From NCBI RefSeq assembly GCF_017498545.1, contig NZ_CP071793.1, positions 7,682,256-7,746,255 of the forward strand: 64,000 nt of DNA, written 5' to 3'. Position 1 is the first letter of the stretch. The number at the start of each line of letters is the position of its first letter. Both the position numbers and the translations under genes were made by a program. Of this stretch, positions 1 to 64,000 are shown piece after piece. The notes beneath the pieces are model-generated. The model ran no database searches. It was not told the DNA's origin and saw only the letters and a list, made by a program, of their open reading frames with translations. Origin of the DNA: Sulfidibacter corallicola. GTDB taxonomy: Bacteria; Acidobacteriota; Holophagae; Acanthopleuribacterales; Acanthopleuribacteraceae.

Positions 1-958
1 AGGCTTTATCAAACCATTCAGACAATGTGTCTTTGACCTCACCCGAGAGATTGTTCAAGTCGTTCTGAAGCGCGTCGAGATCCTGACTGGCGGCACGGAT
101 TTTGTCCAAGAACTCATCGGGATATTTGAGCGCTTTCGCGAGGGTCTTGTCGATGAGGTGGTCGACATTCGACACCGTGAAACCAACGTTTAACCCAAAG
201 CCAGCACCGAGAAAGCCCGATTTTTTTTTGAACAACTGGACACGTACCATCGAGTGTTGGGGCGTTTCCGGCGGTGTTGAACTTGGTTCCACCAAGAATT
301 TGAATTGGCCTTCGAGCCCGGCACGGAGTGCCACTTGGGCGGCGATCGCAGCTTCAAATCCCACCGCTTCAGTGAGGTCTAGGTCCTCTGAAAGATCAAA
401 TTCTTTGGTGATGCCATACTGCCAGGAGGCGACCGCGGAGAGGGAAACGCCGCCGCTGAAATTGACCTGTAGCACTTCTGAGGGGGCTAACTGGCGGACG
501 AGCGGGGCGCCGAAGGGATGCTTGAGTTCCTGCAAAAAGGTTCTCAAGGCCTCAATGCCGTTTTCGCTCTGGGGGAACCGACGATGGAAGGCGATCTGTA
601 CCTGGGCGTTGGCCTTCGCGCCGATTTGTGTGTCCACCGATCCGAGGGGAATCGAAGCGGCCAGACCAGCTCCGGCTTTGCCTTCAAGCAGCAGCGAGGC
701 ATAAGCGAAGGAATGTTCGTCGGCTTCTGCTTCGAACACCTCGATTGGTGCTTCATCGGTTTTGGTCAGATGGAGGGAGACTTTGTACGCGCCGCTGTAC
801 TGAAACGAACCCATCTCTAAATCTGCATTCCCATCCATCGAGTTGGAGATTTCTTTTTGGTAATTATGACTGCTGATCACATCTGAAATGGGTCGGTTAA
901 GTTCATCGATTTGATCCAGAATTTCCTGACTCTCCTGAATGAGTTCTTGCAACTCCAC
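1..958 (-). CDS. Unknown protein, C-terminus cut by window edge
   Basis: An uninterrupted minus-strand frame of 319 codons runs off the left edge. I start it at a GTG (956-958) because a strong Shine-Dalgarno, AAGGAGG, lies about 7 nt upstream. The N-terminus (VELQELIQESQEILDQIDEL) looks like an amphipathic helix or coiled coil. The middle alternates Ala/Gly-rich beta-like stretches (EGKAGAGLAASIPLG; SGGVSLSAVASWQYG; GFEAAIAAQVALRAG). The last visible part (HLIDKTLAKALKYPDEF and following) is helical and heptad-like. There is no signal peptide and no motif I recognise. Reading in this frame looks like real coding sequence, and the plus-strand frames opposite it look like shadows. I cannot assign a function; the amphipathic pattern would suit a pore-forming or scaffold protein, but that is speculation. 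Confidence 0.7.
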   Translation of the reverse strand, partial: MELQELIQESQEILDQIDELNRPISDVISSHNYQKEISNSMDGNADLEMGSFQYSGAYKVSLHLTKTDEAPIEVFEAEADEHSFAYASLLLEGKAGAGLAASIPLGSVDTQIGAKANAQVQIAFHRRFPQSENGIEALRTFLQELKHPFGAPLVRQLAPSEVLQVNFSGGVSLSAVASWQYGITKEFDLSEDLDLTEAVGFEAAIAAQVALRAGLEGQFKFLVEPSSTPPETPQHSMVRVQLFKKKSGFLGAGFGLNVGFTVSNVDHLIDKTLAKALKYPDEFLDKIRAASQDLDALQNDLNNLSGEVKDTLSEWFDKA

Positions 959-1556
959 TGAGTTCCTCCTTTTTGTAGAACTTGATGAGCCCTAGCTGCG
1001 TTCAGTAACGGGGCAGGGTAGGAAGCCTGAAAACGGAATCGAGAGAGATCGAGAACGCAAGAAGCTTTACCTTGTTATGGCGTATCGCTACACGCTTTAC
1101 AGGAAAGCACCAGTCAGGCATGACTGCCTTTCAAGTCCATTGCGTGAAGATGACCTCGATACTTTAAAGGCCTGAAACATGTGACTTTGTTTGAAGTAGC
1201 TGCATGAAAACATCGACGTAGGTGGAACTTCGTCGTCTGCTAGAACACAAAAAGAGACGGGATGCCAACAGCATCACCACATCAAGGTTGTTCTAGATGA
1301 AGAGAAGCATGAAGGCATAGATGGATGACCGGGATTTCGGGGTGAGTTATCCTAGCATCCATAAAACATGTGGACTAGATTTTTTATTCTAGTGACTGAT
1401 AGAATTGGACTTACATCAGTTATATAGTTATCTAAAGTGAGACCCGAAGTATATACAATTTCACTATCTATTGTGATCTACGTCGAAAACATGCCTCACC
1501 GTAAAAGTGTCTCTTCGCGGAGAAAAAATGCGATGGACAGGGCTGATTCAGGTGCT
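959..1556. other. Gene-free stretch between divergent unknown gene and integrase end
   Basis: No convincing gene is seen here. It must hold the promoter of the leftward edge gene. A small dyad, ACTAGA-N8-TCTAGT, near 1374-1393 contains a T-run. An open frame overlapping the end of the integrase on the plus strand lacks a Shine-Dalgarno and is treated as a shadow. Confidence 0.4.
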
Positions 1557-2540
1557 CTAGATGTGCACGCGCTCAATATCCCCGCGCTTGATGTGGCGGT
1601 CGGTGCGGTCATACAGTCGCGTGGTCTTCGTGGAGGCGTGCCCGGCAATATCGGCGGCAATATCCAGGCTGCCGCCATTCTCCAAAAACACAGTAATGCC
1701 CGAACCACGGAGGCTGTGGTTACAGATCTCCGGATCGAGACCGGTTTGGCGCACGCGGCGCTTGATCATGTCCCAAGCCCGGCGCCGATTCAAGGGCCGC
1801 TCGGTGAAGCGTGCGTGGTGGCGGGATCCTTCGATAGCTCGGAACAGCCAACTGTCGGCCTCGTCGGCGATCCCCGAGGCCTCGAGATAGGCATCCATGT
1901 ATTCCTGGGCGAGATGATGGACCGGTACCTCTTTTTGTTTGCCGCCTTTTTCAGAAAAACGGAACACCGGTTGTCGACCGTTGACGCGATAGTGTTTGAC
2001 CTTCATGCCCACGACGGCAGAGATCCGCCCAAAGCTATACAGCAAGACTCCAAGCAATGCTCGGTCACGAAGACCGGCGCAGGTGGTGGTGTCGATGCAG
2101 GCAAACAACAGCCGTAATTCATCGACCTCCAAGATCGGTGTTTTCCCCCCGCGGACCTGGTGCTTGGGGCCGCGCACCGAAGCCGCCGGGTTGAACGACA
2201 TCACCTGCCCCGTGACGAGGTAGTCGAACAGGCCTTTGATGGCGGCAAGATGTTGTTTGACTGAGGCCGGCTGGAGTTCCCGCGTCAACTGTTCGATGTA
2301 GGCGGCGACCATCAGGGGACGGATCGCAATCAGGTCGGTCTCGTGAATCTGAACCCATTGCAAAAACCGTTCGACCGCGCGGGAGTAGGCGGCTCGGGTA
2401 TTCGGGTTTCGAATGGTGGCGGCGAAATATTCTAAAAAGCGCTCTTTGGCGTGAGTCCCTACGCGCTCGATAATCGCAGGCACGGCGACGGTCGAGAGGT
2501 ACGGTACGGGCGATCGCAGTGGGGGAAGCAGCTCGGTCAT
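1557..2540 (-). CDS. Tyrosine recombinase / integrase (XerC-like)
   Basis: This 327-residue site-specific recombinase of the phage-integrase family breaks and rejoins DNA through a phosphotyrosine. Residues about 30-110 form the SAM-like core-binding domain (AAYSRAVERFLQWVQ and so on). The C-terminal catalytic domain shows the expected set: Arg in SFGRISAVVGM, Lys in EKGGKQKEVP, HSLRGSGI (His and second Arg), AGHASTKTT and the nucleophile in TRLYDR. The length is typical and the gene looks intact. The substitution of I-S for the usual L-R-V/I-S-E pattern after the first Arg is mild. The gene stands alone with no excisionase next to it; an AlpA-like protein lies 12 kb away. A dyad 20-42 nt upstream of its start could be its core site or an operator. 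It probably served mobility of the island, a cassette or a chromosome-dimer-like function. Confidence 0.9.
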   Translation of the reverse strand: MTELLPPLRSPVPYLSTVAVPAIIERVGTHAKERFLEYFAATIRNPNTRAAYSRAVERFLQWVQIHETDLIAIRPLMVAAYIEQLTRELQPASVKQHLAAIKGLFDYLVTGQVMSFNPAASVRGPKHQVRGGKTPILEVDELRLLFACIDTTTCAGLRDRALLGVLLYSFGRISAVVGMKVKHYRVNGRQPVFRFSEKGGKQKEVPVHHLAQEYMDAYLEASGIADEADSWLFRAIEGSRHHARFTERPLNRRRAWDMIKRRVRQTGLDPEICNHSLRGSGITVFLENGGSLDIAADIAGHASTKTTRLYDRTDRHIKRGDIERVHI

Positions 2541-2560
2541 GGTGACTCCGGAGTAAAAGC

Positions 2561-2582
2561 GGACATAACGTCCTTTATGTCC
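2561..2582. promoter_or_regulatory. Inverted repeat upstream of integrase (operator or recombination core)
   Basis: GGACATAA (2561-2568) and TTATGTCC (2575-2582) are perfect 8-bp arms separated by 6 bp, 21 nt upstream of the integrase start. Arms separated by 6-8 bp are the usual shape of a tyrosine-recombinase core site; a repressor operator for the integrase promoter is the other reading. No second copy was noticed in the window. Confidence 0.45.
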
Positions 2583-2782
2583 CCCTTTAACCTATCCTCT
2601 ACTTCCGATTTAGGCAAAGGGTTGTCGTTAAAAAGCAATGAGACTACAGCTTAAGGAAGTCCTTGCCGATGGGGAAATATTGAAGCGTCCGTCAATTATT
2701 CCTTCTCGAACTTAATCGAAAAAGATCTCTGAGAGTCTATTATCATAAGGTAGACTCTGTGTCTGGCGGCAAGGAGAGAGGG

Positions 2783-5443
2783 ATGCCCGAAGCTGGGATT
2801 CTAGGTTTGATCGTCAAACTTCTCGTAAAGGCCTTCTCCTTTATACGATTGAATCCGACCACCAAGGCTGCTCGCTATTTGGCGTTGGTGATCGGTCATC
2901 GCGATACAAAGGAAAAATTTCTTCACGTCACAACTGAGGCTGTGGAAGAGGTGGCCGCGACCTTCCAAGATGAAGATTGGGTGGTCGATACCCTCACTTC
3001 TGATCTGGTGTACCGATTTTGGTTTCAATTCAGCCAAGGTCAACCTTATGATGCTGCGTTCCAGAGAGAAATCGTTGCTTTCTGTCAGCGCCCACTCGGA
3101 CCTGATGCGGCTCAGGAGAGCTTGGCACAAAGATCCGAATTTGCAATAACCCTAATGAAGGCGTTCGAATCCAACCTCCTGAATAAGTTTCCAGAGGGAG
3201 CTTGTTGGATGCAAGGAAACGATTGCCTGGCCCTGATGGAGAGGGTAGGCACTTCGATTTTGGAGCGCCTCCAATTCAGTCCACCTTACAAAATTCCGGC
3301 CCCGGTCTCCGAAGGGGATCTCAATTGGTTACTCTATCGGAATCCCTTGACGGAATTGATTGGTCGTGATGCTGAAATGGAAGATCTGGTTTCCTTTCGC
3401 GATGATCCCCAACCCTTTTTGTGGTGGTCATTTTACGGTTCGGGCGGGACAGGCAAGTCTCGACTGGGCTTAGAGTGGCTACGAGAATGTGAAAAAGCGG
3501 GGTGGCTTCCTGTTTTTTTAGACAGCCACAGTGCATGGTCAGGCCATCTACAGTGGATTCCAACCCATCCTACAGCCATCGTGGTGGATTATGCTTCATC
3601 CTTTGAAGATCTAGAACGTTGGATTGATCATTTAATCGGTCACGCGAAAGATGGTGCGGAAGTCCGCGTCCTATTTTTGGATCGTGGCGTACATCGGCCG
3701 TGGTGGATCGAGTTGCTTACCAAAACGGGCCACAAAACCGATGCGATACGGAAGGGTCAGGCCGGTCATCAATTTCGCAAACCCCAAAGGTTACAGAATG
3801 TACAGGAGCCTGAGCGGTTATTCGATGCTGCGGTGGAGAACCTAGAAGGCCCTCCGTGTGATCAGGCCGAGGACCGTGCGGCGCTTCAAAACTTTTTAAC
3901 GAACTCTAAAGAACCGCTCTTCATCCTTGGTGCTGCAGGAATTTGGGCGAAAGGTGTAGATCGGAATCAGGCCTTCAGTTTGAACGATGAGGAAATCTTG
4001 GATCGTTGTTTGAAGCGAGAGGTCGAGCGTTGGTGTGATCTGATTCCAAATCCCCATGATATTGCCTGGATTAAAAAAGCGGTGGCCTTTGTGACACTGT
4101 GCCGAGGCTGCACTCTCGCGCACCTGAAACGGTGGTCTCTCATCCATAGTGGGAGTGAGACCGATGCGAATCGGCTGGAACAACTGGGGAGAATCCTTTT
4201 AAGTGTTAAGCACAAGGACGGGGAGGTGTTTATCTACCCTCTTGAGCCTGATCGAATGGGAGAACGTTATCTTGTGGTTGGGGAACCGGACCGCATGAAT
4301 GGCAGTCCCCTGGTCGAGCCGGAATTTGATGTCCGCGATTGGTTGGGTTTAGCGACCGAGGTCCGGATCAAAGGGCTAGGTGAAACGCTCTTCCAGGTCT
4401 CGGAAGCCACGGCGAAGAACTGGCTCGCAATCATTTGGTGTGATTGCTTACCACCCTCTGGAGAGGATGAGCAAGACTGGTGGCTGGAGGCCAAAGGGTT
4501 GCTCCGCCTGTATTATCGATATCCCGATGTTCCAGGGGGTGAGCCTTTTATAATTCAGTATCAACAAAAGGCTCGAAAAATAGGAGCTTTGGCTTTGCAA
4601 TTGGGAATAGTTAACCATTTTCCAGGAGAAGGATGGAGCGCCGATTTGGATACAGCCCGTTTTTGGTATTTGGAAGCCGCGAATGCGGATTTTCCCGATG
4701 CCAAGCTTCTTCTTGGGACGATGTTGCTCGAAGGAACTGGGGGGGAAGAAGACTTGGTGCAGGCTCGACATTTGTTTCAACAGGCTGCTGAGGCCAAAAT
4801 CCCCGAGGCAATGACCAATCTAGGGGGAATGTTGAGGGAAGGTATCGGGGGGGGGCAAGATTTGAAGAAAGCTCGCTACTGGTTTCGTCAAGCCGCGCTG
4901 GCCAGTATCCCTGAAGCGATGTTTCATCTCGCGGACATGCTGCTCAAGGGTGAAGGCGGAGGACGAGATCTGGTAACTGCTCGCCACTGGTCCCGTCAAG
5001 CCGCTCAGGCCAATATCCCCGAAGCGATGTTCCTTCTGGGGAGGATGCTAAGCGAGGGGATGGCTGGTAAGCAAGACTTGGGGGGCGCTCGTTACTGGCT
5101 CTTGCGAGCTGCAAGTCTTGGTGATGTCAATGCGTTTATTCTCCTCGGCCGCTTAGCTGTCCATACGAGGGACTTCGACGAAGCCATTTCCTTGTTGCAG
5201 CAAGCAGTGCGTCACGGTGCTTGCGCCAAAGATTTCGAGAATGATTCCGAGTGGGAATCGCTTCGGGAGCGACCTGAATTTAAGGCCTTAAGTGAAGGAG
5301 CTCCGCAAGAAAGGGAATCCTCGGAGCTGAGCTCTGAGCAAACACCAATCATTTCACCAGAAGATATTGTGTTCCGCATTGGAGAGGTTTTGGTTCGCGA
5401 AACAATGGACGTGAATTTAGAACGTTATCTGAGAAACGGTTAG
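2783..5443 (+). CDS. STAND-like P-loop NTPase with C-terminal Sel1 repeats
   Basis: A predicted 886-residue cytoplasmic signalling ATPase. I prefer the ATG at 2783 over a GTG 24 nt upstream because AAGGAG (2771-2776) is correctly spaced. After an N-terminal helical region of about 190 residues (no recognised effector domain) comes a Walker A, GSGGTGKS, near residue 219, and a Walker B-like IVVDYA near 266. A helical region typical of STAND-type regulators follows. Residues about 636-790 carry four or more Sel1-type repeats (A..LG.ML..G.GG..DL..AR.W..QAA), a protein-protein sensor. The last 100 residues are acidic. STAND ATPases with repeat sensors include bacterial immune proteins (Avs/NLR-like) and transcription regulators; the position beside an integrase would suit defence. 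Without a recognisable effector, this role is inference. Confidence 0.7.
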   Translation: MPEAGILGLIVKLLVKAFSFIRLNPTTKAARYLALVIGHRDTKEKFLHVTTEAVEEVAATFQDEDWVVDTLTSDLVYRFWFQFSQGQPYDAAFQREIVAFCQRPLGPDAAQESLAQRSEFAITLMKAFESNLLNKFPEGACWMQGNDCLALMERVGTSILERLQFSPPYKIPAPVSEGDLNWLLYRNPLTELIGRDAEMEDLVSFRDDPQPFLWWSFYGSGGTGKSRLGLEWLRECEKAGWLPVFLDSHSAWSGHLQWIPTHPTAIVVDYASSFEDLERWIDHLIGHAKDGAEVRVLFLDRGVHRPWWIELLTKTGHKTDAIRKGQAGHQFRKPQRLQNVQEPERLFDAAVENLEGPPCDQAEDRAALQNFLTNSKEPLFILGAAGIWAKGVDRNQAFSLNDEEILDRCLKREVERWCDLIPNPHDIAWIKKAVAFVTLCRGCTLAHLKRWSLIHSGSETDANRLEQLGRILLSVKHKDGEVFIYPLEPDRMGERYLVVGEPDRMNGSPLVEPEFDVRDWLGLATEVRIKGLGETLFQVSEATAKNWLAIIWCDCLPPSGEDEQDWWLEAKGLLRLYYRYPDVPGGEPFIIQYQQKARKIGALALQLGIVNHFPGEGWSADLDTARFWYLEAANADFPDAKLLLGTMLLEGTGGEEDLVQARHLFQQAAEAKIPEAMTNLGGMLREGIGGGQDLKKARYWFRQAALASIPEAMFHLADMLLKGEGGGRDLVTARHWSRQAAQANIPEAMFLLGRMLSEGMAGKQDLGGARYWLLRAASLGDVNAFILLGRLAVHTRDFDEAISLLQQAVRHGACAKDFENDSEWESLRERPEFKALSEGAPQERESSELSSEQTPIISPEDIVFRIGEVLVRETMDVNLERYLRNG

Positions 5444-5983
5444 CAGACCGCTTGGAAACGGCCGTAAGTTGCTTCCGTAACCGGTCTCATTCGAACCCTT
5501 CCTGAGAGCATGTTCGGTTTTGTTTGCGACAGACAAACCAATGCCTGATCGAGCGTTGTCTCCCCTTTATGGAGCATGGCTTCAGTATTGGTGATGGCGT
5601 AGCTCTACACCATACCGCTTAATTAAACCAGCAGTTTACCTGATTTTCATCTGTCGATGTGAGGTTCAAAAAGGTTCCTGTGTTCCCACAGGGAACGAAA
5701 ACCCGTTCCCATGAGGGTTTTTTATTTACTCATTCTTTTTGGCTGATCGGCCAAGAGCAAAGAAGGGCGCATGTTGCTTCTTTTCTTCGATATTCTTTTT
5801 CAATTATTTCTGGTGTGTTTGTGGCAATTCCGAAAAACTTCTTGTTTCGACTCTTGCCAACCTTAACTGAGTGGATTAACTTTAATTAGTTGCTTCGGGT
5901 GACTTTTTTATGGAAGGATTCGGTTTTTGTTGTGATGACCCTCTTGAGCCGGTTGGTGTCATGGCTCAGGTTGCCAGGAAATC
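5444..5983. other. Gene-free stretch after NTPase gene
   Basis: It contains the terminator/attenuator-like structure at 5674-5723. The rest is AT-rich downstream of 5730. An open frame of 76 codons here has no Shine-Dalgarno and overlaps the hairpins, so I do not call it. Confidence 0.4.
5674..5723 (+). terminator. Tandem hairpins with T-run, alternative pairing possible
   Basis: Hairpin 1 pairs GTTCCTGTG (5674-5682) with CACA-GGGAAC (5687-5696, one bulge). Hairpin 2 pairs AAAACCC (5698-5704) with GGGTTTT (5715-5721) and runs into Ts, which is intrinsic-terminator shape. GGGAAC (5691-5696) could instead pair with GTTCCC (5705-5710) inside the loop of hairpin 2, so the two folds are competing, as in an attenuator. 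The simplest role is terminating the NTPase transcript. Confidence 0.55.
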
Positions 5984-6199
5984 TCAGATTAATCGGAGAC
6001 GTTCGACATTCTTCCCGGAAGTGTCTGAGGTAAGAAGGATTCTTTTGTTATCAAACTGTTCTTCGAGTAAATAGGCGTAGAAAGCAAGAGCCCTTTTTAC
6101 CGCCATGGCTGTTGTTGGGCATTCTGCGTGTTTCTTGACGATAGCAAGGCGCTCAAGGTCTTTTCCTGCAAAGGTGATACTAGTGGTTGATTTAGACAT
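5984..6199 (-). CDS. Small ribbon-helix-helix-like protein
   Basis: A 71-residue protein with start ATG at 6197-6199 preceded by GAGGGGAAG. The N-terminal strand (TTSITFAGKDLERLAIVKKH) followed by two helices (TTAMAVKRALAFYAYLLEEQ) matches the layout of CopG/Arc-type RHH domains, in which a beta-strand dimer contacts DNA and the helices hold the dimer. The C-terminal 20 residues are basic and unstructured. It lies alone, convergent with the NTPase gene and divergent from a short acidic ORF. It could be a local transcription regulator or an antitoxin without a partner; no adjacent toxin is seen. The RHH reading is by pattern only. Confidence 0.6.
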   Translation of the reverse strand: MSKSTTSITFAGKDLERLAIVKKHAECPTTAMAVKRALAFYAYLLEEQFDNKRILLTSDTSGKNVERLRLI

Positions 6200-6332
6200 G
6201 TCGCTTCCCCTCAGAATGAAATTTTCGGTACATCTTTGGGACCTGATTCCGAGGATACGTGCGTGGGTACTGTCTGATCCTTGCTATTTTAAATCAGGGG
6301 GGCATCGCAAAAATGCACACGAAGGCTATTGT

Positions 6333-6338
6333 ATTATA
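6333..6338 (-). promoter_or_regulatory. Possible -10 element for the RHH-like gene
   Basis: The minus strand reads TATAAT here, 134 nt before the RHH-like start codon, within a very AT-rich segment. No good -35 is evident 17 nt upstream, so this is weak. Confidence 0.25.
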
Positions 6339-6498
6339 GTTTTTTTCACGCTTGTATTACATTTTTTTCGCATGTTTTTTTTGTATTTGTTATGCGGATC
6401 ACAAATAAATCCTTGCGATTCCTGGTGGATGAGTATGTTTGTGTTGACTGCTGACAAGCCGTTTTATGGGGTCTAGAGGTCCGTGGAAAGGAGGACTC

Positions 6499-6639
6499 TT
6501 GAGTGATAAAGAAGAAACAGTTGTGGTGGTGGAGGATCCTGACGCGAAGGATCAACCAGATGAGGTTGAAGATAAGGATGTTGTGCGACGAGACCCAGTA
6601 TCCCCAGAGGTCATAAGGCATCTCAATGGTTTCCGTTGA
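6499..6639 (+). CDS. Short acidic protein (46 aa), TTG start
   Basis: The TTG at 6499 sits 6 nt after a strong AAAGGAGG. The 46-codon frame encodes a highly charged peptide (LSDKEETVVVVEDPDAKD, then QPDEVEDKDVVRRDPVSPEV, ending HLNGFR). There is no signal or membrane segment. Its stop TGA overlaps a possible downstream TTG (6636). No family is recognised. Acidic N-terminal leaders with a short tail occur in small regulators and in modified-peptide precursors, but no modifying enzyme lies nearby. The strong ribosome-binding site is the main evidence. Confidence 0.45.
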   Translation: MSDKEETVVVVEDPDAKDQPDEVEDKDVVRRDPVSPEVIRHLNGFR

Positions 6640-6857
6640 CATCGATACTCTTTTCGTCGAGGTCAGGCCTGACTCAACTTCCCTTTCTGGAGGAATGTGA
6701 GGTAAGTGCTGAGCCTGGAGTTCCTACCCCTTTGCTGAAAGAGGAAAGGTCTGGGGAAGTTCGGGAAATGATTTGCTCGTCAAAGGACGATGCACTGGTT
6801 TTATCCATGATGCCGAGCATAGGAAAGCCTACTGCGGCGATGAAATGTTTTTCGTAG
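6636..6857 (+). CDS. Doubtful downstream ORF (73 aa)
   Basis: This frame starts at a TTG that overlaps the stop of the preceding 46-codon ORF (TTGA), which would allow coupled translation. The product (starting MTSILFSSRSGLTQLPFLEE) has no recognisable domain and no independent Shine-Dalgarno. It may be the continuation of the same gene after a frameshift, or spurious. Confidence 0.2.
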   Translation: MTSILFSSRSGLTQLPFLEECEVSAEPGVPTPLLKEERSGEVREMICSSKDDALVLSMMPSIGKPTAAMKCFS

Positions 6858-6951
6858 AGCGGCTCTAGGAGGTCCCTGGTGCTGCCATCACACTAACCAG
6901 TCGGAGGCTGGCATTCTCTAGAAGTCGTAAAACCGAGGGTCGAATGTGCGC

Positions 6952-6986
6952 AAAAAAAACCCCTCTCCTTCAGCAGGGGAAAGGGG
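6952..6986 (-). terminator. Intrinsic terminator of the His-rich secreted protein gene
   Basis: On the minus strand a GC-rich stem (6960-6968 with 6978-6986, one mismatch) is followed by eight Ts. It lies about 80 nt after the stop of the gene at 7068-7688. Confidence 0.7.
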
Positions 6987-7067
6987 CGTTTTACTTAAAT
7001 GTAGAGCCCGAGACCATCATTCGCTGAATCCTAGTGCTGTACCTGCCTGGATGCCCGCTAATGCCGC

Positions 7068-7688
7068 TCAGGTTGCCTGGGGATATAAACCTCCTTCTTG
7101 CTGAATGGGAGTGTGTATCACGGAATCCGCACGAGAACTCCCGTGAACAACAGTTTCGACATGTACCACGCCTTGCGGATTGAGGACCACCAGGCCGTCT
7201 AGATGGTCCCTAGGTAAGGGAAGAACGTGAGGGTCGTGGACCCAGAGGAAAGAGACTCCTTCGTGGAGTGCTCTTCCCGAAAGGGAGGATGCGACATGAT
7301 CAACGCCGTGTGGTGAAAGGGTCACGTGTTCCACTACGTGGTCCCTGAGGTGAACACCTCTGGTGTGCACTCCATCAACACTGGGAGGAGCCACTTGTTC
7401 AACGGAGTAGGCTCCTGGGAGGACTGGCGCAATGTGGGCGACATCGCCCATTTTGAGAGCCACCACTTCAACTGAGTGACTCTCGTGGTGGGTGCCCGGG
7501 GTGTAGACACCGAAGGTCGTGGGAATGACCTCCGCTTGTGCTGCAATGACCGCGTTGTGAATTGAAACAGGGTTTTCTACGCTGTCAGAAACGACAGAAA
7601 AGTGAGTGATGTGGCTGACTTCCGCTGCGGCGAGTGCGATACCAGAAAGAGCCAAGAGTGCCAGGAGCTTAGAGATGTTGCGTTGCAT
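7068..7688 (-). CDS. Secreted His/Val-rich protein of unknown function
   Basis: 206 residues starting at ATG 7686-7688, with GGAGG 6 nt upstream. Residues 1-22 (ISKLLALLALSGIALAAAEV core) form a clear Sec signal peptide with an AXA-type cleavage site. The mature protein is unusual: about one residue in eight is His, in recurring H-V-V/H-V-E patterns (RDHVVEHVTL; HVETVVHG; DPHVLPLPRDHLDG), with no Cys after the signal. It resembles no family I know. His-rich exported proteins often bind Zn, Cu or Ni. A loose internal repeat of roughly 20-30 residues is suggested by recurring G-V-H and D-H-V motifs. The gene has its own promoter, overlapped by a perfect inverted repeat, and its own terminator, so it looks like a singly regulated unit. 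Metal binding is inference. Confidence 0.7.
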   Translation of the reverse strand: MQRNISKLLALLALSGIALAAAEVSHITHFSVVSDSVENPVSIHNAVIAAQAEVIPTTFGVYTPGTHHESHSVEVVALKMGDVAHIAPVLPGAYSVEQVAPPSVDGVHTRGVHLRDHVVEHVTLSPHGVDHVASSLSGRALHEGVSFLWVHDPHVLPLPRDHLDGLVVLNPQGVVHVETVVHGSSRADSVIHTPIQQEGGLYPQAT

Positions 7689-7735
7689 GTGAGCCTCCGT
7701 AATTAGTAATTTTGTAAGAGGTGTTCCTACCCTCT

Positions 7736-7774
7736 CTTTGCATCTAATGTATGCTTATAAAGATGCAAAGTCAA
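7736..7774 (-). promoter_or_regulatory. Sigma-70-type promoter overlapped by perfect 10-bp inverted repeat
   Basis: The minus strand shows TTGACT (7769-7774) and TACATT (7746-7751) separated by 17 bp. CTTTGCATCT (7736-7745) and AGATGCAAAG (7761-7770) are perfect inverted arms with a 15-nt spacer. One arm lies against the -35 and the other just beyond the -10. This is the layout of a repressor site that blocks RNA polymerase. Confidence 0.65.
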
Positions 7775-8184
7775 TCTTTTTGGCATCAAAACCATGCAAA
7801 AAAAATATTTTTTATGTCTTTCAACCATGCAGAATTCCTGTAGGGCCATTAAAATTAGGCATTAAGGGGATGATGGAAACTGTGCGGACTCCGTGCGAAG
7901 ATTGCGGGGTACAGTGAATGGTGCGAGGAAATAGCCTCTAGCCATGCAAAACGACCGATTGTCGCCGTTTCGACCAATACAAGCTGATAAAGGGGTCGAA
8001 TTTTTTGGGAAAACATAGCAAAAGTTCTGGTTTACTTTCGATTCGGTCCATCGCCCGCACATCTGAATCGCTTCAGGGTTCGTGCGGTGTTAGGCGACAC
8101 CGTAAAATGGGTCTTCCGCAATTTTGGTGAATGGAAGGTAGATGATTCGCCTTCAGCACTTTGGCGCGACTTATGCCTCTATCT
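7775..8184. other. Gene-free stretch before transposase element
   Basis: No gene is supported. Short frames on both strands lack ribosome-binding sites. The stretch separates the His-rich gene's promoter from the left hairpin of the insertion sequence. Confidence 0.4.
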
Positions 8185-8211
8185 AGACGCCAGCCCGAAA
8201 GGCTGGCGTCT
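8185..8211. repeat. Left hairpin of transposase element
   Basis: AGACGCCAGCC (8185-8195) pairs perfectly with GGCTGGCGTCT (8201-8211) around a 5-nt loop. There is no T-run after it, so it is not a typical terminator. Confidence 0.6.
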
Positions 8212-8333
8212 TCCGATGTACGTATTTTGTTATTTTTTTAAATGTTCGGATGTGAGCCTGTTTTCGAGAACAATGTCGCGAGATGAGGTATTCTCTTCGG
8301 ATCAACATCAATGTTTGCAGGATGCTATATTTC

Positions 8334-9839
8334 ATGGACCCTATGACGCCTTTTCCATGCCAGCTCGAATTGATCGCCTTTCCCGATTCCGATTTTGCCT
8401 ACGTGATTGACGAACTCCTCCATCTTCTCCATTCCTTTCCGGAGATCCTCGAACGGCTCGAAGCAGATCTCGACCGCCATGCATTGGTCTTGAAACAAGC
8501 GCGCCTCAACCACCGTCGTGCTTGCGCTGGAACCCCTCATCTTCCCGGTCTCGACGATCCCGACCCCGTCGAAGCCATAGCTCCCAGCGAACTAAAGCTA
8601 GGCATCGGCCGACGCCCAATGCCTGCTCAAGACGTCCTCTTCTGCTTGGTCTGCCGTTACTTTCTCGATGGCGTCAAATCCGTTTCGGCACGGAGTTTTT
8701 TTGCCGAATCTCGCACCGTTGCTCGCTATTTCTCGATGCAGGGACGTTCATGTCCGGCGGGATCGACCATCACCCACAACGTCAACCTCGTCAGTCAGGC
8801 CACGCTGGATCTGGTTTTGGACCGGATCATCACGACGATTCAATCTCGGAACCTCGATGATTTCGCCGAGGTCACCCTCGATAGCACCGCCGTTCGGGGC
8901 AACACGGCCTGGCCGGCTGATTCCGAGCTGATCGCCAAAATCGCTCGGCGCCTTCACCGAGGCCTCTGCCAGCCGATCCTGGAAGGCGTCGCCACTTCGG
9001 TGGCGTCCCGAATTGGCGCCCGGTGCGAGGACATCGAGGCAGCCCGCCAATCAATTGGTTTGGCTTCGGGAAAGGGGGCGAAAGAGGTACGCCAACACCA
9101 CTACAGGCTCATGATCGATGCGGCCGAATACGTGCCCCAGGAGATGGGCGAGATCCTTGACCACCTCGCCACCTGGGAGCACGGTCATCGACCTGGCAGC
9201 CGGGGCTATCAGCGTTGGATGGAATTGCAAGCGCGGATGACCGAAGATGTGTCCCAGCTCGATTCACTGATTCACACGACCTGTCGTCGGGTGATCGTAG
9301 GAGAACATGTCGGGACAGCCGAACGGGTTCTCAGCGTGGCCGATCCGTCCGTTGCGTGGATCGAGAAAGGGGGACGCGAGCCCGAAGTGGGTTACCGAGT
9401 CCAGGTGGCCAAAAGCGCCCGTCAATTTGTGGTGGCAGTCTCGGTACCCGAGGGCAATCAGGCGGATGCCAGCATGTTCCAGCAGACGTGCCGAGATGCC
9501 TTCGAGCGGATAGGGACCACGCCCGCGACCTGCAGTGCAGACGATGGCTATGCTTCCAAGGCGAACCAGCAGTGGCAGGCGCAGCAAGGCGTACAGACGA
9601 AGTCGTTCAGCGGTGCCAAGGGAAAGAAGATCGCAGGCGAGGAAGCGTGGGAGAGCAAACCCTACCGCGAAGCGCGGCGGATGCGATCGGCAGTGGAGGG
9701 GCTGATCGGCCAATTGAAAGCGCTGTTTGGTTTTGGGCGGGTATGGCGGAGAGGGCTGGAAGCGGTGAAGGCGGAGCTGACAGGCAAAGCGATCGTCTAC
9801 AACCTCTACCGGTTACAGCAACGGGTTCACACCTGTTGA
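8334..9839 (+). CDS. DDE transposase (IS1182/ISNCY-like)
   Basis: About 500 residues. The frame is open from 8283; I prefer ATG 8334 (MDPMTPFPCQLELIAF), since the preceding residues look non-conserved, but the start is not certain. The catalytic Asp, Asp, Glu can be placed at VTLDSTAVRGN, SADDGYAS and RRMRSAVEGLIGQLK. This arrangement, with a helical insertion between the second Asp and Glu and the C-terminal IVYNLYRL, fits IS4/IS5/IS1182-type elements. The N-terminal third (LERLEADLDRHALVLKQARL) is helical. The reading frame is intact, so the element may still be active. It is flanked by matching hairpins. Confidence 0.85.
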   Translation: MDPMTPFPCQLELIAFPDSDFAYVIDELLHLLHSFPEILERLEADLDRHALVLKQARLNHRRACAGTPHLPGLDDPDPVEAIAPSELKLGIGRRPMPAQDVLFCLVCRYFLDGVKSVSARSFFAESRTVARYFSMQGRSCPAGSTITHNVNLVSQATLDLVLDRIITTIQSRNLDDFAEVTLDSTAVRGNTAWPADSELIAKIARRLHRGLCQPILEGVATSVASRIGARCEDIEAARQSIGLASGKGAKEVRQHHYRLMIDAAEYVPQEMGEILDHLATWEHGHRPGSRGYQRWMELQARMTEDVSQLDSLIHTTCRRVIVGEHVGTAERVLSVADPSVAWIEKGGREPEVGYRVQVAKSARQFVVAVSVPEGNQADASMFQQTCRDAFERIGTTPATCSADDGYASKANQQWQAQQGVQTKSFSGAKGKKIAGEEAWESKPYREARRMRSAVEGLIGQLKALFGFGRVWRRGLEAVKAELTGKAIVYNLYRLQQRVHTC

Positions 9840-10018
9840 CCCTGCCAAGACGATAGCCCAACGGAAAAAGAGGAGGTGGTGGCCTTCGGCTGCTCAAATT
9901 TAAGGTGAAGGACGAAATATCGTGTCAAAAGCAACATGAAATCCAGGCGGGGCTGGAAAATAAATCTGCGAGCCAAGAAATCACGAAAAACATAAGTTTA
10001 ACTCAAGAATTCGGCATA

Positions 10019-10046
10019 AGACGCGCCCCCTTTCGGGCGCGCGTCT
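10019..10046. repeat. Right hairpin of transposase element
   Basis: AGACGCGC-CC (from 10019) pairs with GGGCGCGCGTCT (to 10046) with one bulged base. It is related in inverse orientation to the hairpin at 8185. Confidence 0.55.
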
Positions 10047-10096
10047 ATCTACTTTGTTTCTGAATGACATACAGGTACTTTTGGAAGGTGGTCGTC

Positions 10097-10489
10097 ATGA
10101 TGCCCTTCCCCATTTTACACACTGGAACCGATATTCGAGTGCTTTGTCTCTCCTATAGTGTTCGCGGTATCGAGATCCACTGCGGAAGCCCATGCACCGG
10201 CGACGCCTGCCCACGCTGCGGACGAGTTTCCCGTCGAATTCACAGTCGCTATGAGCGACTCGTTTGGGATGGTGCCAGGCAAGCCGTGGCAGTGGCGCTC
10301 GTCCTCAAGGTTCGAAATTTCTTTTGCGACAATCCCAGGTGCCCACGAACGGTCTTCTCTGATTCTTTTCCCGAAACTGCTCCGCCCTACTGTCGGCGAA
10401 CTCAAAGGTTAACCTCGCAGCCCCTCGACCCCCTATGTGCCAATATGCGTGAGACACATGGTGTAACATTTACCGAGGGCACCATTTGA
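10097..10489 (+). pseudogene. ISL3-type transposase, N-terminal fragment
   Basis: Starting from ATG 10097 (GGAAGG upstream), the product has the ISL3 N-terminal zinc-binding region: DACPRCGRVSRRIHSRYERL followed by VRNFFCDNPRCPRTVF and a RRTQRL motif. This matches the first roughly 100 residues of ISL3 transposases. After about residue 115 the sequence departs from the family and soon stops. The catalytic domain is missing. The break probably results from the insertion of the IS3-family element that begins immediately downstream. Confidence 0.75.
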
Positions 10490-10496
10490 GGATCTC

Positions 10497-10837
10497 ATGA
10501 GCAAGGAAAACAAGAACATCGACAACATCCACGCCAAACCGAAACGCCGCACGTTCACCACCGAATACAAACTGAGGATTCTGGAAGAGGTCGATAGCGC
10601 CGATCAAAAGGGGCAGATTGGCGGAAATGGCGAGAACAGCTTTCCTCTTCAGGTGAGGAGCCTCGTCCCAAGAATCAAGCCTCCAAACTCAAACGTGAAA
10701 ACGAACGCCTCCTGCGCCAAAATCGACGGCTCCAAGAAAAGCTTTACCAAGCCAATCTCATCATTGACCTCCAAAAAAAACTCGAACTGAATCTGGCGAT
10801 GATGGAGAGGCTCAACGACGACGAGCATGCGCCATGA
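10497..10837 (+). pseudogene. IS3 orfA (helix-turn-helix protein), frame-disrupted
   Basis: The first frame gives the usual start (RRTFTTEYKLRILEEVDSAD). After GQIG the frame leaves the family. From about nt 10622 another frame continues the expected sequence (RKWREQLSSS, then KLKRENERLLRQNRRLQEKL, the leucine-zipper part, and LNLAMMERLNDDEHAP) to a TGA at 10835-10837. An internal deletion removed the middle of the HTH and shifted the frame. The orfA stop overlaps the orfB ATG (ATGA), as in intact relatives. Confidence 0.75.
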
Positions 10838-11931
10838 GCCTGGTTGAAGAACACGCCAAACCGGGCTCTGTCAAAGCACTCTGTCAATCGCTGGGTGTCA
10901 GCCGTGCTACCTACTACCGCCGCAAGAAGGAGCCGTCTAACCCAAAACGACGCCCGCCCAATCAACGCCGCCTTTCCGAGACTGAGCGCCAGATCATTCT
11001 CGAAGTACTTTGTTCAGAGTAGTTTGCCGATCTGTCTCCCTGTCAGGTCCATGCAGCTTTACTCCAGCGCGGCACCTATCTGTGCTCGATTCGAACCATG
11101 TACCGCATTCTTCAAGAGACCGGGGCCGCCAAAGAACGCCGCGCGCAACGACGCCATCCGGCCTACATCAAACCTCAGCTCATCGCCGAGGCCCCCAACC
11201 AAATCTGGACCTGGGACATATCCAAGCTACCCGGCCACTGCAAAGGGATAATCTTCTGCCTCTATGTGTTGCTTGACAAGTTCAGTCGCTATGTGGTCGG
11301 TTGGACGATTGAAGAGACCGAATCCACGACCGCGGCCAAGCGACTCGTCAAGCATGCCGTCGACCACCAAGGCGTTGACCCCGATCAACTCACCATCCAT
11401 GCGGATCGCGGTGCGCCGATGACCAGCAAGGGCCCCTACGCACTCTTTGATAGCCTCGGGGTTCGGGGCGCTCATAGCCGTCCTCGTGTCAGTAACGACA
11501 ATCCCTATAGCGAGGCTCATTTCAAGACGGTCAAGTATCATCCTCTCTATCCCAAGCGCTTCACCGGCTTGGCTGAAGCGAGGCACTATTTCGATCGTTG
11601 GTTTGGCTGGTATAACCGTCAACATCATCACATCAACCTGGGCCTTTTTACGCCCGCTCAGGTTCATGACGGCTCTTACCGGGAGATCCAAGCCACTCGG
11701 CAGCAAGCGCTTGATGAGGCCTATCGACAGCACCCCGAGCGCTTTGTGAAAGGGCCACCTCGAGCGCCAACCGTTCCGCGACGCGTCGCGATCAACCCCG
11801 ACAGCCACGACGAGGCCGCTAACCCGACACCGCGCTCACAGGATCATCACAATGCCCCGATGAACCGAGAACTCCGCAAAGCCCAGGATGCCACAGAGGC
11901 CCACCCCACCAGGCAAGGGGAAAAAAGTTGA
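10834..11931 (+). pseudogene. IS3 orfB transposase with premature amber stop
   Basis: One frame runs from ATG 10834 to 11931 apart from a TAG at 11020-11022 (after IILEVLCSE). Downstream, the rve integrase core is intact: WTWDISKLPG (first Asp), IHADRGAPMTS (second Asp) and NDNPYSEAHFKT (Glu). The part before the stop holds the HTH_21-like region (SVKALCQSLGVSRATYYRRK). A single codon change would restore a full-length OrfB of 365 residues. Confidence 0.85.
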
Positions 11932-12155
11932 ACCGGCCGTTCGTGGCGCCAAAACGTCCCCAACTTTTTTCTCCGACCCTTGACACGTGGGGTGCCGCGC
12001 TACGATGGGGACAGCCGGCGGGGCGATTTTTCGCCCTAACCCAGTCTACCGCGTCGGCCCTGGTCTTCACCGCGCGGCGGGGCCCCGCTTGTGAAGGAAT
12101 GGCGGCACACGCGACCCCTGCTTACTAGCCACCGTGTCTCATTTTCATTGACATA

Positions 12156-12579
12156 TTCCGATTAGAGGTACATCGTACCCTCACCGATCTTAGGGTCTAC
12201 TTTCGCGGCGAACTCGTCGCCGAACATCGTCTCTGTGAGAAGCCCAATCAGCGAATCACCTTGGATGCCCATCGCCGACGGCGCTTGCGCCTGGAACAGC
12301 GCCACGGGGGCTTGGCTCAAGAGAACCTGTTGCGCGGTCGCAATCCACTCCTCGACGCCTACCTGGACCAGTTGAAAACGCGCGTACCCGGATGCGGCGT
12401 TCACGCCATGAAGCGCTTGCTACACCCGATTCGGACCTACCCTGAGGACGCATTTTTCACCGCACTCCACCAAGTCTCACCACTACGGGCTCTTCGACCT
12501 GCATCGGGTCGAGAAGTTGATTCTCGAGCAAGTGGCCGGCGACTACTTTCAACTCGCGGGCGAGGAGGATTTCCAATGA
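12156..12579 (+). pseudogene. istA: istA transposase remnant (C-terminal domain)
   Basis: From about 12156 the sequence encodes the Mu-type C-terminal beta domain of IS21 IstA (HRTLTDLRVYFRGELVAEH), then NPLLDAYLDQLKTR and HAMKRLLHPIRTYPEDAF. Near 12470, after FFTALHQ, the frame must shift by one base to continue the expected sequence HHYGLFDLHRVEKLILEQVA to the TGA at 12577-12579. The N-terminal HTH and DDE core are missing. The stop overlaps the istB start. Confidence 0.75.
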
Positions 12580-13343
12580 GGTTGAAGCTCAAAACGATCT
12601 TGGATGATCTCAAGTTCCGGGGGATGGCAGAAGTGTTGGATCGCGAACTCGACCGTGCTCAGGTCGAAGGCCTGGCACAAGAGGACGTGCTGTACCATTT
12701 ACTGTCCGAGGAGTCGCGTTATCGCGCCGAGCGGACCATGGCCTACCGGATCCGCCAGGCCAAGCTTCCTCGGGAATGGGCCCTGGAGAGTTTCCCGTTC
12801 GACCAGCAGCCGGGAGTCGATCGCGCGCGCATTTATTCCTTGGCGACCCTGGACTTCATCAAGCGGGCGCAGAATGTCGTGTTCATCGGCACGCCGGGGG
12901 AGGGCAAGACCGGCCTGGCGACCGGTTTGGCGCGCAAAGCCTTGCTCGACGGATATCGGGTTCGCTTTTACAACGCCCAGGACATGCTCGACGATTTGTT
13001 CGCTTCGCTGGTGGATCGTAGTACGTCGCGGATCTTAAAGTCGATGGCTTCCTTTGACCTGTTGATCATCGACGAATTAGGCTATCTCTCACTCAAACCC
13101 GAACAGGTCAACGCCTTCTTCAAGTTGACCGAAATGCGTTACGGCAATAAGGCCACGATCATCACTACCAATCTAGATTACGAGGAGTGGTACCAGTTAT
13201 TCAAGTGCAAGCCCTTGGTGGATGCCTTGTTGGATCGACTTCGTCACCATTGCATCACGATCAAAATGGATGGACCCTCGTTGCGGACCCCTCAGCATTC
13301 CCACCGAATCGGATCAGCTGAGAAGGGAGAAGATCATGACTGA
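12576..13343 (+). CDS. istB: IS21-family ATPase helper IstB
   Basis: 255 residues. The frame extends upstream into istA, but the real start is ATG 12576, preceded by GAGGAGG and overlapping the istA stop (ATGA). IstB is an AAA+ ATPase of the DnaC/DnaA type that shapes target DNA for the IstA transposase. Walker A is GTPGEGKT, Walker B is LLIIDELGYL, and the family's NKATIITTNLDYEEW sensor segment is present. C-terminal LLDRLRHHCITIKMDG is typical. The gene looks intact although its partner is broken. Confidence 0.9.
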   Translation: MRLKLKTILDDLKFRGMAEVLDRELDRAQVEGLAQEDVLYHLLSEESRYRAERTMAYRIRQAKLPREWALESFPFDQQPGVDRARIYSLATLDFIKRAQNVVFIGTPGEGKTGLATGLARKALLDGYRVRFYNAQDMLDDLFASLVDRSTSRILKSMASFDLLIIDELGYLSLKPEQVNAFFKLTEMRYGNKATIITTNLDYEEWYQLFKCKPLVDALLDRLRHHCITIKMDGPSLRTPQHSHRIGSAEKGEDHD

Positions 13344-13485
13344 TCGTTTCAAACCAGAATCATCAGAATCGATTTGGATGATCTGGAACATCCTCGAACA
13401 GTTGGAGGAAATCCACCGCTTGATCTGGGAAATGTACGAGGAATCCTTAGTTGAGCTGTTAACCCTCCCCGAAGATCCCACCTAA
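13336..13485 (+). CDS. Small ORF after istB (49 aa)
   Basis: ATG 13336 overlaps the end of istB by 8 nt and is preceded by GAAGGGAGAAG. The acidic, aromatic product (ESIWMIWNILEQLEEIHRLI) looks like one amphipathic helix. Some IS21-like units carry such a small ORF; its function is not known to me. Confidence 0.5.
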   Translation: MTDRFKPESSESIWMIWNILEQLEEIHRLIWEMYEESLVELLTLPEDPT

Positions 13486-13524
13486 TTCATCGAATCACAT
13501 CACGACAACCCGATTTGAAACGCA

Positions 13525-13551
13525 GGCCCCCGCCAATGGGGGTCTTTTTTT
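13525..13551 (+). terminator. Intrinsic terminator of the istB unit
   Basis: CCCCC (13527-13531) and GGGGG (13538-13542) form a stem followed by TCTTTTTTT. Confidence 0.75.
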
Positions 13552-13827
13552 GTGCCCAGGGTCCGGCCTCCCGTCAACCCAAACGCGTAACAAGTACGCA
13601 TTGACCGGGTCTCGTCCTCTGAGGCAAAGGTGGGTTCTTTGCCGTTGGCGTCAACAGGCTTAGACATTCGCGCCGCAGGCGTTCATCAACGGCTGTGCGA
13701 TTTGAAACTATGACTACCTCATCGTCCCTCGACGGCTGCGCGGATCCCATGCTTCCGACGACCTGTAAATCTCGATCTTGCAGTCACCTACGCCTAACGA
13801 TATCAAAACCCAAGATGGGCGTTGCAA
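13552..13827. other. Gene-free stretch right of the IS21 remnant
   Basis: No gene or obvious repeat is seen. It probably includes the right end of the IS21-type element, but no terminal repeat was identified. Confidence 0.3.
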
Positions 13828-14142
13828 TCATGGCGTCTTTTCAAGCGCCTTTTGCCATGTTCTCCCAAACCAGGCCGGGTATTGGGCGCGAGATCTCTCG
13901 CCTGCAGGAAAAAAACCCTCTGGCTCTTTGGGAAGATGCTTCGATACAAAATGAGCCAATGAGGAACGCGCATTCCTCATGGCATCCCTTTTCTCATGCT
14001 CCAAGAGTCGTTTTTCGGGATCGTCAAAGCTGAAGTCGAACAGCCCCTTTTCATTACAAAAAGCGATCACTCTTGCCGTGTGATAAAGCGCATCGGCATC
14101 GAGGGCACGGATAAGTTTGTCGTATTTCCAGGGGCGAGCCAT
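13828..14142 (-). CDS. Small protein of a local paralogous family (copy A)
   Basis: 104 residues from ATG 14140-14142 (TTGGGGA upstream). The frame is open much further upstream, through the neighbouring gene, but similarity to copy B begins exactly at this Met: MARPWKYDKLIRALD against MGRHMKYSGFLEILE. Shared features are a Y-x-x-A-x-I/V helix, an R-x-S-L-x-H-F-x-K segment, P-x-E-x-x-G, and a W-F/Y-G-R-x-W ending. The protein is small, charged and cytoplasmic. The layout suggests a compact helical, perhaps winged-helix, DNA-binding domain. It is divergent from copy B with a palindromic operator between them. No known family is recognised; a self-regulated pair is likely. Confidence 0.65.
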   Translation of the reverse strand: MARPWKYDKLIRALDADALYHTARVIAFCNEKGLFDFSFDDPEKRLLEHEKRDAMRNARSSLAHFVSKHLPKEPEGFFPAGERSRAQYPAWFGRTWQKALEKTP

Positions 14143-14173
14143 GCGGAAATCCCCAAGGGCGCGCAGTTTTAGG

Positions 14174-14234
14174 GTTGTTCGCACCTCCGAATAAGGGTAT
14201 CGTGAAATACGTTGTTCGCTCATGCGAACAACGT
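14174..14234. promoter_or_regulatory. Palindromic operator plus half-site in divergent intergenic region
   Basis: ACGTTGTTCGC (14209-14219) and GCGAACAACGT (14224-14234) are perfect 11-bp inverted arms around TCAT. A third copy of GTTGTTCGC lies at 14174-14182. Together they occupy most of the 114-nt gap between the divergent paralogues, so a dimeric regulator probably controls both. Confidence 0.65.
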
Positions 14235-14256
14235 AGTAAAAATATTGGAGGAAGCT

Positions 14257-14631
14257 ATGGGTCGACACATGAAGTACAGTGGCTTTTTGGAGATCTTGGA
14301 AGACGAAACCATTTATTCTCCAGCCACGATCGTTGCCGCGGGAGAAGCCATGGGGCTCTTGAACAATGATCCCGATTCCGAAGAACTCAAAAAGCAAAAA
14401 ATAAAAATCCGCCATTCGCTCGGCCACTTCAGCAAAAACCACAACTTCCCACGTGAAGGTGACGGAATGATACCTGAACAACTGAAGGGCCAATCTCCTC
14501 AGCGTGGTTGGTACGGTCGCCGCTGGAAGGAACCACTTCAAAAAAAGCAACAACATCGACAGGATGCTGAGCAAGAGCACCCTCCTGCTTCACATCCCCT
14601 GGAAACTCCAAGCCACAGCCAATCCAATTAG
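14257..14631 (+). CDS. Small protein of a local paralogous family (copy B)
   Basis: 124 residues. ATG 14257 is chosen because GGAGG lies 6 nt upstream and because similarity with copy A begins here. The first 100 residues (GFLEILEDETIYSPATIVAA; KIRHSLGHFSKNHNFPREGD; QRGWYGRRWKEPL) match copy A across its whole length. The same Y-T/S-P-A-x-I and L-x-x-F-S-x-K-x-N-F-P signature recurs at the N-terminus of the 391-residue protein at 42651. The last 25 residues are a low-complexity Gln/His/Pro/Ser tail. The function is unknown; a DNA-binding regulator acting on the palindrome is the best guess. Confidence 0.65.
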   Translation: MGRHMKYSGFLEILEDETIYSPATIVAAGEAMGLLNNDPDSEELKKQKIKIRHSLGHFSKNHNFPREGDGMIPEQLKGQSPQRGWYGRRWKEPLQKKQQHRQDAEQEHPPASHPLETPSHSQSN

Positions 14632-14666
14632 TATCAGTGAGTTCATTTGAGAGAAAATGCCGAGTT

Positions 14667-14709
14667 CACCAGCGGCCAGTTGACATTCAATGCCAATGAA
14701 CCGCTGGTG
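14667..14709. repeat. 9-bp inverted repeat
   Basis: CACCAGCGG (14667-14675) and CCGCTGGTG (14701-14709) are perfect arms with a 25-nt spacer, between the convergent ends of copy B and the AlpA-like gene. It may be a bidirectional terminator without T-runs, or a protein site. Confidence 0.4.
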
Positions 14710-14724
14710 TCGCAAGCTAGGGAA

Positions 14725-15087
14725 TCAACCAACTTGGTCTTCGGTTTCGATTCGGCATTTGGCCAAATAGATTTCGATATCCAGGCGCTTGTAGACGACT
14801 CGGCCGTTTCGGCTCCGGCTCAACTTGTGGTACGCCGGCCCGCGGCCTTCGTGTCGGAGTTGCTGGAGGGTCTTGACCCCAAGTGGGTATTGAGCGGCGA
14901 CTTGACTTTCGCTTAACCACTCGGGTGGGACAGCGGCCTGATCGATGTCCTCTTCGATTTGGGCGATGATGCTCCTGACCGTTTCAGGATCATTGCGGAC
15001 TTGGGAAAGCAGGGCGGCGAATCGCCACAAACATCCTTTGATCGTGCTGCGCTTCAAGACTTGATATTGTTTCTTTTTGTTGCTCAT
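14725..15087 (-). CDS. AlpA/excisionase-like helix-turn-helix protein
   Basis: 120 residues, ATG 15085-15087 with GGAGAAAG upstream. Residues about 1-55 are a helical extension (including CLWRFAALLSQVRNDPETVR). Residues about 56-112 form the MerR-like winged helix of AlpA/Xis proteins: WLSESQVAAQYPLGVKTLQQ, then RHEGRGPAYHKLS and GRVVYKRLDIEIYL. These proteins bind att sites to steer integrases or act as regulators on mobile elements. The nearest integrase is at 1557-2540, with IS debris between, so a link is uncertain. Confidence 0.75.
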   Translation of the reverse strand: MSNKKKQYQVLKRSTIKGCLWRFAALLSQVRNDPETVRSIIAQIEEDIDQAAVPPEWLSESQVAAQYPLGVKTLQQLRHEGRGPAYHKLSRSRNGRVVYKRLDIEIYLAKCRIETEDQVG

Positions 15088-15485
15088 TTTCTTTCTCCGT
15101 GAGTCAAATGAGCGTCCTTTTTACCTCCATGCCGTGATTAGTATACGTGAATACAATTGAGAAAGGCGAAAAAATTTCCAATTTTTCCTCACGGCCCTTT
15201 CTTTCACAACCGCCACTCAGTTTAAACCTCTCTTTTCCTAAGGATGCGAATCCCGTTTTGGAATCATCGCTGACCATCAAGTTGATCATTCGGGGATTCT
15301 GGCTGGTGAGGTCCTTTTGCAGTCTCAACAGAACTCGCTATCGCTTGTGAATACATCGCTCTCGGTGCCGAATCTATGACCTTTTCCAGAAAGACCTTCC
15401 CGCACGCCGATGCGTTGCGCCTTCTACGTTCGACACTTCCTCGGTGCGCACCCCGGAACCGGCCCGATGTTGGCGAGTCAGCTAA
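15088..15485. other. Gene-free stretch, promoter region of AlpA-like gene
   Basis: It contains an AT-rich segment with GTATACGTGAATAC near 15139-15152, which on the minus strand holds a TATACT -10-like hexamer, and then a GC-rich stretch leading into the structured leader. No gene is supported. Confidence 0.35.
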
Positions 15486-15591
15486 AGCCGTCAAGACCGC
15501 GGCTCGCAGGCTCCCCGAATCTTGACGGCTCCGCCCGACCCGCCTTTTGGGCCGCCAATTCCGGGGGGCACCCCGCTTCAGGAGGTCGAAC
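15486..15591 (+). promoter_or_regulatory. Structured 5-prime leader, type I (copy 1)
   Basis: AGCCGTCAAGA (15486-15496) pairs perfectly with TCTTGACGGCT (15520-15530). The loop carries CGCAGGCTCCC (15505-15515). A G-run and CCCC about 30-45 nt further on form a second hairpin. The stem ends 61 nt before the start codon at 15592. The same stem spacing, loop string and second hairpin recur at 19426. Confidence 0.55.
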
Positions 15592-15975
15592 ATGCAGCGT
15601 ACATTCACTATCGTTGGGCAGATCGTCAGTTGGAAATCCGTCAAAAACGGCCTAATCATCACCGTCCGTGAGCGTCGTGCAAACGCCTTAAGCCATTCGA
15701 ATTACGAACATCTCGCCATTTGGGGGCCGAAGGCCAAAGCCATTGAAGTCAAGCTTGAAAAGCGAGCCAGGTTCGAGTTTCGCGGAAGTCTGGATCGCGT
15801 TCGCCGCAACGGGAGAACCTATTGGAATCACACCGTCCAGCAATGGATACGGCTTCCAAACAACCAGTCCAATTACCGTCAACCTCGTGAGGAGATCTCC
15901 GAGGATTGGTTCGTTCCCGGGGTTCGCCAACGGGATTCTCGTGCGCAACGGCTCGAAGAAGGGTTTCAAGCTTGA
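15592..15975 (+). CDS. SSB-like OB-fold protein
   Basis: 127 residues. ATG 15592 has AGGAGG 7 nt upstream; the frame extends further upstream but through the leader stem. The pattern of strands (MQRTFTIVGQIVSWK; NGLIITVRER; EHLAIWGPKAKAIEVKL; RARFEFRGSLDRVRRNGR) follows the OB fold of bacterial single-stranded-DNA-binding proteins, including the W-G-x-x-A-x-x-V step and the G-x-L/x-x-R turn. It is shorter than host SSB and lacks the acidic DDDIPF tail, ending in a charged basic segment. The next gene supplies that tail on a separate protein. A role in protecting or channelling ssDNA during plasmid or element transfer is likely. Assignment is by fold pattern. Confidence 0.65.
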   Translation: MQRTFTIVGQIVSWKSVKNGLIITVRERRANALSHSNYEHLAIWGPKAKAIEVKLEKRARFEFRGSLDRVRRNGRTYWNHTVQQWIRLPNNQSNYRQPREEISEDWFVPGVRQRDSRAQRLEEGFQA

Positions 15976-15986
15976 TGGATCTTTCG

Positions 15987-16018
15987 AGGCCAGGTGACTC
16001 TAAATCGCCTGGCCTTTT
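15987..16018 (+). terminator. Terminator after SSB-like gene
   Basis: AGGCCAGG (15987-15994) pairs with CCTGGCCT (16008-16015), followed by TTTTC. It lies 62-93 nt before the next start codon. Confidence 0.65.
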
Positions 16019-16079
16019 CTCGATGGTCGGTCAGACACAGGAACCATGATCGAAAAAAAACGATTGAAGGAGAAAAGTC

Positions 16080-16367
16080 ATGAAGACCCCATGGAAACCG
16101 ATCGCTGAAGCGCCAATCGGCCACGTCATTCTGGTCGCCGTCTGGGCGGATGACCATTTTTCCATTACCGAGGTACGGCAAATAGAAAAAAACGAATTCT
16201 TCGAATACCAATACCCAAACGACCGCGTCACCGGTGCCTATGCCTGGATGGAAATCCCACTTGTTCCTGACCCGCCGCTGCCTTCTTCTGAGTTTCCGAT
16301 TCTCCCATCAAAGCCTTGTGAGCCGGCACCAGAGACCGACTTTTTCGACGAAGACATCCCGTTTTGA
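16080..16367 (+). CDS. DUF551-like protein with an SSB-type C-terminal tail
   Basis: 95 residues, ATG 16080 with AAGGAG 7 nt upstream. The N-terminal 60 residues (MKTPWKPIAEAPIGHVILVA, ending in a W-M-E-I-P-L step) resemble the small DUF551 domain common on phages and plasmids. A Pro-rich linker follows, and the protein ends ETDFFDEDIPF. That ending closely matches the SSB C-terminal peptide (acidic stretch + DIPF), which docks helicases, PriA, RecQ, exonuclease I and primase. The two SSB-like proteins on either side lack such a tail. This protein may therefore act as a detachable tail, recruiting SSB-binding enzymes to the element's ssDNA or competing for them. Confidence 0.7.
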   Translation: MKTPWKPIAEAPIGHVILVAVWADDHFSITEVRQIEKNEFFEYQYPNDRVTGAYAWMEIPLVPDPPLPSSEFPILPSKPCEPAPETDFFDEDIPF

Positions 16368-16945
16368 ATGACAAGAAGGGAGTGGATCTTTGGGAGTCCA
16401 GGCTCAGCTCGTTGTGACATGAAGCCCAATTGACCGGGAAGGTTGGACATCTCTCGCATCGCGGTGTCTTGATGGTTGATGCCATTTGGGTCTTTGCATG
16501 GGTTCGATCCTCCATCTTTTTTTCGAAAGGGCCTTTCTGGACGAGAACCGACCTCGAAGAACCTTTCCTCAATCACGGAGCCGATCATCTCGAACTATCG
16601 CATCCCGCTGGCCGGTCCACGCAACATGGGTTTGCCTTTGACATCTCGTTGACTCCGTCGCGGATCTTCCTTACCACCATCGCCGTCTTCGATGCCGGAA
16701 TATCCCGACCTGCCGGTGCCCCCCGATTCCCACGTGATGTTCCAGGTCACCACATCACTCGCAAGCATCTGGTTGTGGCAGCCACTTTGCGCGACTTGCA
16801 TTCGGAGCTTCCACGGCCCTCGTTCATCGGCTTTCGGTACCTTTCCAGCTCGGTCCGGTGCGCGAATGCCAACATGGATGACTCCCCCTTGGATGACGGG
16901 CGCTTCGCCCTGTTGTTCCTGCGACGCTGACGAACAGAACCCACC
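16368..16945. other. Long gene-free stretch before second SSB-like gene
   Basis: Several frames are open on both strands but none has a ribosome-binding site or recognisable product. The stretch is about 580 nt and leads directly into the structured leader at 16946, so it may contain the promoter and further structured RNA. Confidence 0.4.
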
Positions 16946-17075
16946 CGGTCCACAAAAAAAGACACGGTTCCGCTTCGCTCCGCCGCATCGTTTTTTATGG
17001 ACCGCGCGGAACCTGCCCGCCTCTTGGGTCGCAACAACAGGGGAAAACCCCCTGACACATCCAAGGAGGCACACC
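16946..17075 (+). promoter_or_regulatory. Structured 5-prime leader, type I (copy 2), interleaved stems
   Basis: GGTTCCGC (16966-16973) pairs with GCGGAACC (17007-17014), ending 61 nt before the ATG at 17076. CGGTCCA (16946-16952) pairs with TGGACCG (16999-17005). The two stems are interleaved, so they must form a pseudoknot or exclude each other. GGGG/CCCC (about 17040-17052) makes the second hairpin before the Shine-Dalgarno, as in the other type I leaders. Confidence 0.5.
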
Positions 17076-17426
17076 ATGACTGTCAAATTCGCAACCACCG
17101 GAACCGTAGCTTGGAAAGGCGACCTGAAAACCGACAAGAACAAGGCACCTTACATCTCTGTCCTGATCAAGACCGACGCGAGAGGGGGCGCCCAAAGCCT
17201 GGATTGCTTCGTAGGATTCCGCGGCAACCTTGCCGAAGCCATCGAGACCGAAATCGAGGAAGGCGACACCATCAAAGTGGTCGGAACGCTCGGCCAATCG
17301 AAGAGGATCAAAGGCGCAAAAGGCAAAGAAGATCGACCCGAACGAATCTACTTCAACGGCGCCCAATTCAAACTGGAAGCTCACAACGAAGTGAATGTGT
17401 TCGACGAGCTGGCGGCAGCGGTTTAG
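17076..17426 (+). CDS. SSB-like OB-fold protein (second copy)
   Basis: 116 residues. The long upstream extension of this frame is rejected; ATG 17076 has AAGGAGG 8 nt before it. The sequence (TTGTVAWKGDLKTDKNKAPY; SVLIKTDARGG; LDCFVGFRGNLAEAIETEI; GDTIKVVGTLGQSKR; RIYFNGAQFKLE) follows an SSB/OB fold closely, with the usual N-terminal strand, the step into the helix and the V-x-G-x-L turn. It ends NVFDELAAAV without the DDDIPF peptide. It probably binds ssDNA of the element. It is only distantly related to the OB protein at 15592. It has its own leader and terminator. Confidence 0.75.
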   Translation: MTVKFATTGTVAWKGDLKTDKNKAPYISVLIKTDARGGAQSLDCFVGFRGNLAEAIETEIEEGDTIKVVGTLGQSKRIKGAKGKEDRPERIYFNGAQFKLEAHNEVNVFDELAAAV

Positions 17427-17432
17427 CGCGAA

Positions 17433-17465
17433 AGCCCCTCGCAACCCGGGGGGCTCTTTCTTTTT
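17433..17465 (+). terminator. Terminator after second SSB-like gene
   Basis: AGCCCC (17433-17438) pairs with GGGGCT (17450-17455), followed by CTTTCTTTTT. Confidence 0.7.
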
Positions 17466-17570
17466 GCCACGGGTCACTATGGCACCAAAGAAATGAGGCC
17501 ATATATGCCCGGGTTGACCGCGACGACTGGCAGAAAAAAAGTAAGCCCACATCGAATAGGAAGGTGAAAA

Positions 17571-18050
17571 ATGAATCGTAAGGAGCTGTTCGTCCAGACG
17601 CTTAAAATGTTTCCTTCAATCCGTGATCATTTCGAAATTCAACATGGTGTTTCCTACAAGCACTTGAAGACGATGCCTTTGGAATATTTTGGCCCAACGA
17701 TGCCTGGCTATGGGGACATCGACACGAAATGGACCAGGCAACTGGCTTACCGCGACACCGAAAACATGGGGGACGGGGTGCCAATGCTTCTCGCACCAGA
17801 CAAGCATTGTTTAAAGAAAGAAGTCTATCGTTTCTTGGCAAGCATCGACGAATTACAACCGTCTGAATCCGAGACCTACATGGACACCGCAATTCGATTG
17901 AGAAGGGAGACGCTACGCTTCCTCCACTGCACCAAAGGAATCGCGGTCTGGATTGGACAGGCCTACTTCCAAGCCGGAGGAAATATGCTAAAAGCCGTTG
18001 TAAGGTCGTGGGAAATCGATGATGACCAGGAAACGGCAATCTTCTTCTAA
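17571..18050 (+). CDS. Unknown protein (159 aa)
   Basis: ATG 17571 is preceded by GGAAGG. The product is a soluble, mixed-charge protein without signal or membrane segments. The N-terminus (MNRKELFVQTLKMFPSIRDH) is helical; the centre contains a G-P-T-M-P-G-Y-G-D-I segment and a TYMDTAIRLRRETLRFLHCT helix. The C-terminus ends in acidic DDDQETAIFF; an acidic run plus two Phe superficially recalls SSB tails but lacks the I-P-F ending. It is followed by a very strong terminator, so it is a monocistronic unit. No family is recognised. Its position among SSB-like genes suggests a backbone role on the element. Confidence 0.65.
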   Translation: MNRKELFVQTLKMFPSIRDHFEIQHGVSYKHLKTMPLEYFGPTMPGYGDIDTKWTRQLAYRDTENMGDGVPMLLAPDKHCLKKEVYRFLASIDELQPSESETYMDTAIRLRRETLRFLHCTKGIAVWIGQAYFQAGGNMLKAVVRSWEIDDDQETAIFF

Positions 18051-18128
18051 ACGCTTGAGAGCGCTACTAGTTCAGAAAGAACCCTCGATAGCAATCCAAC
18101 CAATCATCTAAAAATCGAACACCGCCAC

Positions 18129-18166
18129 ATGGCGAATGGTCCCCAGGGAACCATTCGCCATTTTTT
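18129..18166 (+). terminator. Strong intrinsic terminator
   Basis: ATGGCGAATGGT (18129-18140) pairs perfectly with ACCATTCGCCAT (18150-18161) over 12 bp, followed by six Ts. Confidence 0.9.
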
Positions 18167-18528
18167 GTGGTGAGAGAGAATCCCTATCGGAACATGAAGA
18201 GGCACTTCGTGCCGGTAGCGTTGCCCACCCCCAGTCCAAAGGCTCTGCCTGCAGGCATCCGGATCGGGCCTTTTTGAGCCTCCCCGAAACCAGAGTCACC
18301 CAACTTTAGGAAACGGCCCGGCTCTCATTTTTCCCGATTCACCCTTCTGGATTCCTTTGGTTTCAAGGCTGCCGGTGAATATTTTTGTTGATGGAACCAG
18401 CGGTTGTCCTTTGCGTATTCGGAGGGAGGTGCGGTCTTCTTTTCGCTGATGTTGCCCTCAAACTGAAGGCGCCACCGGCGTAAACTTGGCCACATCACCG
18501 ACGCAACATGACGCATCGAGGAGGACAT
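18167..18528. other. Gene-free leader region
   Basis: It contains GCAC/GTGC (about 18205) and AAAGGC/GCCTTT (about 18238-18276, followed by Ts) hairpins, and a long-range GCCGGTG (18371-18377)/CACCGGC (18473-18479) pairing ending 49 nt before the next start codon. No gene is supported. Confidence 0.35.
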
Positions 18529-18729
18529 TTGACGTACGCCACCAAGCTGCTTACTCCGCCGCATCAACTCTCCGATCTTTCCGAAACCTTGACCCTGATT
18601 TACGAACCTTCCACCCGGGGTCTGGACCAAATTGCCCTCGCGGCCGTTGTCCAGTTCAAATCCATCAACAAATCGCGCCGGGCCAAATTCATGGAAGATC
18701 TCACCGCACTTTTGGAACGCTATTCTTGA
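18529..18729 (+). CDS. Small unknown protein (66 aa), TTG start
   Basis: TTG 18529 follows a GAGGAGG with good spacing; an in-frame ATG at 18508 lacks one and would read through the Shine-Dalgarno. The product is mostly helical (HQLSDLSETLTLIYEPSTRG; LDQIALAAVVQFKSINKSRR; KFMEDLTALLERYS), with no Cys and a basic patch. No family is recognised. It may be a small regulator or a helical adaptor of the element. Confidence 0.5.
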   Translation: MTYATKLLTPPHQLSDLSETLTLIYEPSTRGLDQIALAAVVQFKSINKSRRAKFMEDLTALLERYS

Positions 18730-19425
18730 GGATGATGGTCCCGGTCGAGAGTTCGACCAAGGTTGTTTCGTGCAAGGGCGGATCACACCCCGAGCTAACA
18801 AGGTCACCCTCTGCAATCAGTTTGAAACACAATTGAACGCGTTCAAATCGACTATCAACCCTCGAATCGAATCCAAACTAGCTCTTTTTTCGAGCCTCAC
18901 CCCGGGTTTTTCGACCCGATTCACACCATCATCCCAATTTCAACTCAATACTTCAGCACCATCAACTAGCAGGAGCCGTTTTTGTTTTTGGTATTTTGCC
19001 TCCCCCTGATTGCCCAGGTTGTTCGGTACATATATGTCACCAATAAGTTTTTGGTGACATGTTTTCAGATAGTTAGGACAACGAGGGGGAGATGTACCCA
19101 CAGATGATTGGCGCCCACTCAGCGTACTCGCCCTAACGGGCTGCGTCGCTTCCGGGCGCCAATCACGATCCATCACCTCATGCCCACAAATGACCCTTGG
19201 ATTGAATGACCGAAGTTACCGTCATACCCCAATCCAAATGTTGCCACCTGTGGGCCTGAACTCGAAATAAATACAACTGATGTACCAATGACTCGTGCGG
19301 GCTTGTAGGTGCCATCATGATGTCCCGCCCTACATCAATCAGCCCGCATTCAACCGACCGAATATCCCGCACACCTCGCTGGGACTGGCTCCCGATCGGC
19401 GTCCATCGTGGTGCCGGCAACCCGA
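18730..19425. other. Long gene-free stretch with hairpins
   Basis: About 700 nt without a supported gene. It contains the hairpin ATGTCACCA (19034-19042)/TGGTGACAT (19052-19060) and a large stem-loop at 19106-19164. The frames here lack ribosome-binding sites. Confidence 0.4.
19106..19164. repeat. Large perfect stem-loop
   Basis: GATTGGCGCCC (19106-19116) pairs with GGGCGCCAATC (19154-19164). The 37-nt loop contains the small hairpin GCCC-TAAC-GGGC and the string GCGTCGCTTCC, reminiscent of the CGCTTCGCT loop of the type II leaders. No gene starts at the expected distance, so it may be an orphan or decayed leader. Confidence 0.45.
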
Positions 19426-19532
19426 CAGGTCAAGGCCTCCGTTCGCACGCTCCCTCCCGGCCTTGACCTGCCCGAACGCCGTCACCTCCGCCGCCTCAAA
19501 TCGGGGCCAGTCCCCATATCGCGAGGTGTACC
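19426..19532 (+). promoter_or_regulatory. Structured 5-prime leader, type I (copy 3)
   Basis: CAGGTCAAGGCC (19426-19437) pairs perfectly with GGCCTTGACCTG (19459-19470), 12 bp. The 21-nt loop carries CGCACGCTCCC (19444-19454), which differs by one base from the loop string at 15505. The stem ends 62 nt before ATG 19533. GGGG-CCAGT-CCCC makes the second hairpin before the Shine-Dalgarno. Confidence 0.6.
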
Positions 19533-20078
19533 ATGTTCAAAACCTATCTCAACTATGCCTGTTCCGAGTGTTCCCCCTGCTTTTACTGCGGGCCTTGTTC
19601 TCAACGCATCGACGACCTTCTGTGGGTGCACATTGAGCAGTTGCTCGCCAAGGGTGAAATCTCGGTCGACGAAATCGTTTTCGAGGTTCTCGGTGACCGT
19701 TTGACGCGAACCCATGCACGGGTAGCCCATCGTGTCGAACACATCCTCAGCCGCATGGAAAACCTGGGTACCGTCCGTTGCCAATCGAAACCCAATGGTG
19801 ATTTCTGGGGCCTCCTAAATGAATACTTCCACCCCAATTTTCGAACCAGCCGCAAAGGGGTTCTCCTTCAAATACTCCCAGGCCATTTCGGTCGCTATCG
19901 GGTTGTCAACGCCGAGGGGAAAACGCGCGATCTGACGATCAACCTTTTTCTCCAATTGAGACAAAACGGACGCATTGTCCCCATCAACCCGAGCCTGGAA
20001 GAAGCACCGAAAAACCATCCCTACCACGAGCCCGATCTCTCCGCCACCGTCACCCTCGTTCGCCAGGGGGTGGCCTGA
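19533..20078 (+). CDS. Cys-rich Zn-ribbon/winged-helix protein (paralogue 1)
   Basis: 181 residues from ATG 19533 (GCGAGG upstream). The N-terminus carries five Cys spaced as CxxC repeats (ACSECSPCFYCGPC), a likely zinc-binding knuckle. Then comes a helical domain of about 60 residues (HIEQLLAKGEISVDEIVFEV; DRLTRTHARVAHRVEHILSR) that looks like a winged helix. The C-terminal half (FRTSRKGVLLQILPGHFGRY; GKTRDLTINLFLQLRQNG) may be a second beta-rich unit. The next gene encodes a clear relative of the first half, and its start overlaps this stop (TGATG), so the two are translationally coupled. Probably a DNA-binding pair of the element's replication or transfer module. No named family is recognised. 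Confidence 0.65.
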   Translation: MFKTYLNYACSECSPCFYCGPCSQRIDDLLWVHIEQLLAKGEISVDEIVFEVLGDRLTRTHARVAHRVEHILSRMENLGTVRCQSKPNGDFWGLLNEYFHPNFRTSRKGVLLQILPGHFGRYRVVNAEGKTRDLTINLFLQLRQNGRIVPINPSLEEAPKNHPYHEPDLSATVTLVRQGVA

Positions 20079-20554
20079 TGGATTACCGCCAACGCTGCCC
20101 CAAATGCACTGAAAAAGCCCTTTGCGAAGCCTGTACGAAAACCATGACGGATCAACTCGATCCCATCGTGCTCGACTACCTCCAAAAACACCACGCCGCA
20201 ACCGTCATCCGCCTGGTCATTTTTCTTCTCGGTGACCAATGGACCCTGGCCCACGAACGTATCGCCCATCTGCTGCAAAAGCGCCTGATCCAATTTGAAC
20301 AAGGCGGAGTCGTGCGCACCATCGCCAGGTTCCAACACGCCAGGGTTTATCGATTCATTCCCGTCTTGGAACGCGCTGAAGAGCATCAACCGCAGGAGGT
20401 GGATTCAGACCTGTTCGATGACGAGGACTTCGACCTTGATGGAGATGGTTACAACCCGGATCTCGCCCCTCAAAAGAACGACGGCCTGCTTCACGACTGG
20501 TTCGATGAAGGAGCTGACATTCTCGAATTCAAACCACCGCGCAAACCCAAGTGA
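20078..20554 (+). CDS. Zn-ribbon/winged-helix protein (paralogue 2)
   Basis: 158 residues. ATG 20078 overlaps the previous stop. The N-terminal CPKCTEKALCEAC is a four-Cys zinc knuckle. The following segment (VLDYLQKHHAATVIRLVIFL; DQWTLAHERIAHLLQKRLIQ) aligns with the preceding protein's helical domain, including the G-D-x-x-T/L-x-x-H/A-x-x-R-x-A-H core. The C-terminal 55 residues are strongly acidic (VDSDLFDDEDFDLDGDGY), a typical partner- or basic-protein-binding tail. Coupled expression and shared architecture suggest a heterodimer with paralogue 1. Function unknown. Confidence 0.65.
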   Translation: MDYRQRCPKCTEKALCEACTKTMTDQLDPIVLDYLQKHHAATVIRLVIFLLGDQWTLAHERIAHLLQKRLIQFEQGGVVRTIARFQHARVYRFIPVLERAEEHQPQEVDSDLFDDEDFDLDGDGYNPDLAPQKNDGLLHDWFDEGADILEFKPPRKPK

Positions 20555-20567
20555 AAGGAGGTGAACG

Positions 20568-20627
20568 ATGGACGCACTGGTCAAAATCTTCTGGCTGTTT
20601 TCGGTGCTCTTCGACCGTGATCTCTAA
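20568..20627 (+). CDS. Micro-ORF, 19 residues
   Basis: The frame MDALVKIFWLFSVLFDRDL begins at ATG 20568, 8 nt after a near-perfect AAAGGAGGTGA, the strongest ribosome-binding site seen in this part of the window. The peptide is one short hydrophobic, amphipathic helix with acidic ends. It lies 14 nt after paralogue 2. It could be a membrane micropeptide or a leader peptide that regulates the downstream large gene. Confidence 0.5.
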   Translation: MDALVKIFWLFSVLFDRDL

Positions 20628-20748
20628 ACCCTAAACCTGCAATCTCAGCCGCGGCTCATTGATTTGGGTCGCGGCAGTTCGCAAGGAGGTGTCTTCCTAC
20701 TTTTCCTACCAACCGTGAAACGTGTTTCGCCCAACTCAGGAGGTGTGC

Positions 20749-23145
20749 ATGCCGGAACTGGCCACTGTCCGAACGGAAATGCCAGAGAAACCAACCGACC
20801 ACCGAACCAACCGATCCCAAGGCGAATTCACCTACCGATGGCAGGACCCCCAGCCGGATTCATTTCGAGATACGAGCATGGCGTCCCGCGATTCATTAAC
20901 CTCTCAAAAAGCGCCTAATCCACTCCAAGCCGCCAAGGAACTTGTCCCCACTGAGCGCCATCGAACTCTTCGCGAAGGCCTGACGGAATACGAGCAAGAC
21001 GTGCTCTTCGCCGTCGCCGCGCAACGCGAGGCGGCGCTTGGAAACCGCGTTGACTTGCGCCGCGACCTCCGCCGAAAGGGTCGCACCCTTCACGACGACG
21101 ACACCGCGATTCGCTACCTGTACCTTCACTCAGGCCGCGAAAAAACCCTGAACGATTTTCTCCAGCGGGAACCTTGGACACGCCGGGTGCAGGTTGAGAA
21201 AATCGGTGACCAAATCCGTGCCTCCCTCAAGCATCCGCAGCGTGGTGACCAAACCCAGTTTTACCTTCAGAAGGGAACTACGGTGTTCCTGTCTGCCGGC
21301 GCCGGAGGCGATCGCGTCCGCCTCGAAAACCCAAAGAGCGATCAGCGTGTGGCACGCACCGGGGAGACCCGAATTCCTGCATCCATTTATGCGAGTTGGA
21401 AAGTCGACGGGGAAGCGCGTCGCATTCCGCTTTCTGACTATGTGGACCGCATGACCATGAGGCTTTCCAAAAACGAAGATCGGATTCACCATCACGTATC
21501 CTACACCGCTAAATCCTTGCTGAAACCCGCGCGAACATTTGACCTTGACCGCCATTTCAGCTTTTACACCGTGAATCGTACCGGCGAAATGGGTAGGGCC
21601 ATGCTCAATCCCATGGACCAGACCTGGACCCGGGATGCACTTCGCATCCTACAAAAAAAAGGATTGGTTGGGTTCTCCGATCCCAAGCGAGCCTCCTTGC
21701 CCGAAACCCGACTCACACCGCTTGGACGAGAACTCGCGCTATTGATCCAGCGGGGTAAATTCGAGCCATCAAAACGACCCGAGAAACCCTTGACCAAATG
21801 GTCAGATCTGAATCGCGTCGAAAAGCAAATCCTTCAAAAAATGTCAGGCCAATTGACGGAGATTCTCACCGCGCAACGTGTCACCAAATCGGCCGAGACC
21901 CTATCCCCAGAGCACGCCATCCGGTATTTAACACTGCGGCGTGACAAGAATGAGTCCTACATGGATTTCCTTCGCCGAAGTCCTGACAACCGCCTGGACA
22001 TCGTGAACGACGGCTTGTTCGTTCGGGCCGAGGCCCGAAATGGTGTCCACATCCCCCACCTCAAAGACAAATCGGCATCCATCCACGCCAACCACACCTA
22101 TTACTGGGACCGGGAATCCGGAAAAGTCGAGGCCATCGATCCGCGACCAGAAATCAAAGGGCGATCCCTACACCCCTCGGCCGTGGTGGCCTATCAAGTG
22201 TTGCACGGTTCCAAAGGAGAGAGTCGGCAGGGTCCGATGCCACAGGAATTGAGTGAATTCGATCGTTACTTTCGCTTCAAACTCGAAACCGCGACCCGGC
22301 ACAATCGGACCCATTTTCGCGAAAACATCGAAGGTCGAGTACCTTCGACTCGCAATTTCGACAGTTTCTATCTCGACAAATCCTTCCAAATCAAAACCCG
22401 CAAAATCCCCCCTGCCGGTATCAAAGAACTGGAAGCCGCTTTCCAGAATCTTTATCAAAAGGGCCTCGTTGCAGGGAAAACACCGGACGATGCCAAGCTT
22501 ACGTCGCTTGGACGTCAACTGGTGTTTGAGCAAGAGAGATCCGAGCGGAAGATTTTCGCTCAAGAGCAACGCCATCTTGCCACCATGTTGCGACAATTCG
22601 GGATCCTACCAAAAAACGCTGCCACCCAGCGGCAAAGCCCAGCCTATGCGGCCTTCGAAAAAACGCTGTTGACCGAATCCCGCACTGCGACCATGGCCGA
22701 TGGCCGCCAACTCCAGTTTTACCTTCCAGATCCGAGCATGGCTGAATTCAAAAACCTATCACGAGCGCCCGAAATGGGTCCTCGCTTCGAAGAAAAGTGG
22801 CTGCTTGCCTCGACCTACCACGAAATATCGAGCAGCCTTCGGAGCCGGGGCGTGGCCCAAATGGAGTTCTGGGACAGAGCCCGACTTATCGAGAAACGCC
22901 CTGAACTCGCCGAAAGGCCTGACCGCCTTCCCGACGGAATCCTTCTATATAAAACCCCCAAAGGTCAAAGCCGCGCCATCTCGCTTGTCGTCGATGGCAG
23001 AGAGCGGCAACGCGACCAACAATCATTCAAACAAGTATCGGCCTGGGCCAGTGAGCATGGCATGCCGACGATCATCGCGACTTCCAACTGGAAACGCGCA
23101 CCTGAACTCGCCAAGGACCATCACCGCGTGTTGGTCCTCGACTAA
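20749..23145 (+). CDS. Large element-borne protein, replication-relaxation-like (paralogue 1)
   Basis: 798 residues. ATG 20749 is chosen for its CAGGAGG. Two related halves can be seen: each begins with a helical winged-helix-like segment (LTEYEQDVLFAVAAQREAAL; LNRVEKQILQKMSGQLTEIL) followed by an IRYL step, and each ends near an L-T-x-L-G-R-x-L motif. The C-terminus has PDGILLYKTPKGQSRAISLV followed by a K/S-rich helix and an MPTIIATSNW strand, resembling the nuclease-like end of Replic_Relax (PF13814) proteins found on plasmids. It shares the I/T-Y-A-x-W-K-V-D-G motif with the protein at 23581. A role in DNA processing or replication of the element is likely; the family match is by pattern only. 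Confidence 0.5.
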   Translation: MPELATVRTEMPEKPTDHRTNRSQGEFTYRWQDPQPDSFRDTSMASRDSLTSQKAPNPLQAAKELVPTERHRTLREGLTEYEQDVLFAVAAQREAALGNRVDLRRDLRRKGRTLHDDDTAIRYLYLHSGREKTLNDFLQREPWTRRVQVEKIGDQIRASLKHPQRGDQTQFYLQKGTTVFLSAGAGGDRVRLENPKSDQRVARTGETRIPASIYASWKVDGEARRIPLSDYVDRMTMRLSKNEDRIHHHVSYTAKSLLKPARTFDLDRHFSFYTVNRTGEMGRAMLNPMDQTWTRDALRILQKKGLVGFSDPKRASLPETRLTPLGRELALLIQRGKFEPSKRPEKPLTKWSDLNRVEKQILQKMSGQLTEILTAQRVTKSAETLSPEHAIRYLTLRRDKNESYMDFLRRSPDNRLDIVNDGLFVRAEARNGVHIPHLKDKSASIHANHTYYWDRESGKVEAIDPRPEIKGRSLHPSAVVAYQVLHGSKGESRQGPMPQELSEFDRYFRFKLETATRHNRTHFRENIEGRVPSTRNFDSFYLDKSFQIKTRKIPPAGIKELEAAFQNLYQKGLVAGKTPDDAKLTSLGRQLVFEQERSERKIFAQEQRHLATMLRQFGILPKNAATQRQSPAYAAFEKTLLTESRTATMADGRQLQFYLPDPSMAEFKNLSRAPEMGPRFEEKWLLASTYHEISSSLRSRGVAQMEFWDRARLIEKRPELAERPDRLPDGILLYKTPKGQSRAISLVVDGRERQRDQQSFKQVSAWASEHGMPTIIATSNWKRAPELAKDHHRVLVLD

Positions 23146-23160
23146 ACCATGACCGTGATC

Positions 23161-23188
23161 GGGTCGCGCGAAAGCGCGGCCCCTTTTT
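23161..23188 (+). terminator. Terminator between large gene and membrane protein gene
   Basis: GGGTCGCGC (23161-23169), GAAA loop, GCGCGGCCC (23174-23182, one G-T pair), then TTTTT. Confidence 0.75.
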
Positions 23189-23206
23189 GACAGTGGAGGC
23201 GTCATC

Positions 23207-23584
23207 GTGAAAAAACATGCCAAGCCCGCCGCCGCCATCGATCGGTGGATGGCAGTGCGCGCCCTGTGCAGCCTCTTGATCCTCGTGCCCAATGGGTTCT
23301 TCATACTTCAACCAATTCTCGCGTTTTTGCAGGAATACGCGGTTCTTCACGGTTGGCTCATGGCCCTTTATGAGGGACTTCCCAGCTATTTCCAAGTAGT
23401 ACACCGCCACATGGGGTCACGACTGTGGCTATCAGGCGCTCAATTGGTCCTGGCCTTCTTGCTGGGGCTGGCAGCGGCAAAATCGCTTCAAACACTTGTT
23501 TTCAAACTTTTTATTTTCCTTGGCGTAGGTATCCAGGCTCATGGTGGAAGCCACTTGCTCCACCCAAATAGGGAGGCAAAATGA
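23207..23584 (+). CDS. Small inner-membrane protein
   Basis: 125 residues from GTG 23207 (TGGAGG upstream). It has two or three hydrophobic segments: about residues 19-41 (ALCSLLILVPNGFFILQPIL) and a long one at about 73-110 (AQLVLAFLLGLAAAKSLQTL and following). The N-terminus is basic, which favours a cytoplasmic start. Its stop overlaps the start of the next gene by 4 nt (ATGA), so the two are coupled. Small membrane proteins beside relaxation/transfer genes are common on conjugative elements. No family is recognised. Confidence 0.65.
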   Translation: MKKHAKPAAAIDRWMAVRALCSLLILVPNGFFILQPILAFLQEYAVLHGWLMALYEGLPSYFQVVHRHMGSRLWLSGAQLVLAFLLGLAAAKSLQTLVFKLFIFLGVGIQAHGGSHLLHPNREAK

Positions 23585-25482
23585 CACTGCGTGATGTCTT
23601 GAAATCAGGAATGGACGAGCGGACCACGGACTGGAAAGACAATCCCGAGGAGAACTCGCGCCGACCTCGTCGCTGTGGGGTCTATTCCTTACCAGCACCC
23701 ATAAAGGGTAAAGTCAGAGCTCAGGACTCGCAAAGTTCGAGCACTTCTGGCCACCTCGGGTCAACAATATTGACCCGAAAGGAAGGCAAAAGACCAAAAC
23801 GCCTATCTGAGCTGGAGCGCACAGTTTTGGCAGCGATCATGAGTAACTGCCACACTGTAATCCGGCCGCATGCCTCGGAAAAACGTCGTTTCAAAAAAGA
23901 AAATCCCCGCATTCGATTCATTTCCAACCGCATAGCCGCCATGTATTTGTTCCTGGGAAAAAATGGCGAGGCTTTTGTCGAATTTGAGAAGCGGTTACCA
24001 AATCGAGTAAGGATCACACCGATGGGTCGCGATTTCCTTGCGAACTTCACGCTTGGGGACGGTTCCGAGAGGGTGTTCAACTCTCAAGGGATCTCTAGCG
24101 TGATCATTGGCAAGCATGGCGAGGTACGAGTCTCCTCAAATGGGGATCGAACCAAGCAGGATGAGACGTGGGTGCCCACCTACACTTATGCAGCATGGAA
24201 GGTTGACGGTGAGCATCGAGGAATTGATTTGGCCGAATATAGTTCCATGAAGACCTTTAAGCTCAGACAAGAACGGACTGGGGAGGGAGCCCGGAGATTG
24301 ACGCGAGTCCTTCCAGATGGTAGCCACGATGTTTTGACTTTTCCGAAACACGTCGCCTTTTATCTCGATACCAAAGGGGAAATCCGGTACATCCAAGAAC
24401 AGCCCTACTTGGATGCCCATATCGCCGAGGCCTGTCGTCAGCTAATCGAAAGGGGTCTCGTCGTCAAAAAGGGCCGCAGCCCGGTCACCTTGACCAACTT
24501 AAAGCTGACGTCTGCTGGAGAAGCGGTCTACCTGGAGAACCCACGAAGGAAAAATGTTCCTAAGCGGCATCCTGCTTCGACCATCCCAGAGGCACGATTG
24601 AGCCCGCTCGACTGGCAACTGTTGTGGCGAGCTGTTGGCGAGGATCATACCCCCCTCCTCAGTCCCGAAAACCACATTGGGCAACCAGCGAGCAAGGTAA
24701 AGTCCCCTGCCACCAAAACGGAAATCGAAACTGCCCTAATCAATCTCAAAACCAGAGATTTGATTGTGACCCCCCAATTGCGTAGCCTGAAATTAACGGC
24801 CAAAGGCCGCCTTCTTCTAAACAGGCCGACCGATAAAGATCGGACCATTATCGATAAGCGAGAGAAACAGTTACATACCGTCTTAACCGCAGTGGGGTTT
24901 GTCCCGGAGCTGGCTCCGATGGATCCACATTCCAAGGAGGCATTGGAACAATTGAAGGGAAGCGCGAGTCTAAAGCGCATTCGAGAATACACCCATTCAG
25001 GCGTGCCCGTGAATTTGTGGGTTCCCAAATCGAAGGCGCAAGGAAACGCCCCTGCATACAAACGGAGGGAACTGGGTCACGACCTCATCCTGGCTGAAGG
25101 AATACGACAAATCATGTTGAAACTAGAAGCGGAAGGAGCCGAGGCGGTGGGTTTCCGATCCGAGCGGGACTTGAGAAGCGAACAAACCCGAATCAATCAA
25201 GGTACTCTTTCCCCGAACTCACCTGACCACTACAACGTTGGTTTGCCCGATGGAGTGATCACCTATCGCACAGCTTTCGCGGAAGAAAAGTCCCTGGGCA
25301 TAGAGGCCGACGCCGGCCATAGCCCTCTGTCGAACTCCCGCGGATACCAGCGAGACGCCATTGCTGCGAAGGCAGGGTGGGCTAAATCTCGAAATATGCA
25401 GCTCGTATTCGTAGTCGACCATCCGGCAAGAGCCGCGAATCTTAGGAGGGATGGAAGAACCGTACATTTGTTGGTTCGATAG
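23581..25482 (+). CDS. Large element-borne protein, replication-relaxation-like (paralogue 2)
   Basis: 633 residues from ATG 23581 (GGGAGG upstream), overlapping the membrane protein gene. It is a shorter relative of the 20749 product: LSELERTVLAAIMSNC and a later MYLFLGKNGEAFVEFEKRLP correspond to its winged-helix and IRYL segments, and TYTYAAWKVDGEHRGIDLAE matches its SIYASWKVDGEARRIPLSDY. The end (GLPDGVITYRTAFAEEKSLG, then IEADAGHS and MQLVFVVDHPARAANLRRDG) is the better match to a Replic_Relax-type nuclease-like domain. The last 70 nt of the gene and its 3-prime flank recur at 27296-27404, indicating that another family member once lay there. Confidence 0.55.
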   Translation: MTLRDVLKSGMDERTTDWKDNPEENSRRPRRCGVYSLPAPIKGKVRAQDSQSSSTSGHLGSTILTRKEGKRPKRLSELERTVLAAIMSNCHTVIRPHASEKRRFKKENPRIRFISNRIAAMYLFLGKNGEAFVEFEKRLPNRVRITPMGRDFLANFTLGDGSERVFNSQGISSVIIGKHGEVRVSSNGDRTKQDETWVPTYTYAAWKVDGEHRGIDLAEYSSMKTFKLRQERTGEGARRLTRVLPDGSHDVLTFPKHVAFYLDTKGEIRYIQEQPYLDAHIAEACRQLIERGLVVKKGRSPVTLTNLKLTSAGEAVYLENPRRKNVPKRHPASTIPEARLSPLDWQLLWRAVGEDHTPLLSPENHIGQPASKVKSPATKTEIETALINLKTRDLIVTPQLRSLKLTAKGRLLLNRPTDKDRTIIDKREKQLHTVLTAVGFVPELAPMDPHSKEALEQLKGSASLKRIREYTHSGVPVNLWVPKSKAQGNAPAYKRRELGHDLILAEGIRQIMLKLEAEGAEAVGFRSERDLRSEQTRINQGTLSPNSPDHYNVGLPDGVITYRTAFAEEKSLGIEADAGHSPLSNSRGYQRDAIAAKAGWAKSRNMQLVFVVDHPARAANLRRDGRTVHLLVR

Positions 25483-25522
25483 TCAGTTCTCAGAATCCGC
25501 TGCTTCTCGCCCACTGTGATAC
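25414..25522 (+). repeat. 109-nt imperfect direct repeat, left copy
   Basis: It covers the last 69 nt of the 23581 gene plus 40 nt of flank. By eye it matches 27296-27404 without gaps at roughly 80-85 percent identity. The two copies bracket an AT-rich cassette. Confidence 0.75.
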
Positions 25523-25593
25523 GTATAGGGGGATTTCTAGAGAATGTGGTAAAGTCAGGATCAAAAAGTGCCATTTGTGACCATGAGGGAGTC

Positions 25594-26040
25594 ATGAACA
25601 CAAAAACGAGGAACTATATTTTTTTGTTACCTTTTGTACTTTTAAGCTGTTCTAGTGAAAGGCTTCCAGAAGACAGGATTGTTATATCTCCAAAGAATAG
25701 CAAAACAGAAATAAGAAAGCATGCTTTGCAACACATCTCCTTGGGTTCTGATGTTGAGCTGGTAAAGGATTTTTTAAATAACAGGTTGTTTAGGAAGATT
25801 TACCGCGAGAACAAAAGTAAGCCGCGCTCTCTAGTTGAATACAAAAATGAAAAGCGATATCACAGCTTCTGTTACGAGAAGGAGTGGTGGCCAAAAGAAA
25901 TACAAGCTGGCGGTTACATCTATGCTGAATTAGGATATTTTGGTTCCTTCCCTGCAAAGGTTGTAGGGATGTGGTGGTACTTCGATGAAAAAGATCGTTT
26001 AATTGAGCTCGAAATTTCTGTTTCAAGGGGAGCCCCTTGA
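25594..26040 (+). CDS. Putative lipoprotein (148 aa)
   Basis: ATG 25594 follows GAGGGAG. The N-terminus is a lipoprotein signal: basic start, NYIFLLPFVLLSCSS with LLSC as lipobox, so Cys would become residue 1 of the mature protein. The mature part is mixed alpha/beta with many aromatics (AGGYIYAELGYFGSFPAKVV; GMWWYFDEKDRLIELEISVS), the last two strands resembling the end of small periplasmic SmpA-like folds. The gene is AT-rich against its neighbour. It lies within a cassette between duplicated gene ends, next to a toxin locus whose lipase class is often neutralised by lipoproteins, so an orphan immunity gene is possible. Confidence 0.55.
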   Translation: MNTKTRNYIFLLPFVLLSCSSERLPEDRIVISPKNSKTEIRKHALQHISLGSDVELVKDFLNNRLFRKIYRENKSKPRSLVEYKNEKRYHSFCYEKEWWPKEIQAGGYIYAELGYFGSFPAKVVGMWWYFDEKDRLIELEISVSRGAP

Positions 26041-26238
26041 ATAACCAATAACCCTTCAGTCAAACAGTAACCATTTGTGGAAGTTTTTAAATTTGGAATA
26101 GCGCCTCATTTCAAGATTCATTGGATAAAGTAAAGTTTTTGGGACAAGCTCATCTCCAATGTATTTTCGAACACCTGAATATGCTCGATCAACAGACCAT
26201 CGTGAGTCATGCATGCGTTTAAGCTGCATTTCCTCTGT

Positions 26239-26517
26239 TCATTCTGGGAGTTGAAGATACTCTGTTAATTCCTGAAGATGTAGGCCAATTTCCTTACCTT
26301 CTGAATGAACCCACTCAAGAGCAAAATGAGATAGCTCAGAATTGTCACTATATTCTATTTCAATATTAGAATGAAATCCAATAAAACTCTTTTCAAGTGC
26401 ATCATTTAAATTGAAATCGTGCTTTTCAAAAATGTTAGCCAAAGGAAAGCCTAACCGACGTTCGTGTTCGGCAACCCCATGTCTCGTGGTTACCTTCGGA
26501 TAAGTCTTGCCTGGCAA
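26239..26517 (-). pseudogene. Fragment of an unknown gene
   Basis: The minus-strand frame (92 codons from a TTG, with a few more open codons upstream, LILLIYEYSG) has no ATG and no Shine-Dalgarno. The product contains TTRHGVAEHERRLGFPLANI and HSEGKEIGLHLQELTEYLQL and reads like the C-terminal part of a real acidic protein. The 5-prime part is probably lost. AT-rich like its neighbours. Confidence 0.4.
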
Positions 26518-26702
26518 GCCACTATATTCATAGATAAGGAGAATAAGTCACCCTAAATGGCGGCCTAATATCTCATTTTGTCAAGCTTCTGTGTTCTTCG
26601 GCAAAGAACGAGATTCATTTTAAAAATTAGAACAGTAAGGCGCCACTGTAGTTTCCGGTGAGTCCCTCTGTGCTTACCCTAAATAAAAAGAAAAGGCAGA
26701 AA

Positions 26703-27179
26703 CTAAGAGGTGTAATTTTTCACGGGCCTTAAGTCGTTTTCGTTTAAATAATATAGCTCTCCATCTCGCCAAGACAGGCATTCGAACTCAACGTCGCTAT
26801 CCATAAGACTGAGAGCATTTGATGCCTTATAATCACTTGTGATAATAATCATTAATGCAGATTTATTTATCGGCTCTCGAGGATGGGAAAATACTCTTGA
26901 ATTCAAGTAATACTTTATGCAGCCCTCATCGAATTCAACATTTACTATATCGCTTAGCTCGATTGAATCTATGATGGTTGATGACTTTCCAGGGCCTACA
27001 TAACCCAATTTGAACTCTGAGTTATTTATTGATATTTTAACGTTTGACAGAAGTGTGTTTGTTCTGGTTGAAAATTTAAGCGCTGGATAGTATAGACGAT
27101 AATCTCCTTGAGTACAAGACAGCGAGGCGAGCAAAAGAATCGCTTTGATTTTTAAAAGCATTGAGAATATAACTTTCAC
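26703..27179 (-). CDS. Putative lipoprotein or secreted protein (158 aa)
   Basis: GTG 27177-27179 has AAGGAG 7 nt upstream. Residues about 5-24 (FSMLLKIKAILLLASLSC) form a signal ending LASLSC, a plausible lipobox. The mature protein is beta-rich, with N-terminal LSNVKISINNSEFKLGYVGP, a GKSSTIIDSIELSDIVNVEF segment and a Cys pair. It points toward the Rhs-lipase transcription unit and lies one gene downstream of its membrane partner, so a second or orphan immunity protein is a reasonable guess. No family is recognised. Confidence 0.55.
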   Translation of the reverse strand: MKVIFSMLLKIKAILLLASLSCTQGDYRLYYPALKFSTRTNTLLSNVKISINNSEFKLGYVGPGKSSTIIDSIELSDIVNVEFDEGCIKYYLNSRVFSHPREPINKSALMIIITSDYKASNALSLMDSDVEFECLSWRDGELYYLNENDLRPVKNYTS

Positions 27180-27295
27180 AGTGCACTCCTTGTGATTAAT
27201 GAAACAGATCAGCTAGTTTCCCACAGATGGGATGGCACATAACACTGATATCAATTTCACAATCCGTTCTCCCCACTCTCCTGGAATATACCCAA

Positions 27296-27404
27296 ATCGA
27301 TCACCCTGCAAGAGCCGCGAATCTTCGAAGGGATGGGAGAACAGTACAGTTGTTTAATCGATAATTAGTTCTCATAATCCGTTGCTACTCACCCACTGTG
27401 ACAC
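27296..27404 (+). repeat. 109-nt imperfect direct repeat, right copy (gene-end remnant)
   Basis: It encodes a decayed copy of the last residues of the replication-relaxation-like protein (CAAGAGCCGCGAATCTT is identical) followed by the same flank ending CCCACTGTG. No coding part upstream of it survives. Confidence 0.75.
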
Positions 27405-27472
27405 ATACGTAGATGTTTAGTATCAAATTTTTTAGAGGATTGTCGACAACTATCCTGACACGTCGGGACCCG

Positions 27473-28156
27473 TCAATGTTCTTTTATAATTAGAAAACGT
27501 ATCTGAGTTTTTCTGCCAAGACACGATTCTTTGAACTCAGTTGTACTGTGAGGGATAGAGTCTGGCTTTCTCCAATCAGACCAACCTGATTTTTGAAGTT
27601 CTTTGACGTCAAAAGTAAATGCCATTTCTCCGGATTTGTAAAATATCGTCACTTCTCCGGTGTCTAAAACATCCATCTCTGAAGAAAATGTAAACTCTTG
27701 AGATAGAGAACGAGCTAATTCATCTTGTGAATAGGTTGTTCCCGAGAATCCATTGTACTCATCAATAGAGTAAACCTCTTCTAGTGGACAGTTGGAAGCA
27801 AAGCGGATTTCATACCTTACTCGATCCAAATTTCTGTTTTTTTTCAGCCCGAAATACAAAAAAATTGAAAAAATTAAAACAACAAACACTGAAAACCATG
27901 TTTTACTTTTACTTTCAATGTTAAGAAAACCATAAACAATGAACCCCGCCACTAAAGAGCCGATCAGTAATAGGAAGCAAGTAACAACCATAAACTCAGA
28001 AAAAGCTAACTTTCCGTCCCTGGATATTGCGGTTGTAATCTCCAGAGCATGATCTGTAAGAGATATTATTAAAGCAATCAGCAAGAGAGCGATCATGCTG
28101 AACGTAAAAGCGCCCAACATCCCCCAAAATATTCTGATCAAAGGTGCTTGAGACAT
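27473..28156 (-). CDS. Three-TM membrane protein, probable immunity to the Rhs lipase
   Basis: 227 residues. Its ATG shares a base with the stop of the giant Rhs gene (TAATG), so it is translated with it. Transmembrane segments are at about residues 9-33 (MLGAFTFSMIALLLIALIIS), 53-77 (FLLLIGSLVAGFIVYGFL) and 85-101 (VFVVLIFSIFLYFGL). The C-terminal 125 residues are soluble, with three Cys. The gene is AT-rich like the toxin tip and unlike the Rhs body. Immediate downstream position, coupling and matched composition are the usual signs of a cognate immunity protein in polymorphic-toxin loci. Membrane anchoring would suit protection against a phospholipase. No known immunity family is recognised. 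Confidence 0.65.
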   Translation of the reverse strand: MSQAPLIRIFWGMLGAFTFSMIALLLIALIISLTDHALEITTAISRDGKLAFSEFMVVTCFLLLIGSLVAGFIVYGFLNIESKSKTWFSVFVVLIFSIFLYFGLKKNRNLDRVRYEIRFASNCPLEEVYSIDEYNGFSGTTYSQDELARSLSQEFTFSSEMDVLDTGEVTIFYKSGEMAFTFDVKELQKSGWSDWRKPDSIPHSTTEFKESCLGRKTQIRFLIIKEH

Positions 28157-31100
28157 TATTGCTCCCTAATCATTTTCATCAACCTGTTCAAATTACTGTC
28201 GCCAACATTTGGATCAAACGGGACTTCTTGGTTTTTCCAGCGCTCAAAGTTCGGGTAATGAATTTTTCTTTTTGACTTTTGGTAGGGTGAAAAAGATTCA
28301 AAAAATAATTCCAATCGATCTTCGATATATTTCCAATTGTACCCTATTGAATCATTAATATGATTCGCTTCATCCAATTTTGCTACTAAGATGCTATCAT
28401 CTTTGTCTAGCTCAACTAGCTTTACGCCTGCTATTTGAGCTTGTCCTCTCATCCAGCTCAATGTTACGTTTGCAAGTAAACCTGGTTTATAGCCACCGCC
28501 TACATCTGAGTGAGCACCAGAAAACCACTGCTCCAAAATCCTAGGCTGTCCAGCTACTTCGTATATATCCACTTGGCCTTCATACTCTAAGACACTTTGA
28601 AGAGGAAAGTTTTTTCGATACTCATGTTTTGCTACAGCGTGTCTTGCATAGCGCACATTAGGAGGTATTGATAAATCAATATGTTTTGGAGTGAACTGGT
28701 ATACATCTTTCCAAAGCCAAGTCATTGGTATACCTATCGATTGAACAGTATCATATACCCCTAAAAGTCTTATGCTTGGAGTAAAATGATAACTCCTTCC
28801 ATCAATTTCAAACTCTACCCCTCTTTGATGGATCATATTGGCGAATGTTCTGGCAAGTACGCTACCCCTGCTAAAGCCGTATATCTCTAACTCTAAGTCG
28901 GCCTCCTCACCGGCTATTGCATTAGCAATTTGTTGCACATAATACTTTTCAAACCTTTGATACATCTCTTCTAGTCTCTCTTTTAATCCGTAGCCAGTGG
29001 CTCCTCCTATTGCTTTTCCATTTAATGTTTGTTCGACCCAATCGGCATCTGTAGCAATGGCTCCCGTTCCAGGTCCTCGGATGTATTCGGCATGAATTCG
29101 TGACTTTTTATAGAGATGCCAAAGCTTTACCACGTTGGTCTCCTGTTCGTCGATTGAAATATCTTTTTTGTTGTTCCATGTGCCATCGAAAAACCATCCA
29201 GAAAGCCCATTAGGGTCAATAAAGGAAAGCGGATTGCCAAACGCATAAGCATAAGGCTCTTTTGTTGAACTTGGGTCATACAAATCCGGCAAGCGATAGT
29301 CCGGGTTCAGAAAATGACCCAACCGCGGCGAGTAAAAGCGGTGATGCATGGAAATCAAGCCACTGGTGTGGTCGATGATATGCCCACTGAAGCCGAGGGG
29401 GCTGGTCTGAAAAACCCCATCAGGAGGAATTGAAAACCCTCGATTGGGAATTTGACCTCCCCACACTCCCAGATTCGATTTGGATGGGGGCTGTCCCCCA
29501 TTGTCCGACTTAGTTGCCAACAGGTGCCCCCAGGGGCTGTACGGTGTGAAGAAAACGTCGCCACTTTCCGGATCCTTGTAAGCATAAGGAGTACCGAGAT
29601 GATCAGTAAAGATGTAGTAACTGGGTCCCTTCTTTAGATTCTTCAAGATCACAGGGCCGAAGGGGCCATGTCCGATCGAATGAGTCCATTCAATGCGTGG
29701 ATTTTCTCGAGAACCCCGTTGCAAGCCGATCGCAATCACCCGGCTACCGTGCCATGCGTACACGACCGGCACTTCTTGACCGGGCAATGCTGCACGCACC
29801 CTGCGGTGCTGTAAATCGTATTCGAACCGGTAAAGTGGACCCCCGATGTTCTCGATCTCGATGAGTCGGCGGAAGCCGTCCCAGCGATAAATCCTGGTAT
29901 CATCTGAGCTTGTCTTTGCTTGAGTCAGGTGACCCAAATTTGGATTATAAGTGTACTTGTCTACCTCTAGAGTCGGAGATGGGGTTCCACCGCCCTCTTC
30001 ATTTGTCGTACCGCAAATACCGTTACGGCGAATTTCGCTTACCCGCCGATTGTCGGCGCTGCTGTCTAAGCAGAACGCTTCATCCACCAGGGTTGCGCCG
30101 TTGAGGATTCGAGTCAGCCCAGCCAGGAGTTGGTTCTGAACTCCTCCGCTACCCGCTTGGTCATACCGTTCTTCGATCACGTCAGTGCCAAGGTCGCTGA
30201 CGCGCTCGATATTTACTCCTGTAAGGGTCAAATCGGGGCTGTAGCTCGGTGTCCACACTTCTTCCAAGCCCGGGCCGCGTCGCCTTATCTGGGTAATCAC
30301 CCGGTCAGGCGGGCCCCCAGTACCAGGCGCAGGGCACGTCTCATTCAAACCCCGGGTCTCCCAATCCAAGTCCAGGAGGTAAGCGCCTCCTTCCGATTGA
30401 ATACTCTCCAGGTTGCCCTCAGTTGTACGGCTGATCGTGAACTCTGTGCCGTCACCCCAAATCATCCGGCCGAAAATTCCCTGCGACCAGCCTTCAAATG
30501 CCACACTCATATCACCGACGGTGACCCGCGTTTGGTTCCCCTGCTCGTTCCACAAAAAGCTAAAGCTCAAGGGATGATCTCCTCCCGGCGTGGAAAGTTC
30601 GAGTTTGTTCACATAACCATAAGGGTCATATCCATAAGTGGTTGTAATGCCGTTGGGGTCCGTCTTGCTGTGGATGCGGAAGGGATCTACCAGCGGATTT
30701 CCCCCCCCATCTCCTGCTTCTCCATTTGATCCGCTCCCGTTGTCGCCGCTTCCCGAACCACCCTGTCCGTTAGCATTGGATTCGCCATCATTACCACTTT
30801 CAGCCACATAGGTCCATTCTTGCCATGTTGCATTTCCACGGTTTACCGACTTGAGGCGACAGTCGACACCACTCGGGTAAACAAAGGACCACGTCTCACT
30901 CAGGTATTCATCCGTAATGCTATCGATTTTTACTCCCTGGTAATCATAGTGCCGAAGCCTCTGCCCCCCAACCAGAACATTTTTCACCCGACTGTTGGCA
31001 TCATAAGTGTAGGTTTTGACCTGTAAGCCTGGGTGATGAACCTCGCTGAGACGGCCCTGTTCGTCCACTTGGACTTGCACCGCGCCAGGCAGGTTCAACA

Positions 31101-34100
31101 GCTCTCCTCCTTTCTGGAAAACCTGCAGTGTTGGACCAGCCCCTACCTGTAGCGTTTCCACCGCCCCCCATTCGTTATAGGTGTAGTGGCTTGCTGGTTG
31201 ATTTCCCTGCTTCAAACACACCAAATCACCCTGGGGATTGAACTTCAGTTCGGTGGGTAAACCGCTTTTGGGTCGGTAGTTAACATTGGCGGGTTCTCCT
31301 CCTTTGTGGTAAGTGGCGTCGATAATCAAACGCCCCTGGCCCACGTCGATCCGCCTCGGTCTCCCCAGGTTCCAATCGCTGAAGGAAACCGGCTCGGCTC
31401 CCCCGGCGATGCTTTCCAATAGGTCGTTAGTTTTGTTGTAATTCATGGTCAACGAGCGGTCAGACGTTTCGAATCGAGCGACTCTACCAGTACCGTCGCG
31501 TGTGATCCGTTGCACGGGTTTCTCGTTGCGCTGAATCTGTGTCGGTTTTCCATAAGCGTCGAAGAGCACCGTGTGATCTTCGCAATTCGGTTTTTGGATG
31601 TTGACTTGACTACCGTATGATTCCCAATTAATTGCGTAGCGGTTGTATAGGTAGTCCTGCACTTCAGTCACTTCACTTTTGAGCGGATCCTCAGTGACTG
31701 TGGTACGGAAGCCCTTGCGGGTAGTCGCCGTCGTTCCGGTGGTCGCATCCCAAGAGATATTGGTTTGGGTTCGATCTCCCATCCAGGACCCGAATTGTGT
31801 GTTCAGCACAGAGGAGTTGCCGTCTCTTTGGAACAAAGTAGGAGTCCCGTCTTCACCACGGTAGGGCGCCCCAATCGACTGGATGTCTGCCACCAAGTTG
31901 GTTTGGTCATCATAACCATAGGACAACACCAGGCCGCGTGTATCCGTCATTGACGCCATCCGACTCTTGTTATCGTAGCTCGCGTTCCAGCTTAGGTTGT
32001 CCAGCGAGGTTCCACCTTCGATCCGACCCAAACTGTCGAACTGAAAACTTTGAGTGCCCACCTCGACAGAGCTCCCTTCGCTATAATCAAACAGTTTCAC
32101 AATCTCGGGCGCACCAGTGAAGTGATAACTGTCAACCTTTATGCCCGCTATGCCTACATCCGCGGCGGCAAGGTTGCCATAGCCGTCGACCGAATACCGA
32201 TCGATTAAAGTTCGGTTTTGATCCTTTTGCTCGATCATTAGTCGGTTTTCAAGCAGCGAGACTCGGCGAGAAAATGCTATGGGCTCGGCTAAGCCCCCTT
32301 CGTTTTCAGTGAAGGAGTAAGAGAGCCCGGCAGTGTCTGAATAGGCCAAGGTGCTTTTAGTCCCGCGAAAACCGTCAGCCGCCGTTACCTTCTTATTTGC
32401 GGCTTCATAAGAAAACACGATGGCCGGCTTCTGATTGTCATCCTCCGCCTTCCGTTTCGCGCCACTCGTACCAGTGCCATCGCCTCCGTCGCCACCATCC
32501 GTGCCACCGCCCTCCGCTTCAGCGATCTGGGTGACCCTGCCGAAGGGGTCGTAACTCAGTTTCACCTTGCCCACGTGGGGCATGGTGGTCTCCTCCACTC
32601 GGCCCAGGACGTCGGTCTTCAGGTGGATCGGAGGGCCAGGTTGGCCTTGCAGGGTGACCGTGGCACCCGCGACCGCGATGCCTTTGCCGTCCACGGGCGC
32701 GACCTCGTACTCTGTCCGACGGATCCGGTCGTCGACCGTGAGGATGTGATCCGTGTCGCCGTAGTACGTGTAGCTCACCAGCTCGCCGAATTCGTCGTGA
32801 ATCGAACGCAACCGGCTCAGCGCATCGTAGTTGAAGGAACGCTGTTCCTCATCCACCCCCGGTGCGGTTCGGGTCTGCGAAACGATTCGGCCCATGGTGT
32901 CCAGCAGGGTCGTGGTTTTGATGTCGGTCCCCGCTTCCGTGATCACCATTTGGCGATGGTTTCCCACCACGCCGTAATCGTAGGTGACCTTGTGACCGAG
33001 GTCCGCGCGCTCGATTTGGGTGGGTCGCCCCAAGGCGTCCCGGAAGATGGTCGTGTGTTTGCCGAGGCGGTTGGTCGATTGCGTTTCGCCGAACGCATTG
33101 ACCTTGGTGGTCGTCAGGTCCTGATCGGTTCCTGGCAACCGAAGCGTCAATGTGCTTGGCGACTTGAAGTGTACATCGCCGTTGATCGGTCGGTAGTGAT
33201 GGGACCCCGTCGATCCGGAAACCAAACCGAGCAGGCCCGTCGTCTGGAGCGGGACGCCACTTTCGCTGATCTGGGTCACCACCGAGGCGGTCCCGTCCGC
33301 ATCCCTGAGTGTCACCGTTTTGGGGACGACCTCGCGTACCAAGGCCTCGCCCAGCGGGTTGGTTTGGCTTGCGATGTCCCGCGCAAATTCAGGGGCCGTG
33401 TGCCACGTCCACTGCCAGGTTCCGCCGTCGATTTCGTGGTGGGTCTTGCGGCCCTGGGCATCGTAGTCAAAGGTCTGGTCCCGCATGCTGTTGCCCGTGA
33501 GGAACCAATCGAAACCCGCAACGGCCCCCGCCAATCCTTCCAGCGGGGTGAGGGCCCGGCGCGCCCAGGTGAGCGAGAAACTCCGGCTCTCCTCACCTTG
33601 AAAACTGTAACCGCTGCTAAGCCAAACACCTTCGGTCTCGCCGAAGGTCACGGTGTAGGCCGGAACCGCATCGATTTGCGCCAAGGTGGCCGACGTCACG
33701 CGGCCTGCGGCGTCCAGCGCCCGCGTGATCTGACGGCGGGCCGCCCCATCGCCGACCTCGCTCACCGTCAGGCTGTCCGCTTGACCATAGACCGCTTCGA
33801 ACACCACCGGGTCCGCCACGCCCGACGCCTCGATGCGTTCCAGCCGTTTCAAGGCGAACCGGCCCACCTGCGCCAAGGGCGGGCTCCAGGTGAGCTGCAC
33901 ATTTCGGGGCTCGGGGTTGCCGTCCTCTTTCAACGAAACCTGGGTCAGGTAGCCCGAGCCGTCATAACCGTAGACCGCCGTCGCCGACAGGCTGGGCACC
34001 CGCTGGGTGGCGATCCGTGTCCCGGCCCCGTCGGAGAGGTAGGTTCGCGTCACGCGGCGTTCGCCACCGCCGTCGTTGGGCAAGTCGTGGAGCGTTTCGG

Positions 34101-37100
34101 GATACCGTTCCTTCGCGGTGGCCCACATCCGGTTGCGCCAGGGCCGGTCCTGCCGGGACTCGAGCAAGGTCTCGGTGAACAGCGGGGCCGGCGCCTCGCC
34201 CAGGAAGCCGGGTCGCATCAGCGGCAGACGCAATCCGTTGCCCTGTTCGTCGTCTTCCCGGAATCCCGTGTTGAGGTCGGCCAACACATGCTTGTACTCC
34301 GGCCAATCGAACCGGCTAAACAAGGTGAACGCGAGATTGCCGTCGTGGATCAGGACCCAGGGATCTTCTGCCTTTGGCCGGCGCAGACTGCTGAGGGGGT
34401 CGTGCCGCAGCCGCGCGGTCTTTCCTTCATCCGTGACGTCGGCTTCCAACTGGAACCGACCTGGCTGCTCCAGAATCAGGCGGGCGTGGACGTCGGCCTG
34501 AGCCAGCGCGGCCTGGTTTTGCGGCAACGTGCCGGGCCGCCACCAAGCCGGCATGGCCTGGTAGAGTCGGGTGCCGTCGAGCATGCCGACCCCGTACGCC
34601 CCCGGGCTGAACGCGTAGTCGCGGGCGTGGACCCGGGTCAGCGACAGGTCCACCCGCGGGTCCCGGGCGCTGAGCGCCAGATCCTGCTTGAACAGGTCCG
34701 GCGCGCCGGCCACCAGGTCGAGCCCCGCTTCGGTCCGGTAGGGGTCGCGGTATCGCGTGGCCGGCGGCCGCCAAGCGATCAGGAAGGCCGTCGATTTCTG
34801 GGCGCGAATCTGACCATTGCGGTTGACTTTCCAGTGGACCTTCCCCGCAAGGAAGCCGCGCTCACGTAGGGCCCGCGCCTGGGTCTGCAGGTACTCGGCC
34901 AAGGCTCCCGTGTGGAAGCCGACCATGCGGTTGGTTTCAATTTGGGCGCTGGTGAAAGTCTTCGACCATCCCGCGCCGCCTTCCACCTCGAAGGTCAATT
35001 CCAGGGTTTCCTTGGGGAAGAGCTCCACTTCGTAGCTGCCCACCTCGGTCGTGAAGGTCAGTTGCGGCGTGCCGCCGCCCTCACTGAGGTCGAGGTCGGT
35101 GGCGTACAGGACCGCATAGGGTTGGTGGGTCAGGAAGAAGCGCGGCTGGTTGCGCCGGTTGCCGCTGTCGTCTCTGAGCACTTCGCCGCTCTGCCATTGG
35201 GCCAGGTCGTAGGCCAGCCAGCCGAAACTGCGATAGTCGACCACCCGAAGGGGCAGGCGCTGCAGGCTTTGATCGCTGCTGCTGTAAAACAGGGCGCCAT
35301 CATGCAGGAACAGGTTGTTGGCGATCGGCGCCCCGCCTCCCTGGCCAACAATGGTGGCCAAAAACAGCGCGTCCTCGGCAGGATCGGTAACCACGTGCTG
35401 TTCCGCGCCGGTTTCGAGGATGTGCTGGAACACGACTCGCAGATCGCAGACCGCGATCACCTGACCGCTGCCGTTCTTGGTGGTCACGGCAAGCAGACCG
35501 TGGTCGCGGTCCACTGCCAGATCGATCATCCCCTGGGGAAAGACCAGGGTAAAACGGGGCTTGGTGACTTCGTCGAGCAGCGGCGTTTCGGGCAGGTCGT
35601 AGAGATAGACGAACCCGCCCCGCGTGGCGCTGTGCTCGCCGTAGACCGCAATGTCGCGGTTCCGCGCGGCCAGCCCCGACTCGGTGCGTTCGATGAAGGC
35701 AACGTTCTCGGCCACGCCGACCCGCATTCGGCCCAATGCCCGGCGGCCCGGTGCTCCGTTCGGCGTGACCACATCTTGAACCGGCGGGAAGACCGTGCGC
35801 AGCAGCGCACGCGGGTCCCAGTGCTGGGCGACTGGGACCACCAAATCGTTGGCCTGGGTGTCGATCCGGTGGGCACCGGGATAGGCGTAGGCCACGGTGG
35901 CGAAGGCCAGTTCGAAGCCCTCGCGGGCGCGGTGGCGGAACCCGGCGACCTCACCGATGCCCGACGGGTTCAGGTAGCGCGCCACCGGTTGGTTTTGGTC
36001 CCAGAGATACTGGAACCGGTCCGGCGCCACCCCTTGTGGCGAGAGGGCCGCCTCGGCAGCGACCTGGGCCAGGAAGGGCCGGAGATCGCGCACTTCGGTG
36101 AATCCCAAGGGACCGGCAGCCTGGATATCCAACCACCCGGTGATCAAGTACGGCCCGATGGCATCCACGGCGCCTTCCTTGATCCACTGGCGCGCTCGCA
36201 CCTGACCGAGCTTGACCAGTTTCCCGCCCTGAACCTTCAGCAGGTGGAGCAGCGAGGTCACCTGAAACGGCGAGTTGAACTTGACCAGGATCAGGGTCCC
36301 GCTCGGGAGGCGTTTGAGCCGCTCGCGGTTGCCGCGTTCGACGCCCAACACCTCTTGCCCCGTTTGGGCTTCCAACGACTGGGGTGCGAACAGGGCCACG
36401 TCGGCGAAGTGGAATCCCGGCGCGCGAAACGTGGCCGAGCTGATCAGCGCGGTTTGCCCGCTGGTTTCGTCATCCGCCCCCGTCGCACCGATGCCGTGGG
36501 TGTTGATTAAGTCCACGCGGTACTGGCTGGCCTCCGCGCCCGGGGCCGGGTAAGCATGGACCACGATGTTGCGGTAGGCCGTGTAGGCGTGGTCGGCGGT
36601 GGTCCGGCTGGTCACCTGGTCGCTGCGGGCATCCAAGGTGCGGAACCGAGCGCGGAAAAAGGGCTGCGCCTCGCCGCGAAGGTCATACTGGGTCAACCGG
36701 TCGCCGTCGCGGTCGACCAACCCGCTCACGTCCAGTTGGTACCCGGTCGCGAATTTCAGGCTTCCGGCCGGGTACATGACCAGCTCGGTGAGGAAATCGT
36801 CCGCCTCGATCGGGATCCCACGGCCGTCGGTGAACACCAGCGTGACCGGGTCGCCCCCCTGCGGTGTGACGACCACGGTTTCGGCGCTGATCCCCGAGAC
36901 GGGTTCGCTGAACTCGAGGTACATCGGTTCGGCGACCAGGATGTCGGTTTCCCCGTCGTAGGGTTGGCTGGAAAGGACCATCGGCGCGACGTTGGCGATC
37001 GAGGCGCCGGCCTCCCCGCGTTTGAGAAACAGGTGGTGGACGAAGTCCTGACCCTCAGCGGAGGCTTGGTCGAACACGCGCAAGGCCGCCTTGAGATGGA

Positions 37101-40100
37101 GGTTGCCGGCCAGGTCGGCGGGGCCGATGGTGACCGGGATCTGGATGGGGAACTCGGTCGGCTTGAATTCGGTGGTGGAGGTCCGGTTCTCCAGTCGCAA
37201 TTCGACGCGATCCAGCGGGCGGTCGGCCTTGACGATGGCGCGCAGGTGACGGGTGGGCGTGGGGTTTTCGGCACCTCCGAGGTGCAAGGCACCCGTGCGC
37301 TGAAAGATCTGGGTCTCGCGGTCAGCCACCACGAGGTTCCCCTCGTCATCTTCCTCCACGACCTGCCAGTCGATGCGCACGCGGGCCTGGCTGCGGGTGT
37401 CGCCTTCCTCCGGCCAAGGTAAAAGCCCCTCGTGGACCGAGAAGATCCCGGCGCCGGAAAGGCGCATGGGTGAGAACTGACCGGTCGCTGGGTCGAGGGC
37501 GTAGAGGGCGGGCAGCCGAACGCCGACCTCCGTAGCCAGGACGGCACTGCCATCGGTGCCGGTGACACCCAGGTAATCGAAGTAACGCGCGTCGCCCTGC
37601 GTACGAAGGCGATACACGTAGGCGCCTTGAATGGGGTAGAAGGCGGTGTCGCCGTCCATGAAGCGTTCGCGTTGGTACCAGTCCGGTGTATCTTCGACCC
37701 AAAACAGGTTGCCGTAGTTTTCTTGGGTGGCTTCCCGCACATCCTGGCGCAGGGACCGGGTGGTGACCGGCTGGAGCGGGCCGCCGGCATAGAGGGCGAA
37801 GGCCATGCGGGTGGCCCCCGACAATCCCAAACCAAAGGTCAGGATCAAGCCGCTGAACCGCTTGGCTTCGAGTTTCCGCTTGGCTGCGGAGACGGTTTGG
37901 CCGCGCTCGAAAGTGCCGCCGACGATCGCACCCCAATCCATTACGGCCATGGTCGGCCGCGTTTCCCGAAGCGCCGGTTGGTGGGGATCGAGGGGCACGG
38001 CGAGTTCGGGGCCCACGGCGAGCAGGGCCAGGTTGGGATCGGCCAAGGCTTCGGGGCCCAGGGTGAAGGAGAGCCTGCCGTTCAGGCGGGGCAAGGGGCC
38101 GCCATCCACCGTTTCCACTTCCAGCGCCTGAGCCACGGTGCCATTGGCTACCGCATTGGGGATCGGGAGGCTGGTGAGGCGGTTCAGAAGAGTTGCCGGG
38201 TCCGCGGCGCGAAACGCCACCTCGCGCCCGATGCCGTGCACGACGGCGTCGATGTGCACCCGGATCTGGGCGTTCAAGTCGAACTGAAACGGTTGCGCAC
38301 CGAGGAGGTACTGGTTGGGCCCGGTCTGGACGGTGTCCAATTCAAGACGGGCGACCTTGCCGTCAGGCGTGGTGGCGACCAACTGGAAGCGATCGCCCAG
38401 GTCCCCCTGAAGGCCGCGTTGATAGCCGCCGGCGGTCAAGATTTCGGTAAGGGACCACGCCGATTCGAGGTTGACCAGCCGCAGTTCCGTGCCGGCCGGG
38501 TAGGCGTCGGCCGGCGCCTGAAGCGAGAGCTGGTCGCCGTCGGCCACGAGGGTGAAGCGCTGCAGGGAAAGCGAGCCCGCAACCGCCCGGTTCGCGGTTC
38601 GGAACGAGAAGCTGGTGGCTTGACGGAGGTGGACATCTTGTCGGTTGCGAAGCTGCGTGCTGATCTCGAGTCGGTACTCGGTGTCGTCGGCGAGCGGGGA
38701 CCGGGGTCTCAGGGTCACCGACAGAAAGTCCTCGCTTTCGCGGACATGGAGCGGGACGGGCTCGTCGTTGGGTGCGCGGAGCACGATGACGCCAGGCCAC
38801 TGGGCGTCCCCGTAGCGCAGGGGGTGGGAGAAGGTCAGGGAGATGGTGGCATCGCGGGCCACATGGGCTTGGTTGTGGGCCGGGCTATGAGATACGAGCC
38901 GGAAATCGGGGGGACCGAGGGTGAGTTGCACATCCGTGCGGAGGTCCTCGGCGCTGGTATCGTCGAACGCGGCTTCGGCGAGGCGGCCCGTGGCGGGATC
39001 GGTCGCGGTGACGGTCTGGGCATGGGGCCACTGCGGCAGGAAGAAGCGAAAACTGCCGGGGGCCGCGTCGGGTGCTGCTGCAAAAAAGGCGACTTTGGGC
39101 GTCGGTTTCCCTGCCCCGCCGAAGCCGGGATGCTCGGGTGCGTACTTGGAGAAGCCATAGGTCCTGAAGGGGTTGGGGGCCTTGGCCCGCGGTTTCTGGG
39201 TGGGTTGACGCTTCGGGTCGTTGGCGGTGCCCGCGGCCGTGACGGAGAGACCGACCCAAGGGTGGCGATCCGTGCGCACGACCACGTCGCCCACCGTCGC
39301 TCCCCCATCGGAAACGTGGCCGCGCAGCTCGGTGATCGGGAAATCGAGGGCAACCAGCGCGAAACTGCCACTATCGTGGAGGTCGGTCTGGGCGGGGTCG
39401 TTGACCCAAAGCCTGTCCTCCTGCCGGAGCCGACCCGCGTAGACCCACGTCTGGGCGTCTCGCCGCCGCAGGAGGATCAGGGACACGGCATCAGGCCCGG
39501 AAAATCGGAGCCGGGGCGCCGATGCAAGCGCCTGACTGGTGTGAAGCGTGAACCCCAGGGCATGGGCTGATCCGCCGACCAGGGGCGGGATCAGGCGTTC
39601 ATCGAGTTGGACTTGGATGGCTCGGGGTGCCTCGGGGGTCGGCCCGAAATCAAGAACCAACCGCCCCAAATCGTGAACCGAGGCGTAGCTGAAGCTGGGC
39701 CGCTCCGAGGTAACGGGGAGCGGATTCATGAAAATGGAGGCGGAGGTGGTGTGGCCCCGCTCGATGGAGCTGTGGGCCCGTAGGCGCAGGGAGCCGGTGA
39801 CCACGGGTTGGCCGTCGTCGAAATGGCCGTAGTGGTAGGCCAACAGGTCGAGGTCGTAGTCTGGCAGAATGGACTCGCCGCCGATGAAACGGTGCACTTC
39901 CCGGCAGCGAATCACGCCCAGGGCCGAGCCCGTCGGGACGCCGGAGGAGTGGAAGGTGACGCGGGTTTGGGGTTCGTCGAGGATCGAGACCCTTTTGGGG
40001 GAAAGGGAAAGGTCCAACCCCTCGCGGAAGGTGATGTATTCGGTGGTGTCCCAGATCAAGGGGTCACCGATCGCCGGTACGGGCTCGCCCAGACGAGGAT

Positions 40101-41706
40101 CGCGGTAGACGGCCAGGTAGAGTCCGGGGCCGGCTTGGGTCCAGACGGCGTCGAGCCGGGACCCTTGCGTGGCCAGCCGAGCGGTGGTGGTCCAAGCGGG
40201 GCTGGGCGGCGGCGCTGCTTTGAAACGTTGCTCCAGGTTGTAGGCGGGATGGATTCGGGCAGCGATTCTTTGCTGTTTGGGGGCAAGGGCCGCGGAGCCT
40301 TGTTTGGGGTGTGGTGCGAAGGCTTTGGCCTGGGGAAGGTTGAACTGGGTTGGGTCGAGTTTGAGCAACCAAACGTCACTGTTGGGCGGCAGCGCGCTGG
40401 GCAAATGGGAGAAGCGGGCTTGAAGCGTGCCTCGGCCGGTGACGTCGGTCAGTTCGAAGCCGCCCAACGGCGCGTAGCCCAGCGGCAACAGGGCCGGCAG
40501 CGCCTGGGCCTCGAAGGGGGTGATGCGCGCCGTGCCGCTGAAGCCGGACAGCGTCAGAAGGAGCCCGGCGTCTTCGAAGGGCTGCTGGGTGGAGACCGGT
40601 TCGTTCCGGCGGGTCACGCGCAAGTCAAAGAAACGGGTGCCTTGGCCTGGCTCGGAAAAGCGGACCCGGGCGAGCGGCAACCACTCGGGGGCATTGACGC
40701 GGGCTAGGATCGGCGAGCCGGAGAGAAACGCTTGAAAGCGACCAAGGGCGTCGGTGGTGACGGTGACGGACGAACCGCCGGAGCCCGTCATCAACTGGAC
40801 GGGCAGGTCGGGGACGGGGTAACTGGTGGCGTCGTCTAGGACCGTGCCGAAGACGTACTGCGGATGGGCCACCGCAAGGGTGCCTTCGAATTGGGCGCGG
40901 TTGCCGAACCGGTCGCGGACCGTCAAGCGGATCAAATGGCTTTCTCGGCTGCCATCATCTTCGAAGTCGGCGGAGAAGGCGGTGTCGTCCTGGCCTTGGT
41001 GGACCAGTGCCTCGTCGAGATAAAGGTCCCACCCGACGACCTGGTCGGCGGGGTCGAAGGCCAAGGCGACGGAGAAGGAACCGCGGGCGGCCACCGCGTC
41101 CGGAAGGCTTAGGGAGGCGTCCGGCGGGATGGTCTTGTGGTGAACAGCCAGGGTGTGGCTGATCGCGTTGCCGGCCTCGTCGATGGCGACATAGGTGAAG
41201 GATTGGGTTCCTGGCGTGAGTGGCAGGTCGCGGTCGATGAAGACCCCGTGCTGATGGGGAACGGGGGTGCCATCGCGGGTGAGGGCCAGGGATTCGGCCA
41301 GGAGATCGATGGCGCGGCCGGAGACGGTGATCGTGGGGGCGTTGGTGTAGGTTTCGGGGAGCGGGGCGGAAATCGAGATGTTGGGAGGTTGGGTGTCGCG
41401 GAACAGGACGAGCTGCTGCCGGACGGGTTCCTGGTCGGGCGCGGTCGCGGTGAGGTCGAAGGTGTTGCGCCCTTCGAAGAGGGTGACCGGCAGGCTGAAG
41501 CGGCCGTCGTGATCGAGGGTGAGGGCGGTGCCGTTAAGCGAAAGCGTGGCGTCGACGGGGGTGACCGTGCCGGAAATCGTGGCCTCGGCCTCGGCCCGGA
41601 AGCGGGCGATCTCGTCGAGCGCGATGGCAAGCGTTTCCTGAGCAAACGCCGAAAAACAGAGTCCGAACAGGAGGACCGGAAACAGGATCAATCGCTTGAT
41701 GCACAT
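28156..41706 (-). CDS. Giant Rhs/YD-repeat polymorphic toxin with Tle1-like lipase tip
   Basis: A 4,516-residue exported protein. ATG 41704-41706 has GAGG 8-10 nt upstream; residues 1-22 are a signal peptide (LILFPVLLFGLCFSAFAQ). The N-terminal 1,100 residues hold Ig-like and carboxypeptidase-regulatory-like modules; SbsA/Big-type domains lie near 935-1040 and 1572-1670. From about 2570 the YD repeats of an Rhs shell run to the core end near 4155 (AYAFGNPLSFIDPNGLSG). Gly/Asp linkers sit near 3070 and 3650. The tip, from 4160, is a DUF2235/Tle1-like alpha/beta-hydrolase: FDGTWNN, the nucleophile elbow GFSRGS (about 4275), LGVYDTVQS, and GAHSDVGGGY (about 4397). It would hydrolyse phospholipids in rival cells. 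The tip is AT-rich against a GC-rich body, as for exchanged toxin ends. No T6SS genes are nearby; export by Sec first is implied. Confidence 0.9.
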   Translation of the reverse strand: MCIKRLILFPVLLFGLCFSAFAQETLAIALDEIARFRAEAEATISGTVTPVDATLSLNGTALTLDHDGRFSLPVTLFEGRNTFDLTATAPDQEPVRQQLVLFRDTQPPNISISAPLPETYTNAPTITVSGRAIDLLAESLALTRDGTPVPHQHGVFIDRDLPLTPGTQSFTYVAIDEAGNAISHTLAVHHKTIPPDASLSLPDAVAARGSFSVALAFDPADQVVGWDLYLDEALVHQGQDDTAFSADFEDDGSRESHLIRLTVRDRFGNRAQFEGTLAVAHPQYVFGTVLDDATSYPVPDLPVQLMTGSGGSSVTVTTDALGRFQAFLSGSPILARVNAPEWLPLARVRFSEPGQGTRFFDLRVTRRNEPVSTQQPFEDAGLLLTLSGFSGTARITPFEAQALPALLPLGYAPLGGFELTDVTGRGTLQARFSHLPSALPPNSDVWLLKLDPTQFNLPQAKAFAPHPKQGSAALAPKQQRIAARIHPAYNLEQRFKAAPPPSPAWTTTARLATQGSRLDAVWTQAGPGLYLAVYRDPRLGEPVPAIGDPLIWDTTEYITFREGLDLSLSPKRVSILDEPQTRVTFHSSGVPTGSALGVIRCREVHRFIGGESILPDYDLDLLAYHYGHFDDGQPVVTGSLRLRAHSSIERGHTTSASIFMNPLPVTSERPSFSYASVHDLGRLVLDFGPTPEAPRAIQVQLDERLIPPLVGGSAHALGFTLHTSQALASAPRLRFSGPDAVSLILLRRRDAQTWVYAGRLRQEDRLWVNDPAQTDLHDSGSFALVALDFPITELRGHVSDGGATVGDVVVRTDRHPWVGLSVTAAGTANDPKRQPTQKPRAKAPNPFRTYGFSKYAPEHPGFGGAGKPTPKVAFFAAAPDAAPGSFRFFLPQWPHAQTVTATDPATGRLAEAAFDDTSAEDLRTDVQLTLGPPDFRLVSHSPAHNQAHVARDATISLTFSHPLRYGDAQWPGVIVLRAPNDEPVPLHVRESEDFLSVTLRPRSPLADDTEYRLEISTQLRNRQDVHLRQATSFSFRTANRAVAGSLSLQRFTLVADGDQLSLQAPADAYPAGTELRLVNLESAWSLTEILTAGGYQRGLQGDLGDRFQLVATTPDGKVARLELDTVQTGPNQYLLGAQPFQFDLNAQIRVHIDAVVHGIGREVAFRAADPATLLNRLTSLPIPNAVANGTVAQALEVETVDGGPLPRLNGRLSFTLGPEALADPNLALLAVGPELAVPLDPHQPALRETRPTMAVMDWGAIVGGTFERGQTVSAAKRKLEAKRFSGLILTFGLGLSGATRMAFALYAGGPLQPVTTRSLRQDVREATQENYGNLFWVEDTPDWYQRERFMDGDTAFYPIQGAYVYRLRTQGDARYFDYLGVTGTDGSAVLATEVGVRLPALYALDPATGQFSPMRLSGAGIFSVHEGLLPWPEEGDTRSQARVRIDWQVVEEDDEGNLVVADRETQIFQRTGALHLGGAENPTPTRHLRAIVKADRPLDRVELRLENRTSTTEFKPTEFPIQIPVTIGPADLAGNLHLKAALRVFDQASAEGQDFVHHLFLKRGEAGASIANVAPMVLSSQPYDGETDILVAEPMYLEFSEPVSGISAETVVVTPQGGDPVTLVFTDGRGIPIEADDFLTELVMYPAGSLKFATGYQLDVSGLVDRDGDRLTQYDLRGEAQPFFRARFRTLDARSDQVTSRTTADHAYTAYRNIVVHAYPAPGAEASQYRVDLINTHGIGATGADDETSGQTALISSATFRAPGFHFADVALFAPQSLEAQTGQEVLGVERGNRERLKRLPSGTLILVKFNSPFQVTSLLHLLKVQGGKLVKLGQVRARQWIKEGAVDAIGPYLITGWLDIQAAGPLGFTEVRDLRPFLAQVAAEAALSPQGVAPDRFQYLWDQNQPVARYLNPSGIGEVAGFRHRAREGFELAFATVAYAYPGAHRIDTQANDLVVPVAQHWDPRALLRTVFPPVQDVVTPNGAPGRRALGRMRVGVAENVAFIERTESGLAARNRDIAVYGEHSATRGGFVYLYDLPETPLLDEVTKPRFTLVFPQGMIDLAVDRDHGLLAVTTKNGSGQVIAVCDLRVVFQHILETGAEQHVVTDPAEDALFLATIVGQGGGAPIANNLFLHDGALFYSSSDQSLQRLPLRVVDYRSFGWLAYDLAQWQSGEVLRDDSGNRRNQPRFFLTHQPYAVLYATDLDLSEGGGTPQLTFTTEVGSYEVELFPKETLELTFEVEGGAGWSKTFTSAQIETNRMVGFHTGALAEYLQTQARALRERGFLAGKVHWKVNRNGQIRAQKSTAFLIAWRPPATRYRDPYRTEAGLDLVAGAPDLFKQDLALSARDPRVDLSLTRVHARDYAFSPGAYGVGMLDGTRLYQAMPAWWRPGTLPQNQAALAQADVHARLILEQPGRFQLEADVTDEGKTARLRHDPLSSLRRPKAEDPWVLIHDGNLAFTLFSRFDWPEYKHVLADLNTGFREDDEQGNGLRLPLMRPGFLGEAPAPLFTETLLESRQDRPWRNRMWATAKERYPETLHDLPNDGGGERRVTRTYLSDGAGTRIATQRVPSLSATAVYGYDGSGYLTQVSLKEDGNPEPRNVQLTWSPPLAQVGRFALKRLERIEASGVADPVVFEAVYGQADSLTVSEVGDGAARRQITRALDAAGRVTSATLAQIDAVPAYTVTFGETEGVWLSSGYSFQGEESRSFSLTWARRALTPLEGLAGAVAGFDWFLTGNSMRDQTFDYDAQGRKTHHEIDGGTWQWTWHTAPEFARDIASQTNPLGEALVREVVPKTVTLRDADGTASVVTQISESGVPLQTTGLLGLVSGSTGSHHYRPINGDVHFKSPSTLTLRLPGTDQDLTTTKVNAFGETQSTNRLGKHTTIFRDALGRPTQIERADLGHKVTYDYGVVGNHRQMVITEAGTDIKTTTLLDTMGRIVSQTRTAPGVDEEQRSFNYDALSRLRSIHDEFGELVSYTYYGDTDHILTVDDRIRRTEYEVAPVDGKGIAVAGATVTLQGQPGPPIHLKTDVLGRVEETTMPHVGKVKLSYDPFGRVTQIAEAEGGGTDGGDGGDGTGTSGAKRKAEDDNQKPAIVFSYEAANKKVTAADGFRGTKSTLAYSDTAGLSYSFTENEGGLAEPIAFSRRVSLLENRLMIEQKDQNRTLIDRYSVDGYGNLAAADVGIAGIKVDSYHFTGAPEIVKLFDYSEGSSVEVGTQSFQFDSLGRIEGGTSLDNLSWNASYDNKSRMASMTDTRGLVLSYGYDDQTNLVADIQSIGAPYRGEDGTPTLFQRDGNSSVLNTQFGSWMGDRTQTNISWDATTGTTATTRKGFRTTVTEDPLKSEVTEVQDYLYNRYAINWESYGSQVNIQKPNCEDHTVLFDAYGKPTQIQRNEKPVQRITRDGTGRVARFETSDRSLTMNYNKTNDLLESIAGGAEPVSFSDWNLGRPRRIDVGQGRLIIDATYHKGGEPANVNYRPKSGLPTELKFNPQGDLVCLKQGNQPASHYTYNEWGAVETLQVGAGPTLQVFQKGGELLNLPGAVQVQVDEQGRLSEVHHPGLQVKTYTYDANSRVKNVLVGGQRLRHYDYQGVKIDSITDEYLSETWSFVYPSGVDCRLKSVNRGNATWQEWTYVAESGNDGESNANGQGGSGSGDNGSGSNGEAGDGGGNPLVDPFRIHSKTDPNGITTTYGYDPYGYVNKLELSTPGGDHPLSFSFLWNEQGNQTRVTVGDMSVAFEGWSQGIFGRMIWGDGTEFTISRTTEGNLESIQSEGGAYLLDLDWETRGLNETCPAPGTGGPPDRVITQIRRRGPGLEEVWTPSYSPDLTLTGVNIERVSDLGTDVIEERYDQAGSGGVQNQLLAGLTRILNGATLVDEAFCLDSSADNRRVSEIRRNGICGTTNEEGGGTPSPTLEVDKYTYNPNLGHLTQAKTSSDDTRIYRWDGFRRLIEIENIGGPLYRFEYDLQHRRVRAALPGQEVPVVYAWHGSRVIAIGLQRGSRENPRIEWTHSIGHGPFGPVILKNLKKGPSYYIFTDHLGTPYAYKDPESGDVFFTPYSPWGHLLATKSDNGGQPPSKSNLGVWGGQIPNRGFSIPPDGVFQTSPLGFSGHIIDHTSGLISMHHRFYSPRLGHFLNPDYRLPDLYDPSSTKEPYAYAFGNPLSFIDPNGLSGWFFDGTWNNKKDISIDEQETNVVKLWHLYKKSRIHAEYIRGPGTGAIATDADWVEQTLNGKAIGGATGYGLKERLEEMYQRFEKYYVQQIANAIAGEEADLELEIYGFSRGSVLARTFANMIHQRGVEFEIDGRSYHFTPSIRLLGVYDTVQSIGIPMTWLWKDVYQFTPKHIDLSIPPNVRYARHAVAKHEYRKNFPLQSVLEYEGQVDIYEVAGQPRILEQWFSGAHSDVGGGYKPGLLANVTLSWMRGQAQIAGVKLVELDKDDSILVAKLDEANHINDSIGYNWKYIEDRLELFFESFSPYQKSKRKIHYPNFERWKNQEVPFDPNVGDSNLNRLMKMIREQ

Positions 41707-42650
41707 GGGACATACCTCACAAGAAAATCATACAAAAGCTGCAGGGGTTTCAGGCGATCATAAGGTGGTTTTTCACGCAGAGCAATCAGACGGTTTTTAA
41801 AGGTATCCGGTGAAGCTGATTGATTTTTTTCATGAAAAGGTATCCAAGGTTGCTGGTTGAGGCTGCACTCCGTTGAGTTAGTACCCAGGCCTATTTATGT
41901 TGTCCCGCTAGGTTACCGGCTCATTTGGCGTTTAGTTTTTTTGGGTGGCATCTCTTCAGTTTAGATGATTCAGAGCTTCTTGGCCCCTACAGTTTGAACT
42001 ATTCGGAGGTTTGGCCCACAGGATTTAGGTGTCAACCCATTTCGTCGTGTTCGGCCTTTTCCCCAAAAGGAAAAGTCGGTGGCTTTGGGGAATGGGGATG
42101 ATCTCTCCCTATCGAGTTGCCCCTCTTACCCTTCTTGAGCCAGAAGCCGCGTTTGATACACGGGTCGGCGTTCACGGGACTTGGCCAACCGCGAAGCTAC
42201 TGGGGGAGCATCTGATTTGGCCGATTTGGTCAGGAATCAACCGGAGGTTTTCTGGGAGTTTTGGTGGCAGGGTCGAAGGAGGGGATTCGGTTAAGACCAC
42301 GTTGCTGGCGTGATGGTCGGCAAGCGAAACAGCTCTCCGAGTGGGCTCGTGTTCATCCTCGGTCAGTGCGCCGCTGAATCGACAGAGCGAATTGAGGTGA
42401 AAAGCAAGGCGACCGGCATCACCAAACCGCACGTTGTCGTGCAACGCACATCCTTCCTTTGGACTATCAGCATGAGGCCCTGTCAACCCACCGAGTGAAC
42501 CAAACCCCGGTTACCATTTCACATGATGCATTTGGACCTGAATAAACCCCGCTTGTCGAAATGCCTTCTTGAGAAACCATGCTTGCTTATGGAAGAATGA
42601 AAACTTGCGCTTCGTTCAGTAAAAAATACAACCTCGAAAAATAAGACTCC
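41707..42650. other. Long gene-free stretch upstream of the giant Rhs gene
   Basis: About 940 nt between two divergent genes. It must hold both promoters. A minus-strand frame at 42172-42486 (GALTEDEHEPTRRAVSLADH) and two plus-strand frames are open, but none has a ribosome-binding site, so they are left uncalled. The part before 42300 is GC-rich and the part after 42540 AT-rich. Confidence 0.4.
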
Positions 42651-43826
42651 ATGGCTAAACAGCAGCTCCCATCAACCCTTCTTTTCTTGACTCTCGATCC
42701 TAGGTCTTTTTATACCCCGGCATCAATAGCCGATCTTGCGGCAGGAAATCGAGATCGGATCAGGCGATTGCTGTGTAACTTTTCGCAAAAAAACAATTTT
42801 CCGGGGTTTGAAATCAGAAAAGGCAGATCACCAGAAGATTATCGAAGAGAGCAGCGGTCATCCTACGGAAAGATTGGCGATTTCATTGATACACAGAAAA
42901 TTTTGTATCGAGGTCGCGAGTTCTTGGGCTACTCAGGGGCTGTTTGGTGGGTTCAGTCGGGCCACGACGCTCTGAAGTGTGCTCTTTTTTGTTGTCTTGC
43001 AATCGATTACTGCGATTCGAATAGAGATTACGCTGCTGATGAGCTCTTGAACCTATTACCTTGCAACCCTTTTAAACCAAAAGAGTTAATGGCTTTAACC
43101 AAACAGCTCGGCAATTTTTTGAAGTTCCATGGCTATGTTGAAACATCGGTCTCAGGTCAGGGCTGGAAATCCATGGTGGGCCAAATGCCCATCAAAATTG
43201 CCAAAGAATGGGCTTTAGGAACAGCGGATCTGTGTTCTTTCGTTCCTCCACCAACGGAGCTTCAGCAAGCCTTACGAAACAGCATCATTCAGCAAGCGCC
43301 GCTGGATGTCCCTTTGGTTTCTGATTCTCCATCCACCGCACAAGTCGAGGGAGGCAAACCTGATCACCAGTTTGACCAGGGCCTTCCATGTTCACAGACT
43401 TTTAAAGTGCTAAATAAAAAGCATTCTGGGATTCCTTCTGAAAGTCGACAAGAGACGATCATAGGTCGCCGAGATCTACGAAAATGGAAAAAGGTCACTC
43501 TATGGTGTCTAGCTATCTTTAAGCCTACCAAGGGGCCTCAAAGCAATAGAAAGCGGGTCAGATCGGCATCCTTCATCGCCTTGCTTCTCATAATCAACCT
43601 GTTTCCTCAACTGACCGAAACAGAAAAACATACCCACTCAAGCAATGCAGGTGGTGATATGGTGTCGAACAGCCCCTTTTTCGAGATCGATCAAGTGAAA
43701 ATTCCGCCTTCTTCGATTCCTCGCCGGGGAGCAGATCACCAAGAAAACCCAGAAACACCCAATGCAGACGAATATTCCTGGGTTGATTTGTGCGTCAACA
43801 AAGAGCTTTCAAACCCTACGCTTTAG
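42651..43826 (+). CDS. Membrane-anchored member of the local paralogous family
   Basis: 391 residues, ATG 42651 with a poor Shine-Dalgarno. The N-terminus (LLFLTLDPRSFYTPASIADL; RIRRLLCNFSQKNNFP) matches the signature of the small proteins at 13828 and 14257. A second, weaker copy of the same layout lies at about residues 120-190 (NRDYAADELLNLLP; LTKQLGNFLKFHGY). A Ser/Gln-rich linker leads to one hydrophobic segment near 305-320 (ASFIALLLIINLFPQL), then about 70 hydrophilic residues. This order (paired putative DNA-binding domains, TM, short outer part) recalls ToxR/CadC-type membrane regulators, though the domains are not the same family. No kinase or response-regulator motifs are seen. Confidence 0.6.
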   Translation: MAKQQLPSTLLFLTLDPRSFYTPASIADLAAGNRDRIRRLLCNFSQKNNFPGFEIRKGRSPEDYRREQRSSYGKIGDFIDTQKILYRGREFLGYSGAVWWVQSGHDALKCALFCCLAIDYCDSNRDYAADELLNLLPCNPFKPKELMALTKQLGNFLKFHGYVETSVSGQGWKSMVGQMPIKIAKEWALGTADLCSFVPPPTELQQALRNSIIQQAPLDVPLVSDSPSTAQVEGGKPDHQFDQGLPCSQTFKVLNKKHSGIPSESRQETIIGRRDLRKWKKVTLWCLAIFKPTKGPQSNRKRVRSASFIALLLIINLFPQLTETEKHTHSSNAGGDMVSNSPFFEIDQVKIPPSSIPRRGADHQENPETPNADEYSWVDLCVNKELSNPTL

Positions 43827-43834
43827 TGGTCGTT

Positions 43835-44062
43835 TTATGGGAATTCGATAGGTGGATCTACGGGGGGGTCTAGTGGATTTTTCGGGTTGTTCGACTCGAG
43901 GGTACCGTTTTCTTGAGCCAATTTGATTGCTTCAGGACTAATGGTCGCAGAATCTAGATCAGAAAAACGAGTCTGATTTGCTGAAAACTCGGCGATGTTA
44001 TCTGGTTGAGTTTTGGAAAGAGCATTTATTCCAAAACTGTTTCCTAAACCTTGTATTTGCAA
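43835..44062 (-). CDS. Small unknown protein (75 aa), TTG start
   Basis: TTG 44060-44062 is preceded by GGAGGAA. The product (MQIQGLGNSFGINALSKTQP; ISPEAIKLAQENG; Pro-rich end PLDPPVDPPIEFP) is polar with no Cys. It lies 19 nt after the stop of the TPR gene, so the two probably form an operon. The SPEAIKLAQE pattern recalls small anti-sigma or flagellar-type peptides, but I cannot place it. Confidence 0.5.
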   Translation of the reverse strand: MQIQGLGNSFGINALSKTQPDNIAEFSANQTRFSDLDSATISPEAIKLAQENGTLESNNPKNPLDPPVDPPIEFP

Positions 44063-44081
44063 AGAGTTCCTCCGGCAGCGG

Positions 44082-45110
44082 TCAATATTTTGGTTCTACG
44101 CAATCCCAATTCAGGGCTTCTTCAAGATTAGATAATACGTAGATCAAGCCGGTTTTTTCAATATGCTCCCTCACGCGATCTTCATGAGTGCTGAAATCTG
44201 TCCCCTTGCATTTTTTGATGTAAATCCAGTTTATTTCCTGAATGATATGCTTTCCGTCTAGCCCCAAAGTTGACGCAATCTTTTGCGCTTCTAGATTCAA
44301 CCGTTCCGCTTCACCAATTTGACCAAGGTGGATTTTGTAATAGGCTAGGGTTAAAAGAGATACTGCTAGGTTTTCCGCCTTGGCTTCCCCGGCTTCTCTG
44401 AAGTGTTGAATTTCCTTTTGGCAAAATGCGATGGCTGCCTTGATATTGCCTTGAGCATAACTAACACGAGCTTTGAAGTGAAAGAAATCACCCTCATTCG
44501 GAATTGCGTCGCCCGCTAGAGCGTCTATCGCGAGGTCCAAAAAGCGCTCCGCATCTCTCGGTTGCCGGTCATGCAAGTACGCTGAACAGAGAAGCAGGTA
44601 ACACCGATGGGCCATTGGCCTATATCCCAGAATGACGTAAACATCGGCTGCGGAGTGAAGCATTTCCTTGGATTTCTCAAGGTCACCTTGCTTCAGGTGT
44701 ACTCTTCCCAAGAGGTTGAGTGTAGTTGCGCGCAAAAATTGATTTTCCGGATACGAATCCAAAATGTATTCACATTTTTGGATTGGTGAGTCGGATTTTC
44801 CCTGGCTGTGTTCCGCCCAAGCGATGCCAAGTAGGTAAAAATGACTCCCTGTCTCGCGAAGGAGCTTACGAAATTTTTCCTCGGCAGCTTCAAATCCAAT
44901 GGTGTTCGCATCTTGAATGATCTTAAGGAATATCTGCTCGGAATTGGTAGGAGGCTCCATGCGGGGAGGTGACGGAAGTTCGGATTCGAAAACCCCTGCC
45001 GAAATAGGTTGTTGGATTTCCTCTCGTAAATTCCTGTTGTCAATGTACAGCAAGGTTGTCATTGCAGAAAGAATTACCAGCAATACTCCCAATACGATGT
45101 GGCTCTTCAT
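44082..45110 (-). CDS. Membrane-anchored TPR protein
   Basis: 342 residues. I prefer ATG 45108-45110 (MKSHIVLGVLLVILSAMTTL) over an upstream start 54 nt earlier, because AGGAG sits correctly and the hydrophobic segment then begins at residue 4. One TM (about 4-22) is followed by a Pro-rich linker and then six or more TPR-like helical pairs (NQFLRATTLNLLGRVHLKQG; YRPMAHRCYLLLCSAYLHDR; AENLAVSLLTLAYYKIHLGQ). TPRs bind partner proteins; the domain would face the periplasm or cytoplasm depending on TM orientation. A small gene follows 19 nt downstream. Partner unknown. Confidence 0.7.
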   Translation of the reverse strand: MKSHIVLGVLLVILSAMTTLLYIDNRNLREEIQQPISAGVFESELPSPPRMEPPTNSEQIFLKIIQDANTIGFEAAEEKFRKLLRETGSHFYLLGIAWAEHSQGKSDSPIQKCEYILDSYPENQFLRATTLNLLGRVHLKQGDLEKSKEMLHSAADVYVILGYRPMAHRCYLLLCSAYLHDRQPRDAERFLDLAIDALAGDAIPNEGDFFHFKARVSYAQGNIKAAIAFCQKEIQHFREAGEAKAENLAVSLLTLAYYKIHLGQIGEAERLNLEAQKIASTLGLDGKHIIQEINWIYIKKCKGTDFSTHEDRVREHIEKTGLIYVLSNLEEALNWDCVEPKY

Positions 45111-46481
45111 TTCCCCAAGCTCCTGCTTGATACAAAAAAGAATTGGATATTCATACCCTATCAAGAGTGCTTTTTCAAGGATTCGCCAGTTTTCATCGCA
45201 GGTGATGCGCTTTCTAAAGAGAGTTTTATGCCAAGTTCGTCACACAGTTAGTATTGACCTCCATTTTTGCTCGGTGACCTCCATTCTTCCACTTGACATC
45301 CATATCTAACCGAAGATTGCCCTCTATCAAAACCTTGGCAAGGAGGCCCACCCGAGGTTTACTCACACTCACCTTGTCGGCGGCGCGGTAAGTTCCGAAA
45401 ACGGCTCAATCGGTTACCGAACCTAAGACGGGGCTTCTTCAACCGCCTCGTGTCCCGAATGGACCGTTCCCAAAGGACACCCCATTTGGGGCATGAGGCA
45501 CCCAGGTTCAACCAGAAAAATGAGTGTCCAATATCATTTACCCATAATCAATTCGGTTTCGAAAACTTGCCGGCACCCTGGCCGCAAAAACTCCTCCATG
45601 CCAACGCGTCCTTTACCGATGCGGCCTAAGGGTTCGGCCCTAACCCTCGTAAACCCAATTCACTATGGGTAAGATCAAGGAGTCAAAACTGATCTTCCCC
45701 ATGCATCAATTTTCCGAAATGGTATTGCCACCTTTTTGTGGTCTCTTCTCCTCAGATTGAAGCGAGTCGTGGTTGCTGATACATCGTGGTTGGCAACAGC
45801 TCCCATGGGTCCACCATGTGCCGGGAGGGCAGTCTGAACCTTCAATGCCTTTTCCAGCCAGCGATCATGGCTCGTTTCCTTTCCACCAGCCTATTCTGGT
45901 GGTGTCATTCAGCCCTCTCGACCTTTTCCCTCCACAGTTGTCGACGACCTTGACCAGCCGAGAAAATGCCCGGCACACCCTACGGTATCTCGGTTTGGCT
46001 TCGGCAAACGGGATGGATGCGGTTTCTCGGACCCGTTGTTAGCAATCAGTTTGCTTCGTCCACCACAACGAATCAGGAATAAAACCGATTGCGTGACTCT
46101 TGGCCTTTGCGGCAGCCGTTTGACTGTGTCCATCCCACCTCTCACCGTATTGCCGCGGTGATGCCCTGTCCTCTCAGATTCTCGGTAGAGAAATGACCCC
46201 CGTCCCATGAACAGTGAGGTTCCTTTTGTCAGGCCTCGGTTGAGCAATGGACCCGGGACATCGCTACCGCGAATACCCTCTCACGCCATTGAGTAGAGAC
46301 TTGGAGCTTTTACCGTCGAGGTCCCGAGCAGGTGCCATTCCTGAGCGGTTTTGGGGTGAATTCCATCGTTTGCCTGCTCAATGGCGGCGAGCTGCGTTCG
46401 GAATCCACGATAGCTGATTCTCACCTCAGGGGAGGTTTTGTCACGGTAGGGGATGACTCACTTGGTTCTTCGAACCGGGCT
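45111..46481. other. Very long gene-free stretch
   Basis: About 1.37 kb between a leftward TPR gene and a rightward phosphatase gene, with no supported gene. Visible structures are CCCC-ATTT-GGGG (about 45480-45491), AGGGTT/AACCCT (about 45631-45650) and GGTTC/GAACC (about 46463-46475). Open frames at 45773 and 45909 lack ribosome-binding sites. An unrecognised RNA gene or a long 5-prime UTR is possible. Confidence 0.4.
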
Positions 46482-46542
46482 GGGTCACGACCCTCATGCC
46501 TGGAGTCAAGGGGCCCGAGCCGTCCCCTCCGTGACCCTTTTT
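46482..46542 (+). terminator. Nested hairpin with T-run 26 nt before the PP2C gene
   Basis: GGGTCACG (46482-46489) pairs with CGTGACCC (46530-46537), enclosing a GGGG/CCCC inner stem, then TTTTT. The shape is that of an intrinsic terminator placed directly before the phosphatase start (46568), so it is either the end of an upstream transcript or a leader attenuator. Confidence 0.5.
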
Positions 46543-46567
46543 CATCATTTTCGATTGGAATGGATTT

Positions 46568-47434
46568 ATGACTCTATTCAAAAAATGGTTCGCTGGCGTA
46601 CCCGATGCACTCCGATCCGCAATCCGACGGATCGGCGGACTGCCTTTCGCTTCCGCACCACTGAACGTGGACATTGCGGGGGACTCCCACATCGGCAAGC
46701 GCCGGAAATCCAACCAAGACGCCTTTTGGCACGACCCCATCCTTCGAGCCTTCGCTGTTGCCGACGGCATGGGTGGTGAAAACGCTGGCGAGGTGGCCAG
46801 TGCCCAAGCCATCCAGCATGTTGCCAGGCTTCTAGGCCAAGCCTTTCGGGAGGAAGGATGGATTTGGCCCGAAACCTGGCCCAAGGCTTCGTCTGATCCA
46901 AACCAAGGCCCGGAATCTACCCTTCTGAGGTATGTCACGCTTCTAGCCCATGAAGCGATTCTCCGAGCTTCCCGAGAAACCCGTGCTTGGCGCGGTATGG
47001 GAACGACGCTAACGATCGGAATCATCAGCGGCACTTCTCTTTTTCTGAGCCACGCCGGAGACTCTCGGGTGTACCTGCTTCGACGAGGGCAGTGGCGCCA
47101 ACTTACCCGAGACCAGACTCGTGCCCAGCAGCTCATGGATGCTCGAATCGTGACCGTAGAGGTGGATCCTCGCCACCCGACCCACAGTCAGCTCGTCTCC
47201 TGCGTGGGAGGCACGAACTTAGAGATCCAAAGCCACCAAGAGTCGGTCGAACGCGGTGATCGCATCCTGTTTTGCACGGACGGCGTCTATCGGCCGATCC
47301 CGGCCGAGCGTCTGCCTCAGACTGTGGGCCAGCAAGATTTTCCGCTCGACAAAATCGTGGCTCAAATGATTGATGATGCCAATTCCCGAGGCGGACCCGA
47401 TAACATCACCGCCTTGCTGGTGGAGGTGTTGTGA
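46568..47434 (+). CDS. PP2C-type Ser/Thr protein phosphatase
   Basis: 288 residues, ATG 46568. All main PPM/PP2C motifs are present: RRKSNQDAFW (metal-binding Asp), VADGMGGENAG, GMGTTLTIG, LSHAGDSRVYLLR, LTRDQT, ILFCTDGVYR and GGPDNITALLVEV. The metal-binding aspartates (D in NQD, D in DGMGG, D in CTDG, D in PDN) are all there, so it should be active with Mn/Mg. A short N-terminal extension of about 35 residues precedes the domain. Such phosphatases oppose Hanks-type kinases, for example PppA in T6SS control or PrpC/Stp; no kinase gene is within the window. The gene is preceded by a terminator-like hairpin and is followed 415 nt later by an exported-protein operon, so its partner cannot be deduced. 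Confidence 0.92.
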   Translation: MTLFKKWFAGVPDALRSAIRRIGGLPFASAPLNVDIAGDSHIGKRRKSNQDAFWHDPILRAFAVADGMGGENAGEVASAQAIQHVARLLGQAFREEGWIWPETWPKASSDPNQGPESTLLRYVTLLAHEAILRASRETRAWRGMGTTLTIGIISGTSLFLSHAGDSRVYLLRRGQWRQLTRDQTRAQQLMDARIVTVEVDPRHPTHSQLVSCVGGTNLEIQSHQESVERGDRILFCTDGVYRPIPAERLPQTVGQQDFPLDKIVAQMIDDANSRGGPDNITALLVEVL

Positions 47435-47849
47435 TGAAGCCGAAAAAACCTGAGCTCAAAGCCAGTCGACCATATTTCTGCCGCAAGACAGGGGCTGTCC
47501 TTGCGGCCTGTTAGGATGCCTAGCACTCCTGGTCAACATGGGGCAAGGTTAATCCCCGTAAATCCTTTGTAACAGGTGATAGGAGCCCGCTTCAATCAAC
47601 GCCTACCGAATATAGACCTTCCTGATTGATACCCGTTCTTCTGCCCTCAACTTCCTTCGCTCACCAGGCATAAGGCACTCGTTGCCCAGTATCACACAAG
47701 GACCCGATGACCCAACCGTCAACCCATCTCGGACGGCTTGGTCGGCGTGTGCCTCGGTATGCCAACATCCCGCCCTTCCCGCCAACACGCTCGAAATACG
47801 GCCCTTAACTCCTTCATCCATTTCATGAATTTCTCTGGAGTTTGACATC
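47435..47849. other. Gene-free stretch with imperfect hairpin
   Basis: It contains GCCGCAAGACA (47480-47490)/TGTCCTTGCGGC (47496-47507), an 11-bp stem with one bulge and no T-run, then promoter space for the exported operon. A minus-strand frame at 47603-47851 overlaps the next start and is not called. Confidence 0.4.
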
Positions 47850-50800
47850 ATGTCTGCAATTCCGATTCATCGACCCCAGCAACCCGGCTTTGCATGGCTG
47901 CTCGCCCTGCCGGTGCTGGTCGCCCTTTTGGCATTTCCCACACAAGCCCAAACACCGCCCGTCGACGCAGAACCCGGGTCGGCTCATTTCCTGGTCAGCG
48001 ACGGTCGCGGTCTCTTCAGCGCCTTCGACCAGGAAGCTCTTCAGTACCAGACGCGGGACCTCCGCCTACATCCCACCGAAACGACCATTCCGCGTGCCAT
48101 GGCGATCTCGCCCGATGGCCGCCACCTCGCGGTTGTCAGCGGATTCAGGCACTACCTGACCATTATCGACCGCGAATCCTGGCAGGTGACCAAACGGTTT
48201 CTTCTCGATCAGGAAGGCCTCGCGGTGGGCTGGTCCGCTGACAGTCAGCGGGTGTTCGCCACCACCGATGACGCCTGGCGCGTCAAAGCCAAGCTCTACC
48301 ACTACCGCCTCAGCGACACCTACCCGCGCAAGCTCGATTTGGACCTGGATCAACCCAGCCGCATGGTCAGCTCACCAGATAATCGGACCCTCGCGATCAT
48401 TGACGGCGCCTCCAATGGCAAGGTGACCCTGTTCGATCTGGAAAGCGATACGGTTTCGGCGACGGTCAATGTGGGGCACCATCCCCGTTCGCCGGTGTTC
48501 TCGCTGGACGGGAGCCGTCTGTATATCGCCAACCACGGCTCCAGCACCCAACCGGACACTACGATTTCGGTTATCGAGGTGACCGACACGCCAACCGTGG
48601 CGGCCGAAATCGAAGTCGGCGACAACCCGACCAGCCTGGCGCTGTCCCCCGACGGACGGTGGCTGGCCCTGGGCGTATACAAGCCGTGGAGCTCCGCGTC
48701 GAAACGTCGACTTCTGGCCTTCGTGGATACCCAAACCCACACACTGCTGCCCGATCACCATCAGATTTCCTCCGCCCCCAACACCCTCGCATGGACCAAG
48801 GGCAGGCTGGGCCTGTGGGCCGCCTTCGACGGCGATGTACGCCGTTTCGACCTTGAGTTGCTGGATCAGGACGATGAACCTCGAATGGTCGTCCAGTCCT
48901 ATGACGCGATGCTCGGCCGCAATGGCCTCGCCCTTTATCGCGACCAGTTGCAAACACCCGACGCCCAGTACAGCGCGGTCATGGCGCCTGGCAAGGACAA
49001 GGTCTTCGCGTTCGACATCGCCAACCTGAACACCGAGCGCGCCCTGAACGTCGGCAACAAGCCTGTGGCCATGGTGCCCGGCCCCGATAGCCGATTCGTC
49101 TACGTCGCCGTGGCCAACACCAACGACGAAGCACAGAACTACATCCGCGAAATCGACTTGGCGTTCATGCGCGACATCCAGGAACGCGGTTTCGAGCGCG
49201 CCGAAGGCGATCCGGCTTGGATGCCCGACGGCGACACGGTGTGGTTTACCGACAGCAACCGCGGCATTTGGTCGACCAAGGCCAGCAACCTGTGTGTGAC
49301 GGACGTGATCCCCAGCGCGACCCAATTCCAAGACATCGCCATCAGCCCAGACGGGACAACTCTCGCTGCTGTGCGCATGGGTTCGTCGCGGGTCAGCCTC
49401 TACGACCTCGACACCAAGGCCAAAATCACCGACATCACGGCGGGTTCGCAGTTGTCGGACGTGGCGTACACCGAGGACGGTTCGCGGTTGATCGCCACGA
49501 GCTACGCTTTCAATCGCGTGTACCAGATTGACACCACCACCAACCGCGTCGTCCTGACCGCCACGGTGGGCCGCAACCCCGACTCGGTGGTGGTCCACCA
49601 GGGCTTCGCCTACACCACCAACTATCGCGGCAACTCGGTCAGCGCCGTCGAGTTGGGTACGCGGAACCGGCCGATCACCATCGATCTCGGCAACCGGCCG
49701 GCCACTCTCCACCTGAACGAAGCGACCCAGCAACTCTTCGTGCTGCACGCCAACCGCACCCAAATCAGCGTGATCGACCTGACCCGTCACGAGTTGGTGA
49801 CGACCTTGCGCCTGTCGCGCTTTTCGCCCAAGGTGGCGTTCAGTGCCGATGGATCGCTGTTGGCCGTCCCGGTGACGAGCCCCTACCAGGTCGCGGTATT
49901 CGACACCGCCAGCCTGACCCAGGTCGCCACGATCTCCGTGCCAAACTCACCGACCGCCGTGTGCTTTTCTCTCGATGGCGAACAGGTCCAAGTCCTGTCG
50001 AGCACAGCCAGGACACTTATGTCGTTCGACTTGGCCGACGGCTCGCAGGTCGGGAGTATTCCCGTTCAGGCGGGTGCCCGAAACCTGGTGGTTCGGCCTC
50101 GCCTCAAGCGCCAACCGCGACTTGCGTTCCCCGATCCGGGTTTCAAAGCCTACCTGGTGGCCCATTTCGACACGGACTGTGACGGCGAGTTGGACCAAAG
50201 CGAGGCCGAGGCGGTACGCGTGATCCGCTTGCCCGGCTCGATCGAAGAGCCTGGAACCGTGGCCGCTCTGACCGGCATCGAGGCGTTCAGCAACCTAGTG
50301 GCCCTGGACTGCCGAAACCAGGCCCTGACCACCTTGCCGACGCTGCCTCAAAACCTCCGCGAGTTGTGGTGCGATGGCAATCAGATCACCACCTTGCCGA
50401 ATCTGCCCGAGGGGCTGCAACTGCTGTCAGCCAACCAGAACGACCTGGCCGAGTTGCCGGAACTCCCCAACGGCCTGCTGGCCTTGATGGCAACCCATAA
50501 CCGTCTGGAGACACTGCCGCTCGAAACTGGCTTGGCGAGACTCCACATCCTCGATCTCGGCCACAACCCGCAACTGGATCTGACCGGATTGGTCTATCCC
50601 GAGCTTTGGTGGCTGGGGCTGAACGGGATGGAACTCGGCGCGTTCCCGGATCTCTCCGGCGTGCCTGAGTTGCGGTACCTCGACCTGGCGGACAACGTCA
50701 TCGAAGCCTTGCCGTCTGTGGACGAGTTGCCTGCGGAGTTGTTGATCGTGCTCGACCGGAACCCGGTCGCGGGGACGCTGTGCGACAGCGGCGACGACGT

Positions 50801-50930
50801 CGTCGTGGCCACCAACCAAGGCGCCTACTTGCCGAGCTGCGGGTTTTCCAAAGTGATCGGTCGCCTGGAACCTGCTGACCTCGCCCAGTTCCTGATCGGA
50901 TCGGAACTCAAGAAAGGGGAAGACCAATGA
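47850..50930 (+). CDS. Exported YncE-like beta-propeller protein with EF-hand and leucine-rich repeats
   Basis: 1,026 residues, ATG 47850 (GGAG 9 nt upstream). A long signal peptide (FAWLLALPVLVALLAFPTQA) ends near residue 34. Residues about 45-740 hold repeated YVTN/YncE-type blades (AISPDGRHLAVVSGFRHYLT; FSLDGSRLYIANHGSSTQPD; TSLALSPDGRWLALGVYKPW; FSADGSLLAVPVTSPYQVAV), probably two seven-bladed propellers. An EF-hand loop, DTDCDGELDQSEA, lies near 772. Residues about 800-1000 are leucine-rich repeats (ALTTLPTLPQNLRELWCDGN). It is a periplasmic or surface binding protein. Its stop overlaps the next start (ATGA), coupling it to the cohesin-like and Rhs genes. Confidence 0.85.
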   Translation: MSAIPIHRPQQPGFAWLLALPVLVALLAFPTQAQTPPVDAEPGSAHFLVSDGRGLFSAFDQEALQYQTRDLRLHPTETTIPRAMAISPDGRHLAVVSGFRHYLTIIDRESWQVTKRFLLDQEGLAVGWSADSQRVFATTDDAWRVKAKLYHYRLSDTYPRKLDLDLDQPSRMVSSPDNRTLAIIDGASNGKVTLFDLESDTVSATVNVGHHPRSPVFSLDGSRLYIANHGSSTQPDTTISVIEVTDTPTVAAEIEVGDNPTSLALSPDGRWLALGVYKPWSSASKRRLLAFVDTQTHTLLPDHHQISSAPNTLAWTKGRLGLWAAFDGDVRRFDLELLDQDDEPRMVVQSYDAMLGRNGLALYRDQLQTPDAQYSAVMAPGKDKVFAFDIANLNTERALNVGNKPVAMVPGPDSRFVYVAVANTNDEAQNYIREIDLAFMRDIQERGFERAEGDPAWMPDGDTVWFTDSNRGIWSTKASNLCVTDVIPSATQFQDIAISPDGTTLAAVRMGSSRVSLYDLDTKAKITDITAGSQLSDVAYTEDGSRLIATSYAFNRVYQIDTTTNRVVLTATVGRNPDSVVVHQGFAYTTNYRGNSVSAVELGTRNRPITIDLGNRPATLHLNEATQQLFVLHANRTQISVIDLTRHELVTTLRLSRFSPKVAFSADGSLLAVPVTSPYQVAVFDTASLTQVATISVPNSPTAVCFSLDGEQVQVLSSTARTLMSFDLADGSQVGSIPVQAGARNLVVRPRLKRQPRLAFPDPGFKAYLVAHFDTDCDGELDQSEAEAVRVIRLPGSIEEPGTVAALTGIEAFSNLVALDCRNQALTTLPTLPQNLRELWCDGNQITTLPNLPEGLQLLSANQNDLAELPELPNGLLALMATHNRLETLPLETGLARLHILDLGHNPQLDLTGLVYPELWWLGLNGMELGAFPDLSGVPELRYLDLADNVIEALPSVDELPAELLIVLDRNPVAGTLCDSGDDVVVATNQGAYLPSCGFSKVIGRLEPADLAQFLIGSELKKGEDQ

Positions 50931-52108
50931 GCCTCTATCGATATGTACTTTATGCTTTATGTGTGTGGCTTCCCGTGGGAGTCCATGCCGCCAATGACTT
51001 GACCCTTCGCATCAAGCCAGGCACCACCGGCTTGGATACGGCAACCGGCATCCTGCACACCGACCAACTGCCGCCAGGAAGCGAATTCAGGGTCCAGGTC
51101 CTGCCCGATGACATCTCGCGACCCGTCAGTGCGATCCAGTTCAGCCTGCGCTACCCGGCCCATTTGATTCTGGTGGACACCGGCCGCGAAGCCGTGGGCG
51201 ACCCGCCGGCGATCCTCGGCGCCGATGTCCCGACGGAACATGTGACATTGCTTCCGAAATCTCGCGATGGCCGCTTCTCGTCGGAAGGCATCGACAACGA
51301 TCAAGGGACATGGACCTCGGCCTTGGTGATCGCCGATTTCGACAGCTTCCTCGAGCCATCGAGCCAGGTCCGGATTATCGCCGAGCTGCGGTTCAAGCTG
51401 GGCAACGGCGAGACACCGACTTGCGCCACCGAGGAAACTGAAATCGAACTCGTCACCTGCGATCCGGGTGAACGCATGGATTGCAGCCTGGTTGTCGACG
51501 GGCAGGGCCGGTTCATGTACAGCACCACATCGGCGGCAAAGCGAACTGTGACACTCCGCCATCAGGGTGCCGCGCAGAAGGGGAACTTAACGCGCTACCT
51601 GCCAGGCGGCGATGACCGTGTGGTCGACGCCGACGATTTCGCTGTCTTGCTGCGCTGTGTGCTGACGGGTCAGAACCGCTGTGGCCTGGCCGATCTGGAC
51701 GAGACCACTTACGCTCAGGTTACCGACCTGAACTGTTCGGGCACCACCGACTTGGCTGACGTTTCCGCCTTGCTCGATCTCCTCTCGAAAACCGCGACGA
51801 CTGCTGGAAAGAGAGCCACCGATGTTGGCCATGTCGCGGTATTCGTGTTGCCCGATGGCGGCCCAAGTGAACCTCTCGACCTGCTGGATGAAGCGGCTCG
51901 CGCGGCGGGTTGGCGGGTGGCCACCCCTCCCGGCCCCCAGGGACCGCCACGGTTGATCGTGTTTCAGGCGGATGGTCTCGACCTGAGGTTCCCCGCTCTT
52001 TCGTGGGGCGAAGCCGAGCCTGACCGCGTGATCTTCCTCGGGTCGGCCTCGCCTTCAATCCGAAATGACCTGCCGGCACTGCCTTCCCAAGAGGAGGTGA
52101 AGCGATGA
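50927..52108 (+). CDS. Exported cohesin-like/dockerin protein
   Basis: 393 residues. The signal peptide is residues 1-21 (YVLYALCVWLPVGVHA). The next 190 residues have the beta-sandwich pattern of cohesin/CBM-type modules (LTLRIKPGTTGLD; VSAIQFSLRYPAHLILVDTG; GTWTSALVIADFD; RIIAELRFKL). Residues about 226-290 are a dockerin pair: GGDDRVVDADDFAVLLRCVL and DLNCSGTTDLADVSALLDLL, with Asp/Asn calcium ligands. The last 100 residues are unassigned. Cohesin and dockerin modules bind each other with calcium in extracellular complexes. The Rhs protein encoded next, with overlapping stop and start, also holds a dockerin pair, so the three exported proteins of this operon may assemble. Confidence 0.75.
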   Translation: MSLYRYVLYALCVWLPVGVHAANDLTLRIKPGTTGLDTATGILHTDQLPPGSEFRVQVLPDDISRPVSAIQFSLRYPAHLILVDTGREAVGDPPAILGADVPTEHVTLLPKSRDGRFSSEGIDNDQGTWTSALVIADFDSFLEPSSQVRIIAELRFKLGNGETPTCATEETEIELVTCDPGERMDCSLVVDGQGRFMYSTTSAAKRTVTLRHQGAAQKGNLTRYLPGGDDRVVDADDFAVLLRCVLTGQNRCGLADLDETTYAQVTDLNCSGTTDLADVSALLDLLSKTATTAGKRATDVGHVAVFVLPDGGPSEPLDLLDEAARAAGWRVATPPGPQGPPRLIVFQADGLDLRFPALSWGEAEPDRVIFLGSASPSIRNDLPALPSQEEVKR

Positions 52109-55100
52109 AGACCCCGATGTTGGAGTTTAAAAAAATGCGTTTATCCCTGCTTACCTGGTTCAGTCTGTGTGTGTCTCTTTCATTGCCGGTGATGGCCCAA
52201 ATCAAATCGGTCGGGCTTCCGGGTAAGGCGCCCGTCATCGCTCCCTTCGTGGAAGTGGATGCGTCCGAGTACGCCAAGCGGCTGACTAAATCCGACACCA
52301 TCGTGACCGATCTGGACAAGCCAGACTTCGATCCCAACCACGCGTTCGATGCCGCCGCACCCAACGCCTCGATCGACCTGTACTCGGGCGCCTTGGTGAT
52401 TCAGGAAACCGACCTGTTCTTTCCCGGCCCCTACGGCCTAAACCTGGAAGTCAACCGCGACTACCACGGTAAGATCTACGCGCCGCGCACCGAGGATCAG
52501 CGCCTGTTGAAGCCCGACACCTGGATCGGCGTCGGCTGGGAGATGAACTGGGGCATTCTCGAAGTGAAGAGCGACGAGGTGCTCACCTTCCGCCTTTCGG
52601 GCCATGCAACCCAAAACCTGTTCCTGGCCACCGACGGCACCGGCACTGATCCGGCCGGTCAACCGACACACAACTACACCTTTACCTCACCGATCAACGG
52701 TGAGCAAGTGGTGCCCTACATGTCGCCGAGCCTGTGGCGCGCCTGGAAGCACGCACCGTCTGATGACGGCGATGGTACGGACGGTTCTGATGACGGCGGT
52801 AGCGACTCCGATGGAGACGAGGACGACTCTGGGGACGGCAACGGGCCCAACGGGGAAGAAACTGATGCCATCTGGTACGTTCAAGACCCCTCCGGCAAGA
52901 TCTATCAGATTCACTATGTGCTCGACAACATCCTGGGCCGCTGGCTGACCACCCGCATCTTCCATCCCAAGACGCAGGCTCAGATCACGTTTGACTATCA
53001 GCCCACCCAAATTCGCATCCTCCAAGACACTGGCACGCGCCTCAACGAGGTGTTCGTGCGCATCACCGATGGCGCCCTCGTTTCCGTGCAGGGTGGCGGC
53101 CGCACCATTCGTTACCGCGTCGAACCCTGCTTCCGCAGCCAGGATGACCCGCGCCTCTGCCTGCTCGAAGTCACCGATGCCGAAGGTCTCACCACGCGGT
53201 ACAGCTACGGGACCACTGGCCTTAGCTGGCCCGGCGAGTTAACCGAGATTCACACCCCGCTCGGCGCCCGCTACACCTATCACTACGGCGAGGAAACGTT
53301 CTACCACCAGCTCAGCTCCACCGGGCAATTCACCACCCGTGTGGTTAAGCGCTGGGAGCGCGGGACCCAAACCTGGACCTACACCTACGACCACCCCATG
53401 CCGCTGGAAAAAGACGAAACCCACGCGTTTTTCCCCTCGGACCAGGCGTACCTCACCACGACGGTCGAGGGCCCCGAGAACGTGCGACGCGACCACGTCT
53501 TTTACACCTACGCGGGCATGATCGCCAACGACACCACCTACACCATCATCCCCGCTGCCATCGGCCACGAAGTCCTCAGCGTGACCTACCACCACGAGCA
53601 CCTGGACGGCGAAGGCCAATGGGGCGGCCAGGTGGCATCGCACGGCTTGACCAATCAGGACGGTGCCTTCGAACTCCTGTACTTCACTCATTATAAAGAC
53701 CCCGTCATTGGGGAGGGACCGAGCATTCCCTTGCCGTCGATTCAATCCAAAATGGCCATGCGGGGACAGCGCCTTGATTTCAATACTGGCGGATACCGCA
53801 ACATGCAGGTCTTCTCCACCAGGCAGACGACCTACGGGACCGGCCCGACGACGGGCGATCCCGGCGTAAGCAAGTTCACCTGGATCCGCACCCCGTTTCC
53901 CAATCCCGAAAGGGTGACCACGCTGACCTGGGACTCCTATGCCGAGGACGACCAACACCAGGTTGAGGAGACCTTGACCTACCTGCGTACCGGCGAGCAG
54001 CTCATGCACAACCAGGTTGGCTTGGTGGCCCAGCGCGTCATCCGCCACAACCGGGCCGATGCCGACACGGGCCTCGATGGCAAGCGCGGTATGGCGAATG
54101 CGGTCACCTACACCTATCGCTACAACGCATTTGGGGACCTGACTCAAAGGACTACCCACGACCACGTGACCGGGCAAAGTGCCCAGACGCTCATCCTACG
54201 CGACTATGGCGGTCAGACCTACACCGCGATCCGACCCAACCGCGATCCTGTCACGGTGCATATGGATGCCAGTCTGATCGTTCGGATCATCGTGGACGGC
54301 ACCACCCTGCGCTCGGCAACCTACGATCCATTCGGCAACATGCGCACCTTCACCAACAGTCTGGACCAAACCACCGAGTTGTTCTACGACGATGCCGACC
54401 GTATCGAGCGAATCGTCCCGCCCATGGGGCCGACCACGGAACATCATTACACCGTCGGTGTAGGTGCGACCGTGACCAGCCGGACCGGCAGCGGCCCGGC
54501 TGAAACCCTCACGTTTGATCCTTATGGTCGCAAGACGGGCCACACCCATGACTTAATCCCCGATGCACAGTTTCAATACGGGTATGACGCCCTGGATCGG
54601 CTCGCGTCCGTCACGCATCCACGCGGAGGCGTTACCACCTGGACCTACGACGAACTCGGCCGTACCCGAACCATGACCCGTCACCGGGATGGTGTGGCTG
54701 AAGTGCTGACTCGGGAGTACCACGACTTTCACGGCACGCGGACGGTGGATCCCAAAGGGAATGCGACCACCCTGTGGTACAACGGCCAAGGCGCACCCTA
54801 CCGCCACATCGACGCATTGGGCATTCCCAGCGACTACCAACACGACGCGCTCGGACGCTTGATCCAAATCGACCGAGGCCGGATCACGCGGAACCTGAGC
54901 TACAGCGGCACAGGCCTTTTGTTGTCGGAGTCCCACCCAGAGAACGGCTATCGCAAATTCCACTACAACGATGCGGGCGATTTGATCACGACCCGGTTTT
55001 TCGGCGATGTGCCCAACGGTCAAAACGACCCTTTCCGAGTGGTAGGTCTGACCTACGACGGTCGCGGTCGGACCATCGAGGAGCGGGTGATGCCTTCGGG

Positions 55101-57246
55101 CCCCTCGATCAACTACACTTTCGACAGCGAGAACCTGACCCACATCGAGAACGAGCACAGCCGGTTCCACTTCGAGTACGACGGTGCCAATCGGCTGTCG
55201 GCCCGCCACGTGCTGTGGAAGGACGCGAACCAGGAACTGACGACCCGTTTCGACTACGACGAAGGAACTGGTCTCGTGTCTTCGATCGAGTACCCATCAG
55301 GGACGCGCGTTGCGTACCACATCGAAGAGGGGGCTGTACGCGGGGTCGAAGTGTCCGGCAATGGTGGCGCCAACGAGCTGGTGTCGCGCATCGACTACAC
55401 GGCGGGCATGGGGAGCAGCCCAAACCCGATGGTCAAGAGCTTTGGCTTGGGCAACGGTCTGAACGAAACCCGCCTGCTGGACGACTACGCCCGCCACGCC
55501 GGAGCTGAAGTCACCGGCCAGGCGGGAACCCTGTTCCGCCGCGAGTTGGCCTTCGATCCGAACGGCATGGTCACCGGCCGCGCGACTTGGCTCGATGGCG
55601 ACACGCAGCGCGAACCGGACGTCGCTGCCAGCTATCGGTACGATCCCTTGGGTCGGGTCACGTATGCCGATTACCGCAGGGCTGAATGGACGGATCCGGG
55701 TCACTCGAAATTCCAATTCGAAGACTTTTACTACGACATCCACGGCAATCTGCTCGCGCGCGGCGGAAACATCGAGCGAGCCCCACTACGCTACCTCAGC
55801 ACGCCGGACCGCAACGGTGACGGCGACATGAACGTGCGCGACCTGTGGGGCATTCAGCTCGGCGAAGTGGATGGCGGCGAAGCGAGCGCGAGCGACGATC
55901 TGGACGGTGACGGCGTTGTGGACATCGGCGACTTAGCTCGGCAAGCACTGAACTTGGCGCCGTTCGTGAAGAAGCAGGACGCCAACCCGACGCGCCTGCC
56001 GGGCTGGGAATACAACGACGACGGCAGTGTGACCACCACGCCGGATGGCGAATCCTATAGCTATAACGATTGGAATCAACTGGTTGGCTACGGTGATGGC
56101 CGACGATTGAACTACGACGCCGAAGGACGCCGGCTGGCCGAGTGGAGCGAGGGTGAGCCCACGCGCAAGCTCACGCTGTTCAACGCGGGTGGCAAACCGA
56201 TCGCCGAATACGAGCACGACGCCGAAAACCTGGTTTTGTTGCGGGAGATGTACCACTTCGAGGGCGCTCCGATCGCAGCCGACATCTACAGCCGGGATAG
56301 CGAGGCCTGCCCCGAGCGGGTGTACTACCACCGCGATTACCTGGGTAGCCCGGTCCACTACAGCGATGAGAACGGCGATCTGGTGGGTGGACAAGGTTTT
56401 ACAGCGTTTGGGAGCACCTGGAACAAGGATTTGGATTGCGTGCCGGTGCAAGACGGCTTCACCGGGCATCAAAGCTTGTCGGGCGCCGAGTTGACCTGGA
56501 TGCAGGCGCGGACCTACAACCCAAAATACGGCAGGTTTCTGCAAACAGATCCCGTGACGGTGACCAGTGAACGACTGTTCGATCCGGAGCAGTTGAACTT
56601 GTACGGATATGTCCGTAACAGTCCTGTTTCGGCAGTTGACCCTACAGGCGAGATTGCGTGGGCAGTTGCTGGCGCTCTCATTGGTGGAGGTGCTGACTTA
56701 ACTTGGCAGCTCATTCAAAACGGAGGTGACTTCGGTAAGGTCGACTACATGAGTGTTGCTGTAAGCGCAGGAACAGGGGCCTTTGGTGGCGCAGGTCTCA
56801 AGGTTGCTGCGAAAGTCGGCGGTTCTGTGGTAAAAACCTTCGGAAAACAATTCGGGAAAGAATTCCTCGATAACGCAATCCCAATTCCGAGCACCAAAGA
56901 GCTAAGAGAGGCCGGGCTGCCAAAGATTGTGGGTAGCCAAAAAGGCCTGCGCGACCCAGGGTATGTGGATGTGCTTAAAGCAGATATGAAAAATGGTGAC
57001 TTTGATTACAAATCATTGGACGGGAGGATTGGTATTAATACCGACCATTCTGGTACCGTCCAGATCAACGGAGGACATCACCGGATGACTGCTGCATTAG
57101 AGCACATGAAAGAAACCGGAGATTCGAAACCTGTAAAAGAGCTTCTAGATAACGCACGCCCTACCGAGGTCCCTAAGTTGACAAGTCAAGAAAGTCTTGG
57201 AAGAACAAAAAATCAAGCATCTTCTGCTAATCCGGAGAAAAAATAA
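52105..57246 (+). CDS. Exported Rhs/YD-repeat toxin with dockerin insert and ParB-like tip
   Basis: 1,713 residues; ATG 52105 overlaps the previous stop. Signal peptide ends near 32 (FSLCVSLSLPVMAQ). Residues about 95-215 are an N-terminal Rhs module, broken at 216-254 by an Asp/Gly-rich linker. YD repeats fill about 280-1225 and 1300-1500 (YDPFGNMRTFTNSLDQTTEL; YDALDRLASVTHPRGG). A dockerin pair lies at about 1233-1290 (DRNGDGDMNVRDLWGI; DDLDGDGVVDIGDLA). The Rhs core ends LNLYGYVRNSPVSAVDPTGE near 1510. The tip begins with a Gly-rich hydrophobic pretoxin region (AVAGALIGGGADL) and ends in a small domain with VQINGGHHRMTAALEHMKET (about 1655), matching the G-x-H-R motif of ParB/sulfiredoxin-fold toxins or nucleases. 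The tip's DNA is AT-rich against a GC-rich body. Confidence 0.85.
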   Translation: MKTPMLEFKKMRLSLLTWFSLCVSLSLPVMAQIKSVGLPGKAPVIAPFVEVDASEYAKRLTKSDTIVTDLDKPDFDPNHAFDAAAPNASIDLYSGALVIQETDLFFPGPYGLNLEVNRDYHGKIYAPRTEDQRLLKPDTWIGVGWEMNWGILEVKSDEVLTFRLSGHATQNLFLATDGTGTDPAGQPTHNYTFTSPINGEQVVPYMSPSLWRAWKHAPSDDGDGTDGSDDGGSDSDGDEDDSGDGNGPNGEETDAIWYVQDPSGKIYQIHYVLDNILGRWLTTRIFHPKTQAQITFDYQPTQIRILQDTGTRLNEVFVRITDGALVSVQGGGRTIRYRVEPCFRSQDDPRLCLLEVTDAEGLTTRYSYGTTGLSWPGELTEIHTPLGARYTYHYGEETFYHQLSSTGQFTTRVVKRWERGTQTWTYTYDHPMPLEKDETHAFFPSDQAYLTTTVEGPENVRRDHVFYTYAGMIANDTTYTIIPAAIGHEVLSVTYHHEHLDGEGQWGGQVASHGLTNQDGAFELLYFTHYKDPVIGEGPSIPLPSIQSKMAMRGQRLDFNTGGYRNMQVFSTRQTTYGTGPTTGDPGVSKFTWIRTPFPNPERVTTLTWDSYAEDDQHQVEETLTYLRTGEQLMHNQVGLVAQRVIRHNRADADTGLDGKRGMANAVTYTYRYNAFGDLTQRTTHDHVTGQSAQTLILRDYGGQTYTAIRPNRDPVTVHMDASLIVRIIVDGTTLRSATYDPFGNMRTFTNSLDQTTELFYDDADRIERIVPPMGPTTEHHYTVGVGATVTSRTGSGPAETLTFDPYGRKTGHTHDLIPDAQFQYGYDALDRLASVTHPRGGVTTWTYDELGRTRTMTRHRDGVAEVLTREYHDFHGTRTVDPKGNATTLWYNGQGAPYRHIDALGIPSDYQHDALGRLIQIDRGRITRNLSYSGTGLLLSESHPENGYRKFHYNDAGDLITTRFFGDVPNGQNDPFRVVGLTYDGRGRTIEERVMPSGPSINYTFDSENLTHIENEHSRFHFEYDGANRLSARHVLWKDANQELTTRFDYDEGTGLVSSIEYPSGTRVAYHIEEGAVRGVEVSGNGGANELVSRIDYTAGMGSSPNPMVKSFGLGNGLNETRLLDDYARHAGAEVTGQAGTLFRRELAFDPNGMVTGRATWLDGDTQREPDVAASYRYDPLGRVTYADYRRAEWTDPGHSKFQFEDFYYDIHGNLLARGGNIERAPLRYLSTPDRNGDGDMNVRDLWGIQLGEVDGGEASASDDLDGDGVVDIGDLARQALNLAPFVKKQDANPTRLPGWEYNDDGSVTTTPDGESYSYNDWNQLVGYGDGRRLNYDAEGRRLAEWSEGEPTRKLTLFNAGGKPIAEYEHDAENLVLLREMYHFEGAPIAADIYSRDSEACPERVYYHRDYLGSPVHYSDENGDLVGGQGFTAFGSTWNKDLDCVPVQDGFTGHQSLSGAELTWMQARTYNPKYGRFLQTDPVTVTSERLFDPEQLNLYGYVRNSPVSAVDPTGEIAWAVAGALIGGGADLTWQLIQNGGDFGKVDYMSVAVSAGTGAFGGAGLKVAAKVGGSVVKTFGKQFGKEFLDNAIPIPSTKELREAGLPKIVGSQKGLRDPGYVDVLKADMKNGDFDYKSLDGRIGINTDHSGTVQINGGHHRMTAALEHMKETGDSKPVKELLDNARPTEVPKLTSQESLGRTKNQASSANPEKK

Positions 57247-57257
57247 TCCTATAAAGT

Positions 57258-57289
57258 GTTGTGGCACGCGGTGCTTCGCGTGTCACAAC
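57258..57289 (+). terminator. Hairpin after the Rhs gene
   Basis: GTTGTGGCACGCG (57258-57270) pairs with CGCGTGTCACAAC (57277-57289) over 13 positions (one G-T pair). The T-run is weak (ATAAAA), so the hairpin may partially terminate ahead of the next gene. Confidence 0.6.
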
Positions 57290-57399
57290 AATAAAACGAA
57301 CCTGCGCCTTTCTTAGGTTAAGCCCTTCTCTTTAAAGGAATGATTGCACATGCACAGTTTCTCTCAGTTTTTTTCAAGATCGCCAAAAAAGGAGAAATT

Positions 57400-57993
57400 A
57401 TGAGCGTATTGATTCATTCAAACGGGTTCGAATTCTACAATAAATTCATCCCTCCGTTTCAATTAAGGGGTGGAGATAATATTCTGTTAAATATCAATAT
57501 CCCTCTCTCTGGAAGAACAGGAAGGGGGTTGTCATCAATTTTAACGGGACAAAAGAGAGAACCACACCTGCATGTTTCTGGGAGGGGTTCTGTTGCACAA
57601 GTCCCTCTGTGTCAGTTTGACATCAAAAGACATTCTCTTAAGCACCCTCTTGATAAAAACATTATGGATGAGTTTAGACTATCTGACCAGGCTGTCCTTC
57701 GAAACATACAAAAGAACTGGCAGAAAGTTGACCTGAGAACGCTGGGATTCCTTGACAAGATAGTGTTTTCAATATCTTCTCTTCCGAACTGTGATTTTGT
57801 CGTTTTTTCTCAATCATGCTTAGATCCAAAAAATCGAAATAGCATTATGCGTGCAGTAAAGAAAAACGAGCGCTTTTCAGCTTCAATAGCCATTGATTTT
57901 AGCTCTACTTTCTCAGATTCGGAAGAAGGGTGGACCGAACTACATGCCGAACCTATACCCGATTTTCCCAAAAAACTATTTTATTTTTTTTAA
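57400..57993 (+). CDS. Unknown protein, candidate immunity to the ParB-like Rhs tip
   Basis: 197 residues. I choose ATG 57400 (MSVLIHSNGFEFYNKFIPPF), with AAAGGAG 7 nt upstream, over a start 60 nt earlier. The protein is cytoplasmic, with mixed alpha/beta composition (QLRGGDNILLNINIPLSGRT; FLDKIVFSISSLPNCDFVVF; NERFSASIAIDFSSTFSDSE). It is AT-rich like the toxin tip immediately upstream, and it is the first gene after it in the same direction, 150 nt away. That is the normal place for an immunity gene, and a cytoplasmic location fits a nucleic-acid- or nucleotide-targeting toxin. No family is recognised. Confidence 0.55.
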   Translation: MSVLIHSNGFEFYNKFIPPFQLRGGDNILLNINIPLSGRTGRGLSSILTGQKREPHLHVSGRGSVAQVPLCQFDIKRHSLKHPLDKNIMDEFRLSDQAVLRNIQKNWQKVDLRTLGFLDKIVFSISSLPNCDFVVFSQSCLDPKNRNSIMRAVKKNERFSASIAIDFSSTFSDSEEGWTELHAEPIPDFPKKLFYFF

Positions 57994-58378
57994 TATCACC
58001 CTCAAAAAACGATCGTCTATTTCTGTCAAACCATTGTGCATACTATGGTTTCGGCATCGGCCTCCCTGCTGAGTATTGCCCTAGTTATTGGTTTTCTTAA
58101 CGAGGCCAGAACAACAACTCATGCGTTGTAGCTTGATTAGCCAACAGTTACGAGGGCTCCTGCAGGATCGTTGATGACGTATCTCGGCACCACCCCCAAG
58201 TCCGGACCCTACGATCGCGAACGAGCTGAAAGGTCGCTCCGGCTGCTCCATTGGTTTCAGGGGCTGCCCAAATCCTAATACCGAATTGTACCCGGTCAAC
58301 TCTGACCGCGCTATCCGTGGCCAACAGCGGGTTTACGAGAAGCATGGATAAATAAAATCATCCGTCGCGCGGGCCCCG
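57994..58378. other. Gene-free stretch before the type II leader
   Basis: No gene is supported. Composition rises sharply in GC at about 58360 where the structured leader begins, marking the return to the backbone module. Confidence 0.4.
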
Positions 58379-58527
58379 CCTGATTGGGCTCGATCCTGGG
58401 TGCGGAACCCGAGGCTGGGCCAGCCTCGCTTCGCTGTTCCGGCTTGCCCCACCTCGAAACCCGCCCCCGTGTTCCGCCCAAATCAGGGAGGCCCGCGCTT
58501 AGCTGCCTCCCGCAACGGGAGGAACAC
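58379..58527 (+). promoter_or_regulatory. Structured 5-prime leader, type II (copy 1), Shine-Dalgarno in a hairpin
   Basis: Nested helices: P1 CCTGATT (58379-58385)/AATCAGG (58481-58487); P2 GGGTGCGGAAC (58398-58408)/GTTCCGCCC (58471-58479, one bulge); P3 CGAGG (58410-58414)/CCTCG (58452-58456); P4 GGGC-c-AGCC (58417-58425)/GGCT-t-GCCC (58441-58449), with a 15-nt loop containing CGCTTCGCTGTTCC. Downstream, CCTCCCG (58506-58512)/CGGGAGG (58516-58522) buries the Shine-Dalgarno of the GTG at 58528. The core is nearly identical to that at 63243. Confidence 0.65.
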
Positions 58528-61500
58528 GTGACCGTTCAGTTCTATCCAACCAAGCCCATCGTCGCCTACCACCTGGGTGACCTTTTTTTCAGGCAATGCA
58601 CCTCGTCCCTCGAATCGTTTGCCGATCTTGGCGCCGGTACCGGCAATCTCACCCGCGGTATTCTCAGCAAATACCCCCAAGCATGGGGTCAACCCACAGC
58701 CCACCTGGTCGAACCGGTTCGTCGTACCGACGGCAAAGGCCACTTTGAATTGCAATCCTTTGTGGATCAGTCGGACGCCCGACTCTACCAAACCACGGCC
58801 GAAGAATTCGCGGTGACCTATGCGACACCGGATATGGTCGACGCAGTGATCTGCAATCCACCCTTCGGTAAACGGATCGGAACCACGTCACTCGACGAGC
58901 TGGTCACCGACATCCACCTGCCGCAACTCTTCTGTTTCGAAAGCTATTTCCTGTTCCTCGCCAGCCAGATCGCCAAAACCTGGATGATGTTCATTCTGCC
59001 CGACAGTTTCGCCAATCAAGCGGAGAATCAATTCATGCTCAGGCGGCTGGCGAACATGGGTTGGAACCTGCAAGACCTTCGTCGCCTTCCGCTCGACGCC
59101 TGCGATAACTCATTGGTCCACATGAGCCTTTGGCTTTTCAAACGAGTGGGACCCACAGAAACGGTCTTCGACTGGGTTGACCGAGCGATTGCCACCGCCC
59201 AAGCTCACAATGGGTCACCTCTTTACCGACAGGTCACCGAGGAAACCGTCACCAACCGCCACGGCCCACTGCAGGGCTATCTGTTGCCGGAAACACCCCT
59301 CATCTCCTCTAGTCAGGCATTCAAGACCACCAAGGTTTGGGCACCCGATCTGACCGTTCCGGCAATCCACTGGACACCCGAGCCCCAACCGATTGGAACT
59401 CTTTGGGAACGCCAAGGATGTATGTATGCCTTGACGGATTCAGGCTGGGCACCCGCCAACGAGGGTGGCTACGCCGAGGGGCTACCCGTATCGAAACCCT
59501 TTCAGAGGGCTCGACGTGCCCATGCCTTATTCCGTGCGGGCTTGGCTTATACGGCGTACACCCTGCTGGAATGCCTTGATCTCGCCGCGCTTCGGAAAGA
59601 ATACGGTACTTTCGGCTTTGGCAGCTTTCTGGCCGGTTTGGAAAAGGGCCCTTCGGTTCCAGATCCCATCGCCCGAGATCTGGCCAATCTGCGCCTGGTC
59701 AACATTGCGGCGGATCTTTTAACCGGGTTTGAACAGCCGGTGCACCTGGCCCGCATTGGCGATGCCTTGTTTGATCCTGATTCTCTAGATGTCCCGCAAA
59801 TCGCGAGTTTGGCCGTGCGTTTTGGTGAAGACCGATTGCTTCCGCAGAATCGAAAAACCTTGGACGAAGCCCTGCAAAGCCATCAGATTCCACTGAGCCA
59901 GTTGAAGCTTCGGGCGGCCTGGATTCCTAGGCCGATGATCGAAACACTGTTCGGGCTCGCAACCGGCCGTGATGGGTTCTACTACTCGCCCCGAAGAAAA
60001 GCACCGATGCTGACGGCGTTGTACTCGGGTGTGGTGGCCTATTTGAACTACGGCCGTGGCGGCAAACGCATCAGGGAAGGTGATCCAGACATCTATGAAT
60101 TGGCGTGCCGAGAGTTCGCAAGTTGGGCCAATGGTTGGGCACGCCCGGAAGCGCCTCACCTTCGCCGTCAACTTCACCTCCACTACTTGGCCACGAAAAC
60201 GGAAAGCACGAATGTATTGGCCTGCCTTGGTTCCTTACAACCGAGCGTCCCCCCGCATTGGTACCAGAAGGAAGACGTCCCGTTCATGCTCTCAGGCGGA
60301 CTGCTGGCTTGGGATGTGGGCCTCGGCAAGACCTTTGGTGCCATCCTCGCGGCCGTGTCACACGGAAGTAAAGCGGTGATCGTGGTGCCCTTGGCGGTCC
60401 TCTCGAAATGGGCGAAAGAAGTGCGCATTTTCTTCCCCGAGTTACCGTTTCGTGTGCTCGGATTTCGTAAGAGCAGGCGCGATTCGACGAAGTACGTACG
60501 CAGTACCGCCGACATGGAACAACAGGTGCGCGATTCGTTTTTCAACCCAACGATCCGAATCATCTTGACCACCTATGAGCGTTGGGCGGCGCTGACCTTG
60601 GACCCCCAAGAGCGGATCCGAGCCGACAAAGAGGAGGCCTTGGACCGCTACGGTTCAAGCGACAATGAGACGATCAAGAAACAGCGAGCGGCCTTCGTGC
60701 AATATGCAGCGGAACGGAACTACCACTTCGGTGGCCTGTTCAAATTCACCGATCTGCCCCTGAAAAACCTGCTCTTGATCGTCGACGAGGCCCACAACTA
60801 CAAAAGCCTGTATGCGATGCCGACCGGTGGCTGGGGCGACTCGCTGGTCATGGCGGGCGGCTGCGGCGAATCGAAACGGGCCCGCGACTTGAGGATGAAG
60901 GCCGACCTGATTCGCGAAGCGGGCGGTAAGGTTTTGGGCTTGACGGCCACCCCGGTCACGAATTCGGTCGCGGAAGCCTTCAACATGCTGCGGCTGTTCT
61001 ACCCAGACGCCTTGGCGAAACGAGGCATTTACTCGGTGCAGGCCTTCATCGACAGCTTCTGCACCATTGAGCCGATCTGCACGGTCAAGTTGAGCGGGCA
61101 GGCGGTGATCGGAAACACGATCACGGGCTTCACGAATCTGAACGAACTGAAATCGATCTGGCAGGAGGCCATGATCGCGCGCACGGCCAAAGATGCCAAG
61201 CTGAAGCTCCCCGAAGTAGAAGAAACCGTGATCCGCATCGAGCCCAAAGGCGACCTGGCCCTGTATATCGACGACCAGAAGGAGCAGCTCGCCGAGAGCC
61301 TCAGTCAAAATCCAAGTGACTCCGATACCAAGGTGCCCCACCTGTTTACCGTCATGGCCCGGTTGAACGCGGTGGCGGAGTACCCTGGTCTCTGTGATGT
61401 GGAGAGCAATCCGAAAATGACACGCATGGTCGACCAACTGATGCAGTTGTATCGCGAGACGACAGGTGGCCAAATCGTGTTCTCGGACATGACAGAGGCG

Positions 61501-63147
61501 CAACAGGCCATCAAGCGAAAGCTCGTCGAAGGAGGCATCCCAGAAGCCGAACTGGCGATCATTAACAGCAAGACCTGTAAAACGTTGGCGCAACGTCAGA
61601 AGATTCAGGACGATTTCAACAGTGGCCACACACGGGTCGTCATCGGCGGCGTGGTCGCGAGTGAAGGCCTGGACTTACAGAAAAACGCCGTGGCGATCCA
61701 CTTCAACACGATTTGCTGGAACGCGCAGGCGATGCACCAGCGAACGGGTCGGGCGGTCCGGCAAGGGAATCCCCACCCACGGGTGCACCTCTTCTATTAC
61801 TTGCTGGACGGGACCCTGGTTGTATACCGGTTCGCGACCTGTCAAAACAAAAGCCACTGGTGGGAAATGCTACGCAAAGCACAAACCGACAATATCCAGG
61901 AGTCGGTGTTCAGTGAGGGGATCTCAGATGAGATGATCGCGTCGCTGGCACCCGATCCGGTCGTGGCCCTGCTTGAATTGAAAAACCTACGCCGAGAGAA
62001 AGAACTGGCCAAGCAGATGAAGGACTTCAGGAAGCTGTTGCTTCAGATGTTGGAGTTTATGGGACCGATTCACCAAGGGGGTGGTGCGCCGGTCTTGAGC
62101 CAGTTGGAAGAACGGATTCGGACCTTGGAATGGATTCCAGAGCGTATCGTCCAAGAAGGTCTGCGACGGGTTTGGACCTACCACCATTTTGGGCGTGCCA
62201 TCGTTCCTCCGAAAGTCGCGAACAAGGCCGAGCGATGGACACGGACCATCACCAACGCACTCAAGGATTACCAACACAGATTGGATCTTTGGGGGGATTC
62301 GATTCTGGGAACCGTGTTCGGATTGACGGTAGAAGAGGGCGAGGTCGTGTTCCGTTGTACCGTCGAATCCCTGGTCCCGGAGACCTTTCGGGATCGAATT
62401 CCGGAATGCCCGGAAACCTTCATCCTGCCACAGGAAACGAAGACATCGATCAGGGATAGATTTTTGGCGCAAGGTCGTCGCATGATCGTGCTGGGAGAGT
62501 TGGGTTCCACCACATCGGACATCAAACCAGAGACGGTTATAGATGTGTCTGCCCATGCCGAAGCGGAGGAACACTCTGATCAGAGGACTGCCCAACCTGC
62601 GGTCCAACCATCGGAGAAGTCCACATCACCACACCAGGTGCCCGCAGAAGTCGAGGAGCACGCCACGGCTGCGGCAATCCCAAAGGCATCGGATTCCGAC
62701 GTGAAGGTTTCTCATCTTGAACCCGAACCTGTGAGTGCGTCAGCCGGATCCGAACTGGCGAAAATGCCTACGGTTGAAGACCCTGAACCGAACACCTCTG
62801 AACCTCTGGTTGTTTGTGCTGTCTCTGTGAAACCCGAGCCTCAGGCCGTGAGCCAGATCAAAGCCGAGCCGTCCGTCACAGCGCCGAAGGCTGGTTCCAA
62901 ACCCCCACCGACGACAAAAACGACGCGGCCGAAAACGCGAAACCCCAGAGTCGCCAGCAAAAAGACCAAAACAGAACGCATCTCGATGGCTAAAAAACCA
63001 GCGCAGCCCAAGCGCAAGACCAAGGTCCCCCAGGGGCAGATGCTCTTGCCAGGCATGGACGCGTACCTGAAGGGTGTCGAACCCAAAGTGGCCGAGGTCA
63101 AACCGATGCCGAACCAAATGGAACTACCCTTGGCGAAGGCAAGTTGA
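58528..63147 (+). CDS. Large N6-adenine methyltransferase-superfamily II helicase fusion
   Basis: 1,539 residues. The frame is open from 58384, but that stretch is the structured leader; GTG 58528 has GGGAGG upstream. Residues about 33-112 hold methyltransferase motifs: ADLGAGTGNLTRG (SAM binding) and ICNPPFGKR (catalytic NPPF). Helicase motifs follow: DVGLGKT (about 595, Walker A), LLIVDEAHNYKSL (752, DEAH), GLTATPVTNS (805), VASEGLDLQKNAV (motif V) and MHQRTGRAVRQGN (1069, motif VI). The C-terminal 170 residues are a Pro/Glu/Lys linker with a basic patch, and end with QMLLPGM and QMELPL, resembling beta-clamp-binding peptides. Such fusions occur on plasmids, ICEs and phages, where they protect or unwind element DNA. 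No restriction nuclease is adjacent. Confidence 0.85.
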   Translation: MTVQFYPTKPIVAYHLGDLFFRQCTSSLESFADLGAGTGNLTRGILSKYPQAWGQPTAHLVEPVRRTDGKGHFELQSFVDQSDARLYQTTAEEFAVTYATPDMVDAVICNPPFGKRIGTTSLDELVTDIHLPQLFCFESYFLFLASQIAKTWMMFILPDSFANQAENQFMLRRLANMGWNLQDLRRLPLDACDNSLVHMSLWLFKRVGPTETVFDWVDRAIATAQAHNGSPLYRQVTEETVTNRHGPLQGYLLPETPLISSSQAFKTTKVWAPDLTVPAIHWTPEPQPIGTLWERQGCMYALTDSGWAPANEGGYAEGLPVSKPFQRARRAHALFRAGLAYTAYTLLECLDLAALRKEYGTFGFGSFLAGLEKGPSVPDPIARDLANLRLVNIAADLLTGFEQPVHLARIGDALFDPDSLDVPQIASLAVRFGEDRLLPQNRKTLDEALQSHQIPLSQLKLRAAWIPRPMIETLFGLATGRDGFYYSPRRKAPMLTALYSGVVAYLNYGRGGKRIREGDPDIYELACREFASWANGWARPEAPHLRRQLHLHYLATKTESTNVLACLGSLQPSVPPHWYQKEDVPFMLSGGLLAWDVGLGKTFGAILAAVSHGSKAVIVVPLAVLSKWAKEVRIFFPELPFRVLGFRKSRRDSTKYVRSTADMEQQVRDSFFNPTIRIILTTYERWAALTLDPQERIRADKEEALDRYGSSDNETIKKQRAAFVQYAAERNYHFGGLFKFTDLPLKNLLLIVDEAHNYKSLYAMPTGGWGDSLVMAGGCGESKRARDLRMKADLIREAGGKVLGLTATPVTNSVAEAFNMLRLFYPDALAKRGIYSVQAFIDSFCTIEPICTVKLSGQAVIGNTITGFTNLNELKSIWQEAMIARTAKDAKLKLPEVEETVIRIEPKGDLALYIDDQKEQLAESLSQNPSDSDTKVPHLFTVMARLNAVAEYPGLCDVESNPKMTRMVDQLMQLYRETTGGQIVFSDMTEAQQAIKRKLVEGGIPEAELAIINSKTCKTLAQRQKIQDDFNSGHTRVVIGGVVASEGLDLQKNAVAIHFNTICWNAQAMHQRTGRAVRQGNPHPRVHLFYYLLDGTLVVYRFATCQNKSHWWEMLRKAQTDNIQESVFSEGISDEMIASLAPDPVVALLELKNLRREKELAKQMKDFRKLLLQMLEFMGPIHQGGGAPVLSQLEERIRTLEWIPERIVQEGLRRVWTYHHFGRAIVPPKVANKAERWTRTITNALKDYQHRLDLWGDSILGTVFGLTVEEGEVVFRCTVESLVPETFRDRIPECPETFILPQETKTSIRDRFLAQGRRMIVLGELGSTTSDIKPETVIDVSAHAEAEEHSDQRTAQPAVQPSEKSTSPHQVPAEVEEHATAAAIPKASDSDVKVSHLEPEPVSASAGSELAKMPTVEDPEPNTSEPLVVCAVSVKPEPQAVSQIKAEPSVTAPKAGSKPPPTTKTTRPKTRNPRVASKKTKTERISMAKKPAQPKRKTKVPQGQMLLPGMDAYLKGVEPKVAEVKPMPNQMELPLAKAS

Positions 63148-63156
63148 TCTTCAGCA

Positions 63157-63187
63157 GGGAGCGCATTCAAGGATGCGTTCCCGTTCT
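63157..63187 (+). terminator. Terminator-like hairpin after the helicase gene
   Basis: GGGAGCGCAT (63157-63166) pairs with ATGCGTTCCC (63173-63182, one G-T pair), followed by a pyrimidine run (GTTCTTCC). Confidence 0.6.
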
Positions 63188-63200
63188 TCCTCTCTCCGCA

Positions 63201-63342
63201 GGCTTCCCGATGGGGCGCCAAGATCGGTGCTGAACCCGACACGGGCCAGCCACGCTTCGCTGTTCCGGCTTGCCCGACTCGGAACCTGCACCGGGATGCC
63301 GCCCAAATCGGGAAGCCGCGCGCTTCCCTTGGGAGGAAGACG
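63201..63342 (+). promoter_or_regulatory. Structured 5-prime leader, type II (copy 2)
   Basis: P1 GGCTTCCCGAT (63201-63211)/ATCGGGAAGCC (63307-63317), 11 bp perfect; P2 GGTGC (63226-63230)/GCACC (63288-63292); P3 CCGA (63236-63239)/TCGG (63279-63282); P4 GGGC-c-AGCC (63243-63251)/GGCT-t-GCCC (63267-63275), same loop as the copy at 58426 bar one base. CTTCC and GGAAG then fold over the Shine-Dalgarno GGGAGG before ATG 63343. P1-P3 differ in sequence from the other copy but keep pairing. Confidence 0.65.
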
Positions 63343-64000
63343 ATGTTCCACACAGTTCGCATCCATCATCAGACCTACATAACCTGCCGCTATCTGTGCC
63401 ATGGTGATTACACCGGAAGTAGCATCGAAGCTGCCAACATCCGCTATTTGGAAGAACTCAAGTTTCTCAACCCGGTTCCAAGAACCTCTTCAGATCCGAG
63501 ATTTGAGAAATACTGGCACCCCACCGACATTTCGGAACAACGGTTAATCAGGTTCAAAAAAGGGAGTGCGGCCGTTCCCGACATCGAAGCCATTCGCAAA
63601 CCTTTGTTCAAAACCTACTTGGATCCCTGTACCTTCCAAGTTTGGATGGCCGAGGGCCTAGCCGCCAAGTACCGGATCGCGTCCCGCCTCGAACAATACC
63701 CCATCCTATGTGAGGACTTGGTTACAGAAGTCGAAATGGCCTGGGAAGCCGAGGACTTTTCCCTGTGGATCGATGGCGATATCGGTCGCCTTCTGGAGGA
63801 TGGCATGGAAGGCGTGAATCCAGCGCTCGCCAAGGTGTGGGCCAACCTGTCCGAAGATGCCCGCTTCGCGTTGTATCACACCACCAAAGAGTCGATGGGC
63901 ATCGATTACCTCGCGAGTCCAGGCGGGGAGCGCGGTCTTTCAACGGGGTTATCTTGCCTGATTCCCCGCATCGCAACCTCTCTGAGCCAACACACCCTAA
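63343..64000 (+). CDS. Unknown protein, cut by the right window edge
   Basis: 219 codons are open from ATG 63343 (GGGAGG upstream) to the edge, with no stop. Visible features are an N-terminal beta-like MFHTVRIHHQTYITCRYLCH, a charged middle with WHPTDISEQRLIRFKKGSAA, then WEAEDFSLWIDGDIGRLLED and ALAKVWANLSEDARFALYHT helices. It has no signal peptide. It shares the type II leader with the helicase-methyltransferase directly upstream, so it probably belongs to the same control group. No family is recognised from this part. Confidence 0.7.
   Translation, partial: MFHTVRIHHQTYITCRYLCHGDYTGSSIEAANIRYLEELKFLNPVPRTSSDPRFEKYWHPTDISEQRLIRFKKGSAAVPDIEAIRKPLFKTYLDPCTFQVWMAEGLAAKYRIASRLEQYPILCEDLVTEVEMAWEAEDFSLWIDGDIGRLLEDGMEGVNPALAKVWANLSEDARFALYHTTKESMGIDYLASPGGERGLSTGLSCLIPRIATSLSQHTL

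Follow-up and report, generated by a model that had tools for sequence, protein, structure and literature searches.

Transposase mRNA of IS10, IS50, and IS200 is subject to fold-back inhibition, in which a hairpin at the edge of the element covers the ribosome-binding site in transcripts that come from outside. A structure in the 5′ untranslated region has also been described for ISPpu9 (PMC8450116). The Frpo/ssi single-stranded DNA (ssDNA) promoters consist of several homologous long hairpins that are located directly before early genes of conjugative elements, on one strand (PMC9849209, PMC11541004).

The hairpin leaders that we analyzed in Sulfidibacter corallicola share features with each of these systems. 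As in Frpo/ssi, several of them (A, B, and D, and weakly F) are homologous within one 26-kb element, and the stem-loops lie directly upstream of genes, which would be a further likeness if they form in the transferred strand. Unlike in Frpo/ssi, as far as a comparison of features goes, −35 and −10 boxes were not found together in the stem, where a TTG(A/C)C hexamer is present with no −10 box; the stems are also G+C rich and the pairing reaches the Shine-Dalgarno (SD) sequence. The resemblance to insertion sequence fold-back is that leader A lies at the left homology limit of its element, whereas hairpins B, D, and F are internal, precede several genes, and have a conserved loop, and no promoter was seen inside A or B. 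Like translational riboswitches and autoregulatory leaders, A and B place a helix strand, an anti-SD, and the SD in a predicted alternative pairing, but unlike riboswitches and protein-binding leaders they are confined, so far as found, to a single genome and its mobile elements. REP-type palindromes are dispersed in many intergenic chromosomal copies; here, by contrast, only copies of A, B, C, and D rise above noise in 11.8 Mb.

The window, a 64,000-nucleotide stretch of the S. corallicola genome (a single contig of 11.79 Mb), contains the following features around leaders A and B. Coordinates are those of the window unless marked as genome coordinates.

58369 to 58497, plus strand: main hairpin of leader A, with helix P1, internal loop AACC/AAAC, an apical stem, and the loop CGCTTCGCTGTTCC.
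58484 to 58491, plus strand: AGGGAGGC, the P1 3′ strand of leader A, complementary to the anti-SD (possible alternative pairing).
58505 to 58522, plus strand: predicted hairpin CCTCCCG/CGGGAGG over the SD of the helicase gene; its stem is identical in the second copy of the leader (A2), with loop and linker changed.
58528 to 63147, plus strand: helicase gene with N-terminal methyltransferase motifs (DarB-like/SNF2), behind leader A.
58561 to 58590, plus strand: intrinsic-terminator-like hairpin and T run, just within the helicase open reading frame (ORF).
63157 to 63192, plus strand: terminator-like hairpin between the helicase stop codon and leader B, weaker in the second copy of leader B (B2).
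63197 to 63321, plus strand: main hairpin of leader B; B2 is at genome 176680 to 176800.
63322 to 63339, plus strand: predicted weak hairpin CTTCC/GGAAG at the SD of gene B.
63343 to 64000, continuing beyond the window end, plus strand: gene B, behind leader B and preceding a conjugation gene cluster.

Read from the sequence, leader A extends up to the GTG at 58528 and leader B up to the ATG at 63343. They share an apical core, GGGCCAGCC-N-CGCTTCGCTGTTCC-GGCTTGCCC, that differs by a single T/A change, while P1 is CCTGATT/AATCAGG in leader A and GGCTTCCCGAT/ATCGGGAAGCC in leader B. An earlier note on this DNA had reported two leaders with such a core and one difference, which our reading bore out; both lie where it placed them, although the feature goes beyond those coordinates, as there are two additional kinds of leader at the least and probably four. 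It had also proposed a folded structure upstream of both genes, and this is supported by the predicted RNA folds: leader A1, the window copy of A, has a free energy of −84.8 kcal/mol (z −3.96) and leader B1 one of −81.0 kcal/mol (z −4.43), with 0 of 200 dinucleotide shuffles as stable in either case. The stems of the leader hairpins are 65 to 75% G+C.

The gene behind leader A encodes 1,539 codons from the GTG start and matches Pfam SNF2 and Helicase_C as well as PHROG DNA methyltransferase and DarB-like antirestriction families, with an NPPFG motif read in its sequence. The product of gene B (230 amino acids) matches no known family. The terminator-like hairpin that starts 33 bases into the helicase ORF is kept in A2 with a T run one base shorter; it could end the transcript when translation is blocked, which would couple translation to transcription of the helicase gene.

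Both leaders belong to a 26-kb element, which extends from window position 58362 to approximately 84248, and the location of the leaders inside a duplicated conjugative-type element, where they recur before further element genes, is absent from the earlier note. A second copy of the element, at genome 159815 to 197779, has ~91% identity, and in it an insertion of 12 kb separates the helicase gene from leader B. Because the entire element is duplicated, leaders A and B occur as four genome copies, two each, with A2 at genome 159832 being 92% identical to A1. Homology between the element copies starts only ~10 bases before hairpin A (at 58362), and the sequence upstream of A therefore differs between them. 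Besides the helicase with methyltransferase motifs and gene B, the element encodes a VirB4/TraC-like ATPase (weak TraG P-loop match), a coupling protein resembling TraD, a PriCT_2-domain primase, a helix-turn-helix (HTH) protein, and, at its right end, a tyrosine integrase; neither a relaxase nor an oriT was identified in it. From this gene content, we read it as an integrative conjugative-type element.

The earlier note had suggested a covariance-model search from an A/B seed. We built such a model (R1) and searched it against genomes of the class and then against the S. corallicola genome, where the next best places in 11.8 Mb were two further kinds of leader, C and D: genome positions 7118656 and 7701645 (the latter corresponding to window 19390 to 19506) had equal scores and were followed by 7764156. 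A second model (R2), built from C and D only and including no A or B sequence, recovered A1, A2, B1, B2, and the second D copy at E values of 1e-9 to 1e-12, with matches to A and B on the sense strand only; this recovery is partly circular, the C/D alignment having been fitted to the R1 structure. These reciprocal model searches show that leaders A, B, C, and D are one family. Two weaker members, E and F, rank directly behind A to D in an unfiltered scan of 84 kb with the final model (E values of 0.045 and 0.11, respectively). The additional leaders are as follows.

15430 to 15591, plus strand: leader E (weaker member), before an ORF with its ATG at 15592.
19370 to 19532, plus strand: leader C, directly before the ORF at 19533 to 20078; z −8.2.
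80680 to 80809 in window coordinates, past the window end, sense strand: leader F (weaker member), directly before the primase ATG at 80823.
Genome 7764156, sense strand: leader D, in the 26-kb element, ahead of the integrase and immediately preceding the HTH gene; z −6.0.

All six kinds adjoin a start codon on the sense strand. As the sequences can be read by eye, A, B, C, and D have in common the internal loop G-AACC-C/(G/A)AAC, P1 is shared, and the apical stem carries CAAG/CTTG, mismatched in A1 and B. The segment lengths between P1, the internal loop, and the apical stem in C and D equal those in A and B within 1 to 2 bases, the apical loop excepted. Past the apical loop, each of the six kinds carries a TTG(A/C)C hexamer, which reads TTGACA in F. 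In leader C, which has an identical second copy at genome 7118656, the SD GCGAGG pairs with ACACCTCGC at the 5′ end of the leader. Leader E was matched by R2 at 15452 to 15565 (22.4 bits) and has a fold z of −4.25. The leader F stretch was the most extreme in an independent fold scan of the element and is 99.5% identical between the element copies, against an element average of ~91%.

The compensatory change that the earlier note had reported is thin in the two paralogues by themselves and decisive once C and D are included. For A1, A2, B1, and B2 alone, 97.6% of cells pair, and changes on both sides were seen at 3 of 32 pairs, a count equaled by 149 of 500 shuffles. In the seven-copy alignment, both-side changes affect 21 of 32 pairs (41 cells; 0 of 500 shuffles), with counts helped by the fitting of the alignment to the structure. 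Covariation was 0.515, compared to 0.169 ± 0.029 in shuffles and at most 0.102 in slid controls. This alignment shows an aptamer-like fold with covarying helices, and the compensatory change in it is as strong as seven sequences allow. A joint MAFFT alignment of A to D misplaced C and D and was left out of the counting. Such retention of pairing while sequence changes suggests that something acts on the folded strand, be it mRNA or transferred single-stranded DNA. Between the element copies, hairpin A has changed at 7 of 129 positions and hairpin B at 6 of 125, whereas 22.1% of fourfold sites have changed in the helicase gene and 22.6% in gene B; we counted this lower rate of change in the hairpins for an RNA leader.

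Comparison of the whole window with Rfam 15 gave no family at or above gathering, with only subthreshold chance matches at leaders A and B, in agreement with the note's statement that no described family has this core. Its riboswitch-like interpretation fared worse, as no sure copy of the leader was found outside the S. corallicola genome in samples of 297 genomes from the phylum, 93 from the class, and 40 from relatives (overlapping sets). Searches of plasmids, phages, and viral contigs and loop-pattern scans of genome contigs likewise gave no sure copy, apart from one uncertain hairpin in Opitutaceae bacterium EW11. The family may be young, or it may have been missed by these models. Beyond 26 bases matched within coding sequence of Shinella, DNA similarity to leader A in plasmids and phages was limited to chance matches. 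In viral contigs, pattern scans gave 11 chance matches with a 16-base loop and more than 120 with a 14-base loop, none of them convincing, and 18 of the 19 matches in genome contigs were unconvincing, the EW11 hairpin being retained as a possible lead. This hairpin (L085 884-937) is on the opposite strand; the intergenic region that holds it is rich in hairpins and precedes a TrwC relaxase gene. In each of two related genomes (G004 and G006), the helicase orthologue is preceded by a short leader, with a TATAAT immediately upstream; a distant orthologue in another genus (G005) has a different long leader, whose long P1 includes its SD (z −3.1), which we counted for the RNA reading. A third relative of gene B, at genome 11604896 to 11605516 (11.6 Mb), is 42% identical, contains an internal stop codon, and has no leader of the A to F family in front.

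Every one of the six kinds of leader has its SD paired when the fold is predicted, and the combined P value for burial over the six is 0.003. Burial beyond composition was found for C and D only (P = 0.007 each, the floor of a test with 150 composition-matched shuffles), where opening the SD is predicted to cost ~14 kcal/mol, above each of the 150 shuffles. In A (P = 0.12), B (P = 0.80), E, and F, burial is no greater than the C-rich composition gives. The hairpins that the note had drawn over the SD of A and B are thus predicted, as it had claimed, but do not exceed composition, and after the composition-matched test we rejected SD burial alone as proof of RNA control. In the modeled folds of A and B, the possible pairings among the P1 3′ strand, the anti-SD, and the SD exclude one another. 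When the P1 5′ strand was blocked in silico, the anti-SD moved to P1 in 4 of 4 A/B copies, and the SD was predicted to be still covered by other pairing. Blocking P1 costs 7 to 15 kcal/mol, a stability that makes a simple equilibrium switch implausible.

When folded, the template strand is more stable than the sense strand in 9 of 9 leader copies, and when folded as DNA it has the lower z in 4 of 4. Shuffles show that composition accounts for most of this advantage, with a clear excess in D and a weak excess in A2, B2, and E; one rough value per kind gives a combined P of ~0.002, in which A to D are related and hence nonindependent. Changes between copies lean to G-T on the template strand (10 versus 3), which is not significant. 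Greater template-strand stability, tried as a stand-alone proof of an ssDNA function, was weakened by the composition-matched shuffles. A scan of leaders A and B for sense promoters found none, and no member has anything TATAAT-like 16 to 18 bases past the TTG hexamer.

As a tentative first choice, we favor the explanation that these leaders, as one family of structured 5′ leaders, give RNA-level translational control in conjugative-type elements. The leader in the mRNA would form a long hairpin consisting of P1, the conserved AACC/(R)AAC internal loop, and the CAAG/CTTG-type apical stem. The hairpin base would pair with the SD in C, D, E, and F, and in A and B it would free the anti-SD strand for SD pairing. 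During chromosomal residence, and whatever the promoter, this would keep translation low for gene B and for the helicase-methyltransferase, primase, and HTH/integrase genes of the element. Release would come when an element factor, processing of the transcript, or transcription that initiates within the hairpin opens or bypasses it; we infer that the active strand is RNA, that translation is what it affects, and that release takes one of these forms. A ligand-binding translational riboswitch, in which P1 would free the anti-SD and a metabolite at the internal loop would set the balance, could make use of the mutually exclusive pairing modeled in A and B and of an AACC/(R)AAC loop that is conserved across kinds while the helices change. 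We consider it highly improbable, given that the genes behind the leaders include no metabolic gene, that the leader was not found in the other genomes of the class and phylum sample, that the internal loop is lost in the second copy of leader D (D2), and that P1 is very stable.

The main rival to RNA-level control, serious even if we judge it rather unlikely, is that the hairpins act in template-strand ssDNA in the way that Frpo/ssi promoters do in F and ColIb-P9, serving in the arriving strand as double-stranded start sites from which establishment genes would be expressed or primed before second-strand synthesis. Dispersed homologous hairpins on one strand, before antirestriction-like helicase-methyltransferase, primase, and HTH/integrase genes, are what is seen with Frpo (PMC11541004, PMC9849209). 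The greater template-strand stability in all nine copies, clearly past composition in D, the lower DNA z in 4 of 4, and the TTG(A/C)C hexamer past the apical loop in six kinds point the same way, but the missing −10 box in every member, the lack of a sense promoter by scan in A or B, and the 65 to 75% G+C of the stems argue against it, and extension of the pairing to the SD in C and D would serve no obvious purpose. A role as a DNA-level palindrome with no leader function, in which the sites would be bound by protein or form cruciforms and so serve the element's replication, transfer, or recombination, appears improbable. It would fit the location of leader A ~10 bases inside the left homology limit, the end of the 12-kb cargo difference just before leader B, and the EW11 hairpin, which has the same 14-base loop before the TrwC relaxase gene on the other strand; however, every member adjoins a start codon and has the sense orientation, the match in EW11 is a weak one (E values of 0.03 to 0.24), and stems of 6 to 7 pairs around the loop also occur in chance matches. 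Quite improbable, too, is a hairpin with a function on both strands, which would silence the ribosome site in read-through mRNA from the chromosome and provide a template-strand start site in arriving ssDNA, the transcripts from that site lacking the left arm and hence being translated. If this were true, the leader would sense integrated versus freshly transferred DNA.

The family of hairpin leaders is real and apparently undescribed, and RNA translational control is the function that we favor for it. Structured elements of this kind, not described before, would take part in controlling a conjugative-type element outside the well-studied plasmids, where one hairpin design precedes the genes for the helicase-methyltransferase and the primase as well as the conjugation cluster and the HTH/integrase genes. 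Acting as RNA, the family would amount to translational control across a whole element; acting as DNA, it would mean that single-stranded promoters or start signals also occur in integrative elements and in a new lineage.

Several further observations concern the surroundings of these leaders. Directly left of the element, at 52105 to 57993, an RHS-repeat-like protein is followed by a small ORF, possibly for an immunity protein. The 12-kb cargo of the second element copy (genome 164620 to 176630) encodes what we take to be a reverse transcriptase (YMDD), flanked by two NACHT-like ATPase proteins whose C termini are of the FGE-sulfatase type, and, presumably, a KAP-type NTPase and an IS3-type transposase; the combination of reverse transcriptase and NACHT proteins resembles a diversity-generating retroelement that targets NACHT sensors. 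Leaders E and C are borne by a second mobile-looking cluster, at 14725 to 25482, with genes for an HTH_17 protein, an SSB-like protein (weak Pfam match), small cysteine-rich proteins, and proteins of 807 and 633 amino acids with no Pfam match. A 3.65-kb portion of this cluster is repeated at genome 7117350 to 7121000 with 94.5% identity, leader C being identical, and an A+T-rich long hairpin at 18980 to 19109 (fold scan z −3.5) lies ~280 bases upstream of leader C. In D2 (genome 195430 to 195532), the 3′ arm is now a near-perfect complement of the 5′ arm, with the internal loop lost, a change that fits template-switch correction of a quasi-palindrome.
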